Shown in pieces: positions 1 through 45,097 of a stretch of 45,097 nucleotides of DNA (positions are counted from its first letter, which is position 1; each line of letters starts with the position of its first letter). Origin of the DNA: a virus. The position numbers and the translations under genes were made by a program. Location: the IMG/VR virus record IMGVR_UViG_3300025131_000082, positions 1 through 45,097 of that record; one strand, given 5' to 3'. Under the pieces are notes generated by a model, which did no database searches, was not told the origin of the DNA, and saw nothing but the letters and a program-made list of their open reading frames with translations.

Positions 1-217
1 TTTCAAGGAGTTTTTCGATCTGGACGGCAAACTTTTCTTTGGTGAACTGGTCCTCGTGCTGGCCGCAGTAGCGGTCCCCGAGGGCGTCCACCTCGGTGAC
101 GGCGTCCCGCTTACACAGCCGGGGCCGGTTGCCGTTCCGGTTGGTGACGATGGCGCAGCACCCGCCACGCTCTGCGCGAGCGCGACGGGCGGCGAAGAGG
201 GCGAAGCCTCGGCGCAT
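1..217 (-). CDS. Partial zinc-finger-like small protein, runs off left edge
   Basis: Reading leftward from ATG at 217, the frame stays open to the window edge (about 72 codons). Its ATG overlaps the TGA of the upstream gene (TGATG), and AAGGAGG lies 9 bases before it, so coupled translation is very likely. Cysteines occur as a Cys-Cys pair near residue 20, a Cys in LCKRDA and a CGQH motif near residue 51, which suggests a zinc-binding fold, followed by a Lys/Glu-rich helix. Function unknown; the 3' end lies outside the window. It is the second gene of a leftward operon that starts at the operator-covered promoter near 540. Confidence 0.7.
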   Translation of the reverse strand, partial: MRRGFALFAARRARAERGGCCAIVTNRNGNRPRLCKRDAVTEVDALGDRYCGQHEDQFTKEKFAVQIEKLLE

Positions 218-438
218 CAGGAGACCTCCTTCTGAGGGAAGTCGATGCTGGCGCCAGGGAGCAACCCCCTGACGGCTGCCTCGATGGTGGGGTAGGTCTG
301 CTCGCCCCATTGCCGGTATCGTTGCGGGTTGCCAGGGATGTCGGCTACAAACACCCAACGCTCGAAGCCGAGGCGGCGGATGGTTCCCACCTTGTGGCCG
401 TTGAGGCTCACGGTGGCGCGGCTGCATTGTTTTCTCAT
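217..438 (-). CDS. Small hypothetical protein, first gene of left-edge leftward operon
   Basis: The product is 73 residues from ATG 438, which has CAGGAG six bases upstream. An in-frame ATG at 471 would add 11 residues but has a poorer ribosome site, so 438 is preferred. The sequence is a compact mix of beta and alpha segments (VSLNGHKVGTIRRLG, then WVFVADIPG) and ends in a Pro/Gly-rich tail. No family is recognised. It overlaps the next leftward gene by one base. The promoter and palindromic operator at 517-545 lie just upstream, which points to early, regulator-controlled expression. Confidence 0.65.
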   Translation of the reverse strand: MRKQCSRATVSLNGHKVGTIRRLGFERWVFVADIPGNPQRYRQWGEQTYPTIEAAVRGLLPGASIDFPQKEVS

Positions 439-516
439 CTCAGTCTCCTGTGTTAAGGTAAATTCGGTCATGGTATTCTCTGGGTTCCTTGGGTGGGCGT
501 TGCTGTCTCTGTCTAA

Positions 517-545
517 GATGTAGCAACGATGCTACACACTTTCAA
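517..545 (-). promoter_or_regulatory. Leftward promoter with perfect palindromic operator
   Basis: On the minus strand, TTGAAA (545-540) is followed after 17 bases by TACATC (522-517), a weak -10. Between and over these elements lies the perfect palindrome TGTAGCAACGATGCTACA (519-536). The same half-site pattern, TGT-N-GC and GC-N-ACA, occurs at 25069-25142, 30895-30912 and 31510-31527, always overlapping promoter elements. The rest of 472-710 holds an isolated TTGACA at 557-562 with no convincing -10, and a short GC-rich hairpin near 592-608. Those are not called as features. Confidence 0.55.
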
Positions 546-710
546 GGACTAATTTGTTGACAGCGCAAAAAAAATGCCTCAAGCTCCAACCTCGCCCGCG
601 CCGAGGGCGTAAAAACCGGCGGATCGTCTCTCTCACGTCACGAGAGGTCTCGCTTGCAGCGGCGGTTTTGGCTGCGCGATTGACCAACTCAACGTGAGGA
701 AACAACCACC

Positions 711-1787
711 ATGGCAACGACGCAATACGGGGTCAACCACCCCTTAGCCGTCAAAGTCTGGTCTACCAAGTTGATGCGAGAGGCTCTCAAGGAGACTTTC
801 GCGAGCCGGTTCATGGGGAAGACGAAGGACAGCCTGTGCTACGTCAAAGATGAACTGACCAAATCGGCAGGTGATCGGATTACGGTTGGACTGCGTATGC
901 AGTTGACCGGCAGCGGCATCTCGGGTGACGGCACCCTCGAAGGCAACGAGGAAGCTTTGGTCACCTACAATGACAACTTGTTCATCGATCAGTTGCGGCA
1001 CGCCGTCCGAAGCGACGGGCGCATGTCGGAGCAGCGCGTTCCGTTCTCTATCCGCGAGGAGAGCCTGGACGGCTTGCGTGACTGGTGGGCGGATCGCATC
1101 GACAGCGCGTTTTTCAACCAGCTTTGCGGCAACACCGGCCAGACGGACACCCGTTTCACCGGGCTGCAAGCGACCTCGGCCCCGACCAGCGCCAGTGGCA
1201 ACACCCGCATCATCTACGGCCCCCTGGACGCGACCACGGAGAACTCGCTCTCGGCTTCGGAAAGCGGCAGCGCCGACTTCCAGCTTACGATGATCGACAA
1301 GGCCATCGCGATTGCGAAGACGGCCACGCCGCTCATTCGACCGCTGAAGGTCAACGGCCAGTCCAAATACTGCGCCTTCTTGCATCCCTGGCAGGTCTTC
1401 AATCTGCGGACGGATGCCACGGCAGCCCGTGTCACTTGGTACGACACCCAACGGGCGCGTGTCGAGGGCGGCGAGATGGACAACCCGATTTATAACGGGG
1501 CACTCGGTGAATATAACGGTGTGATCTTGCACGAAAGCACCCGCATCCCCACCGCGCCATCGATCACCACCGTGCGTCGAGCGGTCTTCTGCGGCGCCCA
1601 GGCAGCGTGTTTTGCCACGGGCCGCGAAAACCCCAGTGATCAGCAGATGACTTGGGTTGAAGAGCTGTTCGATTATGGCAACCAATTGGGCGTATCCGCC
1701 GGCCTCATCCACGGTCTCAAGAAATCGGTCTACAACTCGACCGACTTCGGGACCATCGTGATGAGTTCCCACGCGGAAAGCCCGTAG
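711..1787 (+). CDS. Major capsid protein, N4-gp56 family (HK97 fold)
   Basis: This 358-residue protein forms the icosahedral shell. It matches the N4-gp56 major capsid family in length and layout. Features seen are an N-terminal segment rich in SxxLMREA-type helices, a central LEGNEEALVTYND segment with the conserved DQLRHAV element, an E-loop-like charged stretch, and a C-terminal region with FCGAQAACFATGRENP and FDYGNQLGVSAGLIHG typical of the family. ATG 711 is preceded by GAGGAAAC. It is followed 17 bases later by a putative decoration gene, and both end at the tandem terminator near 2308. Codon choice leans to CGC/CCG compared with the AGG/CCC-rich genes downstream. Confidence 0.9.
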   Translation: MATTQYGVNHPLAVKVWSTKLMREALKETFASRFMGKTKDSLCYVKDELTKSAGDRITVGLRMQLTGSGISGDGTLEGNEEALVTYNDNLFIDQLRHAVRSDGRMSEQRVPFSIREESLDGLRDWWADRIDSAFFNQLCGNTGQTDTRFTGLQATSAPTSASGNTRIIYGPLDATTENSLSASESGSADFQLTMIDKAIAIAKTATPLIRPLKVNGQSKYCAFLHPWQVFNLRTDATAARVTWYDTQRARVEGGEMDNPIYNGALGEYNGVILHESTRIPTAPSITTVRRAVFCGAQAACFATGRENPSDQQMTWVEELFDYGNQLGVSAGLIHGLKKSVYNSTDFGTIVMSSHAESP

Positions 1788-1804
1788 GATAGAGGAGAAG
1801 TAGC

Positions 1805-2263
1805 ATGACCACGTTCACCGCTTCCCTCCATCAGTCGCAGCCTCGGGAGGTCCACGTTGGCCTTCAAAGCGCATCGAGCAAGCTCACCACCGCCCTGACC
1901 GGCACTGCCGCCAGCACCTTCCTGCTGGCGAAAGTACCTAACGGCGCTCACATCAAAGATTTTCACTTCTTTGCTGATGACGCCGGGGCCAACCAGACGT
2001 GGACCTTGGGCATCCAGAAGCCCGAAGGATCGACCTCTGGCTCGACCACAGTAGACGCCACGGCGTTGCTGGCGGCGACCTCGACCTCGTCGAGCGAGAC
2101 CACCATGCGACCCGCAGGGGGCCTACTCCCGGTCAAGGTGAGCATTTCCGATGAGGCGTTGCCTCGTTGGGCCTGGATCGTTGCAGTCAACGGCGCGGCC
2201 ATCTCCGCTTCTGTGGATATGACCTTCGTTGTCCAGTACGACATGGACGACGACGCCGCCTAG
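1805..2263 (+). CDS. Putative capsid decoration or head-associated protein
   Basis: The 152-residue protein is rich in Thr, Ser and Ala with alternating beta-like segments (for example WTLGIQKPEGS and VDMTFVVQYDMDDD) and an acidic C-terminus. It has no cysteine and no membrane segment. ATG 1805 follows GAGGAGAAG. Its position directly after the capsid gene, its size and its beta-rich composition fit a head decoration or stabilising protein, but this is inferred from context and no family was recognised with certainty. Confidence 0.6.
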   Translation: MTTFTASLHQSQPREVHVGLQSASSKLTTALTGTAASTFLLAKVPNGAHIKDFHFFADDAGANQTWTLGIQKPEGSTSGSTTVDATALLAATSTSSSETTMRPAGGLLPVKVSISDEALPRWAWIVAVNGAAISASVDMTFVVQYDMDDDAA

Positions 2264-2284
2264 CTGCGACACCGAGGAGGAGAC

Positions 2285-2372
2285 CACGTCGCATGACGTG
2301 ACGAGTTGGGGGAGGTGGCGTTCGCGCCTCCCCCCACTCTCTTTTTTGCCCCGCCTGGAGCGGGGTTTTTTT
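2285..2372 (+). terminator. Tandem hairpin terminators after the capsid genes
   Basis: Three hairpins stand in a row. CACGTC/GACGTG (2285-2300) has a GCAT loop. A strong GC-rich stem (2308-2335) is closed by GGCG-TTCG-CGCC with a TTCG tetraloop at 2321-2324, and is followed by CTCTCTTTTTT. CCCCGC/GCGGGG (2349-2365) has loop CTGGA and is followed directly by seven T residues (2366-2372). The last is a classic intrinsic terminator. Together they separate the capsid transcription unit from the modification cassette. Confidence 0.85.
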
Positions 2373-2386
2373 ATGGAGGATGTGTG

Positions 2387-3880
2387 ATGAGGAAGACCGG
2401 CTACAGATACGTCTCGGCAGCCGACAAGTTGGAGGAGGCCAAGGAGCTTCACTCTCGCGGCCTGGAGGCCACGGGGAAGGAGCAGGGCCAGCTTTTGACC
2501 GCCGCCGAGGATACCTACAACATGATCCTCAACAAGAAATTTGGGGAGCCGGTGGTCTTTTACTTCCTGGGCATGCTCTACTGCCAGAAGGGCTACCACG
2601 GCCTGGGCGCCTTCCTCCTCGAAGAGTGCGTCAGGCACATGCCCGAGCAGGGCGATGCCTGGAACAACCTCGGCATCTGCTACCACCGCGAACAGAACCG
2701 CGAGAAGGCCCTTGAGTGCTTCGAGATGGCAGCCTCCCTAGTGCCAGAGGGTGCCGGCGACATCTGGGCCAACGTGGCCAGCCTCTACATCAACATGGGC
2801 CAGCCTGACGAGTGCATCAAGCACGCCAACAAGGCCCTGATCGCTGACCCCGGCAACGCCCTGGCGATGTGGCATAAGGCGCTGGGCATGCTGGAGAAGC
2901 AGGACTGGGCCAACGGCTGGGACATCTACGGCGCTCGCCTGGAGAGGGGTGCCAACTGCCCCATCGCCCTGAGGAACTATTCGGGTGACCCCGAGGCCGT
3001 GACGCCCTGGTGGGATCACGATGCCGGCGCTGGCTTGGTGGTGATCCACGGCGAGCAGGGCCTGGGCGATGAGGTGATGTTCGCCTCTGTCATCCCCCAC
3101 CTCGCGGCCAGCTATGGCTCGACCGAGTTCGTCTTCGAGTGCGCCCCCAATATGCATGGCCTGATGGACCGCAGCTTCGCCGGCATCCCCAACATCACCG
3201 TCCACGGCACGCACGAAGTCGATGGCCACGAGTGGCTCAAGAAGGGCGAGGTGGTCGATGGCAAGATTGCCCTCGGCACGATCCCCAAGACCCTCCGCCG
3301 CAAGAACGAAGACTTCCCCGGCACCCCCTACCTTATCCCTGACCCGAGCATCGCGAAGAGCTTTCGCAAGAGGTTCGACAAGATGGGGCCGAGGCCGAAG
3401 ATCGGCATTGCTTGGCAGGGTGGCGTGCAGCGGACCCGCATCGATCTCCGTTCGATGATGCCAGACACCCTGGTCCCCATTCTGAAGCTGGACGCTGACT
3501 TCATCTCGCTCCAGTACACGAGCGATGCTGGCGACGTTCTGAAGGAGTTCCAGACCGACACCGGCCTCCACATCCACCACTGGAAGAAGGGCGCTGGTGG
3601 GAAGGATATGGAGGCGAAGGCGGCGCTGATCTCGGAGCTTGATCTGGTGGTCTCCGTTTGCCAGACGTGCATTCACATGGCCGGCGCCCTCGGCACCCCG
3701 ACCTGGGTTCTCGTGCCGGCGGCGCCCGCATGGCGGTACGGCGTTGCTGGCGACATGCCCTGGTACAACAGCGTTGAGCTGAAGCGCCAGCAGCCCGGCG
3801 ACCCATGGGACATCCTCGTGGGCAGCGTAGCCTTTGAGCTTGAGCAGTGGCTCCGCGAGCGGAGGGGGAGGGGTGCGTGA
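2387..3880 (+). CDS. TPR-domain glycosyltransferase
   Basis: The 497-residue protein has TPR-type helix pairs in its N-terminal part (about residues 45-170; DAWNNLGICYHREQNREKAL is a textbook repeat). This is followed by a GT-B-like catalytic region with HGEQGLGDEVMF (about 222-233), IGIAWQGG (about 341) and a GT9/heptosyltransferase-like VSVCQTCIHMAGALGTPTW. TPR-linked transferases of this layout usually glycosylate proteins or surface glycans using nucleotide sugars. ATG 2387 is chosen because GGAGGATGTG precedes it and an upstream in-frame start would lie inside the terminator. It is the first gene of a five-gene cassette and overlaps the next gene by one base. Confidence 0.82.
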   Translation: MRKTGYRYVSAADKLEEAKELHSRGLEATGKEQGQLLTAAEDTYNMILNKKFGEPVVFYFLGMLYCQKGYHGLGAFLLEECVRHMPEQGDAWNNLGICYHREQNREKALECFEMAASLVPEGAGDIWANVASLYINMGQPDECIKHANKALIADPGNALAMWHKALGMLEKQDWANGWDIYGARLERGANCPIALRNYSGDPEAVTPWWDHDAGAGLVVIHGEQGLGDEVMFASVIPHLAASYGSTEFVFECAPNMHGLMDRSFAGIPNITVHGTHEVDGHEWLKKGEVVDGKIALGTIPKTLRRKNEDFPGTPYLIPDPSIAKSFRKRFDKMGPRPKIGIAWQGGVQRTRIDLRSMMPDTLVPILKLDADFISLQYTSDAGDVLKEFQTDTGLHIHHWKKGAGGKDMEAKAALISELDLVVSVCQTCIHMAGALGTPTWVLVPAAPAWRYGVAGDMPWYNSVELKRQQPGDPWDILVGSVAFELEQWLRERRGRGA

Positions 3881-4320
3881 TGGATGACTTAGCGATTATG
3901 AAAGACCTTCTTCAATACGCGGAGGAGCATGGGGGGTGCCTTCGCAGGAAGATAGCTTGTTTCATCATGGCAGATGATGGCGAGCGCATCGGGCGGGGCT
4001 GGAATGGCCCTCCCGGCATCCGCTGCCAGGACAAGCCCTGCCCCGGTGCTAGTGTCCCTGCGGGCGAGGGTGCCTACCGAGAGGTGGAGTGTCATGGCGT
4101 CCATGCCGAGGTGCGCGCCCTCATGGACGCCTCTCTCTATGCGGATGAGGCCCACTCCATTTTCTGCACCAAGGCCCCCTGCCAGCGGTGCGCCAAGATG
4201 CTGCTTCACGCCACCCCCGACACCGCCCGTCTCGTCTTCGCCGTCTGGCCCAACGATAAGTCGGGCCTCGAAGCCTGGAGCGATGCCGGGCGCGAATACA
4301 AATGCATTGGAGATGCCTGA
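3880..4320 (+). CDS. Zinc-dependent cytidine/dCMP-deaminase-fold protein
   Basis: The 146-residue protein carries the deaminase zinc signature: CHGVHAEV with the His-Ala-Glu triad near residue 75 and PCQRC near residue 99. The Glu would act as proton shuttle, and one His and two Cys would bind zinc. This layout fits dCMP or related nucleotide deaminases, including the extra N-terminal Cys/His region around residues 40-72. Its ATG overlaps the TGA of the glycosyltransferase gene. Conversion of dCMP to dUMP is the known family activity. In this cassette it could instead act on a modified base or nucleotide-sugar moiety, which is inference. Confidence 0.8.
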   Translation: MDDLAIMKDLLQYAEEHGGCLRRKIACFIMADDGERIGRGWNGPPGIRCQDKPCPGASVPAGEGAYREVECHGVHAEVRALMDASLYADEAHSIFCTKAPCQRCAKMLLHATPDTARLVFAVWPNDKSGLEAWSDAGREYKCIGDA

Positions 4321-4862
4321 TGCTAATCAGTGAGGAATACCAGCGCCTCAACGCCGAGATGCACGAGGCGAACGAGGACTACGGCACCTCGGGTCACGAG
4401 AGCATCAAGAAAATTCTTGAGCTAATGTCGCTCTCGGGCGCCTCGACCTTGCTCGATTACGGTTGCGGGAAGGGCACCCTCAAGAGGTCTATCGAGCTAT
4501 CTGGCTTCCCTGAGATTGCCGGCGGCATGCGTGAGTATGACCCGGCCATCCCTGGCAAGGAGGCCCCGCCAGAGCCGGCGGATGTGGTGGTCTGCTCTGA
4601 CGTGCTTGAGCATGTCGAGCCTGACTGCCTCGCGGAGGTTCTGGAGGACTTGGAGAGGGTGACCACGGTCGCCATCTATCTCCTCGTCTCGACGCAGCCG
4701 GCCATCAAGTTCCTACCTGATGGGCGGAACCCGCACCTTATCATTGAGCCGCCGGCATGGTGGCTTCCCAAGATCATGGCGCACTTCGACCTCATGTGGT
4801 TCGAGCGCGGAAAGAGGGGGACATTCGAATGCATAGCGATGCCGTTCAGCGCGTCTACATAG
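4320..4862 (+). CDS. Class I SAM-dependent methyltransferase
   Basis: The 180-residue protein has motif I LLDYGCGKGTL (about residues 44-54) and a motif II/IV-like VVCSDVLEHVE (about 90-100), typical of Rossmann-fold methyltransferases acting on small molecules or glycans. There is no DNA-methyltransferase (D/N/S)PPY motif, so a base-specific restriction-type enzyme is unlikely. The start overlaps the previous stop (TGATG), and its 3' end overlaps the next gene by 34 bases. Substrate unknown. The genomic setting suggests a sugar, cofactor or peptide in the same pathway as the flanking transferases. Confidence 0.8.
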   Translation: MLISEEYQRLNAEMHEANEDYGTSGHESIKKILELMSLSGASTLLDYGCGKGTLKRSIELSGFPEIAGGMREYDPAIPGKEAPPEPADVVVCSDVLEHVEPDCLAEVLEDLERVTTVAIYLLVSTQPAIKFLPDGRNPHLIIEPPAWWLPKIMAHFDLMWFERGKRGTFECIAMPFSAST

Positions 4863-5551
4863 GCTACGACAGCCGCGAGCATGACGCCTTCGAGGTGTGC
4901 AAGCACACCCTGCTCAAGCACGCCACAGTGCCTCTGCTGGTCGAGCGCGTCGATCAACGTGCCCTCCGCCACGCCGGCCTCTATCGCCGGGCGCCCCTTC
5001 CTGGGACGTGGACCGACAGCGTGGATGGCAAGTCGTTCTCGACCGAGTTCTCCTTCACGCGCTTCCTCGTGCCGGCGCTTTGCCAGTACGAAGGGTGGGC
5101 CTTGTTCATGGATTGTGACTTCCTCTGGCGGCGTGATGTGAGGCACCTCTTCGACCTGATCGAGGAGAACCAGAACAAATCGGCCTTGGTTGTTCATCAC
5201 AACTATGACCCCAAGGACACGATCAAAATGGATGGCCGCGAGCAGACGGTCTACAGCAATAAAAACTGGTCGAGCCTGATGCTGCTCAACTGCGCGGCCT
5301 GCTGGGAATTGACGCCTGACGTGGTCAACACCAAGCCCGGCATCTGGCTGCATACTTTTCGCTGGGCGGGGATGACCTACAAGCTGGGGGCACTCGATGA
5401 GACTTGGAATTGGCTGCCGGGGCACAGCAGCGAGGGCATCAATCCTGCGGCAGTCCATTTTACCCGTGGCATCCCCTCGATGCCCGGCTACGAGAACGAA
5501 CCTTACGCCGACGAATGGTTCGCGGCGCTTAAAGAGGCGAGAGCAAGATGA
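4829..5551 (+). CDS. Putative glycosyltransferase (GT-A/GT8-like)
   Basis: The 240-residue protein opens with VYIGYDSREHDAFEVC and has MDCDFLWRRDV near residues 92-102. The Asp-Cys-Asp resembles the metal-binding DxD of GT-A nucleotide-sugar transferases. A later stretch, GINPAAVHFTRGIPS, resembles the C-terminal His-containing end of GT8-type enzymes. ATG 4829 is preceded by AAAGAGGGGGAC and lies inside the end of the methyltransferase gene. A longer in-frame start at 4757 would lie deeper in that gene and has no ribosome site. The last four bases overlap the radical SAM gene. Confidence 0.7.
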   Translation: MHSDAVQRVYIGYDSREHDAFEVCKHTLLKHATVPLLVERVDQRALRHAGLYRRAPLPGTWTDSVDGKSFSTEFSFTRFLVPALCQYEGWALFMDCDFLWRRDVRHLFDLIEENQNKSALVVHHNYDPKDTIKMDGREQTVYSNKNWSSLMLLNCAACWELTPDVVNTKPGIWLHTFRWAGMTYKLGALDETWNWLPGHSSEGINPAAVHFTRGIPSMPGYENEPYADEWFAALKEARAR

Positions 5552-6489
5552 CGATTACAGAACGCATCGACGCCATCACCGGCATCGACCCCGAGTATCT
5601 TTCCGTCACCCCGCCCTGCCCTCGGTCAGTCAAGATTGAGCTGACGGGGCGGTGCAATTTCATGTGCGCCTTCTGCGCCCGCTCGCAGAACCTTCGAGAG
5701 CAGAAGGATATGGACCGGGGCATGTTCGAGGACTTGCTCTCTGAGATGAGGCAGGCCGGCGTCGAGGAGATCGGTCTTTTTTATCTCGGGGAAAGCATGA
5801 TGGTCCCCTGGCTTGCCGAGGCCGTCGAGTTCGCGACGACGGTCGGCTTCCCATACGTCTTCCTGACCACCAACGGCTCGCTCTCCAACCCGGCCAAGGT
5901 CGAGGCTTGCATGGAGGCGGGCCTTAGCTCGCTCAAGTTCAGCCTCAACTATGCCGATGCAGATCAGTTTACCGAGATCGCTCAGGTCAAGCAGGCGCTC
6001 TTCTACAGGATGATCGAGAACATCAAATCGGCCCACGCGGTCAGGGAAGGCGGCGGATATGATTGCGGCCTCTACGCCAGCTACATCAGCTACGACGGCG
6101 ACCAGGGCGAAAAGATGCAGGCCATGATCAAGGAGCTTTCGCCCTACCTCGATGAAATTTACGAGCTTCCGCTGTACAATCAGGCCGACCTCGTGACCGA
6201 TGAGGAGAAGGCCCGAGGATGGAAGCCCTCCGCCGGCAACCGAGGCCGTGCCGGCAATCTTCGAGACCCCCTCCCCTGCTGGGCCACCCTGACTGAGGGC
6301 CACATCACTTGGGATGGAAAGTTGGCGGCATGCTGCTTCGATCACAACGATGACTTCACCATGGCCGACCTGACCCAGGTCAGCTTCATGGAGGGCTGGC
6401 ACTCGCTGAAATTCCAGCAGCTCCGAAAGGCCAACCTCGCGAAGGATGTCACCGGCACGCCGTGCGAGCGTTGTGTGGTCGGAGGCTAG
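5548..6489 (+). CDS. Radical SAM enzyme with SPASM-like C-terminal domain
   Basis: The 313-residue protein has CNFMCAFC (Cys 36, 40, 43), the CxxxCxxC motif that binds the SAM-cleaving 4Fe-4S cluster, followed by the expected barrel elements (LYLGESMMVPW, LTTNGSL). The C-terminal third has cysteines in PCWATLTEG, AACCFDH and the terminal PCERC, matching SPASM/twitch domains that bind auxiliary Fe-S clusters. SPASM enzymes modify peptides, sugars or other substrates, and the substrate here cannot be read from sequence. It is the last gene of the cassette (ATGA overlap at its start). A separate promoter follows directly. Confidence 0.85.
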   Translation: MTITERIDAITGIDPEYLSVTPPCPRSVKIELTGRCNFMCAFCARSQNLREQKDMDRGMFEDLLSEMRQAGVEEIGLFYLGESMMVPWLAEAVEFATTVGFPYVFLTTNGSLSNPAKVEACMEAGLSSLKFSLNYADADQFTEIAQVKQALFYRMIENIKSAHAVREGGGYDCGLYASYISYDGDQGEKMQAMIKELSPYLDEIYELPLYNQADLVTDEEKARGWKPSAGNRGRAGNLRDPLPCWATLTEGHITWDGKLAACCFDHNDDFTMADLTQVSFMEGWHSLKFQQLRKANLAKDVTGTPCERCVVGG

Positions 6490-6490
6490 T

Positions 6491-6520
6491 TTGCCGATGC
6501 ACCCCTGAAGGTGGTAGAAT
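6491..6520 (+). promoter_or_regulatory. Sigma70-like promoter at start of the virion region
   Basis: TTGCCG (6491-6496) is followed after 18 bases by TAGAAT (6515-6520). The expected transcript start falls at or within one base of the ATG at 6526, so the mRNA may be leaderless or nearly so. It lies just after the radical SAM stop codon and would restart transcription into the virion genes. Confidence 0.45.
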
Positions 6521-6525
6521 GAGGC

Positions 6526-6849
6526 ATGGAAGACCTCGCTGCCATCAAGGGCATCCTCCCCATCGGGGCAGCCATTGTCACTCTGGTCATGGCCTGGGCC
6601 GGCATGAAGTATGTCGGGAAGGAAAACGCGGCCAAGATCGCAGCCCAGGATGAGAAGTTCGAGGAGGCCATCGCGACCCTCCATGCGCGGGTCGAAGGGC
6701 TGGCGAAGCAAATTCGTGACCAGTGGGCAAAAGCAGATCAGGCCAGTCTTGCGACCCAGAAATTCGATACGACGATCAATTACATCAAGCGAGACATCGA
6801 CCGCCTCTTGGAGGAGGGCCGCTATCAGCGGCGCCGAGGCGGTGGGTGA
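6526..6849 (+). CDS. Single-TM coiled-coil protein
   Basis: The 107-residue protein has an N-terminal hydrophobic helix (about residues 10-30, ILPIGAAIVTLVMAWAGM) followed by a long charged coiled coil ending in RRRGGG. The layout is like that of small phage membrane-anchored proteins, including lysis helpers, but no specific family is recognised. Similar TM-plus-coil proteins are encoded at 19607 and 21005. No spaced Shine-Dalgarno is present. The promoter -10 ends five bases before the ATG. Confidence 0.65.
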   Translation: MEDLAAIKGILPIGAAIVTLVMAWAGMKYVGKENAAKIAAQDEKFEEAIATLHARVEGLAKQIRDQWAKADQASLATQKFDTTINYIKRDIDRLLEEGRYQRRRGGG

Positions 6850-6874
6850 CACGCCTCCCTCGATAGGGTAGGCT
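6846..6874 (+). promoter_or_regulatory. Candidate late promoter, TGACA/CCTCC class
   Basis: GTGACA (6846-6851) is followed after 17 bases by TAGGCT (6869-6874). The -35 is followed by a CCTCCC tract. The same arrangement recurs at 7939-7967 and 40136-40164, which raises confidence despite the weak -10 here. Confidence 0.4.
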
Positions 6875-6893
6875 GACGGGGAAGGAGACTGCC

Positions 6894-7523
6894 ATGGCTT
6901 TCGGATTGCCTCGAATGGTTGCCGGCGCGGGAGGGGGCCTTTGGAATGGCGCCCTTGGCGCTGCCCCGGCTGCGCCTCCCCCAGCTCCAGGGCTTGACAT
7001 TGACCCGGCTGACCTTGCCGGCCTCTTCCCCAAGCCCTCTCCGTCAAGCCTCCCTCCGTATGCCCCCGCCAACCCCTTTGGTCGGCTCCCTGGCGACCTT
7101 TCGATGGATGTGCGAACCTATCGTGACCCCCTTACTGGTTACATCCACTATGAGAACGGTCTCGACCCTACGCCCCCGCCCCCTGGCTGGAAGCCCGGCC
7201 AACCATCAACTGGCAGCCCTGTGTGGTCGGGAACTCCCGGCGCCACTCCCAACCTTATGCCTTCATTCGGCAGCCCCGTATCGAAGGGCTTGGAGATGCT
7301 CCCTGACGGTCGATATTGGCGCCCTGAGGGGCCGGGTGATGTGCCGTCGAGTGGGAACATGGTGGATATGACTAAGCTCTCTGGCTTCCTTACCCCTGGC
7401 CCCAGGCCCCCTATGGGCGCAGCCCGACCAATGCCATTCCCAGGCCCCGGCCTACCTGCCCCATGCCGGCGCCCCAGCCCACCAATGCCATGGAAGAGCC
7501 TCGAAGGCTCCGCCGGCCCATGA
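6894..7523 (+). CDS. Proline-rich virion-type protein with a duplicated module
   Basis: The 209-residue protein is very rich in Pro, Gly and Ala, low in charge, and probably disordered. ATG 6894 follows GAAGGAGAC. A 22-residue stretch coded by 7299-7364 (beginning LPDGRYWRPEGPGD) matches a stretch near the end of the 722-residue protein at 42915 in 20 of 22 residues, so the two share a module. No known domain. A structural or ejection-associated role is inferred from location and from the shared module. Confidence 0.55.
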   Translation: MAFGLPRMVAGAGGGLWNGALGAAPAAPPPAPGLDIDPADLAGLFPKPSPSSLPPYAPANPFGRLPGDLSMDVRTYRDPLTGYIHYENGLDPTPPPPGWKPGQPSTGSPVWSGTPGATPNLMPSFGSPVSKGLEMLPDGRYWRPEGPGDVPSSGNMVDMTKLSGFLTPGPRPPMGAARPMPFPGPGLPAPCRRPSPPMPWKSLEGSAGP

Positions 7524-7564
7524 GTGCGGCGGATAACTGGGCGCTGAATATTGCTGGGGACTAG
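7520..7564 (+). CDS. 14-codon microORF between two genes
   Basis: ATG 7520 overlaps the preceding TGA, and the frame runs 14 codons to TAG at 7562-7564, three bases before the next ATG. It may be a coupling peptide that carries ribosomes across the junction, or chance. No ribosome site is evident other than the coupling. Confidence 0.2.
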   Translation: MSAADNWALNIAGD

Positions 7565-7566
7565 TG

Positions 7567-7932
7567 ATGGCACACCAACCTCGACAACTTCCCATGATGG
7601 TTGCCGGCGCCTCCCCGGTGCAGCCTGTCGGCCTAGATATGAACCCCCGAGAGCCTTCGGGTGGCGAGCAACGCCTTGCCCCCATGTTCGAGAGCCTCTC
7701 GCATCGGATATTTGATCGGATATTTGACAGGCGCCCCGGCCCCGACATGATGGAGGAGTTCTACGCCAAGGAGCGCAGCTTCAGGGATATGATTGCCGAG
7801 ATGGGCAGGCGGTACGCTCCTCTCTTGGGCGCTGACGATGACCCCAGGATGAGGCAGATCAAGAAATACCTCTTCCAGAACGAGATGCGGAAGAGGTTAA
7901 TGAGGCCTCCCTCAGGCGAGTTCGACATCTGA
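7567..7932 (+). CDS. Hypothetical phage protein with RIFD tandem duplication
   Basis: The 121-residue protein has a Pro-rich N-terminus, then a helical, Arg/Met-rich C-terminal half (RSFRDMIAEMGRRYAPLL, KKYLFQNEMRKRL). An exact 12-base tandem duplication (7703-7726) produces RIFDRIFD. An in-frame GTG at 7564 is possible, but ATG 7567 is preferred. Function unknown. It sits in the run of small genes before the tail adaptor, and a strong late-type promoter follows it. Confidence 0.55.
   Translation: MAHQPRQLPMMVAGASPVQPVGLDMNPREPSGGEQRLAPMFESLSHRIFDRIFDRRPGPDMMEEFYAKERSFRDMIAEMGRRYAPLLGADDDPRMRQIKKYLFQNEMRKRLMRPPSGEFDI
7703..7726 (+). repeat. 12-bp exact tandem duplication
   Basis: ATCGGATATTTG occurs twice head to tail at 7703-7714 and 7715-7726 inside the coding sequence, keeping the frame and doubling the residues (R)IFD. 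It looks like a recent replication-slippage event. Confidence 0.9.
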
Positions 7933-7938
7933 GCCGGG

Positions 7939-7967
7939 GTGACAACCCCTCCCGCTTCAATTACAAT
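7939..7967 (+). promoter_or_regulatory. Strong late-type promoter
   Basis: GTGACA (7939-7944) and TACAAT (7962-7967) are 17 bases apart, each matching five of six consensus positions. It lies in a 55-base gap between genes, with the next ATG at 7988 preceded by GAGGTGCGAT. The CCTCCC tract after the -35 is shared with the promoters at 6846 and 40136. Confidence 0.65.
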
Positions 7968-7987
7968 ACGGATGATAGAGGTGCGAT

Positions 7988-8515
7988 ATGAGCAGACGTT
8001 CGCAGATAGCGGCTAACCCAGGTTTGCAGGAGAGTACGGAACGAGCGACCCATCCAATCCCGCCCCCCGCCGGCAATCCAACCGTGGAGGGGGTGCCCTC
8101 GCCAAGGCGGCACCACTTCTACCGTGCCCAGAGGGTGGCTGATCAGGAGACCATCGCGGCCAACGAACGCCGTATCGCAGAACTCGAAGCCGAGCTTAAC
8201 ACCCGCCGCGCTCAAGCGGCACAACACGAGGAAGAGACCCATGCAGAACGACAGCATGCGAGTGAAGAGTTACAAAGCCGGGCACACCGGGGACGTGAAG
8301 AACACGCCGGGGGGCCGGGAGAAGTACACGGCGACACCAGCGTCAGCGGTTCAGGGCCGGGCCGGGGACGCGAAGACGACCACGGACAACGCCGGGAAGA
8401 GCAAGAGCCGGCCCAGCAAGTCGGGCTACTAGTCTGCCCTGAGTGCGGGCAGGCCTGCAAAAACAAGGCGGGTCTGTCCGCCCACAAGCGGTACAAGCAC
8501 CCACCTCAACAGTGA
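7988..8515 (+). CDS. Coiled-coil protein with C-terminal C2H2 zinc finger
   Basis: The 175-residue protein has a basic N-terminus, a heptad-like helix (about residues 55-95, ERRIAELEAELNTRRAQAA), a low-complexity charged linker, and a C-terminal CPECGQACKNKAGLSAHKR finger with the final His in YKH, a good C2H2 motif. ATG 7988 has GAGGTG upstream. The linker (codons over 8240-8430) has unusually low GC at third positions (36 of 64), because the same DNA carries a second reading frame at 8241-8432 with the usual codon bias. It may therefore be an overprinted segment. Confidence 0.65.
   Translation: MSRRSQIAANPGLQESTERATHPIPPPAGNPTVEGVPSPRRHHFYRAQRVADQETIAANERRIAELEAELNTRRAQAAQHEEETHAERQHASEELQSRAHRGREEHAGGPGEVHGDTSVSGSGPGRGREDDHGQRREEQEPAQQVGLLVCPECGQACKNKAGLSAHKRYKHPPQQ
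8241..8432 (+). CDS. Nested overlapping gene: small basic protein
   Basis: The 63-residue frame lies entirely inside the 7988-8515 gene in another phase. ATG 8241 is preceded by GAGGAAGAGACCC. By my count 56 of 63 codons end in G or C, the pattern of true genes in this genome, against 36 of 64 for the enclosing frame over the same DNA. The product is rich in Lys, Thr, Gly and Ala (SYKAGHTGDVKNTPGG) and probably disordered. Either this is the older gene and the outer frame was extended across it, or both are used. Function unknown. Confidence 0.5.
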   Translation: MQNDSMRVKSYKAGHTGDVKNTPGGREKYTATPASAVQGRAGDAKTTTDNAGKSKSRPSKSGY

Positions 8516-8527
8516 CGGAGGTGACGC

Positions 8528-8839
8528 ATGGCTGGCAATCCCCCAACGGCAGCCGAATACATCCCAGTTGGGGCAGTCTATCGAGAGACTGACCCCAGCC
8601 TGAAGGTCGAGGCCCCCGAGGCGCTCCGAATGGACGCCCTTGGGTACTTGCAAACGACCGCGCAAGGGCTGCCTCTCTCTATTGCTATGGGCGCAACGCC
8701 GGGCGCCAGCATCGTCAATAAATTCGGCTTCAATGAGGCCATCTCAAATACTGAGATCACCCTCTGGTTCCAGGGGGGCCTTTACACTTATCCGACTGAC
8801 GCCGCCGGCAAGATTGATATGCTGCTGTTCGACAATTAG
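8528..8839 (+). CDS. Hypothetical virion-region protein
   Basis: The 103-residue protein is moderately hydrophobic, with beta-type segments toward the C-terminus (ITLWFQGGLYTYP, KIDMLLFDN). ATG 8528 follows GACGGAGGTGACGC. No family recognised. It lies just before the adaptor gene and is probably transcribed with it from the 7939 promoter. Confidence 0.6.
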   Translation: MAGNPPTAAEYIPVGAVYRETDPSLKVEAPEALRMDALGYLQTTAQGLPLSIAMGATPGASIVNKFGFNEAISNTEITLWFQGGLYTYPTDAAGKIDMLLFDN

Positions 8840-8848
8840 GAAGCCGCC

Positions 8849-9511
8849 ATGACTTACCTCGCAATGCGAACTCGCATCCAGAGTGAACTGGTCCGCACCG
8901 ATATCGACGGCAGGATCAATGAGGCTATCATCTCGGCCATCAGGCACTGGGAGCGGGAGCGGTTCTTCTTCAATGAGGCGACGACAACTTTCGTGACGGT
9001 CGCTGACCAGGAGCAGTATACCGAGAGCGATGGCGTCCCCACGGGGCTGGTGAAAATTGATGAACTCACTGTCGATGTCAACTCGACCACCTACCCCCTC
9101 ACGCCTCGAACTTATTCCTTCATCGAGAACATCAAGAACAGCACGAGCTACACCGGCTTCCCTTATTCTTATGCCTACTACCAAGAAAGTTTTTGGCCCT
9201 ACCCGATACCAAATGGCTCCTACACGCTGAACCTCAGCTACATCCAGCGGCTGGCCGAGGTCACTCTTAGCGCAACGGACGCTGCCACTAATGCCTGGAT
9301 GGTCGAGGCGGAAGACCTCATTCGCCTGCGGGCGAAGAGCATCATTCGCATTGATGTGCTGGAGCAGGAGAGGGCCAAGGCCGAGGCGGCGATGATGGCG
9401 CAAAAGGGCAGCACGGCGCTGTCCATAATGGAAGACAGCGTCCTCCAGGGCATCCAGGGCGAAGTCACCAAGCGGGTCCAGACGGGCCGCGTGCAGCCGA
9501 CGCAGTTCTGA
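8849..9511 (+). CDS. Head-tail adaptor, P22 gp4-like
   Basis: The 220-residue protein fits the P22 gp4 tail accessory factor type, which binds under the portal and begins tail assembly. Features are an N-terminal helix pair typical of adaptors (MRTRIQSELVRTDIDGRINE, then ISAIRHWERERFFFNE), a central beta part with the PLTPRTYSFIEN element, and a long C-terminal helix (EAEDLIRLRAKSIIRIDVLE). It stands directly upstream of the gp10-like hub gene, as in P22-type clusters. The start has AGGAAGCCGCC upstream. Confidence 0.72.
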   Translation: MTYLAMRTRIQSELVRTDIDGRINEAIISAIRHWERERFFFNEATTTFVTVADQEQYTESDGVPTGLVKIDELTVDVNSTTYPLTPRTYSFIENIKNSTSYTGFPYSYAYYQESFWPYPIPNGSYTLNLSYIQRLAEVTLSATDAATNAWMVEAEDLIRLRAKSIIRIDVLEQERAKAEAAMMAQKGSTALSIMEDSVLQGIQGEVTKRVQTGRVQPTQF

Positions 9512-9512
9512 T

Positions 9513-11069
9513 ATGCCCACCTTCCCCTCAGACGGCTCGATCATCGAGTTCGCGGCGTGGCTGCCTGATCAGCCGGCGTTAAACTCGCCTGGGGCCACGG
9601 TAGCGAGCAATTGCCGCCCCTCCGCCATCGGTTATAGACCGATGCCTGACATCAAGCCCTTCACCACGGCAGCCCTCGATAGCTTCGCCCAGGGCGCCAT
9701 CAGTGTCACGGCCATTGATGGCGAGGTTACGTCCTACGTTGGGGATGCCGCCAAGCTCTACGACATCACCTCCGCAGCCGCGACTGATGTCTCGGTTGCC
9801 GGCGGATACTCGACAGTTGCGGACGGTATATGGGACTTTGCCAAGTGGGCAAATACGGTGATAGCCACAAACCTTTCCGACCCCGTTCAGACAATTACCA
9901 TTGCCGGCGCGAACTTTGCCAACCTCATATCCTCGACGGATACGCCCAAGGCCAAGTTCGTTTCAATTGATGATAATGGCTTTGTCATCCTCGGAAACAT
10001 CTCCGATGAAAGCGGGAGTGCCCCGACAAGGGTTCGATGGTCGGCGCAGAATGATCCGACTGACTTTGATGAAAGTGCGGCAACTCTTTCGGACAAGCAA
10101 GACCTCCAGGGCGAGGGTGGTGATGTTCAGGGGCTGCTTTACGGCGGAGATTTCACCACGGTCTTCAGGGAAAATTCTATACATCGCATGCAGTTTGTGG
10201 GACCGCCTTTGATTTTTCAAATCCCCCAGGTCGTACAGAATTTGGGCTTGAGAACGCCCGGCGCTGCGGCGGCATTTGGCAGGATGCACTACTTCCTTGC
10301 CAGCAGTGGATTTTACGTTTTCGATGGAGCTACCGCTCAAAACATCGGGTCGGAGCAGGTGGATCGCTTGTTCTGGGACACGGAGGGCGGCGCGAATACC
10401 GATGCGGTTGATGTCGTAAATATTCACCGCGTTAGGGCGACCATTGACCCTGACAACCAGCAAGTCTTCTTTGCGTATCCCACGGCTTCAGCGCCGGCAA
10501 ATGCCTGTGATCGCATCCTCTGCTACGACTGGACCGTCCAGAGGTGGAGCCTGATTTCGGTCGATACCCAATTGCTATTCCGCCACCTCAGCGAAGGGTA
10601 TACCCTTGAGGGACTAGACAGCGTAAGCACGTCAATCGATGCTCTTCCCTCCGCCGCAGCCGAGCTGTCCTTGGACAGCAAGGCGTGGATGGGTGGCGCC
10701 ATCAAGCTGGGCGCTGTTGACACCACGAACAAGATGGCGACGTTCGAGGGCAGCAATCTCGCGGCGGTGATGGCGACCGCCGAGATGAACCTCGCGGCCT
10801 CGGGCGGTTCGCCGGGGTATCGCTCGAAGCTGACCGAGGTCGTTTCCCTGGTCGATGGCGGGACGCCCACGATGAGGATCGGCTACCGCAACCTCCCAGG
10901 TGACACCGTCACCTACACGGCAGCCGTCGCGCAGAACGCCTCGGGCTTCCACCCATTCCTGATCGACAGCAGATATTTCCGCGCCGAGGTCACCGTGCCG
11001 GCGGGGTCATCGTGGACCCATGCCCAAGGCGTCAATGGCGTCGAGTACGCCGTCACAACGAAGAACTGA
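9513..11069 (+). CDS. Tail hub / packaged-DNA stabilisation protein, P22 gp10-like
   Basis: The 518-residue protein has repeated beta-blade-like stretches (AKFVSIDDNGFVILGNIS, GRMHYFLASSGFYVFDGA, NQQVFFAYP) and an N-terminus rich in Pro/Asn (LPDQPALNSPGATVASNCRP). This layout fits phage stabilisation proteins of the P22 gp10 group, which close the portal channel after packaging. The length is close to that of the family. It follows the gp4-like adaptor by one base, and its stop overlaps the next ATG. Confidence 0.75.
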   Translation: MPTFPSDGSIIEFAAWLPDQPALNSPGATVASNCRPSAIGYRPMPDIKPFTTAALDSFAQGAISVTAIDGEVTSYVGDAAKLYDITSAAATDVSVAGGYSTVADGIWDFAKWANTVIATNLSDPVQTITIAGANFANLISSTDTPKAKFVSIDDNGFVILGNISDESGSAPTRVRWSAQNDPTDFDESAATLSDKQDLQGEGGDVQGLLYGGDFTTVFRENSIHRMQFVGPPLIFQIPQVVQNLGLRTPGAAAAFGRMHYFLASSGFYVFDGATAQNIGSEQVDRLFWDTEGGANTDAVDVVNIHRVRATIDPDNQQVFFAYPTASAPANACDRILCYDWTVQRWSLISVDTQLLFRHLSEGYTLEGLDSVSTSIDALPSAAAELSLDSKAWMGGAIKLGAVDTTNKMATFEGSNLAAVMATAEMNLAASGGSPGYRSKLTEVVSLVDGGTPTMRIGYRNLPGDTVTYTAAVAQNASGFHPFLIDSRYFRAEVTVPAGSSWTHAQGVNGVEYAVTTKN

Positions 11070-11401
11070 TGGCCTTCATCGGAAGGGAAAATCTCCCCCT
11101 CACATGGTATGACCTCGTCCAGATCACTCGCAAGATCGTGACGATGGTCAATGGCATCACGAACGAGGGCTGGTCGAATGCCAAGGGGTCAGTGACCCTT
11201 ACGGCCTCGGCCACCACAACGACCATTACAAATATCAACATCTCGACAGAGAGCGTTTTCAACTTCGAGCCAAAGACCGAGAGCGCGGCCCTCTGCCTCC
11301 CCTCCCTCTATGTGTCGAGCAAAACAAATGGAAGCGCAGTTATCACACACAACTCCCGAGAAGCCACCGACCGAGATTTCGATTACTCCTTCCAAGGATG
11401 A
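11069..11401 (+). CDS. Small structural-type hypothetical protein
   Basis: The 110-residue product starts at ATG 11069, overlapping the stop of the hub gene. It has an N-terminal helical part (WYDLVQITRKIVTMVNGI) and Thr/Ser/Asn-rich beta segments (TLTASATTTTITNINI). The region suggests a virion or tail protein. No family recognised. Confidence 0.55.
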   Translation: MAFIGRENLPLTWYDLVQITRKIVTMVNGITNEGWSNAKGSVTLTASATTTTITNINISTESVFNFEPKTESAALCLPSLYVSSKTNGSAVITHNSREATDRDFDYSFQG

Positions 11402-11804
11402 TTGGGCCTTCGGTCATGTAGTCGATTTTTCGATCTGGCCCCTGATCGAGGATGACATCTCGGCAGCCCTCGACCGCTCCGAGGGGCGCCTTTGGTCCGA
11501 GGACATCCTGGCAAAGCTCCAGGCCGGCATGATGCAGCTTTGGCTTGGCGCCGATGCTGAGGGGGTCAAGCTGACCATCGTGACGGAGATCACCCAGTGG
11601 CCCCGCCGCAAGGCCCTCTCCATCGTCATCTGTACCGGGTCCGACCGGGGGCGGTGGCTCCATCACACGGCTGACTTGGAGGCCTTTGCAAGAGGCCACG
11701 GATGCGATATGATTGAGGCCTGGGCACGGCCAGGATGGGAGCGTGTGACGGGATGGAAACGCACCCACGTTCTTCTTGAACACCCGTTGGAGGGTGACGC
11801 ATGA
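11328..11804 (+). CDS. Putative GNAT-like internal virion protein (T7 gp13-like)
   Basis: The product is about 158 residues. The core (WLGADAEGVKLTIVTEITQW, then KALSIVICTGSD, then GCDMIEAWARPGWERV) resembles the acetyltransferase-like fold of small internal proteins such as T7 gp13, including the terminal GW-R-HVLLEHPLEG segment. Such proteins assist ejection or morphogenesis and are usually catalytically inactive. The start is unsure: ATG 11310 and ATG 11328 both lie inside the preceding gene and neither has a clear ribosome site. The stop overlaps the next ATG (ATGA). Confidence 0.6.
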   Translation: MEAQLSHTTPEKPPTEISITPSKDDWAFGHVVDFSIWPLIEDDISAALDRSEGRLWSEDILAKLQAGMMQLWLGADAEGVKLTIVTEITQWPRRKALSIVICTGSDRGRWLHHTADLEAFARGHGCDMIEAWARPGWERVTGWKRTHVLLEHPLEGDA

Positions 11805-12883
11805 GCCGTCAAACTGGTACGCAGCAGCAGGTCAGCACCTCGGAGCCTTGGGCGCCGCAGCAGAAACACCTCGAAGATATATTCGGGTCCGCGAAGGGCC
11901 TCTACGGCAGCGGAGGCCCCAGCTACTACGGCGGCGACACCGTGGTGCCGTTCGCGGCGGATACCCAGAAGGCCATCGATCTTACTCGAAGTCGAGCCTT
12001 GGGTGGCAGCCCCCTCGAAACGGCTGCCCAAGCATCTGCCTTCGGCACCCTGACGGGCGACCCCACGGCCAACCCGGCCTTCGGCTACCTGGGCGACATT
12101 GCCTCGGGCAACACCGGCCCGACTGCGGCCAACCGCTATCTGGCTGGCACGGCTGCCGGCGACAACCTCACCGGCAACCCCTACCTCGACGCGATGTGGG
12201 GCAACGCCTCGCGGAAGATCACCGATGCCTACAAGGAAAGCACCCTCCCCGGCATCAACTCGATGTTCTCGATGGCTGGCCGCTTTGGCTCCGAGGCGGG
12301 CCATCAGGCTGCTGTCGAGCGTGCCAACGAAACTCTGGCGGATAGTCTGGCTGGCACGGCTGCTGGCATCTACGGTGGCGAGTATGGTCAGGAGCGCCAG
12401 CGGATGATGGACGCCGCCGGCACTATCGACGCCTCCGAGGCGGGGCAGCAGCAGCGACAGATGTCGGCTGCCGGCGCCCTCGGGGGGATGTACGACACGG
12501 CGACGGGTCGGCAGCTCCAGACGGCCCAGCTCGCGCCCACCCTTGCGGGCATCGACTACACGAACATCGGAAAATTGGCGGGCATAGGCGGCGCATACGA
12601 AGACCTCCAGGCCCGGCAGCAGGCCGATGCCCAGCAGCGCCACGCCTTCGGGCAGGAGCGCCCCTACGACGCCCTCAACCGCTACCTCGCGGCTGTCCAG
12701 GGCGGCTATGGTGGCACGGGCACCACGGTCAGCCCGCTCTACTCGAACCCGGCTGCCGGTGCAGTCGGTGGCGGTCTGGCCGGTGCCTCGATGGCGCAGT
12801 TGTTGCAGAACCAATTGCCCAAGGATGGCTACTGGGGCGCCGGCATGGCTGGCGCTGGTGCCCTCCTCGGCGCTTTCGCATAG
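11801..12883 (+). CDS. Ejection/internal virion protein
   Basis: The 360-residue protein is dominated by Ala, Gly and Gln (for example QQRQMSAAGALGGMYD) with repeated amphipathic helices and hydrophobic Gly/Ala stretches near the C-terminus (AGAVGGGLAGASMAQLL). This composition is characteristic of podovirus DNA-transfer/ejection proteins. A short motif, GINSMFSMAGRFGSEAG, resembles segments conserved among such proteins. It is the first of three consecutive large genes of this type and starts at an ATGA overlap. Confidence 0.65.
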   Translation: MSRQTGTQQQVSTSEPWAPQQKHLEDIFGSAKGLYGSGGPSYYGGDTVVPFAADTQKAIDLTRSRALGGSPLETAAQASAFGTLTGDPTANPAFGYLGDIASGNTGPTAANRYLAGTAAGDNLTGNPYLDAMWGNASRKITDAYKESTLPGINSMFSMAGRFGSEAGHQAAVERANETLADSLAGTAAGIYGGEYGQERQRMMDAAGTIDASEAGQQQRQMSAAGALGGMYDTATGRQLQTAQLAPTLAGIDYTNIGKLAGIGGAYEDLQARQQADAQQRHAFGQERPYDALNRYLAAVQGGYGGTGTTVSPLYSNPAAGAVGGGLAGASMAQLLQNQLPKDGYWGAGMAGAGALLGAFA

Positions 12884-12892
12884 GAGGGTGTG

Positions 12893-14428
12893 ATGAACGG
12901 CGGACCAGTTCCCGGCAGCCCCCTGGCTGAAGGCCCTTGGGCACGCATCCTCCAAGGGCTTACGGGCCAGACCACACACCCTGGCAACTTTAGCTTCAGG
13001 GGGCGGCGCCCTGGTGAGGCCTCGTCTGTGTATGAGCCGCTGAAGCAGGCGGCGGGCGACGCACATATCCAGAAGGTGCTTGACTACGAGGAGGCACTAA
13101 AGCGCGTCCAGGGTGGTCAGGGCATGAACACCGCCATGGGCATGATGGCCCTCGCAGGCCCTCTCCTCCAGGCTGCCGGCCCCACCAAGATGCCAGTGAG
13201 CTTCGCCCAGGCTGCCGGCGCAGGCCTCCCCCAAATGATGCAGATCATGCAGGCTGGGCCGAGGGGCTTCCTCGCCAATGAAGCTGCCATGGGCAAGCTC
13301 CAGGACGCAGCTACGGCGCGGCGCACGGCTGCCGAGACCTTGAAGACCGTCAAAGCGTGGCAAACCACCCTGCCGGCTGGTCACCCCGCCAGGGGTCTGC
13401 CCCCCGCTGCGGCCTTGGAGATCTACAAGGAAATGATCAAGGCCAAGACGAAGCCCGAGAAGTTTACAAGGGGAGTGAAGGGCACGAAGGATGGCCAGCC
13501 GGGGGTCTACCGTTTCAGCACATCTGACGCCGAGAAGAAGGTGTTTGTGCCTACGCCGGGTGTGAAGACCGGGTCTGCCGCTGAGAGGATACGAGAGAGG
13601 CTCCAGCGGTTCAGGCCTGACCCGACCTCGGAGGAGTATGGGCAAGCGTTCTCGGACCTCTATTTGAGGCCTCACATAGCACGGGATGCCGGCGGGACGA
13701 GCATTCTTGTTCCAGCAGCCCCCATTCCTCGTAATGCCATCCTCCCCACTCTTCCTGACAATAGGGGGCAAAGGTTCAGCCCTGAAGCCTATGAGGCTGC
13801 TGGGTATAAGTTCCATGCTGGTGTAGAGGGGAAGGCGCCTTGGGTGGCGCGGACCCTGGAGCGGAAAAAGACGCTGACGCCGACACAGCAGATGGGTCTG
13901 GAAGATGAGGTTGCCAATGCTCGTCAGGGGCTGGAGGATATTGATCGGGCACTTGTTCTCGCACAGCAGCCTGCTGTTGTTGGCCTGCTGGCTGAGGCGA
14001 GGGGCGCCGCCGAGTGGCTCTCGTCTCAGTTCAACGTGAGTGGTGACATTGCCACTCCGGTCATGGACTTTCGCAAGGCCATCACGGACATCAAGTCGGT
14101 CGACTGGAAGTCCTACGTTGGCGGGGGCGGCTTGTCTTCTGGCGACAAGGAGTGGCTCAACAATGTGGTCCCTGGCAACAGTGCCTGGGACACGCCGAAG
14201 AAGGCGAAGCAGACCCTTGAGCGGCTTCGTAAGATCGGGCAGAAGAAGCTCTACCGCAAGCTCATCCAGGCCGGTGATATTGATGTATCACGAAACTACA
14301 CCCCGCCAGCGGGGGTCACGCCCGGCGACATGGACGATGAAGAATACGAACGCTTCACGGCCTGGAGGCTGGTCTTCCCTGAACGGTTCCGCATCTGGCG
14401 TTCTCGCTTGCAGAGAAAGGCCAACTGA
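12893..14428 (+). CDS. Ejection/internal virion protein
   Basis: The 511-residue protein has Ala/Gln-rich N-terminal helices, a middle helical region rich in Lys/Glu (LEIYKEMIKAKTKPEKFTRG), and a C-terminal part (QFNVSGDIATPVMDFRKAIT) found in many phage ejection-type proteins. ATG 12893 is preferred to the GTG three bases earlier; AGGAGGGTGTG lies upstream. It overlaps the next gene by one base. The role in DNA transfer is inferred from position and composition. Confidence 0.6.
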   Translation: MNGGPVPGSPLAEGPWARILQGLTGQTTHPGNFSFRGRRPGEASSVYEPLKQAAGDAHIQKVLDYEEALKRVQGGQGMNTAMGMMALAGPLLQAAGPTKMPVSFAQAAGAGLPQMMQIMQAGPRGFLANEAAMGKLQDAATARRTAAETLKTVKAWQTTLPAGHPARGLPPAAALEIYKEMIKAKTKPEKFTRGVKGTKDGQPGVYRFSTSDAEKKVFVPTPGVKTGSAAERIRERLQRFRPDPTSEEYGQAFSDLYLRPHIARDAGGTSILVPAAPIPRNAILPTLPDNRGQRFSPEAYEAAGYKFHAGVEGKAPWVARTLERKKTLTPTQQMGLEDEVANARQGLEDIDRALVLAQQPAVVGLLAEARGAAEWLSSQFNVSGDIATPVMDFRKAITDIKSVDWKSYVGGGGLSSGDKEWLNNVVPGNSAWDTPKKAKQTLERLRKIGQKKLYRKLIQAGDIDVSRNYTPPAGVTPGDMDDEEYERFTAWRLVFPERFRIWRSRLQRKAN

Positions 14429-17202
14429 TGTCTGACCCCAGCATTGCTGATGCTTATTCTGATGAGGCCCTTGAGGTTGAGGAGCGCCGCCGCAACTTGC
14501 CACAGCCCCCTGCGGCAGACCCCTTCTCTGCGGGGGCCTTGGCGGAAGAGGCGCGGCGTCGAGCAAAGAGTGGGAGCGTGGGGTCGGCCCTTAGCTCCCC
14601 AGGCCGCATTGCTGGCGCAGCGGCAACCGACTACGAGACACTCAACCAGCGCCAGGAGGGCATCGACTATTGGACGGGCATTAGGGACGGCGGCTTCCGC
14701 TTCGCCTACTCGCGCATGGACACGCCCGAGGAGAAGGCCCTCTGGCTCTCCCAGAATGTCGGTGTCAACGACCCCGAAGACCTCGAAGGCCCACTCTGGG
14801 GCGCGGACAGGTTCGGCAACTTTGCTCTGACGCCTCGGGGCATGGACAAGATGGGCTTCCCCCACAAGGGTATGCCGGTGGCCATCGATGAGCATTCTGG
14901 AAGCTGGCAGGACGTGGCCGACTTTGGCGGCGAACTCCCCACCATGCTGGGTGAAGTTGGTGCTGGCCTCCGCGCCTCCAGGTACGGTTTTATCCCAGGT
15001 GTGATTGCATCGGGCCTTGGTGCTGCCGGCGGGAAGCTGATGGATGAGGCCATAGAGTATTCCCAGGGCTACCAGCAGCAGACCCCCGGCGAGGTCGGCA
15101 TGGATGCCCTCCAGGCCGCTGGCTATGGCATCCTGGGCGAGGGGGCTGTTCGTGCTGCCCGCCCCGTTGGTCGTTATGCCCTTGGCCCCAACACCACGAG
15201 GCCCCCGGCGCCAGACATCACGCTCAAGAACCCCATGCCGCGCCCCCAAGGGCCGGTTCACTCGACCATCCACCCCGACAGGCTCGCCGCCACTCAGGAG
15301 GTTCTCGATGCTGGCGGGCTTCCTCGTGTAGGGACGGCCACGGCCAAGAAGCTGCCGGGGATGTTCGAGAACATCACCCACAAGATCTTTGGAGACCCCC
15401 TGGAGGCCCATAACCGCCAGATCATCCTCGACAGTATCGGCGCCCTCAAGACGCAGGCTGCCGGCGGGCAGCCCACGGGGCAAACGGCCTTGCAGGCCGG
15501 TGAGGCGGTCGAGCAGAAGGTTCTTGGGCGAACGGGCGAGCTTGCGGCACAGGTGGCCGACGCGACCAAGCGGGCCGACGATTATCTCAAGACGGCGGAG
15601 AAGCAACTGTCGGGCCTCGAACCGCAGTTTCTCGGGGACGTTGGCCAGGGAACCATCGACATGCTGGCCGCTTCCCGAGAGGAGTTTGCGAAGGCTGCCA
15701 CTGGCCGCTATGGCCGCTTCGATGACATGATTGGCGATGCTGCTGTGGTCCCGACCAGGGGCTTGCGTGACCTCGCGTCTCTCATACGGAAGACGGCCCC
15801 GCCGACCAAGAGCGGAGAGCCTTCGGTGTTTCTCAACGCTCAGACGCGGGCCTTCCTTGATGGTCTCGATGACCTGCCCGACCACATCACGGCACAGCAG
15901 ATGCAGGCCGTCAGGACGACCTTGCGTGAGGCTGCCTATGACCCCGACATCATTCCCGGTGTCTCGAAGTATCACGCTGGCCGGCTGAAGGAGGCTGCCG
16001 ACAAAGCCTTTAGTGAGGTGGGCGAGGAGCAGATCCGAAACGCGCAAGGCCAGTTCATCAGCGCCGGCAGGTCGAAGGCCGAGCTTCAGGACGCGGTCAA
16101 ATATCTCAAGGACACCACCGAGTGGTATGCCCAGAAGATGCGCGATTACGACAACACCTACATCCGCAAGCTGACCAGGGATGCCGGCAAGCCTGGGGCT
16201 GTCGACCCTGATGATGTGGTGAGCTACATCATCAAGCCGGGTCGGCGCGGTGCCATCAAGGCGGTGAAGAAGCTCTTGCCGGCGGAGGAATGGAACAAGG
16301 TTGCTGACAGCCACTTCCAGAGCATGCTCAATGAGAGCCTCGACGCTGCCGATGTGGTCAGCGGCCCGATGCTCCACCGGAAGATCAAGGCAATGGGCCT
16401 TGCCCTGGACGAGGTCTATGGTCGCGAGCGAGCGACTGCCATTCGGGAGTTCGCCAAGCAGGCATCGGTGCGGAATGGGAAGTATCCCCTTGAGAAGCTA
16501 ACCAACTCCCCGACCAAGGATGCCCTCGCTGCCATGCGGGCCGCTGATGAGGAGCTTGAGGCCTTCGCTGCTATGCCCTTTGTGAAGCGGTTCTCGAAGG
16601 ATACCTTCGACCCCGAGCGTGAGGCGCGGACCCTCCTGCGCCCCCATAGCTCCAGGAGCATTGCCGCCGTGCGTGACTTCCTTGGCGAAAGCTCCCCTGA
16701 GTGGGCAGCCATCAAGGAGAACTCGATGGGCGTCCTCCTGGAGAAGGCTTTCACGAAGGCTGAAGACCCGGTGGTCGAGGTTATCCTCGGGAAGGAGTTG
16801 CGGAAGGTGGTCGAGGATATGGGCGACGACACGCTGGTCGCCATGTTCGGTAGGGAGACGGCCACGGACTTGCAGAAGTTCTCCAGGGTTACTCACTTCT
16901 TGACGACAAAGATGAGCGCCGGGGCTGGCGCCTTGATTGCGGCAGCTATCGCGGTCCACCCCCTTCGCAACCTGGGCAAGCTGGCCAAGTTCTACGTCCT
17001 CAGGCGTTGGTTCATGGGCGACGGCCTCAAGCACATGACGACCGGCTTCGAGGCTCCCAAGACGCGATGGACGGCAGAGAATGTGACCCGTATGCTGACG
17101 GCCATCATGGCGCAGGAGAGGCCCTCGATCACGGACATTCGGGGGCCGCAAATGACGGAGCCAGAGCCGGTCGAGGGTGGCCCGCAACTCTATCAGCCGT
17201 AG
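14428..17202 (+). CDS. Large ejection/internal virion protein (924 aa)
   Basis: This is the longest gene in the window. It has an N-terminal acidic/Arg helix (EEARRRAKSGSVGSAL), a hydrophobic Ala/Gly region about residues 185-205 (GFIPGVIASGLGAAGGKL), long heptad-like stretches through the middle, and a C-terminal hydrophobic segment (ALIAAAIAVHPLRNL) near residue 840. The layout matches the largest ejection protein of podoviruses, which is expelled into the host envelope during DNA transfer. No lysozyme motif is visible. It starts at an ATG overlapping the previous stop (TGATG). Confidence 0.65.
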   Translation: MSDPSIADAYSDEALEVEERRRNLPQPPAADPFSAGALAEEARRRAKSGSVGSALSSPGRIAGAAATDYETLNQRQEGIDYWTGIRDGGFRFAYSRMDTPEEKALWLSQNVGVNDPEDLEGPLWGADRFGNFALTPRGMDKMGFPHKGMPVAIDEHSGSWQDVADFGGELPTMLGEVGAGLRASRYGFIPGVIASGLGAAGGKLMDEAIEYSQGYQQQTPGEVGMDALQAAGYGILGEGAVRAARPVGRYALGPNTTRPPAPDITLKNPMPRPQGPVHSTIHPDRLAATQEVLDAGGLPRVGTATAKKLPGMFENITHKIFGDPLEAHNRQIILDSIGALKTQAAGGQPTGQTALQAGEAVEQKVLGRTGELAAQVADATKRADDYLKTAEKQLSGLEPQFLGDVGQGTIDMLAASREEFAKAATGRYGRFDDMIGDAAVVPTRGLRDLASLIRKTAPPTKSGEPSVFLNAQTRAFLDGLDDLPDHITAQQMQAVRTTLREAAYDPDIIPGVSKYHAGRLKEAADKAFSEVGEEQIRNAQGQFISAGRSKAELQDAVKYLKDTTEWYAQKMRDYDNTYIRKLTRDAGKPGAVDPDDVVSYIIKPGRRGAIKAVKKLLPAEEWNKVADSHFQSMLNESLDAADVVSGPMLHRKIKAMGLALDEVYGRERATAIREFAKQASVRNGKYPLEKLTNSPTKDALAAMRAADEELEAFAAMPFVKRFSKDTFDPEREARTLLRPHSSRSIAAVRDFLGESSPEWAAIKENSMGVLLEKAFTKAEDPVVEVILGKELRKVVEDMGDDTLVAMFGRETATDLQKFSRVTHFLTTKMSAGAGALIAAAIAVHPLRNLGKLAKFYVLRRWFMGDGLKHMTTGFEAPKTRWTAENVTRMLTAIMAQERPSITDIRGPQMTEPEPVEGGPQLYQP

Positions 17203-17211
17203 GAAGAGACC

Positions 17212-18951
17212 ATGGCAGACATCAGAAGCTGGTCAACGACCGCCGCATCGAACAATGCGACCCCGCCCGATGGTTGGCCCGAGGGGATGGCTCCGTCCAC
17301 CGTAAATAACACGGCCCGAGAGACCCACCGCGCCATCAAGAAGCAGTGGAGCCAAGCCGAGTGGTTCAGCCACGGCGATGACGTTGCGACCTCGACCATC
17401 AGGAAAGACGGCCAGACCATCAGCCTGTCTGGCACCCACACCGCGACCTACCACATCGGTCGCCGCATCCGCGCCCTCGACACTGTCCCCACTTGGCTTT
17501 ACGGCACCATCACGGACGTGAGCTTCAGCACCGGCACGCAGGTCAGCGTGGCCTGGGACACCGGCTCTCTGACGGCGACCGTCACGGCGGTCGAGCTTGC
17601 CATCTTGAGCCAGACGAACCAGTCCCTGCCGCAACTCAACAAGACCATCACGTCACACGATGCTGGCGCCACCGCCGCGCCCGACCTCACCCTGTTTCGA
17701 GACAGCGCCTCCCCCGCCGATGCCGACTTCGGCGGTCGAGTTCTCTTCGACGGTCGAGACAGTGCCGGCAGTCAGGTGACCTACGGGTCAATGGATGTCC
17801 AGTTTGATGATGTGACGGACGCCTCCGAGGACGCCAGTCTCCTGATTAAGACGCAGACGGCAGGCACGCTAACCACCCAGGTGGACCTCAGTAGCGCGGC
17901 CATGGCGGTCACGCCTGTCATCACCGCTTCGGGCGGCATGGACGGCATCCTCGGCGCCAACACCCCCGCTGCGGGCACCCTCACTAGCGCAACCCTTACG
18001 GGTTCTTTGTATCGGTCTTTCACGGATAACGTGACTGCTGGGACCACCCAGACCCAGGCCGGCGCGACCGCCCTGACCACCGATACAAATCGAGTGACCG
18101 TCTCTGGGACTGATGGTGACGGCGTGGCCCTCTTCACTGCCGTCGCTAATGCTCGCATTTTGGTCATCAACGACGATGCCGCCCAGACTATTCAGATTTG
18201 GCCTGCCTCATCGGACACGATTGATGGTGGCGCGGCGGATGCAGTGGATGCCAACTCTCTCGCCGCCGGCAACTCCAGGGAGTACCTCGCCCTGGACGCC
18301 ACGAATTGGGTGACGGTGACAAACCCTGTTGTTGCTGCCGGCTTGGCCAGCGGTGACGTTATCCCCGCCGACGACGGCGCCGTCGGAGCTCCTGGGCTCA
18401 CCTTCAAAGACGACACTGACAACGGTATTTATCGCATCGGAGCCAATAACATCGCCGTAGCCGCCGCCGGGGCCAAGGTGGCGGACTTCCATGCCGGCGG
18501 CGAGATCAGCTTTCCCCTCCAACCCGACGTGATGGTTTTTGGCGACGCCCAGGCCAACGTGACGGGCGCCGGGACCGCCCAGACGCTAACGTGGGGCGGC
18601 AGTGAAATCAGGGACCAGGGCAGCAACTTCGCGAGCGACGTTTTCACGGCCCCGGTGACAGGCACCTATGACGGACTACTGCACTTTTGCTTCTCTGGCG
18701 TCACCAGCGGCATGACGCGCTGCATCATCAACATGACTACAAGCAACCGGACCATCCCGCTAGCGCGCTATGACATCTACGCCACGACTGCGCGGGATAC
18801 TCCCGCCGGCCAAGGTCGATTGCCCATGGCCTTCACGATGGATATGGACGCGTCCGACACGTTAACCAATATAATTTGTACCATCGTCGGCGGCTCTGAT
18901 GTCGTAGACATATCCGCCAGCTCTTATCTCTCAATCACTAAACGCGTTTAG
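17212..18951 (+). CDS. Tail fibre/receptor-binding protein with C1q-like tip
   Basis: The 579-residue protein begins with the common phage fibre N-terminus (SNNATPPDGWPEGMAPSTVN, then NTARE), which attaches to the virion. It has a Thr/Ala/Gly-rich beta shaft and ends in a jelly-roll-like domain (about residues 440-579: FASDVFTAPVTGTYDGLLHF and a final SSYLSITKRV) resembling C1q/TNF trimerisation domains at fibre tips. It is likely to be the host-receptor binder. ATG 17212 follows AGGAAGAG. The stop codon lies in the palindrome at 18938-18951. Confidence 0.78.
   Translation: MADIRSWSTTAASNNATPPDGWPEGMAPSTVNNTARETHRAIKKQWSQAEWFSHGDDVATSTIRKDGQTISLSGTHTATYHIGRRIRALDTVPTWLYGTITDVSFSTGTQVSVAWDTGSLTATVTAVELAILSQTNQSLPQLNKTITSHDAGATAAPDLTLFRDSASPADADFGGRVLFDGRDSAGSQVTYGSMDVQFDDVTDASEDASLLIKTQTAGTLTTQVDLSSAAMAVTPVITASGGMDGILGANTPAAGTLTSATLTGSLYRSFTDNVTAGTTQTQAGATALTTDTNRVTVSGTDGDGVALFTAVANARILVINDDAAQTIQIWPASSDTIDGGAADAVDANSLAAGNSREYLALDATNWVTVTNPVVAAGLASGDVIPADDGAVGAPGLTFKDDTDNGIYRIGANNIAVAAAGAKVADFHAGGEISFPLQPDVMVFGDAQANVTGAGTAQTLTWGGSEIRDQGSNFASDVFTAPVTGTYDGLLHFCFSGVTSGMTRCIINMTTSNRTIPLARYDIYATTARDTPAGQGRLPMAFTMDMDASDTLTNIICTIVGGSDVVDISASSYLSITKRV
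18938..18951. repeat. 14-bp perfect palindrome at fibre gene stop
   Basis: CTAAACGCGTTTAG is perfectly self-complementary, and its last three bases are the fibre stop codon. It marks the junction between the fibre gene and a small block (18964-19616) whose Pro and Arg codon choice differs from the neighbouring genes. Confidence 0.8.
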
Positions 18952-18963
18952 CAGGAGCAGACC

Positions 18964-19293
18964 ATGACGCTCAAAATCACCGTCGAATACAAAGGGCAGG
19001 CGCACACAAAAACCGTCAGCGGTAATGCCCTCAAGGCGCTGGAAAACGACTTGCGCGACGCCGGCGATATGAACGATCCGGCCGACATCGTGGGTTGGCT
19101 CTTCGCCGGCCCGCTGCAGGGCAAGATCGACAATTGCGCCAAGCGCATGGCGAGTGCCGAGGTGCAGCGCCTCAAAGCGGACCCGTCAGTTAGCTCGATG
19201 CCGGCGACCGACGACGAGTTGGTGGCGTCGGCGGCGGCGGCTCCCGGCTACAAGAACCGCACGGCTCGCGACGCGGACGAGCCTACCCGGTAG
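18964..19293 (+). CDS. Hypothetical protein in a codon-distinct block
   Basis: The 109-residue protein has a beta-type start (LKITVEYKGQAHTKTVSG) then a helical, Ala/Asp-rich part. ATG 18964 follows AGGAGCAGACC. Pro is almost always CCG and Arg mostly CGC here, whereas flanking virion genes use many CCC, AGG and CGA codons, which suggests separate acquisition. No family recognised. Confidence 0.55.
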   Translation: MTLKITVEYKGQAHTKTVSGNALKALENDLRDAGDMNDPADIVGWLFAGPLQGKIDNCAKRMASAEVQRLKADPSVSSMPATDDELVASAAAAPGYKNRTARDADEPTR

Positions 19294-19295
19294 CC

Positions 19296-19613
19296 ATGCG
19301 CCCGCTTGGGTACTTCCTGATCGTCGGCGGCGCCTTATTCTTGATCTGGCTATGGCTGTCGGCCGCCCACGCGCACGCCGTCATGTGCGGCCCGCGAGGC
19401 AAGATCGTCGAGAGCCTGAGCGGCAAGTACAGCGAGAGCGTCGCCGGCCGCGGCGTCAGCGACCAGCAGCAAACGCTGGTCGAACTCTACGTGTCGCCGG
19501 CGGGCTCATGGTCGCTGCTCGTCAGCCGGCCGCAGGCGTCGTGCATCATCGGCACCGGGGAGAATTGGGAGCGCGTCAAGCCGCCGTCTCAGGGGGAGAA
19601 GATCCGTTGGTAG
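19296..19613 (+). CDS. Secreted protein with signal peptide, alphaproteobacterial type
   Basis: The 105-residue protein has a clear signal peptide (MRPLGYFLIVGGALFLIWLW, cleavage plausible after SAAHAHA), so the mature chain is periplasmic. The mature part has two cysteines and a conserved-looking core (MCGPRGKIVESLSGKYSE, then VELYVSPAGSWSLLVSRP and an SCIIGTGENW segment). From memory it resembles small signal-peptide proteins widespread in Alphaproteobacteria and their phages, whose function is unknown. It starts two bases after the previous stop and shares the CCG/CGC codon preference of its upstream neighbour. Confidence 0.65.
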   Translation: MRPLGYFLIVGGALFLIWLWLSAAHAHAVMCGPRGKIVESLSGKYSESVAGRGVSDQQQTLVELYVSPAGSWSLLVSRPQASCIIGTGENWERVKPPSQGEKIRW

Positions 19614-19912
19614 ACGAGACGACGAGGTGGGGCGTTGGGGCGCTCCTGACGACAGCAGCCGGCATGCTGGCGTGGGCCTTCTCGGTCGAGCGCCGCCTCG
19701 GCAAATCCAACGGGCCTGTTGTCACCCATATGCAGAAAGAGATCGACGGCCATACTCACGCCCTCTCGAAGGATCGCGCCGGCATCGCCGCTCTCAATGC
19801 GACGGTCGCCGCAAACACGCATTCCGTCGAGCGCATGGAGACGGCCCTCGCGCAGCACATACATGACGAGGAAACGACCCTCCAGTTGATCTTGGATAAG
19901 GTCTCAAAATAG
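19607..19912 (+). CDS. Single-TM coiled-coil protein with TTG start
   Basis: The 101-residue frame begins at TTG 19607, overlapping the previous stop (TTGGTAG), with AGGGGGAGAAG upstream. No in-frame ATG or GTG precedes the membrane segment. The product has a hydrophobic helix about residues 8-26 (WGVGALLTTAAGMLAWAFSV) followed by a coiled-coil region (ALNATVAANTHSVERMETAL). The location just before the holin and endolysin suggests a lysis-associated membrane protein, but the evidence is contextual. Confidence 0.6.
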   Translation: MVDETTRWGVGALLTTAAGMLAWAFSVERRLGKSNGPVVTHMQKEIDGHTHALSKDRAGIAALNATVAANTHSVERMETALAQHIHDEETTLQLILDKVSK

Positions 19913-19920
19913 TCTAGAAT
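19892..19920 (+). promoter_or_regulatory. Candidate promoter for the lysis genes
   Basis: TTGGAT (19892-19897) and TAGAAT (19915-19920) are 17 bases apart. The -10 matches five of six consensus bases and the -35 is weak. It lies across the end of the previous gene and the 40-base gap before the holin-like gene at 19953. Confidence 0.4.
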
Positions 19921-19952
19921 ATCCTCTTCCCGACACCACTGAAGGCAAGACC

Positions 19953-20165
19953 ATGGCTGACACCAGCAAATCAATCGTTGATAATCTGCTGACGCTCAAC
20001 TTTCTCGCCGGCAAGCGGACGTACCTCATTGGCCTTCTCGTTTTCGCCCAGGCCGTCATTGGCTTCTTCACGGGTGAGATCACCTTCGGCCAGTTCTGGA
20101 CGCAGCTTCCAGAGCTTGCCTTCGGCCCCGCCATCATGTCCCTTCGTGCCGGCATGCCAAAGTAA
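19953..20165 (+). CDS. Small holin-like membrane protein
   Basis: The 70-residue protein has one strong hydrophobic helix (about residues 22-41, RTYLIGLLVFAQAVIGFF) and a second weaker one near 48-62. Size and placement directly before the endolysin gene, which it overlaps by one base, fit a holin or small lysis-helper protein. No signature motif allows a family call. Confidence 0.55.
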   Translation: MADTSKSIVDNLLTLNFLAGKRTYLIGLLVFAQAVIGFFTGEITFGQFWTQLPELAFGPAIMSLRAGMPK

Positions 20166-20572
20166 TGCCGACCTTCGGTCAAACCTCGACAGGGCGCCTG
20201 GAGACGTGTGACCCGCGTCTCCAGTCCCTGTTCCAAGAGGTGGTCAAGACATTTGATTGCTCGATTATCTGCGGCCACCGGGGTGAGGAGGAGCAGATGG
20301 CTGCCTTCAACGCCCGGCCTCAGCGGTCGAAGGCCCGGTTTGGTCAATCGCCCCACAACCTCGATCCGAGCCGGGCCGTCGATGCCATCCCCTACCCGGT
20401 CGATTGGGAGGATATCGAGCGGATGGCTTACTTTGCCGGCGTGGTGATGACCACGGCAAAGTGGATGTCGATCCCCATTCGATGGGGCAACGACTGGGAC
20501 GGTGATACGGACCTCAGAGACAATAGCCTGAATGACCGCCCGCACTACGAACTTTTGGATTGGAGGAAGTGA
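20165..20572 (+). CDS. Endolysin, M15/VanY-type L-Ala-D-Glu or D-Ala-D-Ala peptidase
   Basis: The 135-residue protein has the zinc-peptidase signature SPHNLDPSRAVD (about residues 62-73), in which His and Asp bind zinc, and the terminal DRPHYEL (about residues 122-128) with the third zinc ligand. CGHRGEEEQ near residue 38 fits the substrate side of the family. Size matches stand-alone T5-type endolysins. It is likely to cleave the peptide stem of peptidoglycan. It lies between two holin-like genes with one-base overlaps. Confidence 0.82.
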   Translation: MPTFGQTSTGRLETCDPRLQSLFQEVVKTFDCSIICGHRGEEEQMAAFNARPQRSKARFGQSPHNLDPSRAVDAIPYPVDWEDIERMAYFAGVVMTTAKWMSIPIRWGNDWDGDTDLRDNSLNDRPHYELLDWRK

Positions 20573-21012
20573 TGGCCTTCCCATTAGCAATGCTCGCCGG
20601 CCCCCTGGCAAAGGTGGCTGGCAGTCTGATCGACAACCTCTTCGAGACGGAGGAGGAAAAGGCGAATGCCCGCGCCAAGCTGATGAAGCTGGAGCAGGAC
20701 GGCAAGTTTCGTGAGACCGAAATTTACATGAGCGCCATCCTGGCCGAGGCCAAGTCGGCTGACCCCTGGACCTCTCGCGCTCGACCGGCCTTCCTTTATG
20801 TCATCTATATTTTCATCCTGGCCTCGATCCCGATGGGCATCCTTTATGCCTTCAACCCCGATACCGCGAACAACATCACGGTCGGCGTGGGCAACTGGCT
20901 GGGCGCCATCCCCGAGCCTCTCCTGGGCCTCTTCGGTGCTGGTTACCTCGGCTATACCGGGGCACGGTCCTGGGACAAGGCGAAGCTGATGAAGGGCAAG
21001 GGCGGTGGTTAG
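20572..21012 (+). CDS. 3TM holin, gene-transfer-agent type
   Basis: The 146-residue protein begins with the typical PLAKVAGSLIDNLFETEEEK segment and contains ADPWTSRARPAFLYV followed by hydrophobic helices (IYIFILASIPMGILYAF and LLGLFGAGYLGYTGA). This is the layout of the GTA_holin_3TM family. It is the most confident holin in the cluster. ATG 20572 overlaps the endolysin stop. The family is common in alphaproteobacterial phages and gene transfer agents. Confidence 0.8.
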   Translation: MAFPLAMLAGPLAKVAGSLIDNLFETEEEKANARAKLMKLEQDGKFRETEIYMSAILAEAKSADPWTSRARPAFLYVIYIFILASIPMGILYAFNPDTANNITVGVGNWLGAIPEPLLGLFGAGYLGYTGARSWDKAKLMKGKGGG

Positions 21013-21361
21013 ACGGATCAGCCAGCGGCTGTCTGACCTCTCGACCGTCAGCAAGGCCCTCATCGCCCTCGCGGCCTGCATTGCCGCGACGACCAGCATC
21101 GCCACGGCCTGGGCCTCCATCGGCGGATGGCTGCCGGCGTCACAACGCTATGTGGACGACACCCGGCACGAGATCTTCCAGCTTGCCGGCCAGCGGATTA
21201 TTGACGAACTGTCGGCCCTGGAGGCCAAGGCGGCGCAGCTACGAGCCAGGGGCGAAGCCGTGCCGGCGTGGCTGATCAAGCGCATCGAGGTGTTGAGGCG
21301 GAAGCTCCAGCGGGCGCATGCTGAGATTGATCGGCTGGAGGAGGCCCTCAGGGCGAGGTAG
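21005..21361 (+). CDS. Spanin/Rz-like membrane coiled-coil protein
   Basis: The 118-residue frame begins at GTG 21005, overlapping the end of the holin gene. A hydrophobic helix lies near residues 18-42 (ALIALAACIAATTSIATAW), followed by a charged coiled coil (IDELSALEAKAAQLRARGEA, then IEVLRRKLQRAHAEIDRLEE). The TM-plus-long-coil layout at the end of the lysis cassette fits an inner-membrane spanin subunit. No nested outer spanin with a lipobox was seen, so the call is tentative. It converges with the leftward gene at 21348 and overlaps it. Confidence 0.55.
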   Translation: MVRRISQRLSDLSTVSKALIALAACIAATTSIATAWASIGGWLPASQRYVDDTRHEIFQLAGQRIIDELSALEAKAAQLRARGEAVPAWLIKRIEVLRRKLQRAHAEIDRLEEALRAR

Positions 21362-21530
21362 ACCAGTTATTGTCAGACACGGCATCGTATATTTCTGTGC
21401 GGATAACGAGCGCCCTGTCAAACATATCTTTAGTCGGGTACATCTCTTCAGGGGCCTTGTTTAGAATGTGGGACAGGGCCTCCACTTCTGCCATGGAGAG
21501 GTGAAGGATTATTCCAGCGACTTTGGCCAT
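21348..21530 (-). CDS. Small hypothetical protein, end of leftward operon
   Basis: The 60-residue protein is mostly helical (ILHLSMAEVEALSHILNKAP). Its ATG overlaps the stop of the DUF1367 gene by one base. Its 3' end overlaps the convergent spanin-like gene by 14 bases. No hairpin terminator is visible at the convergence. Function unknown. Confidence 0.5.
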   Translation of the reverse strand: MAKVAGIILHLSMAEVEALSHILNKAPEEMYPTKDMFDRALVIRTEIYDAVSDNNWSTSP

Positions 21531-21970
21531 TATCTGATTATCTCCTCGATTTCATTCCGCAGCCCCTGCTCATCCTCGGGGCCACCGCCTAAGAACTCCC
21601 GCACGATGATCTTGATGGCGTTGTTGTAGAAGGCGTCGAACTCGCCCTGCTCCATGTTGGTGAAGGCGATGCTGCCGGGGATCATCACTATGGCCCCGCT
21701 TGGTCTGATGACAGCCTCGGCTACACCTATCTCCAGCTTGAAGGCATTCACGAGTGCTTTCGTGGTGTGGTAGGTGTCCTCCAGGACGGACTGCCGGCGG
21801 ACCAAATCCATCATTTTCCAGAACTTCCGATGGTGCTTGATGTTCCGAGGCTGCTTGACCTCGACCTCGACGGCCCCGCCGACCCCGATGCGCTGGAGCC
21901 GCTCCAGACCCACCTCGTCATCGGGGGCGAGTTTCAGGTCGCTGCTGACGTAGAAGAAGTGCTTGGTCAC
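21530..21970 (-). CDS. DUF1367-like phage protein
   Basis: The 146-residue protein has an RNIKHHRKFWKMMDLVRRQS stretch (near residues 43-62), the characteristic DUF1367 segment (R-HR-F-M-L), followed by a mixed alpha/beta tail. Proteins of this family are common in phage early operons beside recombination genes. Their biochemical function is not established. It overlaps the upstream DUF968-like gene by four bases. Confidence 0.65.
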   Translation of the reverse strand: MTKHFFYVSSDLKLAPDDEVGLERLQRIGVGGAVEVEVKQPRNIKHHRKFWKMMDLVRRQSVLEDTYHTTKALVNAFKLEIGVAEAVIRPSGAIVMIPGSIAFTNMEQGEFDAFYNNAIKIIVREFLGGGPEDEQGLRNEIEEIIR

Positions 21971-22341
21971 TTGACCGCGTCCCTCACCTCCTGCACCGGA
22001 GACTGGCCGGCGAACTCGAAGGCGAGCTTGATCGGGTTTCCCCCCGGCAGCATCTTGGCGAACCGCTCCCAGCCTTCGCTATGTTGGTCCGCGTGGTGCT
22101 TTCGGCAGAGGCTGATGCAAACGGCATCGTGCCACTTCTGGCTGACGCCGCCTTTGAGGTGAGCCTTTCCTTCCGGCAAAGGCATGGTGACGTGGGCTGC
22201 CTCGATGGGGCCGTCTTCGCACCCCGGCACCGAGCAGGCGAAGCCCCGTATCCACTTCCGGTGCCGGGGGAAGGAGCGGCGGGCGGCATCCTTGGCTTTG
22301 ATGCCACCCTTCAGTCCTGCCTTCCGCCTAGCCGGCAGCAT
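21967..22341 (-). CDS. DUF968-like/HNH-family protein
   Basis: The 124-residue protein has CSVPGC (about residues 36-41), then IEAAHV and a C-terminal CISLCRKHHADQHSEGWERF. The paired Cys and His residues match a treble-clef HNH/DUF968 fold. Such proteins are predicted nucleases in phage recombination clusters. The catalytic His in AAHV is present. It overlaps the end of the ERF annealase gene by 14 bases, which suggests they act together. Confidence 0.7.
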   Translation of the reverse strand: MLPARRKAGLKGGIKAKDAARRSFPRHRKWIRGFACSVPGCEDGPIEAAHVTMPLPEGKAHLKGGVSQKWHDAVCISLCRKHHADQHSEGWERFAKMLPGGNPIKLAFEFAGQSPVQEVRDAVK

Positions 22342-23119
22342 TCGTCACCCGCTGGATGGCCTTGTTGTACTCCTCGACCAGATGGTTGTAGCCCTTGGTC
22401 GAGGCTGCCTCGATCTCCGCGAGCCGGATCTGGTTCTGCGGGTTCTCCCAGGTGTGCTTGATGGCCGTCTCGTGCGGCGCCGTGCGAAGCTGGGTCCGCA
22501 GTGTGGTGGCCCACCCTGCCAACTCCGGTGAGATGCCATTTGCTGGGGCCTGGGCAGGCGCCTGGGGCTGCTCCTTCGGTCCCGGCTCGTTCCACCCTGG
22601 TGGGGGAGAAGGATCCTGAGGAGGCGCCATGGGAGGCTCCTGGGCGGTCTGGCCACCGTAGCCGGGTTGCAGCGGGACGGGCGACTGCGGCTCGCCTGCC
22701 GGCGCGGACGCGCTGTTGCCATCGTCATCGGACTGGACGAGACCGAGGATGGCGGCGTAGGCATAGCGGCGGGCATAGGAGATGGCCCCGCCCATGGCCT
22801 GATTGACGTTGACGCCCTTGCGTGCGCCGTCATACGGCACCGGGACGCCGCCGTCCGACATCCACTGGCCGCTCGTGTGGATGAGGGTGGTCACGAGGAC
22901 CAGTCCCTGCGGGCCGGGGAAGCACCGCTGTGTCACGCCGAGGCCGTGCTTGGCCAGGACGGGGCGGGTCGCTTTGAGATAGGCTTCGAGGTCGGCATAC
23001 TGGTTGCCGAGGTGGGGGTTTGTCGCACTCTTCTCGACGCCCATCACCTCCGTCTGGAATGCGATGAGGGCGGGGAATATTTCGCCCACGTTATCGGCTT
23101 GATGGTCTGTCTCGTTCAT
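22328..23119 (-). CDS. ERF-family single-strand annealing recombinase
   Basis: The 263-residue product starts at ATG 23119, chosen for the GGAGACAGTG just upstream; a longer in-frame start at 23221 lacks one. The N-terminal half has the ERF hallmarks (YADLEAYLKATRPVLAKHGL and the GGAISYARRYAYAAILGL segment). The C-terminal half is a Pro/Gln-rich linker then a helical tail. ERF proteins anneal complementary single strands during phage recombination and circularisation. No partner exonuclease is visible, but an HNH-type gene follows. Confidence 0.82.
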   Translation of the reverse strand: MNETDHQADNVGEIFPALIAFQTEVMGVEKSATNPHLGNQYADLEAYLKATRPVLAKHGLGVTQRCFPGPQGLVLVTTLIHTSGQWMSDGGVPVPYDGARKGVNVNQAMGGAISYARRYAYAAILGLVQSDDDGNSASAPAGEPQSPVPLQPGYGGQTAQEPPMAPPQDPSPPPGWNEPGPKEQPQAPAQAPANGISPELAGWATTLRTQLRTAPHETAIKHTWENPQNQIRLAEIEAASTKGYNHLVEEYNKAIQRVTNAAG

Positions 23120-23227
23120 CACTGTCTCCATCCAAAAATGTTTTGCGGCGGTCGGCGCCCTTGGGCCAATACTACCCCTTCGGGCCGGCGGGAGCCACTT
23201 CAGGGCGCCTCTCTTGACCACTGAAAG

Positions 23228-23260
23228 CCCACCGAGGTGGGTGAAAGGAGGTGGTCACCT
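23228..23260 (-). terminator. Two short hairpins in the gap upstream of ERF
   Basis: The gap 23120-23297 between two leftward genes holds CCCACC/GGTGGG (23228-23241, 2-base loop) and AGGTG/CACCT (23249-23260). In the leftward transcript the first is followed by CTTTC, a weak T tract, so it may be a partial terminator or processing site. No convincing leftward promoter was found in this gap. Confidence 0.3.
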
Positions 23261-23297
23261 GACCCCGCCGCTGGCCGGGCCATTTTACCCGCCCCAA

Positions 23298-24071
23298 CTA
23301 GCGCCCAGTTGCGCTGGTGTGTTCGTAGATGCGGGCGCCGGCAAGCTCAGTGCCGCCGGCTTTGACGAAGGAGCGAATAGCCTTTTCCAGGGCGTCCTCG
23401 CTGATGTGCTGGCGGAGGGCCTCAAGGTCGAGGGCGGCGCGGCTGACCAGCTCACCTTTCATGGTGGTGGTCAGGCTCACTACGGAGCCACGCTGGCCAC
23501 GAGTGCGAGACAGCTCCGCGTTGCTGGCCTCAGTGGCCTCCTGCGCCTTCCTCGCGGCTTCCTCGGCAGCCTGGGCCTTTTCGGCGGCGACAAGAGCCTC
23601 ATCCACCTCGGCATCGGTCTGCATGGTCTCGGCTGCTTCTTCAGCTAGGCTCGCGGCGAGTTCCGCCTCTTCGCGGGCCGCTTTCTCAGCGGCCTCGCGA
23701 GCGCGGCGCTCCTCATCTGCCTTGGCCTTGCCGTAAACGGTGAGGCGGTCCATGAGCGCGGTGCGGAATTTCTCCATCGGCTCGACCAGTTGAGCCTTGA
23801 AGAAGTTGTCCACGATGCGCCCGTTGTCGAGGAAGGGCTGCTTCTCTTTTTTGTGGGCAGCCTTGCCAGACTTGATGACGGCGGCGAACTGCTTCGCAAA
23901 ATCACCGACCTTGCCGGCAGTCTCATCATCCTCGATTACGGAGGGCGAGCGAGAGAAGGCGATGGTCAGTTCGTGGGCACGATTAAGCTGCGCCTCGTAT
24001 TCCGACTGAAGCTTCTCCAGCACAGGGCTGGGCGGATCGTTGTGTCCAATTTCGGGGACTGCATCACTCAT
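23298..24071 (-). CDS. Coiled-coil protein of phage recombination clusters
   Basis: The 257-residue protein has a long Glu/Ala/Lys coiled coil (about residues 110-190, REAAEKAAREEAELAASLAE) and a compact C-terminal part (RTRGQRGSVVSLTTTMKGEL, ending in an ARIYEHTSA segment). Proteins with this layout, in which a GxxGSV-L motif follows a coil, often sit beside ERF or RecT annealases in phages. Their role is unclear, perhaps DNA-end or nuclease regulation. It lies upstream of ERF on the same strand. Confidence 0.6.
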   Translation of the reverse strand: MSDAVPEIGHNDPPSPVLEKLQSEYEAQLNRAHELTIAFSRSPSVIEDDETAGKVGDFAKQFAAVIKSGKAAHKKEKQPFLDNGRIVDNFFKAQLVEPMEKFRTALMDRLTVYGKAKADEERRAREAAEKAAREEAELAASLAEEAAETMQTDAEVDEALVAAEKAQAAEEAARKAQEATEASNAELSRTRGQRGSVVSLTTTMKGELVSRAALDLEALRQHISEDALEKAIRSFVKAGGTELAGARIYEHTSATGR

Positions 24072-24095
24072 GGTCTTGTCTCCTTCATCCGTTGG

Positions 24096-24416
24096 TTAGA
24101 ATACTGTCGGGTCGGTGAGCGGGTCAACCGGCTTGTTAGGCGCCGGGGCGGAAGGGGCCGAGGATTGGCCCAGCAGGGCAAAATATTCCTCGGCGCTGAT
24201 GGGGTTGCCGGCGAGCCAAGTCCATCGTTCGTAGGGGTTCGCTGCGATGCCGTTGATCATGCAGCAGAGAGTATCGTCCGACATCAGTTCGCCGTTCTCA
24301 TCCATGTCGCCCGGCTCCATCCAGATGATCGCCGGGAGCCAGGGGCCTCCCCGCACAGCGCGTGTGCGATAGAACCCCGGCAGCGGCGTGTCCTCGTGGA
24401 TGGGGCGGTCAGTCAT
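24096..24416 (-). CDS. Hypothetical early protein
   Basis: The 106-residue protein is Trp- and Pro-rich in the middle (GFYRTRAVRGGPWLPAIIWM, then PYERWTWLAGNPISAEEYFA), a pattern frequent in small phage early proteins of unknown function. It overlaps the upstream gene by eight bases. Confidence 0.55.
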   Translation of the reverse strand: MTDRPIHEDTPLPGFYRTRAVRGGPWLPAIIWMEPGDMDENGELMSDDTLCCMINGIAANPYERWTWLAGNPISAEEYFALLGQSSAPSAPAPNKPVDPLTDPTVF

Positions 24417-24756
24417 GTGCCACCGGCCCCACTATGCCGCAGACCCCACGGCGGCGGCGGCGGGCCTGATCCTCTGGCTCCTCCCAATACGCCCCGGCTT
24501 CGATGATGGGCGAGCCGTCTGGGTTTTTCCCGCCCGAGAGCTTCGCGGCGGTAAAGACAAAGTCAGGGGGGATGAAGCTGCTGGCGGCAGCGGCGCCATC
24601 CTCTGCGACCAGGGCCGCACGGTTTTCGCAGGGCAACTGCATCGGCTTGGGAATTTTCTCAGCCCAGCGCCAACCCATGCAAGCCACGGCGTTGCACTTG
24701 GTGCCGTCGCGGCGCCAGCAATCGGTCTCGATGGCTTCGGAAATCTTTACCAGCAC
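24409..24756 (-). CDS. Hypothetical early protein with Cys-rich start
   Basis: The 115-residue protein has Cys residues near positions 13, 21 and 26 (CWRRDGTKCNAVACMGW), possibly a small metal site, then FVFTAAKLSGGKNPDG and a basic C-terminus with five Arg in a row. No family recognised. It sits two bases after the first gene of the leftward operon. Confidence 0.5.
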   Translation of the reverse strand: MLVKISEAIETDCWRRDGTKCNAVACMGWRWAEKIPKPMQLPCENRAALVAEDGAAAASSFIPPDFVFTAAKLSGGKNPDGSPIIEAGAYWEEPEDQARRRRRGVCGIVGPVAHD

Positions 24757-24758
24757 GT

Positions 24759-24965
24759 CTATCTCCTCGCTTCTCGCCGCACGTCAGCGACGGAGTTTTT
24801 GATGGCCCTCTGACACGAGGGCGAGCGGCCAATAGTGACCATACGGCTCTGCCCAGACAAGGACGTAAACCGTAGTTGCTGATGGCGCTTGCCATCATGG
24901 ACTGACCAGTCTCGGATGCCGAGGGCATCGAGTTCACGGGTCAGGCGTCGAAGGTGTTTGGTCAT
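24759..24965 (-). CDS. Small HicA-like-fold protein, first gene of leftward early operon
   Basis: The 68-residue protein reads LTRELDALGIRDWSVHDGKR then QQLRFTSLSGQSRMVTIGRS and a C-terminal helix. The alpha-beta-beta-beta-alpha layout resembles HicA-like double-stranded-RNA-binding folds, but no HicB partner is adjacent and the match is weak. ATG 24965 is preferred over GTG 24968; AGGATGACGTG precedes it. It is expressed from the operator-covered leftward promoter at 25063-25092. Confidence 0.5.
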   Translation of the reverse strand: MTKHLRRLTRELDALGIRDWSVHDGKRHQQLRFTSLSGQSRMVTIGRSPSCQRAIKNSVADVRREARR

Positions 24966-25062
24966 CACGTCATCCTGTTAGAGGTGCCTCCCCGCCCCAG
25001 AGTGGGACCGGGGCGGGAAGGCTGGAGCCGGTCTAGCCCCCTGGCTCGTGTGAGCCGTCGCC

Positions 25063-25092
25063 AACATATGGGCATTGATGCGACAGCGTCAA
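25063..25092 (-). promoter_or_regulatory. Leftward early promoter with operator in the spacer
   Basis: On the minus strand TTGACG (25092-25087) and TATGTT (25068-25063) are 18 bases apart. The spacer is filled by TGTCGCATCAATGCCCA (25085-25069), a variant of the operator found at 519-536, 25109-25142, 30895 and 31510. It would drive 24965 to 21348. Together with the rightward promoter at 25101 it forms a divergent switch region within 24966-25135. Confidence 0.6.
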
Positions 25093-25100
25093 GAAAAAAG

Positions 25101-25142
25101 TTGACAGGTGTCGCATCCATGGCCATGTTGCAACGATGGACA
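25101..25142 (+). promoter_or_regulatory. Rightward regulator promoter with two operators
   Basis: A perfect -35 TTGACA (25101-25106) and CATGTT (25124-25129) are 17 bases apart. TGTCGCATCCATGGCCA (25109-25125) fills the spacer, and TGTTGCAACGATGGACA (25126-25142) covers the -10 and the ATG of the HTH gene. The predicted transcript start coincides with that ATG, so the message would be leaderless, and no Shine-Dalgarno exists. Binding of the product at these sites would be autoregulatory. Confidence 0.6.
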
Positions 25143-25333
25143 AGGACATCAACGACATCGCCAAGCGCATCAAGCTGCTGGGGATGTCCTCCGACAAGGT
25201 GGCGCTAGCCGCCGGCCTCGCGAGATCAACCGTTCGCCGCTGGCTCTATGGCGAGACCATGCCAACCCTGGCCAAGCTGCGCTCCGTGCAGACGACCCTC
25301 GACCGCCTGGAGCAGGAGCGTGTGGATGGCTAA
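25136..25333 (+). CDS. Small HTH transcriptional regulator (XRE/Cro-like)
   Basis: The 65-residue protein is almost entirely a helix-turn-helix domain: SSDKVALAAGLARSTVRRWL gives the turn and recognition helix, with a short C-terminal helix. There is no cleavage or separate dimer domain, so it is Cro-like in size. ATG 25136 lies inside an operator copy and at the predicted transcript start, which suggests leaderless translation and self-control. It is the natural candidate to bind the dispersed TGTNGC palindromes. It overlaps the RusA gene by eight bases. Confidence 0.72.
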   Translation: MDKDINDIAKRIKLLGMSSDKVALAAGLARSTVRRWLYGETMPTLAKLRSVQTTLDRLEQERVDG

Positions 25334-25676
25334 GGTCATCCATCTTCCTGAACTCCCGCCCCCGCTCTCGGCGCTCTATAATAACAACGCCCGTGCCGGC
25401 AGGATCAAGAGCCGTCGCTACAAGGCGTGGATTGATCTCTGTGCCCTATCTGTCCGCCGTCCAGCGGAGCCTATTCGTGGCGAGGTCAAGGTCACTTATC
25501 TTCTTCGGCGCGAGACCAATGTCCGCCAAGATCTGTTCAATCGTGAAAAGGCCATCTCCGATTTTCTTACCGATATGGGCTTCATCGAGGATGACTGTAA
25601 AATCATTCTCGGCACGCTGGCCTGGGATAGCACCATCCCGGCAGCGGTCGAGATCCACATCTATCCAGCCCAATGA
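25326..25676 (+). CDS. rusA: RusA-like Holliday junction resolvase
   Basis: The 116-residue protein has the N-terminal LPPPLSALYNNNARAGRIKS with Asn and basic residues typical of RusA, RRYKAWI, and the catalytic acidic cluster DLFNREKAISDFLTDMGFIE followed by DD. The spaced Asp residues match RusA's metal-binding set. Such enzymes resolve four-way junctions during phage replication and recombination. ATG 25326 lies inside the end of the HTH gene, and the stop overlaps the next gene by four bases. Confidence 0.78.
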   Translation: MAKVIHLPELPPPLSALYNNNARAGRIKSRRYKAWIDLCALSVRRPAEPIRGEVKVTYLLRRETNVRQDLFNREKAISDFLTDMGFIEDDCKIILGTLAWDSTIPAAVEIHIYPAQ

Positions 25677-26071
25677 GGATCTCTCACATCCAGATGGAGA
25701 CGGCTAAGGCCTTCGACATCACTCCCTATTTCATGCGCGGACCCAACCGTAGGCGTGGCGTCTGTGACGCTCGCAACGCTGCGATGTGGCTGTCGCGAGA
25801 GGTGCTTGGTGCTACCCTCCCCGAGATAGCTAAGGCCTTCCTCCGTGACCACTCGACGGTGCATTCGAACCTCAACCGGGCCGAGGCAATGATGGAGCGC
25901 CAGCAAGTCTATCGCGAGAAGGTGATGGGTCTGCGCCGGCAGCTTGGTGGGGAGAAGGTGGCCGAGACCACGGTCGGGACCGAGGCCCTGATCCACGAGG
26001 TGTTGGACGATATGCTGCCGGTGTTTTTAGACTGTGTGGCTACCGAGGTGGAGAGGAGGATAAAAAAATGA
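25673..26071 (+). CDS. Stand-alone DnaA domain IV-like DNA-binding protein
   Basis: The 132-residue protein contains RRGVCDARNAAMWLSREVLG then LPEIAKAFLRDHSTVHSNLN (about residues 27-67), the signature of the DnaA C-terminal DNA-binding domain, including DHSTV. The ATPase domain is absent. The rest is a helical tail ending in KK. It could bind DnaA-box-like sites to help or block initiation on phage or host DNA. It shares a four-base overlap with the RusA gene and lies upstream of the replication genes. Confidence 0.75.
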   Translation: MRISHIQMETAKAFDITPYFMRGPNRRRGVCDARNAAMWLSREVLGATLPEIAKAFLRDHSTVHSNLNRAEAMMERQQVYREKVMGLRRQLGGEKVAETTVGTEALIHEVLDDMLPVFLDCVATEVERRIKK

Positions 26072-26130
26072 GTAAGTATCCAGATGTGCCGGGGTGGCGA
26101 GTGTGTGGAAGGCCGCTAATAAGGCCGTAA
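26068..26130 (+). CDS. 20-codon ORF with strong ribosome site, possible truncated gene
   Basis: ATG 26068 overlaps the preceding TGA and has GAGGAGGATAAAAA upstream, one of the better ribosome sites here, yet the frame stops after 20 codons (MSKYPDVPGWRVCGRPLIRP). It may be a leader peptide for the structured element at 26170-26253, or the start of a gene cut short when that element arose. Confidence 0.3.
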   Translation: MSKYPDVPGWRVCGRPLIRP

Positions 26131-26137
26131 CCGATGC

Positions 26138-26166
26138 TTGACCCCATCCACCCAGTCGCGTAGCGT
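26138..26166 (+). promoter_or_regulatory. Candidate promoter for the structured RNA
   Basis: TTGACC (26138-26143, five of six) and TAGCGT (26161-26166, weak) are 17 bases apart. The expected start near 26173 coincides with the 5' edge of a stem-bounded element that ends in a T run. Confidence 0.4.
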
Positions 26167-26169
26167 GTT

Positions 26170-26253
26170 GAAGCCGGGTTCACGGGGGCGCTCGTGGGTT
26201 CGCAAGACCAAGTACATCCTGCCTGTTACAGGGTGTCACCCGGCTTCTTTTTT
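26170..26253 (+). ncRNA. Candidate structured RNA or attenuator with terminator tail
   Basis: A perfect 10-bp outer stem, GAAGCCGGGT (26170-26179) with ACCCGGCTTC (26238-26247), encloses 58 bases that can form inner hairpins (CACG/CGTG at about 26181-26196 and CCTG/CAGG at about 26222-26232). The 3' side is followed at once by six T residues (26248-26253), as in an intrinsic terminator. It lies between two early genes with a promoter-like sequence in the right place. It is either an independent RNA of about 80 bases or an attenuator controlling the replication genes that start 20 bases downstream. I checked tRNA features and they do not fit. Confidence 0.45.
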
Positions 26254-26273
26254 CGCCTTAACAGGGGGCACCG

Positions 26274-27026
26274 TTGACCGACCTTCCCTTCCTACCTTTA
26301 TGGACCGACGCCTATCTGGCGGACACCTCCCATCTCACTCTCGAAGAGCATGGGGCCTACCTCAAAATCCTTATGATTTCCTGGCGCTCACCGGACTGCC
26401 AGATGGATGCCACGGACGAGCGCATCGCCGTCATGCTAGGCATCACAAGAAGGCGATGGCGAGAGAAGTTACGCCCGGTTCTGGAACCCTTTTTCTCGAT
26501 CTCTGGCACAGTCTGGTGCCAAAAAAGATTACAAAATGAGTTCATAGATCGCTCAAAACGTAGGACCAAACATGCCGCAAAGTCATCCAAGGGTGGGAAG
26601 GCTAAGGCATTGAAAAACAACAAGACCGTTCTGCCACAGGCACCTTCCGGGCAGGCCCCAGGCAGTGCCCAACCTGTAGCAGCCAGAGCCAGAGCCATAG
26701 CCAGAGAAGAAGATGATCCTTCGGATCATCGCGCCGACACGCCATTCGGCCACGAGCTTCAGGCCTCGACTTGGGAGCTTGGGGCGAAAATCTTTGGCCG
26801 GGGTGCAATGGTCGGTAAAGCCCTTAAGGCCGGGATGGTCGAGGAGGATATCGTCAGAGCCCTGAACGACTGTGCCGGCAAGACCAACCCATCGGCCTAC
26901 TTCGGTGCCATCATCCGAGACTACGAGGGTCCAACCCCAAAGCTCTCGGCCACTGATCAGGAGGAGATTGCCAGGAAGGCGCAGAGCATGCGAGAGTTGG
27001 AAGATGGGGAGGGCCTTTTTGGATGA
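26274..27026 (+). CDS. YdaU/DUF1376-like replication protein, TTG start
   Basis: The 250-residue protein begins PFLPLWTDAYLADTSHLTLE then EHGAYLKILMISWRSPDCQM, the DUF1376 (YdaU) domain seen in phage replication-initiation proteins. A basic, Ala/Pro-rich linker (about residues 93-150) joins it to a C-terminal helical part. TTG 26274 follows CAGGGGGCACC, and no other start keeps the domain intact. The linker DNA holds an 8-bp hairpin (26712-26730). It lies two genes before the primase-helicase. Confidence 0.7.
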   Translation: MTDLPFLPLWTDAYLADTSHLTLEEHGAYLKILMISWRSPDCQMDATDERIAVMLGITRRRWREKLRPVLEPFFSISGTVWCQKRLQNEFIDRSKRRTKHAAKSSKGGKAKALKNNKTVLPQAPSGQAPGSAQPVAARARAIAREEDDPSDHRADTPFGHELQASTWELGAKIFGRGAMVGKALKAGMVEEDIVRALNDCAGKTNPSAYFGAIIRDYEGPTPKLSATDQEEIARKAQSMRELEDGEGLFG

Positions 27027-27051
27027 ATGTGACAGGTGAGGAGGGGATGTG

Positions 27052-27309
27052 ATGCCCACCATTATTGATCGCTTTCGTGTCTTGCGCGTCGAACCCAATA
27101 AGCATGTGACGTGGTCGGTTGGTGACATGGTGATGCGTAGGTTCGTCGATGAGTATGGGCACCAACCGCCGAAGGTGTTGAGGCCAAAAACCAACGCGGG
27201 CGGATCGCATTGCTTTGCACTCTACCCGCCGGAATGGGTGCCGGTCATCGACCGCATCATTTTAGCCCACAGCACAGAGGCGCAGCGCCAGGGGGAGCTT
27301 TTCGGATGA
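27052..27309 (+). CDS. Hypothetical protein before the primase-helicase
   Basis: The 85-residue protein is mixed alpha/beta (IIDRFRVLRVEPNKHVTWSV, then SHCFALYPPEWVPVIDRIIL). ATG 27052 follows GAGGAGGGGATGTG. The stop overlaps the start of the primase-helicase gene (ATGA), which suggests a helper role in replication. No family recognised. Confidence 0.55.
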   Translation: MPTIIDRFRVLRVEPNKHVTWSVGDMVMRRFVDEYGHQPPKVLRPKTNAGGSHCFALYPPEWVPVIDRIILAHSTEAQRQGELFG

Positions 27310-29123
27310 GTGGTGACATCACGTCGATCAAGCGGCTACTAGCTGACCGGGCTCAGTCGATAGCCGAGAAGCTGCTGCCGGCGGGTAAGGCGGTCGGCCA
27401 CGAGTTCGAGGTCGGAGACATCGACGGCAATCCAGGCAAATCCCTCAAGGTCAACATCGGCGGCAATAAGGCCGGCGTCTGGTCGGACTTCTCGACCGGC
27501 GAGGGTGGCGACCTTATTGATCTCTGGATGGCTTGCCGGCGTCAGACCCTTATCGAGGCCCTGGACGACATTCGCTCCTACCTTGGCGTCGAGCGGCCCA
27601 GCTTCCACCGCGAGCAGCGCCAGTGGAAGAGACCAGCTAAACCGATTTGTCGGGCGCCAACTCCAGAGACCCAATGCTCTGCATACCTCACCGGCTACCG
27701 GCTGATCTCAGCCGAGGTGCTGGCTCGCTATCGGGTGGGCGATGCCGGCCATAACATCATCTTCCCCTTCCTGCGCGGCGATGAACTCATCATGGCCAAG
27801 GCCCGGCAGGCTTGTGACGGCGCTCAGCCGGTGCCGACCGAGGGCGGCTGTGAGAAGATTTTGTTTGGTTGGCAGGCCATCCCCGACAACTGCCGCTGGA
27901 TAGCCCTGACTGAGGGTGAGATCGATTGCCTCTCCTTGGCCGAGTATGGCTACCCGGCAATGAGCCTGCCCTACGGTGGGGGAGGTGGCAACAAACAGGA
28001 CTGGATCGAGAGCGAGTACGAACACCTCCAGAGGTTCGAGACCATCTTCCTTGCCCTCGATCAAGACGAGCAGGGTGAGGCTGCGGTCAAGGAGATCACC
28101 GCGCGCCTCGGGGCACACCGCTGCCGGGTGGTGAAGTTACCGAGGAAGGATGCCAACAAGTGCCTCATGGATGGTGTGCCGGTCGAGGAGATCAAAGCGG
28201 CCTTCGAGGCGGCTGAGACGCTCGACCCGGAACAACTCCAGCGCCCGCCGGTCTACGGTGACAAGGTGGTCGAACTGATGCACCCGACCGAGAACACCTA
28301 CCTTGGTCAGACAATCCCCTTCAGCAAAACCTCGGGCAAAGTCCACTTTCGTGACGGCGAGTTGAGCCTCTGGTCTGGCGAGAGCGGGTCAGGGAAGAGC
28401 CAGCTTGTCGGACAGTGCATCTGCCACTGGGTATCGAGGGGAGCGAGGGTGCTGCTGGTCAGCCTGGAGATGGCGCCGGCCCAGACGCTGAGGCGGATGG
28501 TCAAGCAAAGCACGGGAGGAAAAGATCCCAACGAGCCGGTGATCCGCTATGCCTTAGAATGGTTGGGCGAGGGCCTCTTGCTCTACGACCATGTTGGCAA
28601 GATTAACATCCCCTCGATGCTTGAAGCCTTCGAGTACGCCAGGGCGAGATACGGCTGCACCACCTTCGTGATCGACAGCTTGATGCGCCTCGGGGTGAAG
28701 TCGGACGACTACGTTGGCCAGGAGGAACTCGTGTTCCAACTGGTGGATTGGGCCATCGCGAACAACGTCCACGTCCACCTTGTGGCTCACACCCGGAAGA
28801 AGGATCACAGCTATGCCGGCCCACCCCGGCAGGACGATGTGAAGGGCGCATCGGAGCTTGTCCAGAACAGCTTCAACGTCCTCCTCATCCACCGCAACCG
28901 TAAGCGCGAGGAAACCCTCAACAATCCCGAGACTGAACCCGAGGAGGCAGAGAAAGCTCGTGTCCAGGCCGGTGTCAGCCTCTCGGTAGTGAAGCAGCGG
29001 AACGGGGACTGGGAGGGAAAACAGCGCCTCTGGTTTGATCAGGACACTTACCAGTACCGCGACACAGTTGATCCACCATTACACACGCCGTACTATGTGC
29101 GGCTCCCTCAGGCAGCGGAATAA
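27306..29123 (+). CDS. TOPRIM primase and DnaB/gp4-type helicase fusion
   Basis: The 605-residue protein combines a TOPRIM primase (LTEGEIDCLSLAEYG near residue 200 and FLALDQDEQGE near 250 hold the acidic catalytic residues) with a RecA-fold helicase (Walker A SGESGSGKSQ near 357, VLLVSLEM, Walker B FVIDSLMRLG near 453). It resembles T7 gp4 in layout. The N-terminus has the VWSDFSTGEGGDLIDLW segment of primase-type proteins but lacks a CxxC zinc ribbon, so template recognition may differ. It would unwind and prime the phage DNA for a host polymerase. Confidence 0.88.
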   Translation: MSGDITSIKRLLADRAQSIAEKLLPAGKAVGHEFEVGDIDGNPGKSLKVNIGGNKAGVWSDFSTGEGGDLIDLWMACRRQTLIEALDDIRSYLGVERPSFHREQRQWKRPAKPICRAPTPETQCSAYLTGYRLISAEVLARYRVGDAGHNIIFPFLRGDELIMAKARQACDGAQPVPTEGGCEKILFGWQAIPDNCRWIALTEGEIDCLSLAEYGYPAMSLPYGGGGGNKQDWIESEYEHLQRFETIFLALDQDEQGEAAVKEITARLGAHRCRVVKLPRKDANKCLMDGVPVEEIKAAFEAAETLDPEQLQRPPVYGDKVVELMHPTENTYLGQTIPFSKTSGKVHFRDGELSLWSGESGSGKSQLVGQCICHWVSRGARVLLVSLEMAPAQTLRRMVKQSTGGKDPNEPVIRYALEWLGEGLLLYDHVGKINIPSMLEAFEYARARYGCTTFVIDSLMRLGVKSDDYVGQEELVFQLVDWAIANNVHVHLVAHTRKKDHSYAGPPRQDDVKGASELVQNSFNVLLIHRNRKREETLNNPETEPEEAEKARVQAGVSLSVVKQRNGDWEGKQRLWFDQDTYQYRDTVDPPLHTPYYVRLPQAAE

Positions 29124-29133
29124 GGATGATGTG

Positions 29134-29235
29134 ATGACTGCTCTCAGTGTGATCGTGGCAATCGCCCTTATGGGCATGATAGCGGGGATGGCGATATTCG
29201 CCGTCGCCTTAATTTACAGAATGTGGAGAGGATGA
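29134..29235 (+). CDS. 33-residue single-TM peptide
   Basis: ATG 29134 is preceded by AAGGATGATGTG. The product is almost wholly one hydrophobic helix ([20 protein letters not shown] and onward) with a basic end (YRMWRG), as in small membrane peptides. It lies between the helicase and SSB genes. The role is unknown; tiny phage membrane peptides in early operons often act on host envelope or transport proteins. Confidence 0.5.
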
Positions 29236-29239
29236 AGCG

Positions 29240-29788
29240 ATGCTTAACTCAGTTGAACTTATCGGAAATTTAGGGCGCGACCCCGAGGTCCGCCAGACAC
29301 AAAACGGCACCCAGGTCGCCAACCTGAGTATCGCCACCACGGAGAAGTGGAAAGATAAAAACACGGGCGAGCGCAAGGAGGCCGTCGAGTGGCACAAGGT
29401 CACCCTCTGGGGCGCCCTCGCCGGCATTGCCGGGCAGTATCTCCGCAAGGGCAGCAAGCTCTACGTCCGTGGCAAGCTCCAGACCAAAAAATGGCAGGAC
29501 CAGACCGGCGCCGACCGCTACACCACCGAGGTGGTTCTCAACGGCTTCGACAGCAAGATGGTCATGCTCGACCCGCCGCAGCAGAGCCAGCAGCAGGGCG
29601 GCTACCAAAACCAGGGGCAGCAGCAATACCAGCAGCCTCCTCAGCAACAGCAGGCACCCCAGCAGCAACAGCAGCAGTGGGGTGGCCAGCAGCCTCAGGG
29701 GTATCAGCAGCAGGGGCAGCAGGCTCCGCAGCAGCAGATGCAGGGTGGCGGGCCGGGTGGTGATCTCAACGATGAGATACCATTTTAG
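29240..29788 (+). CDS. ssb: Single-stranded DNA-binding protein
   Basis: The 182-residue protein has an N-terminal OB fold ([20 protein letters not shown], then [20 protein letters not shown] and [11 protein letters not shown]), a very Gln-rich linker (about residues 115-172), and the acidic C-terminal tip ending DEIPF that recruits partner proteins. This is a typical bacterial-type SSB with an unusually long Gln tract. It follows the helicase and coats single strands during replication and ERF-type annealing. Confidence 0.9.
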
Positions 29789-29793
29789 GGTAT

Positions 29794-29822
29794 TTGCCAT
29801 CAGGTAGTTTCTGTGCTAACAC
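29794..29822 (+). promoter_or_regulatory. Candidate promoter for the HNH gene
   Basis: TTGCCA (29794-29799, five of six) and TAACAC (29817-29822, weak) are 17 bases apart. The predicted start would fall at or next to ATG 29829, a third possible leaderless arrangement in the window. Confidence 0.3.
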
Positions 29823-29845
29823 CCTTGTATGAAAACATGCAAGGG
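29822..29845 (+). repeat. Stem-loop enclosing the HNH start codon
   Basis: CCCTTGTATG (29822-29831) can pair with CATGCAAGGG (29836-29845) around an AAAA loop, ten pairs with one wobble pair. ATG 29829 lies in the 5' arm, so the structure would hide the start codon in RNA. Confidence 0.55.
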
Positions 29846-30284
29846 CTGCGGCGCCCAAAAGCCGTTGAGTGAGTTTTATGCCTCTGTCCCGAGGTGCAAG
29901 GAGTGTCATAAAGCAGCCGTCAAGGCGGCTAGGGAGAGGAAGGCCGACTACTACAAGGCCTACGACCGGGCGAGGGCGAATAGGCCTGATCGTGTGGCCG
30001 CGAGAAAAGTTTATGCGGGCACGGATCAGGGCAAGGAAAGGCAGAGGGCTGGAGCAGAGGCGTGGCGGAAAAGAAACCCAGAAAAACGAGCGGCTCACGT
30101 TGCCCTTGGAAATGCTGTCCGTGATGGGCGTGTCGTTAAAAAGCCTTGCGAGCAGTGCGGCACTGAGAAGGGTGTCCATGGGCATCACAAGGATTACAGC
30201 AAGCCCCTGGAGGTCCGCTGGCTTTGTTATCAGTGCCACTTCGATCATCACGTCAAGGTGAGGGAGAATGAGCGGCAGCAATAA
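29829..30284 (+). CDS. Zinc-ribbon/HNH-type endonuclease-like protein
   Basis: The 151-residue protein has an N-terminal zinc pair (CKGCGAQKPLSEFYASVPRC then KEC) and a C-terminal CEQCG...HGHHKDYSKPLEVRWLC followed by YQCH, an HNH-related treble clef common in phage proteins. A very basic middle (KAARERKADYYKAYDRARAN) fits DNA binding. The gene sits between SSB and an unrelated gene with its own possible promoter, as homing-type insertions do. It overlaps the next gene by 17 bases. No Shine-Dalgarno is seen. Confidence 0.68.
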   Translation: MKTCKGCGAQKPLSEFYASVPRCKECHKAAVKAARERKADYYKAYDRARANRPDRVAARKVYAGTDQGKERQRAGAEAWRKRNPEKRAAHVALGNAVRDGRVVKKPCEQCGTEKGVHGHHKDYSKPLEVRWLCYQCHFDHHVKVRENERQQ

Positions 30285-30798
30285 ACCTCTCGGCGGGCAC
30301 TGGCTAGACCCCGGCTGGGTCCGCCGACGCCTCCACCTAATGGGGGCCGAGGATGCCAAGGCGGGCATGCTGGCGCCCATCAAGGGCGGGGGTAACCCCA
30401 TCAGACATCTCTTTCGTAAAGGGGTGCTGGACAACAACCACGTCGCGGCAGCCGAGGAGATCGAGAAGGTCTTCGAGGCCGTCAGCGCCGGCTACTTCCC
30501 CAAGTCGCCCAGGCTCAACGGGCCGACCTCGATGAAAGACCCCGGCGGCTACTACCAGCGCCTGCCGGCGTCGATGCTCGACGGCTTCCAGCTCAACTAC
30601 CGCCCATGGGCCGAGGAGACGGGCACCATCCGCATCACGCCCGAGGTGACCGTCCTGGGTGCCACGCTCCATGCCGTGGTGGACGGCTGGCGCCTCAGGG
30701 ACATCGAGCGGCTGTGCGAGAAGGCGCAGGGTCACGGGTATGCTGGTGCTATGCTTCAAGATAGCCTCGACAGGTACGTTGAGCATGCGGGATGGTAG
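30268..30798 (+). CDS. Hypothetical early protein
   Basis: The 176-residue protein contains LHLMGAEDAKAGMLAPIKGG, a Gly/Pro-rich middle, and a C-terminal helical part (VVDGWRLRDIERLCEKAQGH). It vaguely resembles alphaproteobacterial DUF6456-type regulators but is not a secure match. ATG 30268 follows GTGAGGGAG. It is the last gene before the long regulatory gap at 30799-30949. Confidence 0.5.
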   Translation: MSGSNKPLGGHWLDPGWVRRRLHLMGAEDAKAGMLAPIKGGGNPIRHLFRKGVLDNNHVAAAEEIEKVFEAVSAGYFPKSPRLNGPTSMKDPGGYYQRLPASMLDGFQLNYRPWAEETGTIRITPEVTVLGATLHAVVDGWRLRDIERLCEKAQGHGYAGAMLQDSLDRYVEHAGW

Positions 30799-30846
30799 GG
30801 GTGGGCAAATTTCCCCACCTGTAACCTATTGATATTACAGACTTTT
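30799..30846 (+). terminator. Paired hairpins ending the early operon
   Basis: GGTGGG (30800-30805) pairs with CCCACC (30814-30819), and CTGTAA (30819-30824) pairs with TTACAG (30835-30840), the second followed by ACTTTT. Overlap of the arms allows only one to form fully at a time. The T run is short, so this is a weak or attenuating terminator after the 30268 gene. Confidence 0.35.
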
Positions 30847-30850
30847 CCTT

Positions 30851-30889
30851 ATGGGAAAAATAGGTCAAAAAAATGCCTAATTATCCCAT
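30851..30889. repeat. Interrupted 39-bp palindrome in an AT-rich gap
   Basis: ATGGGA-4-TAGG-11-CCTA-4-TCCCAT: two nested perfect arms spaced symmetrically around an A-rich centre (30851-30856 with 30884-30889, 30861-30864 with 30876-30879). The AT content is far above the genome average. It lies just upstream of the operator-promoter at 30895. Read as half-sites, each arm gives CCTAWTTWTCCCAT, which contains a partial DnaA-box-like TTATCC on one arm. Possible protein-binding site, activator site or origin element. Confidence 0.6.
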
Positions 30890-30894
30890 TTAGA

Positions 30895-30925
30895 TGTTGC
30901 AACGATGCGACATCGTCCCTATATA
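30895..30925 (+). promoter_or_regulatory. Rightward promoter with palindromic operator
   Basis: TTGCAA (30897-30902) and TATATA (30920-30925) are 17 bases apart. The operator TGTTGCAACGATGCGACA (30895-30912) covers the -35, with half-sites matching the perfect palindrome at 519-536. It drives the gene at 30950, whose ribosome site is AAGGGAGAGAG. Confidence 0.7.
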
Positions 30926-30949
30926 TGAGGGGCACAAGGGAGAGAGAAC

Positions 30950-31234
30950 ATGACCACCGCGAAATTCCAGACCGAAACCAAATACGGCTCGCCGCTCAAC
31001 AACATCAAGATCAATGGCCGCGAGTACACCGTCAGCCGCATCACCGAGATCACGAAGCAGGCCGATGGCTACACCTTCACTGGGCTGGCCAACGGTTCGC
31101 CTTTTGAAATTTACGGCGGCAAGAAGTCTGGCGGAGCGGCCAACGAGTGGTTCGTTGAGTGGCCGGCAGCTTTCTCCAGCTACATCCGTGCGACCAGCTT
31201 GGTCGATGCCGTGAAGCTGATTGAGGGCGCATAG
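30950..31234 (+). CDS. Operator-controlled small hypothetical protein
   Basis: The 94-residue protein reads ITKQADGYTFTGLANGSPFE then a Gly/Lys turn and EWFVEWPAAFSSYIRATSLV, a mostly beta fold without known motif. It is the first gene after the regulated promoter at 30895, so it is probably made early or on derepression. Function unknown. Confidence 0.6.
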   Translation: MTTAKFQTETKYGSPLNNIKINGREYTVSRITEITKQADGYTFTGLANGSPFEIYGGKKSGGAANEWFVEWPAAFSSYIRATSLVDAVKLIEGA

Positions 31235-31272
31235 GCGCCTTCGGCATCAACCCCAACCCAGGAGACAGATAG

Positions 31273-31485
31273 ATGACTACAGCAAAATGGAACGGTTACG
31301 GATGGCAAGCATCAACCAAGCGACAGGTCCGCATCAAGGCCGGCGTTCGACCTTATGGCGGACGGCTCGTTGATGTGGTCAGTGAAAACGAGCGCGAGGT
31401 CACGGTGATACCGCCGCATCCGGTGAAGCCTATCGAGCGGGTGTATCAGAGGGATGAGATTGAGGAACTGGGGGGCCGGAAATAA
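31273..31485 (+). CDS. Small basic hypothetical protein
   Basis: The 70-residue protein (WNGYGWQASTKRQVRIKAGV, then SENEREVTVIPPHPVKPIER) looks like a small SH3-like barrel. The leader CCCCAACCCAGGAG (31251-31264) is repeated exactly before the 31828 gene. It shares the transcript of 30950. Confidence 0.55.
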   Translation: MTTAKWNGYGWQASTKRQVRIKAGVRPYGGRLVDVVSENEREVTVIPPHPVKPIERVYQRDEIEELGGRK

Positions 31486-31489
31486 GGGC

Positions 31490-31505
31490 TTCTTTCCCGA
31501 AAGAA
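31490..31505. repeat. Palindrome upstream of the 31512 promoter
   Basis: TTCTTTC (31490-31496) and GAAAGAA (31499-31505) are perfect inverted arms separated by CC, seven bases before the -35. It may end the upstream transcript or bind a protein that acts on the promoter. Confidence 0.55.
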
Positions 31506-31509
31506 AAGT

Positions 31510-31540
31510 GTTGCATCTTTGCTCCAAAGCTCCTATATAG
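31510..31540 (+). promoter_or_regulatory. Second rightward promoter with operator
   Basis: TTGCAT (31512-31517) and TATATA (31535-31540) are 17 bases apart. The operator TGTTGCATCTTTGCTCCA (31510-31527) covers the -35 with one conserved and one degenerate half-site. It drives 31561 and 31828, ended by the terminator at 33069. Confidence 0.68.
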
Positions 31541-31560
31541 AAGGGGAAGGAGAAACCCAG

Positions 31561-31803
31561 ATGACCGCACCCATCCGCAAGATCATTCACACCACGGGCG
31601 CCCCCGACCGCAGCACCGCCCGCATGATCCGTCGCCCCGGCAAGATCACCTCCGCCACCCTGGAATGTGGCCATGAGTTGTGGGCCAACGCGGGCGATGT
31701 CAGGCAGGGCAAAATGTATTGCTTCGATTGTTTTTACAACAAGCCCGTCACGGGCAACGCCCAGATCACTCTCGACATGCTTGGCCTGACCGCCGTCCAG
31801 TAA
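31561..31803 (+). CDS. Small zinc-ribbon-like protein
   Basis: The 80-residue protein has ECGHELWANAG and CFDCF (Cys and His pairs near residues 38-40 and 56-59), a likely zinc site, on a basic N-terminus. ATG 31561 follows GGGGAAGGAGAAACC about 20 bases after the promoter -10. It may bind nucleic acid. Upstream in-frame starts lie over the promoter and are rejected. Confidence 0.6.
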   Translation: MTAPIRKIIHTTGAPDRSTARMIRRPGKITSATLECGHELWANAGDVRQGKMYCFDCFYNKPVTGNAQITLDMLGLTAVQ

Positions 31804-31827
31804 CCACCCCAACCCAGGAGCCATCTG

Positions 31828-33081
31828 ATGCAGTACAACATCCCCCGCGCCAACCTCAGCCACCTGCGGAAGCGGATCGAGAAGATCTCCCGCAAGGCCG
31901 AGAAGCTGGGCTGCGAGCCCGTCACCCTGACCGAAGGCGAGACCTTCACCACCGTGAAGCTGCCGGGTCAGGATGCTTTCAACACCACCTCGACTGAGAA
32001 GATCGAGGAGGCCTCCCGCAACAAGCACGCCTCCATCCGCACCTACACCAAGGTCACGGTCGAGGGTGCCGCACCGCAGATCAAGGGCTGGACCCTGATC
32101 GCCGCGCTCGATCACAAGAGCCACTCCGAGACCATCGTCAAGACCACCGTCGATGATCTGCCGGTCAAGTACCGCCAGCACGACGGTTCCTGCGACCACT
32201 GCCAGACCAAACGTCGCCGCAACGACACCTACGTCCTGCGGAACGATGCCGGCGAGACCAAGGCCGTTGGCCGGCAGTGCCTGAAAGACTTCCTGGGCTA
32301 CAACGATCCCCAGAAGGTTGCTGAGTGGCAGACCTTTCACAAGATCGTGGACATCTGCCGCGATGCCGAGGAGTGGGGTTGGGCCGGCGAGCGTGTCAAT
32401 CCCGAGATTGGCCTGGAGCGGTTCCTGGCCCAGACCAGCGCCTGCGTCCGCAAGAATGGCTGGGTCTCTCGCGGCGCTGCCAGGAACATTCCTGAGTACA
32501 CTGCCACTGCTGACACCGCCTGGGGCCAGTTCTTCCTCTCCCCGGAGCAGGTTGCCAAGGGCTTCAAGATCCATACCGATGAGAAGGACATCGAGGTTGC
32601 TCGCGATACCATCCAGCACATCGCCTCCCGCGAAGTCCGCAGCGATTTCGATCACAACCTCAGCGTCGCGCTCAAGGATGACTTCGTGACCTACGCCACT
32701 GCCGGGATCGTCGCCTCAGCCATCAGCGTCTACCAGCGTTGGCAGGAAGCGGAGATCAAGAAGGCAGTCGAAGCCGCCCACCGCGAAGCCCGCCCCAGCA
32801 GCCACATCGGAGAGGCCAAGCAACGCCTGGACCTGGGCGAGGTCACCCTGGTTCACAAGTCCTGGCATGACAGCCAGTGGGGCAGCACCGCGCTGCATCG
32901 CTTCGAGGACACCGATGGCAACGTGATCATCTGGTGGGCCTCGGGCTCTGGTTCTGCCGCTGACGTGCTGGAGCAAGGTGACACCGCCCATGTGACGGCG
33001 ACCGTCAAAAAGCATGACGACTACAAGGGCACGCCGCAGACGGTGGTGACCCGCCTGACGATCCACGAGGAGGCGGCTTAG
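31828..33081 (+). CDS. Uncharacterised zinc-binding, OB-fold-like early protein (417 aa)
   Basis: This is the largest early gene of unknown role. A four-Cys zinc site is suggested by CDHCQTKRRRNDTYVLRN near residue 120 and VGRQCLKDFLG near 148. The C-terminal 100 residues (STALHRFEDTDGNVIIWWAS, then GDTAHVTATVKKHDDYKGTP) look like an OB fold. A single-strand nucleic-acid binder is plausible but unproven. The leader repeats CCCCAACCCAGGAG from before 31273. The stop codon sits in the loop of the terminator at 33069, closing a two-gene operator-controlled unit. Confidence 0.7.
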   Translation: MQYNIPRANLSHLRKRIEKISRKAEKLGCEPVTLTEGETFTTVKLPGQDAFNTTSTEKIEEASRNKHASIRTYTKVTVEGAAPQIKGWTLIAALDHKSHSETIVKTTVDDLPVKYRQHDGSCDHCQTKRRRNDTYVLRNDAGETKAVGRQCLKDFLGYNDPQKVAEWQTFHKIVDICRDAEEWGWAGERVNPEIGLERFLAQTSACVRKNGWVSRGAARNIPEYTATADTAWGQFFLSPEQVAKGFKIHTDEKDIEVARDTIQHIASREVRSDFDHNLSVALKDDFVTYATAGIVASAISVYQRWQEAEIKKAVEAAHREARPSSHIGEAKQRLDLGEVTLVHKSWHDSQWGSTALHRFEDTDGNVIIWWASGSGSAADVLEQGDTAHVTATVKKHDDYKGTPQTVVTRLTIHEEAA

Positions 33082-33098
33082 GCCGTCTCCATTTTTTT
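33069..33098 (+). terminator. Strong terminator with stop codon in its loop
   Basis: GGAGGCGGC (33069-33077) pairs with GCCGTCTCC (33082-33090), nine pairs with one wobble, loop TTAG, then A and seven T residues (33092-33098). The TAG of the loop is the stop of the 417-residue gene, so the coding end and terminator are fused. Confidence 0.85.
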
Positions 33099-33103
33099 AC
33101 ACA

Positions 33104-33135
33104 ATCTTCCGACAAACCAAGGACTGTCGGAAGAT
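33104..33135. repeat. Perfect 11-bp inverted repeat after the terminator
   Basis: ATCTTCCGACA (33104-33114) and TGTCGGAAGAT (33125-33135) flank a 10-base spacer. No T run follows on either strand, so it is not a classical terminator. It could be an operator for the next operon or an RNA-processing hairpin. No good sigma70 promoter is evident around it. Confidence 0.7.
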
Positions 33136-33152
33136 AAACAGGAGATGATGTG

Positions 33153-33350
33153 ATGTCCGACTTCAAAGCAACAGACCACGGCACTGTGGTGGGGTTCGCC
33201 CCTCTCACTGAAGCCGCCCAGGAGTTCCTCGATGAGAACGTCCACATCGAGGACTGGCAGTGGGTTGGCCAGCAGTTCTATGTCGACCACCGCCCCGCCC
33301 AGAACCTGATCGACGGTATCGTGTCGGCGGGTCTGTCGGTAGGAGGGTGA
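33153..33350 (+). CDS. Small hypothetical protein
   Basis: The 65-residue acidic protein (GFAPLTEAAQEFLDENVHIE, then WQWVGQQFYVDHRPAQNLID) starts the accessory run of tiny genes. ATG 33153 follows AGGAGATGATGTG, a recurrent start context in this genome. Confidence 0.55.
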   Translation: MSDFKATDHGTVVGFAPLTEAAQEFLDENVHIEDWQWVGQQFYVDHRPAQNLIDGIVSAGLSVGG

Positions 33351-33351
33351 T

Positions 33352-33600
33352 ATGACCATCCTGAAGCACAACGAGTACGACCGCACCCTGCGTGAACTCT
33401 GGTACGACGAGGTCCACGGAGACAACGGCCTCGCCCCTGGCGATGTCGGCTCGAACCCCAATGCTCGCATTGCCCGTCACAACCACCTCGAACGCGCCCT
33501 TCGTGAGGGCTGGGCCGAGGTGCGCTACAGCGGGCCGAGGGGTGGCCGGCGCTATCACTCCGTCAAGGACGTGAAGCCGAGGGCGGCGAACGATGGCTAG
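33352..33600 (+). CDS. Small hypothetical protein
   Basis: The 82-residue protein is polar (YDRTLRELWYDEVHGDNGLA, then HLERALREGWAEVRYSGPRG). It starts a few bases after the previous stop, with GTAGGAGGGTGAT upstream, and overlaps the next gene by eight bases. No family recognised. Confidence 0.55.
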   Translation: MTILKHNEYDRTLRELWYDEVHGDNGLAPGDVGSNPNARIARHNHLERALREGWAEVRYSGPRGGRRYHSVKDVKPRAANDG

Positions 33601-33826
33601 CACCTGGGTCAAGAGCATTCGCTGGATGGAACAGCGGCACAACGGTTACTGGTGCGTCCATGAGATTGTTTTTGGCCGCACCATGGCCTGGAGCCATCTG
33701 CCTGAGGAGACGATGAACTATGCTCCTCACGATGGCGAGCATCACACCGTCCTTGAGGCAAACAATCGTGAGAGTGCCGTGAGCCTCTTGCGGGCGTTTG
33801 ACGGGCGGACCTTTCAGGGGGCATAA
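33593..33826 (+). CDS. Small hypothetical protein
   Basis: The 77-residue protein is rich in His and Trp (SIRWMEQRHNGYWCVHEIVF) and ends ESAVSLLRAFDGRTFQG. ATG 33593 lies within the preceding gene. No family recognised; it belongs to the coupled accessory operon. Confidence 0.5.
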   Translation: MASTWVKSIRWMEQRHNGYWCVHEIVFGRTMAWSHLPEETMNYAPHDGEHHTVLEANNRESAVSLLRAFDGRTFQGA

Positions 33827-33832
33827 TGAGCC

Positions 33833-34132
33833 ATGTGTAGGATGTGTGAAATCAGGGCCTTGGTCGAGGCGGCGGACGCTGCGAACTCCGCCACTTGTCA
33901 GGCCATCAATGACATCGCTGACGCCCATGACGAACTCGTGGACCCGGCCACGGCGGACGCCTTCGAGGGTAAGGACGCGGAGCTTTACGCCACCCTCCTT
34001 GAGGGGGCGGAGAGGCTATCCAAGTGCCGGCGTGCCCACAAGAAAATCATGGAGGAACTCGACGCCAGGGACGATGTCGAGGTCTTAGAGGATGAGGTAC
34101 TCCACGATGCGCCGCGCCATTCAATTCATTAG
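33833..34132 (+). CDS. Small acidic helical protein
   Basis: The 99-residue protein begins MCRMCEIRALVEAADAANSA and is helical and acidic throughout (LLEGAERLSKCRRAHKKIME). The Cys pair at the N-terminus could bind metal. It ends 10 bases before ATG 34143. Confidence 0.5.
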   Translation: MCRMCEIRALVEAADAANSATCQAINDIADAHDELVDPATADAFEGKDAELYATLLEGAERLSKCRRAHKKIMEELDARDDVEVLEDEVLHDAPRHSIH

Positions 34133-34142
34133 GGATAAGATC

Positions 34143-34532
34143 ATGTCAGACTTCAGTTACAGCAAGGCCCCTGAGGGGGGCTATCACGTCGCAGACGGCG
34201 ATGGGCAGCGCCTTGGCCACATCGAGCGTGTCAGCTCGCACGAGTGGCAGGCCAACCAGCACGGCGAGACCGTGGGTGGCTTTCAGGTGCGCGGATCGGC
34301 GGCGGTATACCTGCTCGAAAACTTCGACGCCGCCAAGGTCGAGGTGCCCGTCGATGCCGACAGCAACCACAAGGTCTACGCCGTTCTGAAGGCGTCGAAG
34401 AAACCGCTGAACTCGAAGACCATCGCGGCGGCTGCCGGCCTCGATCTCCTGGCGACCAAGGTCATCCTCTCCCGCCTCTTCCATGCCGGCAGGATCACCC
34501 GGCCCCAGGCCATGAGGTATCAGGTCAAGTAA
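34143..34532 (+). CDS. Putative winged-helix DNA-binding protein
   Basis: The 129-residue protein has a beta-type N-terminal half (GQRLGHIERVSSHEWQANQH) and a C-terminal winged-helix-like half (KVYAVLKASKKPLNSKTIAA, then TKVILSRLFHAGRITRP), resembling small regulators. ATG 34143 follows TTAGGGATAAG; a longer start at 34092 lies in the previous gene. A DNA-binding role is plausible. Confidence 0.5.
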   Translation: MSDFSYSKAPEGGYHVADGDGQRLGHIERVSSHEWQANQHGETVGGFQVRGSAAVYLLENFDAAKVEVPVDADSNHKVYAVLKASKKPLNSKTIAAAAGLDLLATKVILSRLFHAGRITRPQAMRYQVK

Positions 34533-34556
34533 CAGCCCAACATGAAAGGATGAGTG

Positions 34557-34964
34557 ATGCCATCCAACTACCCCGCTGACTGGATGACCAAAGACGCCAG
34601 CGCCGAGAAGCGTGCCGGCAAAAAGGTGGACGCCAAGCTGTCCCTGGAGAAGCTCACTGAGCCGACCTTGGTCGGAGCCAGGGGCCGCACAGAGAAGGGG
34701 CAGGCCCACTGGGGAGGTGAAGGCCCTTCAGCCAAGAGGTGCCGCCACTGCGTCCACTGGACGCCGCCTGAGGGTATCCATATGTACTCCGTCAAGGGCG
34801 TGCTGGCGAAGGGCTGGTGCCAGGAGTACGTCAAGCTCTCGAACACCAAGGCGCCCGGCCCCAAGTTCAGGCACGGTGCCCTGACGTGCAAACATTTCAT
34901 CGAGAACCCCAAGCCGCCGAGAGAATTTGCCAAGCTCGATGCCTCGACTGGGGGGTGGGTGTGA
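34557..34964 (+). CDS. Small protein with Cys/His cluster
   Basis: The 135-residue protein has CRHCVHWTPPEGIH, GWCQEYVKL and LTCKHFIENP in its C-terminal half, a likely zinc site of four Cys with His. The N-terminal half is basic (SAEKRAGKKVDAKLSLEKLT). ATG 34557 follows AAAGGATGAGTG. It overlaps the next ATG by one base. Confidence 0.5.
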   Translation: MPSNYPADWMTKDASAEKRAGKKVDAKLSLEKLTEPTLVGARGRTEKGQAHWGGEGPSAKRCRHCVHWTPPEGIHMYSVKGVLAKGWCQEYVKLSNTKAPGPKFRHGALTCKHFIENPKPPREFAKLDASTGGWV

Positions 34965-35176
34965 TGGAATGGGGGCACGGCATCACCCTTGGCATGCTGG
35001 CCTTTTCGGTAGGCTTGCTTGTCCTGGTGACACTCCAGGGCAGCGACCTCAAGGAGGAGATAGCCACCCTCAAGGCCAACGAACAGCCAGACGTGCGGGC
35101 GCTGATCAGGTCCACCACGGACCTCAATGAGCGCACCCTTAGGATTATGGATGCTATGGAAAGGAGTTGCCGGTAA
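34964..35176 (+). CDS. Single-TM protein with helical tail
   Basis: The 70-residue product starts at ATG 34964, overlapping the previous stop. The hydrophobic helix ITLGMLAFSVGLLVLVTLQG (about residues 7-26) is followed by a charged helical tail. Membrane location is likely; function unknown. Confidence 0.55.
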   Translation: MEWGHGITLGMLAFSVGLLVLVTLQGSDLKEEIATLKANEQPDVRALIRSTTDLNERTLRIMDAMERSCR

Positions 35177-35349
35177 TGGTCGCCAAGGCAATGCAGATGC
35201 TGAAGGATAAGCTCGATGTTGCTGAGGCGCAGCGGAATGAGTGGGAGGACAATTTCCGCAAGTACGGAGACCACCTGTACAATTGCGCCAATGAAAGAGG
35301 TGATCCTTGTAGCTGCGGTTTTATTACCGCGAGCGGAGAGGGTGAGTGA
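35176..35349 (+). CDS. Small coiled protein with Cys-rich end
   Basis: The 57-residue protein begins AKAMQMLKDKLDVAEAQRNE then WEDNFRKYGDHLYNCANERG and has a C-terminal CSCGF. It resembles phage segments of the FxKYG-H-C-CxCGF type. The 35694 protein has a related AQR...FSKYG stretch, so the two may be paralogues. Starts and ends overlap the neighbours by one base. Confidence 0.55.
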   Translation: MVAKAMQMLKDKLDVAEAQRNEWEDNFRKYGDHLYNCANERGDPCSCGFITASGEGE

Positions 35350-35549
35350 TGCTGATGCACTCCAGCGGCAAGCTCAATGGCTACTGGGAGGGCGACACCT
35401 TCATGGTGAGGGCCGAATACGACCGGGGCTACTTCGAGCTGCCTCTGCCGGTCGAGAGCGCCCGGTGGCTGGCTGAGAGGATCGCGGAGGGCATGCCGGC
35501 GACCGATGCCGGCGCCGCTGCCCAGGTAGTGGATAAGGCTGATGATTAA
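35349..35549 (+). CDS. Small hypothetical protein
   Basis: The 66-residue protein (HSSGKLNGYWEGDTFMVRAE, then ELPLPVESARWLAERIAEGM) starts at ATG 35349 rather than the GTG three bases earlier. It overlaps the 50-residue gene at 35542 by eight bases. Confidence 0.5.
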   Translation: MLMHSSGKLNGYWEGDTFMVRAEYDRGYFELPLPVESARWLAERIAEGMPATDAGAAAQVVDKADD

Positions 35550-35694
35550 TCTCTATAAGCCAGACCCCTGCAAGTGCGAGGGCAAATGGTTTCTCCTACA
35601 TCCAGGCGACAGCAGTGGCTATGGGATGCGGCTTTTCAAACATTTCTGGGAATGCAATGGATGCGGCAGGCTGGCGCCGCTGGAAGGTGAGTGA
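35542..35694 (+). CDS. 50-residue zinc-ribbon-like protein
   Basis: ATG 35542 opens a frame of 50 codons ending TGA 35692-35694, which overlaps the next ATG. The product contains CKCEGKWFLLHPG and, near its end, ECNGCGRLAPLEG: two Cys pairs spaced as in a zinc ribbon. It fills what would otherwise be a 150-base gap. Confidence 0.55.
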   Translation: MINLYKPDPCKCEGKWFLLHPGDSSGYGMRLFKHFWECNGCGRLAPLEGE

Positions 35695-36233
35695 TGGTTG
35701 ATGGAGTATCGGGACTGATACGAGAACTGCGGCTCGCTGACGCTCGTGGTGTAGCGCCGCCCCAGAACTGGACCGCCCTCGCTGCCAGCGCAATGGAAGA
35801 ACAGGCCAACCTGATCCGCACCACCCAGGCCCAGCGCGACAAGGCGATGGAGGGTTTTAGTAAATATGGAAGCTGCACAAACCGCTGCACGTCCGACCGT
35901 AATGGCACCACCGCCACCACTGGATCACGCGAACTGAGCGATGCTGTGCTGTTGGCGCATGGGTGGGAGCGTAAAAAAGATATTGAATTTGAAGATGGCT
36001 GGACTGGCAGGTGGGATTGGCTTTCACCAAGCGGGCAATTTTACCTTGACCGCCCCGACCCCACCCGCAGCGTGGACGATGCGCTGGCGCTGGCTGGGGA
36101 CGATTGGACAGCAGTCCTGATTGGTGCAATGGACCGTCTTGACATCATCGCGTTCACTACAGATGAACAGCCCGATCTAAAACTGCTGCCCCTCGCAATC
36201 TGCGCGGCGCTGGTGGAGATGAAAGATGGATGA
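35694..36233 (+). CDS. Hypothetical accessory protein
   Basis: The 179-residue protein has an N-terminal helical part with LIRTTQAQRDKAMEGFSKYG that resembles the 35176 protein, and a C-terminal region (LLAHGWERKKDIEFEDGWTG, then LSPSGQFYLDRPDPTRSVDD) typical of phage accessory proteins. It looks like a joined pair of modules. ATG 35694 overlaps the previous stop. Confidence 0.5.
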   Translation: MVDGVSGLIRELRLADARGVAPPQNWTALAASAMEEQANLIRTTQAQRDKAMEGFSKYGSCTNRCTSDRNGTTATTGSRELSDAVLLAHGWERKKDIEFEDGWTGRWDWLSPSGQFYLDRPDPTRSVDDALALAGDDWTAVLIGAMDRLDIIAFTTDEQPDLKLLPLAICAALVEMKDG

Positions 36234-36351
36234 AGACACCATCAAGAGGATCGAGCGAGCCAGGGGCCGGGCGGATGCCACGGCTTGGCTGGTAATGGGA
36301 TGCGTTGGGGCGCTGGTAATTCTGCTGGCCCTAGAATGGATGGGGGTGTGA
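36226..36351 (+). CDS. 41-residue single-TM protein
   Basis: ATG 36226 with GGTGGAGATGAAAG upstream opens a 41-codon frame. The product has a charged start (DEDTIKRIERARGRADAT) and one hydrophobic helix (AWLVMGCVGALVILLALEW). It overlaps both neighbours. Confidence 0.5.
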   Translation: MDEDTIKRIERARGRADATAWLVMGCVGALVILLALEWMGV

Positions 36352-36704
36352 TGATGCCTAGCGATATTCCAAAGGCGAGAGAGATGCTGGAGGCCCTTGC
36401 GATAAAGATCAATTGCGAGGACGTTCACCCCTTCGATGTGGCTCGCGAGATCAGGGCCGCTGTGAAGCTGATGTCGAGGGACAGGCCAGTCCGCCGGGCA
36501 AGGAAGCAGCGGCGGACGCCTGTCAAGAGCGAGGTCAAGGAGGCCATCATTGTGATGGCGAAGCGGTATCCCGACATGACGCTCGACGCTATAGGTGTCA
36601 GGCACGGAACTTCGGGGGCGAGGGTCTCCGAGATCATCCGTGGCCTCAAGAGCCAGGAGCCAGAACATCTCCCGAGAACCCAGGAAGAGTTGCGGGGGCT
36701 GTGA
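36351..36704 (+). CDS. HTH protein, possible small-terminase-like or regulator
   Basis: The 117-residue product starts at ATG 36351 (or ATG 36354) and has a basic middle (RPVRRARKQRRTPVKSEVKE) and a helix-turn-helix (IVMAKRYPDMTLDAIGVRHG followed by TSGARVSEIIRGL). HTH domains of this size occur in small terminases and repressors. It lies upstream of the terminase genes and just before a repeat-rich segment that could be its binding site. The assignment is tentative. Confidence 0.5.
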   Translation: MMPSDIPKAREMLEALAIKINCEDVHPFDVAREIRAAVKLMSRDRPVRRARKQRRTPVKSEVKEAIIVMAKRYPDMTLDAIGVRHGTSGARVSEIIRGLKSQEPEHLPRTQEELRGL

Positions 36705-36713
36705 CCGCACAGG

Positions 36714-36762
36714 CATCTATGCTATAGATGATCCAATGGATGATAGATGAAGGGATAGATGA
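36714..36762. repeat. Palindrome and three ATAGATGA repeats before the terminase region
   Basis: CATCTAT (36714-36720) and ATAGATG (36724-36730) are inverted around GCT. ATAGATGA then occurs at 36724-36731, 36743-36750 and 36755-36762, a fourth copy at about 39057. This is a possible terminase recognition (pac/cos-type) or regulatory site; it also carries the start region of the 36759 gene. Confidence 0.5.
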
Positions 36763-36941
36763 TGGGTGGTGTGGATAGAGCCATGATCACGGGGAGACTG
36801 AGGTTTGTGACAAAGTACGTCCCCTTGAGGGATGTGATAGGCACCTCGAATTTGCAGGAGGGTGTCCGCATCCTCCAGCAAGAGTTCCACGATGGCGCTG
36901 GTGGCTACGAGTGGCGAGACGTACCATTGGAGGAGGAGTAG
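36759..36941 (+). CDS. Small hypothetical protein
   Basis: The 60-residue protein (ITGRLRFVTKYVPLRDVIGT, then EGVRILQQEFHDGAGGYEWR) starts at one of two adjacent ATG codons, 36759 or 36762, after GAAGGGATAG. It runs directly into the GTG-started gene at 36942. Confidence 0.5.
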   Translation: MMGGVDRAMITGRLRFVTKYVPLRDVIGTSNLQEGVRILQQEFHDGAGGYEWRDVPLEEE

Positions 36942-37211
36942 GTGGGTATCAAGGAAGTCCCGGCGACCATGGAGTACACCTGCGATGCGTGCGGCTTTGT
37001 GGAAAGTGAGGAGGATGTTGACTTGGTGATGCACTCACCCGCGACACACCCTCTGCCGGCGACGTGGGCGCAGTATGTGGTCCTGACCTTTGTTAAAGAC
37101 CTCCCGAAGGATAAGCAACTGACTTGCGCCCACTACTGCCCCAAGTGCGCCGAGAAGATCGACCGGGCCATCAGGCTGGAGAGGGCTAAAATTTCGGAGA
37201 TGAATGGATAA
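36942..37211 (+). CDS. Zinc-ribbon-like small protein, GTG start
   Basis: The 89-residue product starts at GTG 36942 with GAGGAGTAG upstream. It has CDACGFVESEEDV near residue 14 and CAHYCPKCAEKI near 66, consistent with a four-Cys zinc ribbon. Overlaps the next gene by one base. Function unknown; upstream of the terminases. Confidence 0.6.
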   Translation: MGIKEVPATMEYTCDACGFVESEEDVDLVMHSPATHPLPATWAQYVVLTFVKDLPKDKQLTCAHYCPKCAEKIDRAIRLERAKISEMNG

Positions 37212-37711
37212 TGGCCGACACCGCAAAGACCAAGGCAGCACGCTCAAAGGCAATGAAGGCAGCCTGGGCACGGAGGAAGCTGAGGGCAGTGGCTGGCGAG
37301 CCGACGCCAAAGGCTGCTGCTGCGGGGGATGGCGGGACTACTTGCGAGCCAGTCGCAAAGCCGAAGGTGGCTTCTGAGAACAGGACGGGATCAGGCCAAT
37401 TCAAGCCCGGTCAAAGTGGCAACCCCGGCGGCAGGACGGCTGTCCCGCCTGAGGTCAGGGAGGCCTCGAAGGCCATGACGGTTGATGCTCTCCAGACCCT
37501 CAAGGATGTGATGATGGACACGGAGCAGAATGGCTCCGCCCGAGTGGGCGCGGCGAACTCCATCCTTGATCGAGCATGGGGAAAGGCCCAGCAGAATGTC
37601 ACAGTCGATTATCGAGATGAGATTACCACCTTCCTCGCCAGCCTCAGCGATGGAAGACCTGAGGCCGGTGATGGAGACGTGGAAGGGGAACCCGGTCCAG
37701 TTCGTCACTGA
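37211..37711 (+). CDS. DUF5681 protein, candidate small terminase subunit
   Basis: The 166-residue protein contains GQFKPGQSGNPGGR (about residues 62-75), the DUF5681 signature often found next to large terminases, and a helical region (EASKAMTVDALQTLKDVMMD, then VGAANSILDRAWGKAQQNVT). Basic N-terminus. Its 3' end overlaps the large terminase gene. DUF5681 proteins are thought to act as small terminases. DNA recognition here is inferred. Confidence 0.65.
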   Translation: MADTAKTKAARSKAMKAAWARRKLRAVAGEPTPKAAAAGDGGTTCEPVAKPKVASENRTGSGQFKPGQSGNPGGRTAVPPEVREASKAMTVDALQTLKDVMMDTEQNGSARVGAANSILDRAWGKAQQNVTVDYRDEITTFLASLSDGRPEAGDGDVEGEPGPVRH

Positions 37712-39056
37712 CGTACTTGGCGTCAAGGAGATCGAGGAGTGGCAGCGCGAGGCACTGATGGCGCTGCCGGCGCAGGACCGCATCGCCATTCGGTCGGGAC
37801 ATGGCGTTGGCAAATCAGCGTACCTCTCGTGGGTCATACTCTGGTGGCTGGTGACACACTTCCCAGCCAAGGTGGCCTGCACGGCGCCGACAGCCCATCA
37901 GTTGAGCGACGTGCTGTGGGGCGAGGTGGCCAAGTGGCATCGCAAGATGCTGGAGCCGTTCAAGAGCTGGCTGACGGTGAAGAGCGAGACCATCGAGCTG
38001 GCCCTGTCGCCCCAGGAGAGCTTCGCCGTTGCACGGACGGCCCGGCGTGAGACGCCTGAGACCTTCCAGGGCTTTCACTCCGACAACATGCTCTTCCTCG
38101 TGGACGAGGCGAGCGGTGTCGATGAGATCATCTTCGAGGTCGGTCAGGGCGCCATGTCCACTGCCGGCGCGAAGACGCTGATGGCCGGCAACCCCACGCA
38201 AACGAGTGGGCACTTCTTCAACGCCTTCCACAAGAACCGCCAACGCTGGTGGACGCAGAAGGTCAGCTCCCTCGACAGCACCAGGGTCGGGCCAGACTAT
38301 GCCGAGGAGGTGGCAGATACCTATGGCATCGACAGCAACGTCTATCGCGTCCGTGTGCTGGGTGAGTTCCCGACCGGCGAGGACGACAGCGTCATCCCCG
38401 TCCACCTCTGCGAGAGCGCCCTGGTGCGCGAGGTCGAGCCGTCAGAGGCCTACAACGTAGTTTGGGGCCTGGATGTCGCTCGCTTCGGAGATGACGCTAC
38501 AGCCCTCGCCAAGCGCCGGGGGAACGTGCTTCTGGAGCCGGTTAAGGTGTGGCGAGGGTTGGACCTGATGCAGACCGTGGGCCGAGTGGTCGATGAGTAC
38601 CGCCAGACCTACGACGACATGCGGCCCAGCGAGATCATAGTGGATGTCATCGGTATCGGTGCCGGCGTGGTTGACCGCCTGCACGAGTTGAAGCTGGCCG
38701 GCGTGCGTGGCCTCAATGTCGGAGAGATGCCGGCGGCGAAGGAACGCTTCAGCCGCAAGCGCGATGAGCTTTGGTTCGAGGGCAGGGAGTGGCTCGACAA
38801 GCGCGACTGCAAGCTGCCCGACGACGATGCGCTTATCGCGGAGTTGACCGGCCCAAAGTACAGCTTCCTCTCGAACGGCAAGCTCAAGGTCGAGAGCAAA
38901 GATGACATGAAGAAGCGCGGCCTGCACTCCCCCGACCGGGCCGACGCCTTCCTGTTAACCCTTGCCGGCGGCATGGATATAAACGAGAGTGTCCACATGG
39001 ACCGATATGAGAAGGCGCGCAAGAAGAGACGGCGTGGGTCGGCTTGGTCGGTGTAA
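37671..39056 (+). CDS. terL: Terminase large subunit
   Basis: The protein is about 461 residues. Walker A SGHGVGKSA near residue 42, Walker B MLFLVDEASG near 140, and the RNase H-type nuclease with GLDVARFGDD near 265, VDVIGIGAGVVD near 323 and SPDRADAF near 418 place it securely as the packaging motor. The start is uncertain: ATG 37671 has GAGGCCGGTG upstream, while ATG 37650 would add seven residues but lacks one. It overlaps the small terminase candidate by 41 bases. Confidence 0.9.
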   Translation: METWKGNPVQFVTDVLGVKEIEEWQREALMALPAQDRIAIRSGHGVGKSAYLSWVILWWLVTHFPAKVACTAPTAHQLSDVLWGEVAKWHRKMLEPFKSWLTVKSETIELALSPQESFAVARTARRETPETFQGFHSDNMLFLVDEASGVDEIIFEVGQGAMSTAGAKTLMAGNPTQTSGHFFNAFHKNRQRWWTQKVSSLDSTRVGPDYAEEVADTYGIDSNVYRVRVLGEFPTGEDDSVIPVHLCESALVREVEPSEAYNVVWGLDVARFGDDATALAKRRGNVLLEPVKVWRGLDLMQTVGRVVDEYRQTYDDMRPSEIIVDVIGIGAGVVDRLHELKLAGVRGLNVGEMPAAKERFSRKRDELWFEGREWLDKRDCKLPDDDALIAELTGPKYSFLSNGKLKVESKDDMKKRGLHSPDRADAFLLTLAGGMDINESVHMDRYEKARKKRRRGSAWSV

Positions 39057-39075
39057 TAGATGAGAGGATGATGTG

Positions 39076-39375
39076 ATGACCGGCTTCAATCTCCCGCCCG
39101 GCGTGACGGCGAACGACATCCCAGGCAATGAGGCTGAGGGTCCAGCCCTTGGCCACCACACCCACCGTGGCATCGCCTTCGAGATAGTCAGCGAGCCGAT
39201 GCGTTATGGGCGCAGACGCGCCGTCGCATGGAAGCGTGACGGCGATGAGGGCCACGGCTATACGAAGGAGATCGCTAAGGCGAAAGACGCCGACCGGGTC
39301 GATGAGGAGCTGATCAAGCTGGCCTGGGACCATGCTCGTGCAGCAATAGATAGGATGCGTGATGCCAAAGTCTAA
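39076..39375 (+). CDS. Small hypothetical protein
   Basis: The 99-residue protein (GVTANDIPGNEAEGPALGHH, then HRGIAFEIVSEPMRYGRRRA) lies just after the large terminase, with GAGGATGATGTG upstream. No family recognised. A four-to-fourteen-base overlap joins it to the next gene. Confidence 0.5.
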   Translation: MTGFNLPPGVTANDIPGNEAEGPALGHHTHRGIAFEIVSEPMRYGRRRAVAWKRDGDEGHGYTKEIAKAKDADRVDEELIKLAWDHARAAIDRMRDAKV

Positions 39376-39655
39376 GGAGTACGCGATAAGCAAGATGATG
39401 GCCCATGAGTTTTGGAAGGGAGCCTCGCGCCCCGAGGCCAAGCGCAAAAGGGAGGCTGTCGTATTCGCTCCGCTTCCTGACCGCCCTGAGATCGAGCAGG
39501 CCCTCGCGGACCACCAGTGGAACCGCGCCGCCCGCTGGCTCAAGAACCACACCCACGATGAAGACTGGCCGGCGCCGGCAGGCATCCACGAGAAGATCGA
39601 GGCCCAGCAGGCCCACCTTCAGGATGAGATGCGGGCCTTTGGGCTGAGGTGGTGA
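39362..39655 (+). CDS. Small helical hypothetical protein
   Basis: The 97-residue protein is helical and basic at its start (SKEYAISKMMAHEFWKGASR) and contains IEQALADHQWNRAARWLKNH. ATG 39362 is preferred over GTG 39359. Function unknown. Confidence 0.5.
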   Translation: MPKSKEYAISKMMAHEFWKGASRPEAKRKREAVVFAPLPDRPEIEQALADHQWNRAARWLKNHTHDEDWPAPAGIHEKIEAQQAHLQDEMRAFGLRW

Positions 39656-39656
39656 T

Positions 39657-39998
39657 ATGGGCCTCATACCCAACCCCTTCAAACCCAAGCCCCTACTCAC
39701 AGGCGCCCGCCGCTACATCCTCGGCCAGGGCGTTGACCTCGCTGGCGAGCGTCTCATTCTGGCCGGCTTGATAGGCGAGGCTGAGGGTAGCACCCCATCT
39801 GGGGGTCGCTTCGAGGTGATGATGTCATGGGCCGGCACGGAGGAGGGGCACACGGACGTTGACCTCCTCTGGTCGAGCCAGCCCGAGTTCATGGCCATCG
39901 CGAATTGGCAGGCCTACGAACTCAACCCCGCCATCGTGCGTGCCGGCGTGAAGTCAGGGCTGGTTGTTCTGGTGAGGGGTGATGGACCTACGCACTAG
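39657..39998 (+). CDS. Small hypothetical protein
   Basis: The 113-residue protein (LIPNPFKPKPLLTGARRYIL, then SWAGTEEGHTDVDLLWSSQP) starts one base after the previous stop, with GAGGTGGTGAT upstream. It overlaps the 58-residue gene at 39982. No family recognised. Confidence 0.5.
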   Translation: MGLIPNPFKPKPLLTGARRYILGQGVDLAGERLILAGLIGEAEGSTPSGGRFEVMMSWAGTEEGHTDVDLLWSSQPEFMAIANWQAYELNPAIVRAGVKSGLVVLVRGDGPTH

Positions 39999-40158
39999 AA
40001 TAGAGGGCGCCCACAACAACGCAGCCGCTGCCGTTGGCATCCTTGCCGGCGCGATAGCCCAGAGCAAGATCGCGCCCGAGAGGCTGGAGGATGCGAAGGA
40101 GCTGCTGAGGGCGGCGAGCAAGGTATTGGAGGGGGATGACACCACCCTCCAGAGCTAG
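39982..40158 (+). CDS. 58-residue helical protein
   Basis: ATG 39982 with GGTGAGGGGTG upstream opens a 58-codon frame. The product is a helical Ala-rich peptide (GAHNNAAAAVGILAGAIAQS then ERLEDAKELLRAASKVLEGD). It overlaps the previous gene by 17 bases and contains the promoter for the next genes in its 3' end. Confidence 0.55.
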   Translation: MDLRTRIEGAHNNAAAAVGILAGAIAQSKIAPERLEDAKELLRAASKVLEGDDTTLQS

Positions 40159-40164
40159 TACAAT
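40136..40164 (+). promoter_or_regulatory. Late-type promoter before portal genes
   Basis: ATGACA (40136-40141) and TACAAT (40159-40164) are 17 bases apart, with a CCCTCC tract after the -35 as in the promoters at 6846 and 7939. It would drive the 40189 and portal genes. Confidence 0.6.
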
Positions 40165-40188
40165 CCACCCTCGCTTCAGGAGAATGCC

Positions 40189-40791
40189 ATGAGCTTCCTC
40201 TGCTCTTTGTTTGGCCACAAGTATTCGACCAGCATCACCACTGGCGAGGAATTTGGCTGTGTAAGATGTGGGCAACAGAAGCTCACTGTGGCGGAGCGGG
40301 TGGCTAAGATGCAGGAGGCTGAGAGCGAATACGCCGCTCGTGTGAGCGGCATCACGCCGCTAGCTGAGGGCGTCTCCGAGGAGGAGTTCACCAAGGCACG
40401 GCGAGAGAGCCAGGGCGCCCAGTGCGTTAAGATCGGCGCGACCACCTACGGCATGCTAGGCACTCCCCCGGCAGTGATGGTGCAGGAGGTGAAGAGCCAC
40501 GCCGAGCTGCTGAAGGACTTCCCCATCGAGGGCAGTGATGCCGACACCCGCGACAAGCTGATGATGCAGATCGCTAAACTCAAGAACCTCCTGGCCGACC
40601 AGCGCCACCGCACCTCCTGCCTCCGCTCCAAGAACGAGCGCCTGGGGCGGCGGTGTCAGGAGTTGCATGCGGAGCTTCGTCAGATGCGGCTGGCCAGAGA
40701 GATGGATGAGATCGAGGAAGCGGCCAAGCTTGACTACCCGCCTGCTGGTGATGACGACCTTGCACTGACACGCATAGGAGGCACAGCCTAA
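40189..40791 (+). CDS. Coiled-coil protein preceding the portal
   Basis: The 200-residue protein has an N-terminal CSLFGHKYS...CVRCG stretch (possible zinc knuckle) and a long coiled coil ([20 protein letters not shown], then [20 protein letters not shown]). ATG 40189 follows CAGGAGAATGCC. A scaffolding or assembly role next to the portal is conceivable but not supported by a motif. It overlaps the portal gene by one base. Confidence 0.6.
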
Positions 40792-42911
40792 TGCCCCTCA
40801 CAGACGACGAACTCATCGATCAGATTGGTCGCAACCGGCGTCGAGCCGAGAACCATTCTGGTGAGTGGCGCAATCAGGCGCGTGAAGATTACGACATGGT
40901 TGCCGGCGAGCAGTGGGAGGACACCGACAAGACCCTTCTGACTGAACAGTTGAGGCCGGTGATCACCTTCAACAGGGTCGGCCCCGTTATCGACGTGGTC
41001 GCCGGCATGGAGGTTGGCAACCGACAAGAGGTTCGATACATGCCCCGCGAGCTGGGGGACGCTGCTGTCAACGATATGTTCACGGGCGCTGCGGCCTTCG
41101 TTCGAGACAACTGTGATGCCGAGGACGAGGAGAGCGATGCCTTCCTCGACGCTGTCATCTGTGGCATGGGCTGGACCGAGACCCACCTTGAGTACGACCA
41201 AGACCCCGAGGGCAAGATTTGCATCGACCGCGTGGACCCCCTGGAGATGTGGTGGGACATGCAGGCGAAGCGGAACAACCTGGGCGATGCCAAGTGGGTC
41301 CAGCGGGTTCGACGCTTCAGCGAGGCCGACTTCGAGGACCGCTGGCCGGGCAAGTACGATCAGGTTGCCAACAAGGCCCAGTGGAAAGATCGACAGATCA
41401 ATCCAGAGATACACGATGCCTCCGAGGCCTGGAAGTACGAGACGGACCAAGGCTCGAAGATCACCCGAGACGACCCCTCGATCTGGGTGATCGAGCAGCA
41501 GTGGTATGAGATGGAGACGGCCTACAAGGTGGCCGACCCCGAGAGCGGAAAGATCGTAATTTTTAAGTCCGCTGAGTTCTCGAAGGTGAAGGATCAGCTC
41601 GACGCCCTCGGCATCAAGTACGTCAAGACGAAGAGCCGTATCTACTTCCGTGGCTATGCTGCCGGCAAGCTTGTGCTGGAGAACAAGAAGTCACCCTCGC
41701 AGGTCGGCTACACCTATCGAGCCATCACCGGCAAGCGCGACCGCAACAAGAACATCTGGTATGGCTTGGTCCGAGGGATGAAAGACCCCCAGCGGTGGGC
41801 CAACAAATTCTTCTCCCAGATACTGCACATCATCAACTCCAACTCGAAGGGCGGCTTGATCGCGGAGCGCGATGCCTTCGATGATCCTCGCAAGGCCGAG
41901 GAGGAGTGGGCGCGGCCCGACAGCATCACGATGCTGAAGCCCAACGCGCTCAACAAGATCAAAGAAAAGACGATGGCGCAGTTCCCTGCCGGCATCGACC
42001 GCATGATGGAGTTCTCCATCCAGTCGATCCGCGACACTGGCGGCGTGAACCTTGAGCTGCTGGGTATGGTGGATCGAAACCAGCCCGGCGTGCTGGAGCA
42101 TCAGCGCAAGAAGGCTGGCTACAACATCCTCGCTCGAACCTTCGACAGCCTTCGACGGTATCGAAAGGAGCAGGGGAGAACCCTGCTTGAGTTCATTCAG
42201 GAATACATGACCGATGGCCGGCTGGTCCGCATCAATGGCGAGCTTGGCCCCGAGTACATCCAACTGGTACAGGACAAGGACACCGTCACCTACGATGTGA
42301 TCGTGGACGAGGCTGCCTCCTCGCCCAACCAGAAGGAGGAGGTCTTCAGCATCCTCTCGACGCTGATGCCGGTGCTGACCGAGATGGGCATCAAGCCGCC
42401 GCTCGACACCATCGACTACCTGCCCCTGCCCGAGACGCTGCTCCAGAAATGGAAGAAGCAAATGGCGGAGCAGGAGGCGAACCCGATGCAGCAGCAGATG
42501 ATGCAGATGCAGCAGCAGATGGCGCAGCTCCAGGCTATCGCCGCGAAGGCCGAGGCCGAGAAGGACATGGCCATGGCGGAGCTGAACAAGGCCAAGGTCG
42601 GCCTGACGCAGGCCCAGACGCAGACGGAGTTGGCCAAGACCGACCTCGACGCGACCAAGCTTGGCATCGAGGCGAACAAGCTCGAAGTCAGCATGGCGCA
42701 GCATGACGATCACATGGGCAAGGCCCGAGAGGAGCATGGTGACCGCATGGGCCTCGACCTGCTGAAGCATGACGACGGCATTACAGACCGTGATGTCGAG
42801 CGGCAAATCACTGGCGCCAGGGACGTGGCCAAGACGGAGATCGAGGAGATGAAGATCGAGGCCAGCCGGCCCCAGGAGGGGGTGGGCTTCGAGACCGGGC
42901 CGAGGTACTAG
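40791..42911 (+). CDS. Portal protein, P22 gp1-like
   Basis: The 706-residue protein begins [20 protein letters not shown] then QWEDTD, typical of P22-type portals. It carries the conserved [20 protein letters not shown] stretch and the [14 protein letters not shown] core, and ends in a Gln/Met-rich coiled tail ([20 protein letters not shown]), as in barrel-containing portals. It forms the dodecameric channel for packaging and ejection. Its stop lies three bases before the next ATG. Confidence 0.88.
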
Positions 42912-42914
42912 ACC

Positions 42915-45083
42915 ATGGCGCTCAACGCCCCCAGCACGATGGCTGACCCCCGGTGGATCAATGCTGGCCTGCCGGGGCAGAGGCGCGAGAAGTCAGAGAG
43001 CGCCCGAGAGAGGCAGGCGGCAGCCATCCAGGCAGCCATCACCGGCACCGGCCCCATCTACACGGCACCAGACACCGACCTTGCCCCCATCGTGGCAGCC
43101 CCTCCGCCCGCTGCTGCGCCGGCCCCGGTAGCCCACCCGGCAGCGTGGACGCCGCTTGATGCGGCTGCCGGCGGCGGGGGTATTGGCGGTGCGCCGATGG
43201 GCGGCAGCGGCGTCATGCCGGCGGGAGATGATGGCTTCGGCATCAGCGATGTCACCAGCATGCTGGGCACCCTTGGGAGCTTGGGGAAGCTGGCCTCTGG
43301 GTCTGGCGGGTTGGGAGACTGGTTTGGTGGTGACCCTGCCCTGGAGATGTATTTTGATGACGCCCTGTGGGCGAACATGGGGGAGCTGCCTACCGTTGAG
43401 CAGTCCATGGCTCGTAACCCTCAGCGTTTCATGGAGGCTATTGAAGGCCTCCCTGGTGTTGAGAATGGTCATCTTAACGCTGCGCTCGCTCTTGGTGGCG
43501 ATGCGGCGAAGCGGGCCGCATTTATGGCTTCGGAATTTGGCGCCCCTGGTAATGCCCCATCGATGCTGGAATTGACGGAAATGAGCGGGGGGCTGGGCGA
43601 GGCATTTGGGGAGGGTGCTTTCAGGCGCGTTCCTCAGTTTGAGGTCCAGCCTGACGGAAGCTTTTTGGAGGTTGAGCCTTCAGCGTGGGACAACCTCTTC
43701 GGCAGCAGCGGTGACGATGCCCTCGCGGGCAGTGGTGGCAACGATCTCTTCAGCGGTATCGGGGATTTCTTTAGCCCCTCCAGCGGGTCTCAGACTTTGA
43801 ATAACTATGCTGCGTCTCAGGGGCTTACCTCGACAGCAGCAGCCCCTTGGATAGGGGCGCTTCCCGCTTCTAGCAATACAATTGGAACGATGCTCGCTGG
43901 GTGGGGCGGCTTGAGTGCCCCAGGCGCCGCCTCTTTGGTGGCTGCCGGCATGCCCAGCCTTCCTGCCGGCATGCTCGCTGGTCTAGCCAGCCCTGCCGCA
44001 TGGGCAGCCCTCCCCATCACCCTCGGTATTCAGTCCTTGATGACCCGTGGAGACACTAAGGAGGAGGAGGCTGCCAAGGCAAACTGGATCGCTCGCGTCG
44101 AGAAGAACCTTGCCGACATCCGCCATGGTCGGATCGACAGCGCCTCTGGCTTGGCCAACATCACGATGGGCCGGCGCAACGAACCAAACCGTCACCTCCT
44201 CGCCCGCACGGTTGCCGGCACTCACGATGTCTCCCCCCTTGGCGCCGACATGCTCCGCCTGAACCAAGCCCAAGGTGGGCTGCTCGATGTCGCTCAACTC
44301 GACCGCTACCAGAAGGAGGGTCACTTCGATGACCCGACCCAGATCGCGGAGCTTGATAGGTGGCGGAAGATGCTGCTGGCCGACGCCGGCATCGCTGACC
44401 GGGCCGAGTATGACAGGCTCTTTGCCGACTGGAAGAACCTATCCCAAGGGCAGCACACTGGCGGCATTGCCGGCGATGAATGGCGGCGCACGCTTGGTGA
44501 GGGCTATCTCAATAACGAGCATACGCGCCGCCTAGTTGACCTCTTCGGGGGCAATGAGTTGCGCGATAGCCTGGGGCTGGAGGGGATGAATGCGTCGAAC
44601 TATCCCAGCGGTGAGTGGGGGCCACCGCCCAGCATCCCCAGCACCACGGTCCCCTTGGACTACCGCGACAACGAGTTCATCAACCCCGACTACCAGCCGC
44701 CACGGCCCGACCTGATGGAGGGCATTCAGCAACTGCCTGACGGGCGCTACTGGCGCTCAGAGGGGCCGGGTGACGTGGCGTCGAGTGGCAATATGGTTTC
44801 GCCAACCGAGTACGCCTCGTTGCAGGCCCAGATGGCCGCGCCTCAGCCCACGCCGCAACAGCAGGCCTCGATGATCAACTTTGGCAGCTTCGCGGATGTC
44901 CCCGGCATGCGTGGCCGTTCCTCGGGTGACCTAGTCAACATTGACCCTGGCTTCGTGGACCCGGCAGCCAAGCAGGCCTATGCCGGCTATATCGGCAACA
45001 AGCCCGGCGCTGGCCGCTCGCTGCTCGATGCCCTCGGCGCGAACCCGCAGGCCCTCGCCCGCTTCCAGTCAGCACTGGCGTAG
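42915..45083 (+). CDS. Large Gly/Ala-rich virion-type protein (722 aa)
   Basis: The 722-residue protein is rich in Gly, Ala, Pro and Met, has a hydrophobic middle (about residues 340-375: GMPSLPAGMLAGLASPAAWA, then ALPITLGIQ), helical segments and a Pro-rich C-terminus. A 22-residue stretch coded by 44733-44798 matches one in the 6894 protein in 20 of 22 positions. Position after the portal would suit scaffold or ejection functions, and composition favours an ejection-type protein. The window ends 14 bases later. Confidence 0.55.
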   Translation: MALNAPSTMADPRWINAGLPGQRREKSESARERQAAAIQAAITGTGPIYTAPDTDLAPIVAAPPPAAAPAPVAHPAAWTPLDAAAGGGGIGGAPMGGSGVMPAGDDGFGISDVTSMLGTLGSLGKLASGSGGLGDWFGGDPALEMYFDDALWANMGELPTVEQSMARNPQRFMEAIEGLPGVENGHLNAALALGGDAAKRAAFMASEFGAPGNAPSMLELTEMSGGLGEAFGEGAFRRVPQFEVQPDGSFLEVEPSAWDNLFGSSGDDALAGSGGNDLFSGIGDFFSPSSGSQTLNNYAASQGLTSTAAAPWIGALPASSNTIGTMLAGWGGLSAPGAASLVAAGMPSLPAGMLAGLASPAAWAALPITLGIQSLMTRGDTKEEEAAKANWIARVEKNLADIRHGRIDSASGLANITMGRRNEPNRHLLARTVAGTHDVSPLGADMLRLNQAQGGLLDVAQLDRYQKEGHFDDPTQIAELDRWRKMLLADAGIADRAEYDRLFADWKNLSQGQHTGGIAGDEWRRTLGEGYLNNEHTRRLVDLFGGNELRDSLGLEGMNASNYPSGEWGPPPSIPSTTVPLDYRDNEFINPDYQPPRPDLMEGIQQLPDGRYWRSEGPGDVASSGNMVSPTEYASLQAQMAAPQPTPQQQASMINFGSFADVPGMRGRSSGDLVNIDPGFVDPAAKQAYAGYIGNKPGAGRSLLDALGANPQALARFQSALA

Positions 45084-45097
45084 AAAATGGTTTACCC

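Follow-up and report, generated by a model that had tools for sequence, protein, structure and literature searches.

Our analysis indicates, with a probability of roughly 0.75, that five consecutive genes at positions 2387-6489 of the viral record IMGVR_UViG_3300025131_000082 (45,097 nucleotides, referred to as a whole as the window) form a virion-glycosylation module, which would glycosylate an outer capsid protein in the cytoplasm and then extend and methylate the attached sugar. This reading draws on the genes and their families, their conserved order, their tie to the capsid gene, and the OGT-like and cement-like folds predicted for two of the proteins. Predicted phage-encoded glycosyltransferases (GTs) linked to structural genes, a feature of virion glycosylation systems, are present here.

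A five-gene cassette between head and tail genes

All five open reading frames lie in frame on the plus strand. They encode a tetratricopeptide repeat-glycosyltransferase (TPR-GT, 2387-3880), a zinc deaminase (3880-4320), a class I SAM-dependent methyltransferase (MT, 4320-4862), a GT8-like GT-A glycosyltransferase (4829-5551), and a radical SAM/SPASM enzyme (5548-6489). The joints of -1, -1, -34, and -4 bases agree with the overlaps of 1 to 34 bases noted in the initial annotation. Each start is preceded by a purine-rich sequence resembling a ribosome binding site, and GC3 values of 0.72-0.86 are similar to those of the adjacent structural genes. Since each gene is retained as a protein in relatives (25-74% identity), chance reading frames are excluded.

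The initial placement of the cassette inside the structural region was confirmed by its neighbors. Upstream, the major capsid gene (711-1787, plus strand; PHROG 334, 2.4e-75; at least 80 relatives) is the constant anchor, followed by the gene of a capsid cement or decoration protein (1805-2263, plus strand), assigned from its predicted fold and a candidate glycan acceptor. The constant downstream anchor is a tail adaptor-type gene (8849-9511, plus strand), syntenic with a gene that is annotated as a tail adaptor in Paracoccus phage KLEP18-1. It is followed by a virion structural gene (9513-11069, plus strand; PHROG 3287), whose relative in MW202512 is annotated as a phage stabilization protein. 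The AlphaFold model of the cement protein (pLDDT 73) had its best Foldseek matches in capsid chain H of Pam1 (1.8e-5) and capsid chain J of GP4 (1.4e-4), with TM scores of 0.57-0.70. By this model, the gene upstream of the cassette encodes a protein that folds like the outer-surface cement proteins of these phages. In GP4, cement trimers are located on the capsid exterior (PMC9698820).

Two terminator-like hairpins with T-runs (2308-2334 and 2348-2366, plus strand) separate the capsid genes from the cassette and probably attenuate read-through. Hairpins are thus present where tandem terminators had been proposed, although their number in the region is no greater than in shuffled sequence. Terminator-like hairpins were found in the matching gap of 20 out of 44 relatives versus 0.3 expected, with 0 out of 44 in the control. 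The promoter suggested downstream of the cassette (6491-6520, 9 out of 12 matches) is not supported, as it scored no better than chance in a sigma-70 scan. An Rfam scan of positions 1-12000 gave no match.

Conservation of the cassette behind the capsid gene

The cassette set occupies the equivalent position in well over 100 uncultured phages. Our scans returned the best 80 matches each, which favors close relatives. Among the matches listed, 136 distinct loci contain both the TPR-GT and the major capsid gene, and in 135 of them the TPR-GT gene starts no more than 1.5 kb downstream of the capsid gene. The median gap of 580 bp corresponds to one small gene, and a second, different capsid family accounts for 28 such loci (PHROG 334 versus PHROG 1328). 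All three of the TPR-GT, MT, and GT8-like genes were present in 48 out of 73 listed loci retrieved via the TPR-GT alone and in 37 out of 71 retrieved via the MT alone. These three genes form a widespread phage core, to which the radical SAM gene is a common and the deaminase gene a rare addition. Absence of conserved co-occurrence in related phages had initially been named as grounds for rejecting the cassette. Co-occurrence is strong for the core trio and only partial for the radical SAM gene, and the deaminase gene falls outside the conserved set.

In a capsid tree, 60 of the 74 loci scored carry the cassette, and its distribution corresponds to some four gains or losses. It is dispensable and mosaic across relatives, and cultured relatives without it retain the remaining gene order, which characterizes it as a dispensable decoration. 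Such a distribution would also suit enzymes that modify intracellular proteins of the host or phage other than virion components, for example in disarming a defence, and TPR-OGT enzymes can have many substrates. We consider this unlikely, as the position of the cassette after the capsid gene points to late expression together with structural proteins, whereas anti-defence genes usually reside in early regions.

The slot after the capsid gene also holds HNH, cupin-like, protease-like, and other GT genes. This varying content is what a permissive insertion site gathering unrelated morons by chance would produce. That explanation is very improbable here, because the core trio recurs jointly in two capsid backbones and parts of it also adjoin terminase genes. 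Moreover, among the matches listed, radical SAM relatives have one or more core genes nearby in 60 out of 77 phage loci compared to 15 out of 80 loci from bacterial assemblies.

Other arrangements occur as well. A third type of phage has the cassette ahead of the terminase gene, and Caulobacter phages carry a related GT-MT pair after their tail genes; hence, the acceptor could differ between phages. Roseobacter phage CRP-9 carries an MT gene of this family directly after its coat gene, and virus S20 carries one within a block of GT genes flanked by head genes.

The TPR part and the cement protein co-vary weakly (partial Mantel r 0.17, p 0.006, n 47). Since the GT part of the same protein behaves alike, simple linkage could explain it. 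Cassette-bearing and cassette-free relatives have cement proteins of nearly equal serine/threonine content (0.21 and 0.20, respectively). One cassette-free clade retains the usual cement family, which indicates that the cement protein can persist without the cassette and led us to reject a strict linkage of the two. At a single locus (L015), replacement of the cement gene alongside cassette loss looked possible.

Encoded enzymes and the likely target

The gene families named in the initial annotation were supported by Pfam matches and family profiles, except that only the first of the two transferases, not both, contains TPRs. In the TPR-GT these repeats were detected by Pfam (TPR_2, 3.1e-15) and recurred in 42 out of 42 family members. 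Its AF2 model (pLDDT 94.5) consists of helical repeats followed by an alternating strand-helix fold, and its top PDB matches are all TPR protein O-glycosyltransferases (SPINDLY 1.3e-12, OGT 6e-10; probability 1.00), with a low whole-chain TM of about 0.3 and about 13% identity. Among viral models the GT domain is closer to family 9-like GTs. This domain had no Pfam match, and Glyco_transf_41 was found neither for this protein nor in the list of 25 families obtained with the 42 members (E 0.01), so that membership in GT41 is not indicated by sequence. Thus, the likeness of the GT domain to OGT and GT9 enzymes comes from the model. As modeled, the protein has the OGT/FlmG-like architecture of an N-terminal TPR region fused to a C-terminal GT-B domain, and we regard it as a predicted protein O-glycosyltransferase. 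Its TPR half comprises residues 1-185, and GEQGLGD is its putative catalytic motif.

The MT matches Methyltransf_23 (2e-7), and its LDYGxG and DGRN motifs are conserved in 26 sequences; it is probably a sugar O-methyltransferase. The fourth protein itself had no direct Pfam match. Of its 29 aligned family members, 15 match Glyco_transf_8 (best 3.6e-8), D97, H210, and G214 are invariant, and D95 is conserved in at least 90%. The DxD motif (D95, D97), the C-terminal putative metal-binding histidine (H210), and the family profile match identify it, at the level of sequence, as a GT8-like GT-A enzyme.

The best PDB match of the GT8-like profile is WbbM (E 4e-4). Bacterial surface-polysaccharide clusters often contain GT8-like and GT9-like transferases as well as MTs, and phage seroconversion genes exist. 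During infection, the enzymes might accordingly alter LPS or capsule glycans on the host surface and thereby prevent superinfection or change the receptor. This target, offered in the initial annotation, is improbable. The cassette contains neither a flippase nor a bactoprenol transferase, its first enzyme has the TPR and GT-B layout of protein glycosyltransferases, and its position is fixed at late head genes and not among morons or lysogeny genes. No cassette protein has a membrane segment (maximum KD19 1.39), in agreement with a soluble pathway. A Gtr-type seroconversion cluster was likewise rejected, as no protein exceeded this KD19 value and no flippase or bactoprenol glucosyltransferase Pfam family was found.

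The deaminase is assigned by its sequence to the dCMP deaminase superfamily (dCMP_cyt_deam_1, 3.5e-11; PHROG dCMP deaminase, 9.6e-15; PDB 4p9c deoxycytidylate deaminase, 6.6e-6), with the zinc motifs HAE (H75-A-E77) and PCxxC (P100-C101..C104). Because dCMP deaminases are its closest relatives and phage DNA glycosylation is known, the cassette could be thought to make a modified nucleotide or to decorate phage DNA, the deaminase supplying a nucleotide intermediate. We give this second target of the initial annotation very little weight. Among the matches listed, nearly all cassettes lack the deaminase, its relatives occurring only in L004 (62%) and L215 (38%), and the TPR-OGT architecture acts on proteins. 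Neither the cassette nor the ten other proteins scanned include a hydroxymethylase, a thymidylate-synthase-like or another base-hypermodifying enzyme, and the proteins covered thus give no indication of a DNA base hypermodification cluster.

The fifth protein matches Radical_SAM (6.6e-12) and SPASM (3.6e-10). The CxxxCxxC motif (C36, C40, C43) and five further cysteines in a C-terminal cluster (C244, C262, C263, C306, C309) are invariant in its family, and on this sequence evidence it qualifies as a radical SAM/SPASM enzyme. None of the functionally named NCBIfam equivalogs came near its cut-off (best 65 bits versus 380), and the likeness to BtrN, MoaA, PqqE, and DesII in a PDB profile search is confined to the common core. 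The family comprises 254 confirmed stretches in bacterial genome assemblies and 151 in phage contigs. Betaproteobacterial copies adjoin what we take to be cbb3 oxidase, Fnr/Crp, and nitrate reductase-type genes and thus give no clue to the substrate. In Magnetococcales and Rhodospirillales loci a relative is paired with TPR-GT or GT41 genes. Tentatively, the enzyme may remodel a capsid sugar or the peptide to which it is linked, in concert with a capsid-dedicated TPR-type protein O-glycosyltransferase. To our knowledge, such post-translational chemistry, yielding a radical-made virion glycan, is known from no virus.

Of the three targets initially considered, the virion protein is thus supported by the capsid-gene tie, the conserved trio, and the OGT-like fold, and the other two find little support. 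From these data we infer activities, an acceptor, a sugar, an order of steps, and a benefit of virion glycosylation. The first protein would use its TPR domain to grip a freshly synthesized head protein in the cytoplasm of the host, and its GT-B domain would attach the first sugar to serine or threonine residues. The likeliest head protein is the cement protein from the gene immediately upstream, with the major capsid protein as the alternative. The GT8-like transferase would add a second sugar, and the MT would O-methylate or cap the glycan. In this phage, the radical SAM/SPASM enzyme may introduce one more sugar change by oxidation, epimerisation, or C-C/C-S chemistry. The deaminase may be a passenger or may have a role on the nucleotide side. 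These steps would leave the capsid with a coat of modified glycan.

Relation to known glycosylation systems

FlmG of Caulobacter crescentus, a TPR and GT-B protein, glycosylates flagellin in the cytoplasm via its TPR domain (PMC7591256). Compared by layout, the TPR-GT shares with FlmG the predicted solubility, the N-terminal TPR region, and the C-terminal GT-B domain. FlmG binds its substrate through the TPR part and, in the cytoplasm, O-glycosylates a protein from which a large surface structure is assembled, as we propose here. Unlike FlmG, the TPR-GT is phage-borne, located beside capsid genes without pseudaminic-acid genes, and accompanied by a GT8-like GT, an MT, and often a radical SAM enzyme. 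O-GlcNAc transferase and SPINDLY, with the TPR and GT-B arrangement of GT41, are the best structural matches. They differ in that the GT domain of the phage protein matches neither Glyco_transf_41 nor another GT family by sequence and is nearer to family 9-like GTs.

In mycobacteriophages, phage-encoded GTs glycosylate the virion, on capsid or tail-tube proteins (Freeman et al. 2023, cited in PMC12619734 and PMC11256854). As far as these citing accounts go, that system employs a different GT set, which in Maravista is reported close to the 3' genome end, and they mention neither a TPR-GT nor a fixed head slot nor a radical SAM enzyme.

The podovirus MW202512.1 from Manatee Spring and IMG/VR relatives carry the TPR-GT, MT, and GT8-like genes in identical order and slot, without a deaminase or radical SAM match and annotated with unrelated names (fkbM, galT-like). 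Among cultured viruses, Caulobacter phages CcrColossus, C1, and CcrSC, Roseobacter phage CRP-9, and Tetraselmis viridis virus S20 have members of the MT family near structural genes, in the Caulobacter phages together with the GT8-like family. Their other gene neighbors differ, e.g. sialyltransferase-like GTs, and no TPR-GT relative was found in these five. We found no paper describing such a cassette in the open literature searched, in agreement with the initial statement that the combination is not a named system. Hence, it seems not to have been described previously.

Glycosylated virions have so far been shown in a few mycobacteriophages, according to the accounts cited above. If our reading is correct, an OGT-like glycosylation module is locked to the capsid gene in many short-tailed environmental phages with at least two capsid families, and capsid sugar coats would be common and not exceptional. 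The cassette would then provide a compact model for TPR-guided substrate choice and a setting for learning the role of a radical SAM/SPASM family lacking an assigned function.

Genes and enzyme families of the cassette

The five overlapping reading frames proposed in the initial annotation of this 45,097-base virus record are real genes, with a codon-position composition like that of the neighboring structural genes. All are located on the plus strand and encode a TPR-glycosyltransferase (P0001, 2387-3880), a dCMP-deaminase-like zinc deaminase (P0002, 3880-4320), a class I methyltransferase (P0003, 4320-4862), a GT8-like transferase (P0004, 4829-5551), and a radical SAM/SPASM enzyme (P0005, 5548-6489), joined by -1, -1, -34, and -4 bases. 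On the same strand, the cassette is preceded by the major capsid gene (PHROG 334, 711-1787) and then a small gene at 1805-2263. About five small genes separate it from a gene of tail-adaptor type, after which comes one for a virion protein of PHROG 3287. A segment LPDGRYWR..EGPGDV..SSGNMV with 51% identity is common to two putative structural proteins, one copy (7284-7436) lying 3' of the cassette and the other, in the 3' part of 42915-45083, 3' of the portal gene.

Pfam identified P0001 as a TPR protein, and no listed Pfam glycosyltransferase model matched the C-terminal 300 residues of P0001 or 41 relatives. Its structure model (42 sequences, pLDDT 94.5) matched SPINDLY (1.3e-12) and OGT (6e-10) in a Foldseek search of the PDB with probability 1.00. 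Both are TPR plus GT-B protein O-glycosyltransferases. Whole-chain TM values to these proteins were low, near 0.3, as expected from the differing TPR lengths. Among viral models, family 9 transferases were matched, and the conserved motif GEQGxGDE (residues 222-229) is presumably similar to the GD motif of that family. TPRs had been assigned to both transferases, but were found in one of the two only. P0004 carries D95xD97 and H210; Glyco_transf_8 matched 15 of 29 members of its family, and a PDB search with the family profile retrieved WbbM as well as a GT8 enzyme. In P0005 the cysteines of both the radical SAM and the SPASM domain are invariant, and the protein belongs to no named NCBIfam equivalog.

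Conservation and genomic position

In most of the best 80 loci taken from an IMG/VR scan with the capsid protein, the core trio of TPR-glycosyltransferase, methyltransferase, and GT8-like genes was located 3' of the capsid gene in mostly constant order, with the tail adaptor as downstream end. The cassette occurred in 60 of 74 loci scorable on the capsid tree, a distribution for which four changes are enough and which agrees with an old cassette with few losses or regains. The published podovirus MW202512 shares the core trio with the window, whereas the cultured relatives KLEP18-1, Mae-JY35, and RHph_Y1_10 lack it but retain the portal and capsid genes, the small gene, and the adaptor. Hence, this is a dispensable module that occupies a fixed slot.

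Scans with single proteins recovered the full core trio, among the matches listed, in 48 of 73 TPR-glycosyltransferase loci (best 80 of 594 confirmed stretches) and 37 of 71 methyltransferase loci (best 80 of 595). Among all fetched phage loci, 136 distinct ones had capsid and TPR-glycosyltransferase genes on the contig, and in 135 the latter started less than 1.5 kb downstream of the former (median gap 580 bp). A different capsid PHROG (1328) was present in 28 of these capsid-linked loci. In a third arrangement, cassette genes are located directly 5' of terminase and portal. Other relatives carry in the same slot enzymes named by eye from sequence, namely a cupin-like protein, other glycosyltransferases and methyltransferases, and a trypsin-like protease (L072:13291-13782, L044, L064, L078:6926-7528). 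The cultured Tetraselmis viridis virus S20 (L392, record 26950-33219) has a block of sialyltransferase-like, glycosyltransferase, and methyltransferase genes flanked by head genes and a head-closure gene.

Among the matches listed, 60 of 77 phage loci had one or more core genes close to the radical SAM relative, versus 15 of 80 bacterial-assembly loci, part of the latter (e.g. L123 and L134) possibly being phage sequence. Among the loci fetched, the deaminase was restricted to the window's own lineage, L004, and L215 (38%). The Betaproteobacteria are a second home of the radical SAM/SPASM family (genome contigs L084-L163); these copies share 50-54% identity with the phage enzyme, and their neighbors resemble cbb3 oxidase, Fnr/Crp, HemN, and nitrate reductase genes. 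In one Magnetococcales and one Rhodospirillales assembly (L100:5792-12019 and L106:616-6531) the radical SAM gene adjoins genes for TPR-GT41, TPR-sulfotransferase, or methyltransferases. Such loci may represent the cassette's counterpart in cells.

Candidate acceptors and expression

The 1805-2263 product gave an all-beta model (pLDDT 73), whose best PDB matches were capsid chains from two phages, cyanophage Pam1 and the Ralstonia phage GP4. The GP4 head bears an Ig-like cement protein in 540 copies, arranged as trimers on its outer face (PMC9698820); accordingly, the window's putative cement protein is predicted to be an exposed and abundant candidate acceptor. The TPR part co-varied weakly with the cement protein and one cassette-free clade retained the cement gene; thus, cement, capsid, and tail proteins are all candidate acceptors.

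In the window, the gap that separates the cement gene from the cassette contains terminator-like hairpins, as does the same gap in 20 of 44 relatives, versus 0.3 expected by shuffling and 0 in a within-gene control. They would allow plentiful capsid and cement mRNA alongside scarce enzymes.

A proposed route to virion glycosylation

In FlmG, a TPR half binds flagellin and a glycosyltransferase half attaches the sugar in the cytoplasm (PMC7591256). By analogy, the phage enzyme would place the first sugar on a head protein. The GT8-like enzyme may then lengthen the glycan, the methyltransferase would methylate the sugar, and the radical SAM enzyme could change it further. A role in a surface-polysaccharide route is disfavored, because no membrane protein is among the cassette products. 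DNA modification is likewise disfavored, as a scan of ten further proteins revealed no gene for base modification. Virion glycosylation has a phage precedent in mycobacteriophages, where work cited in PMC12619734 and PMC11256854 places glycans on capsid and tail tube.

Virion glycosylation and TPR-OGT enzymes are each already known. We found no description in the open-access literature of a conserved capsid-linked module joining the two with methyl and radical-SAM tailoring, although papers elsewhere are possible.
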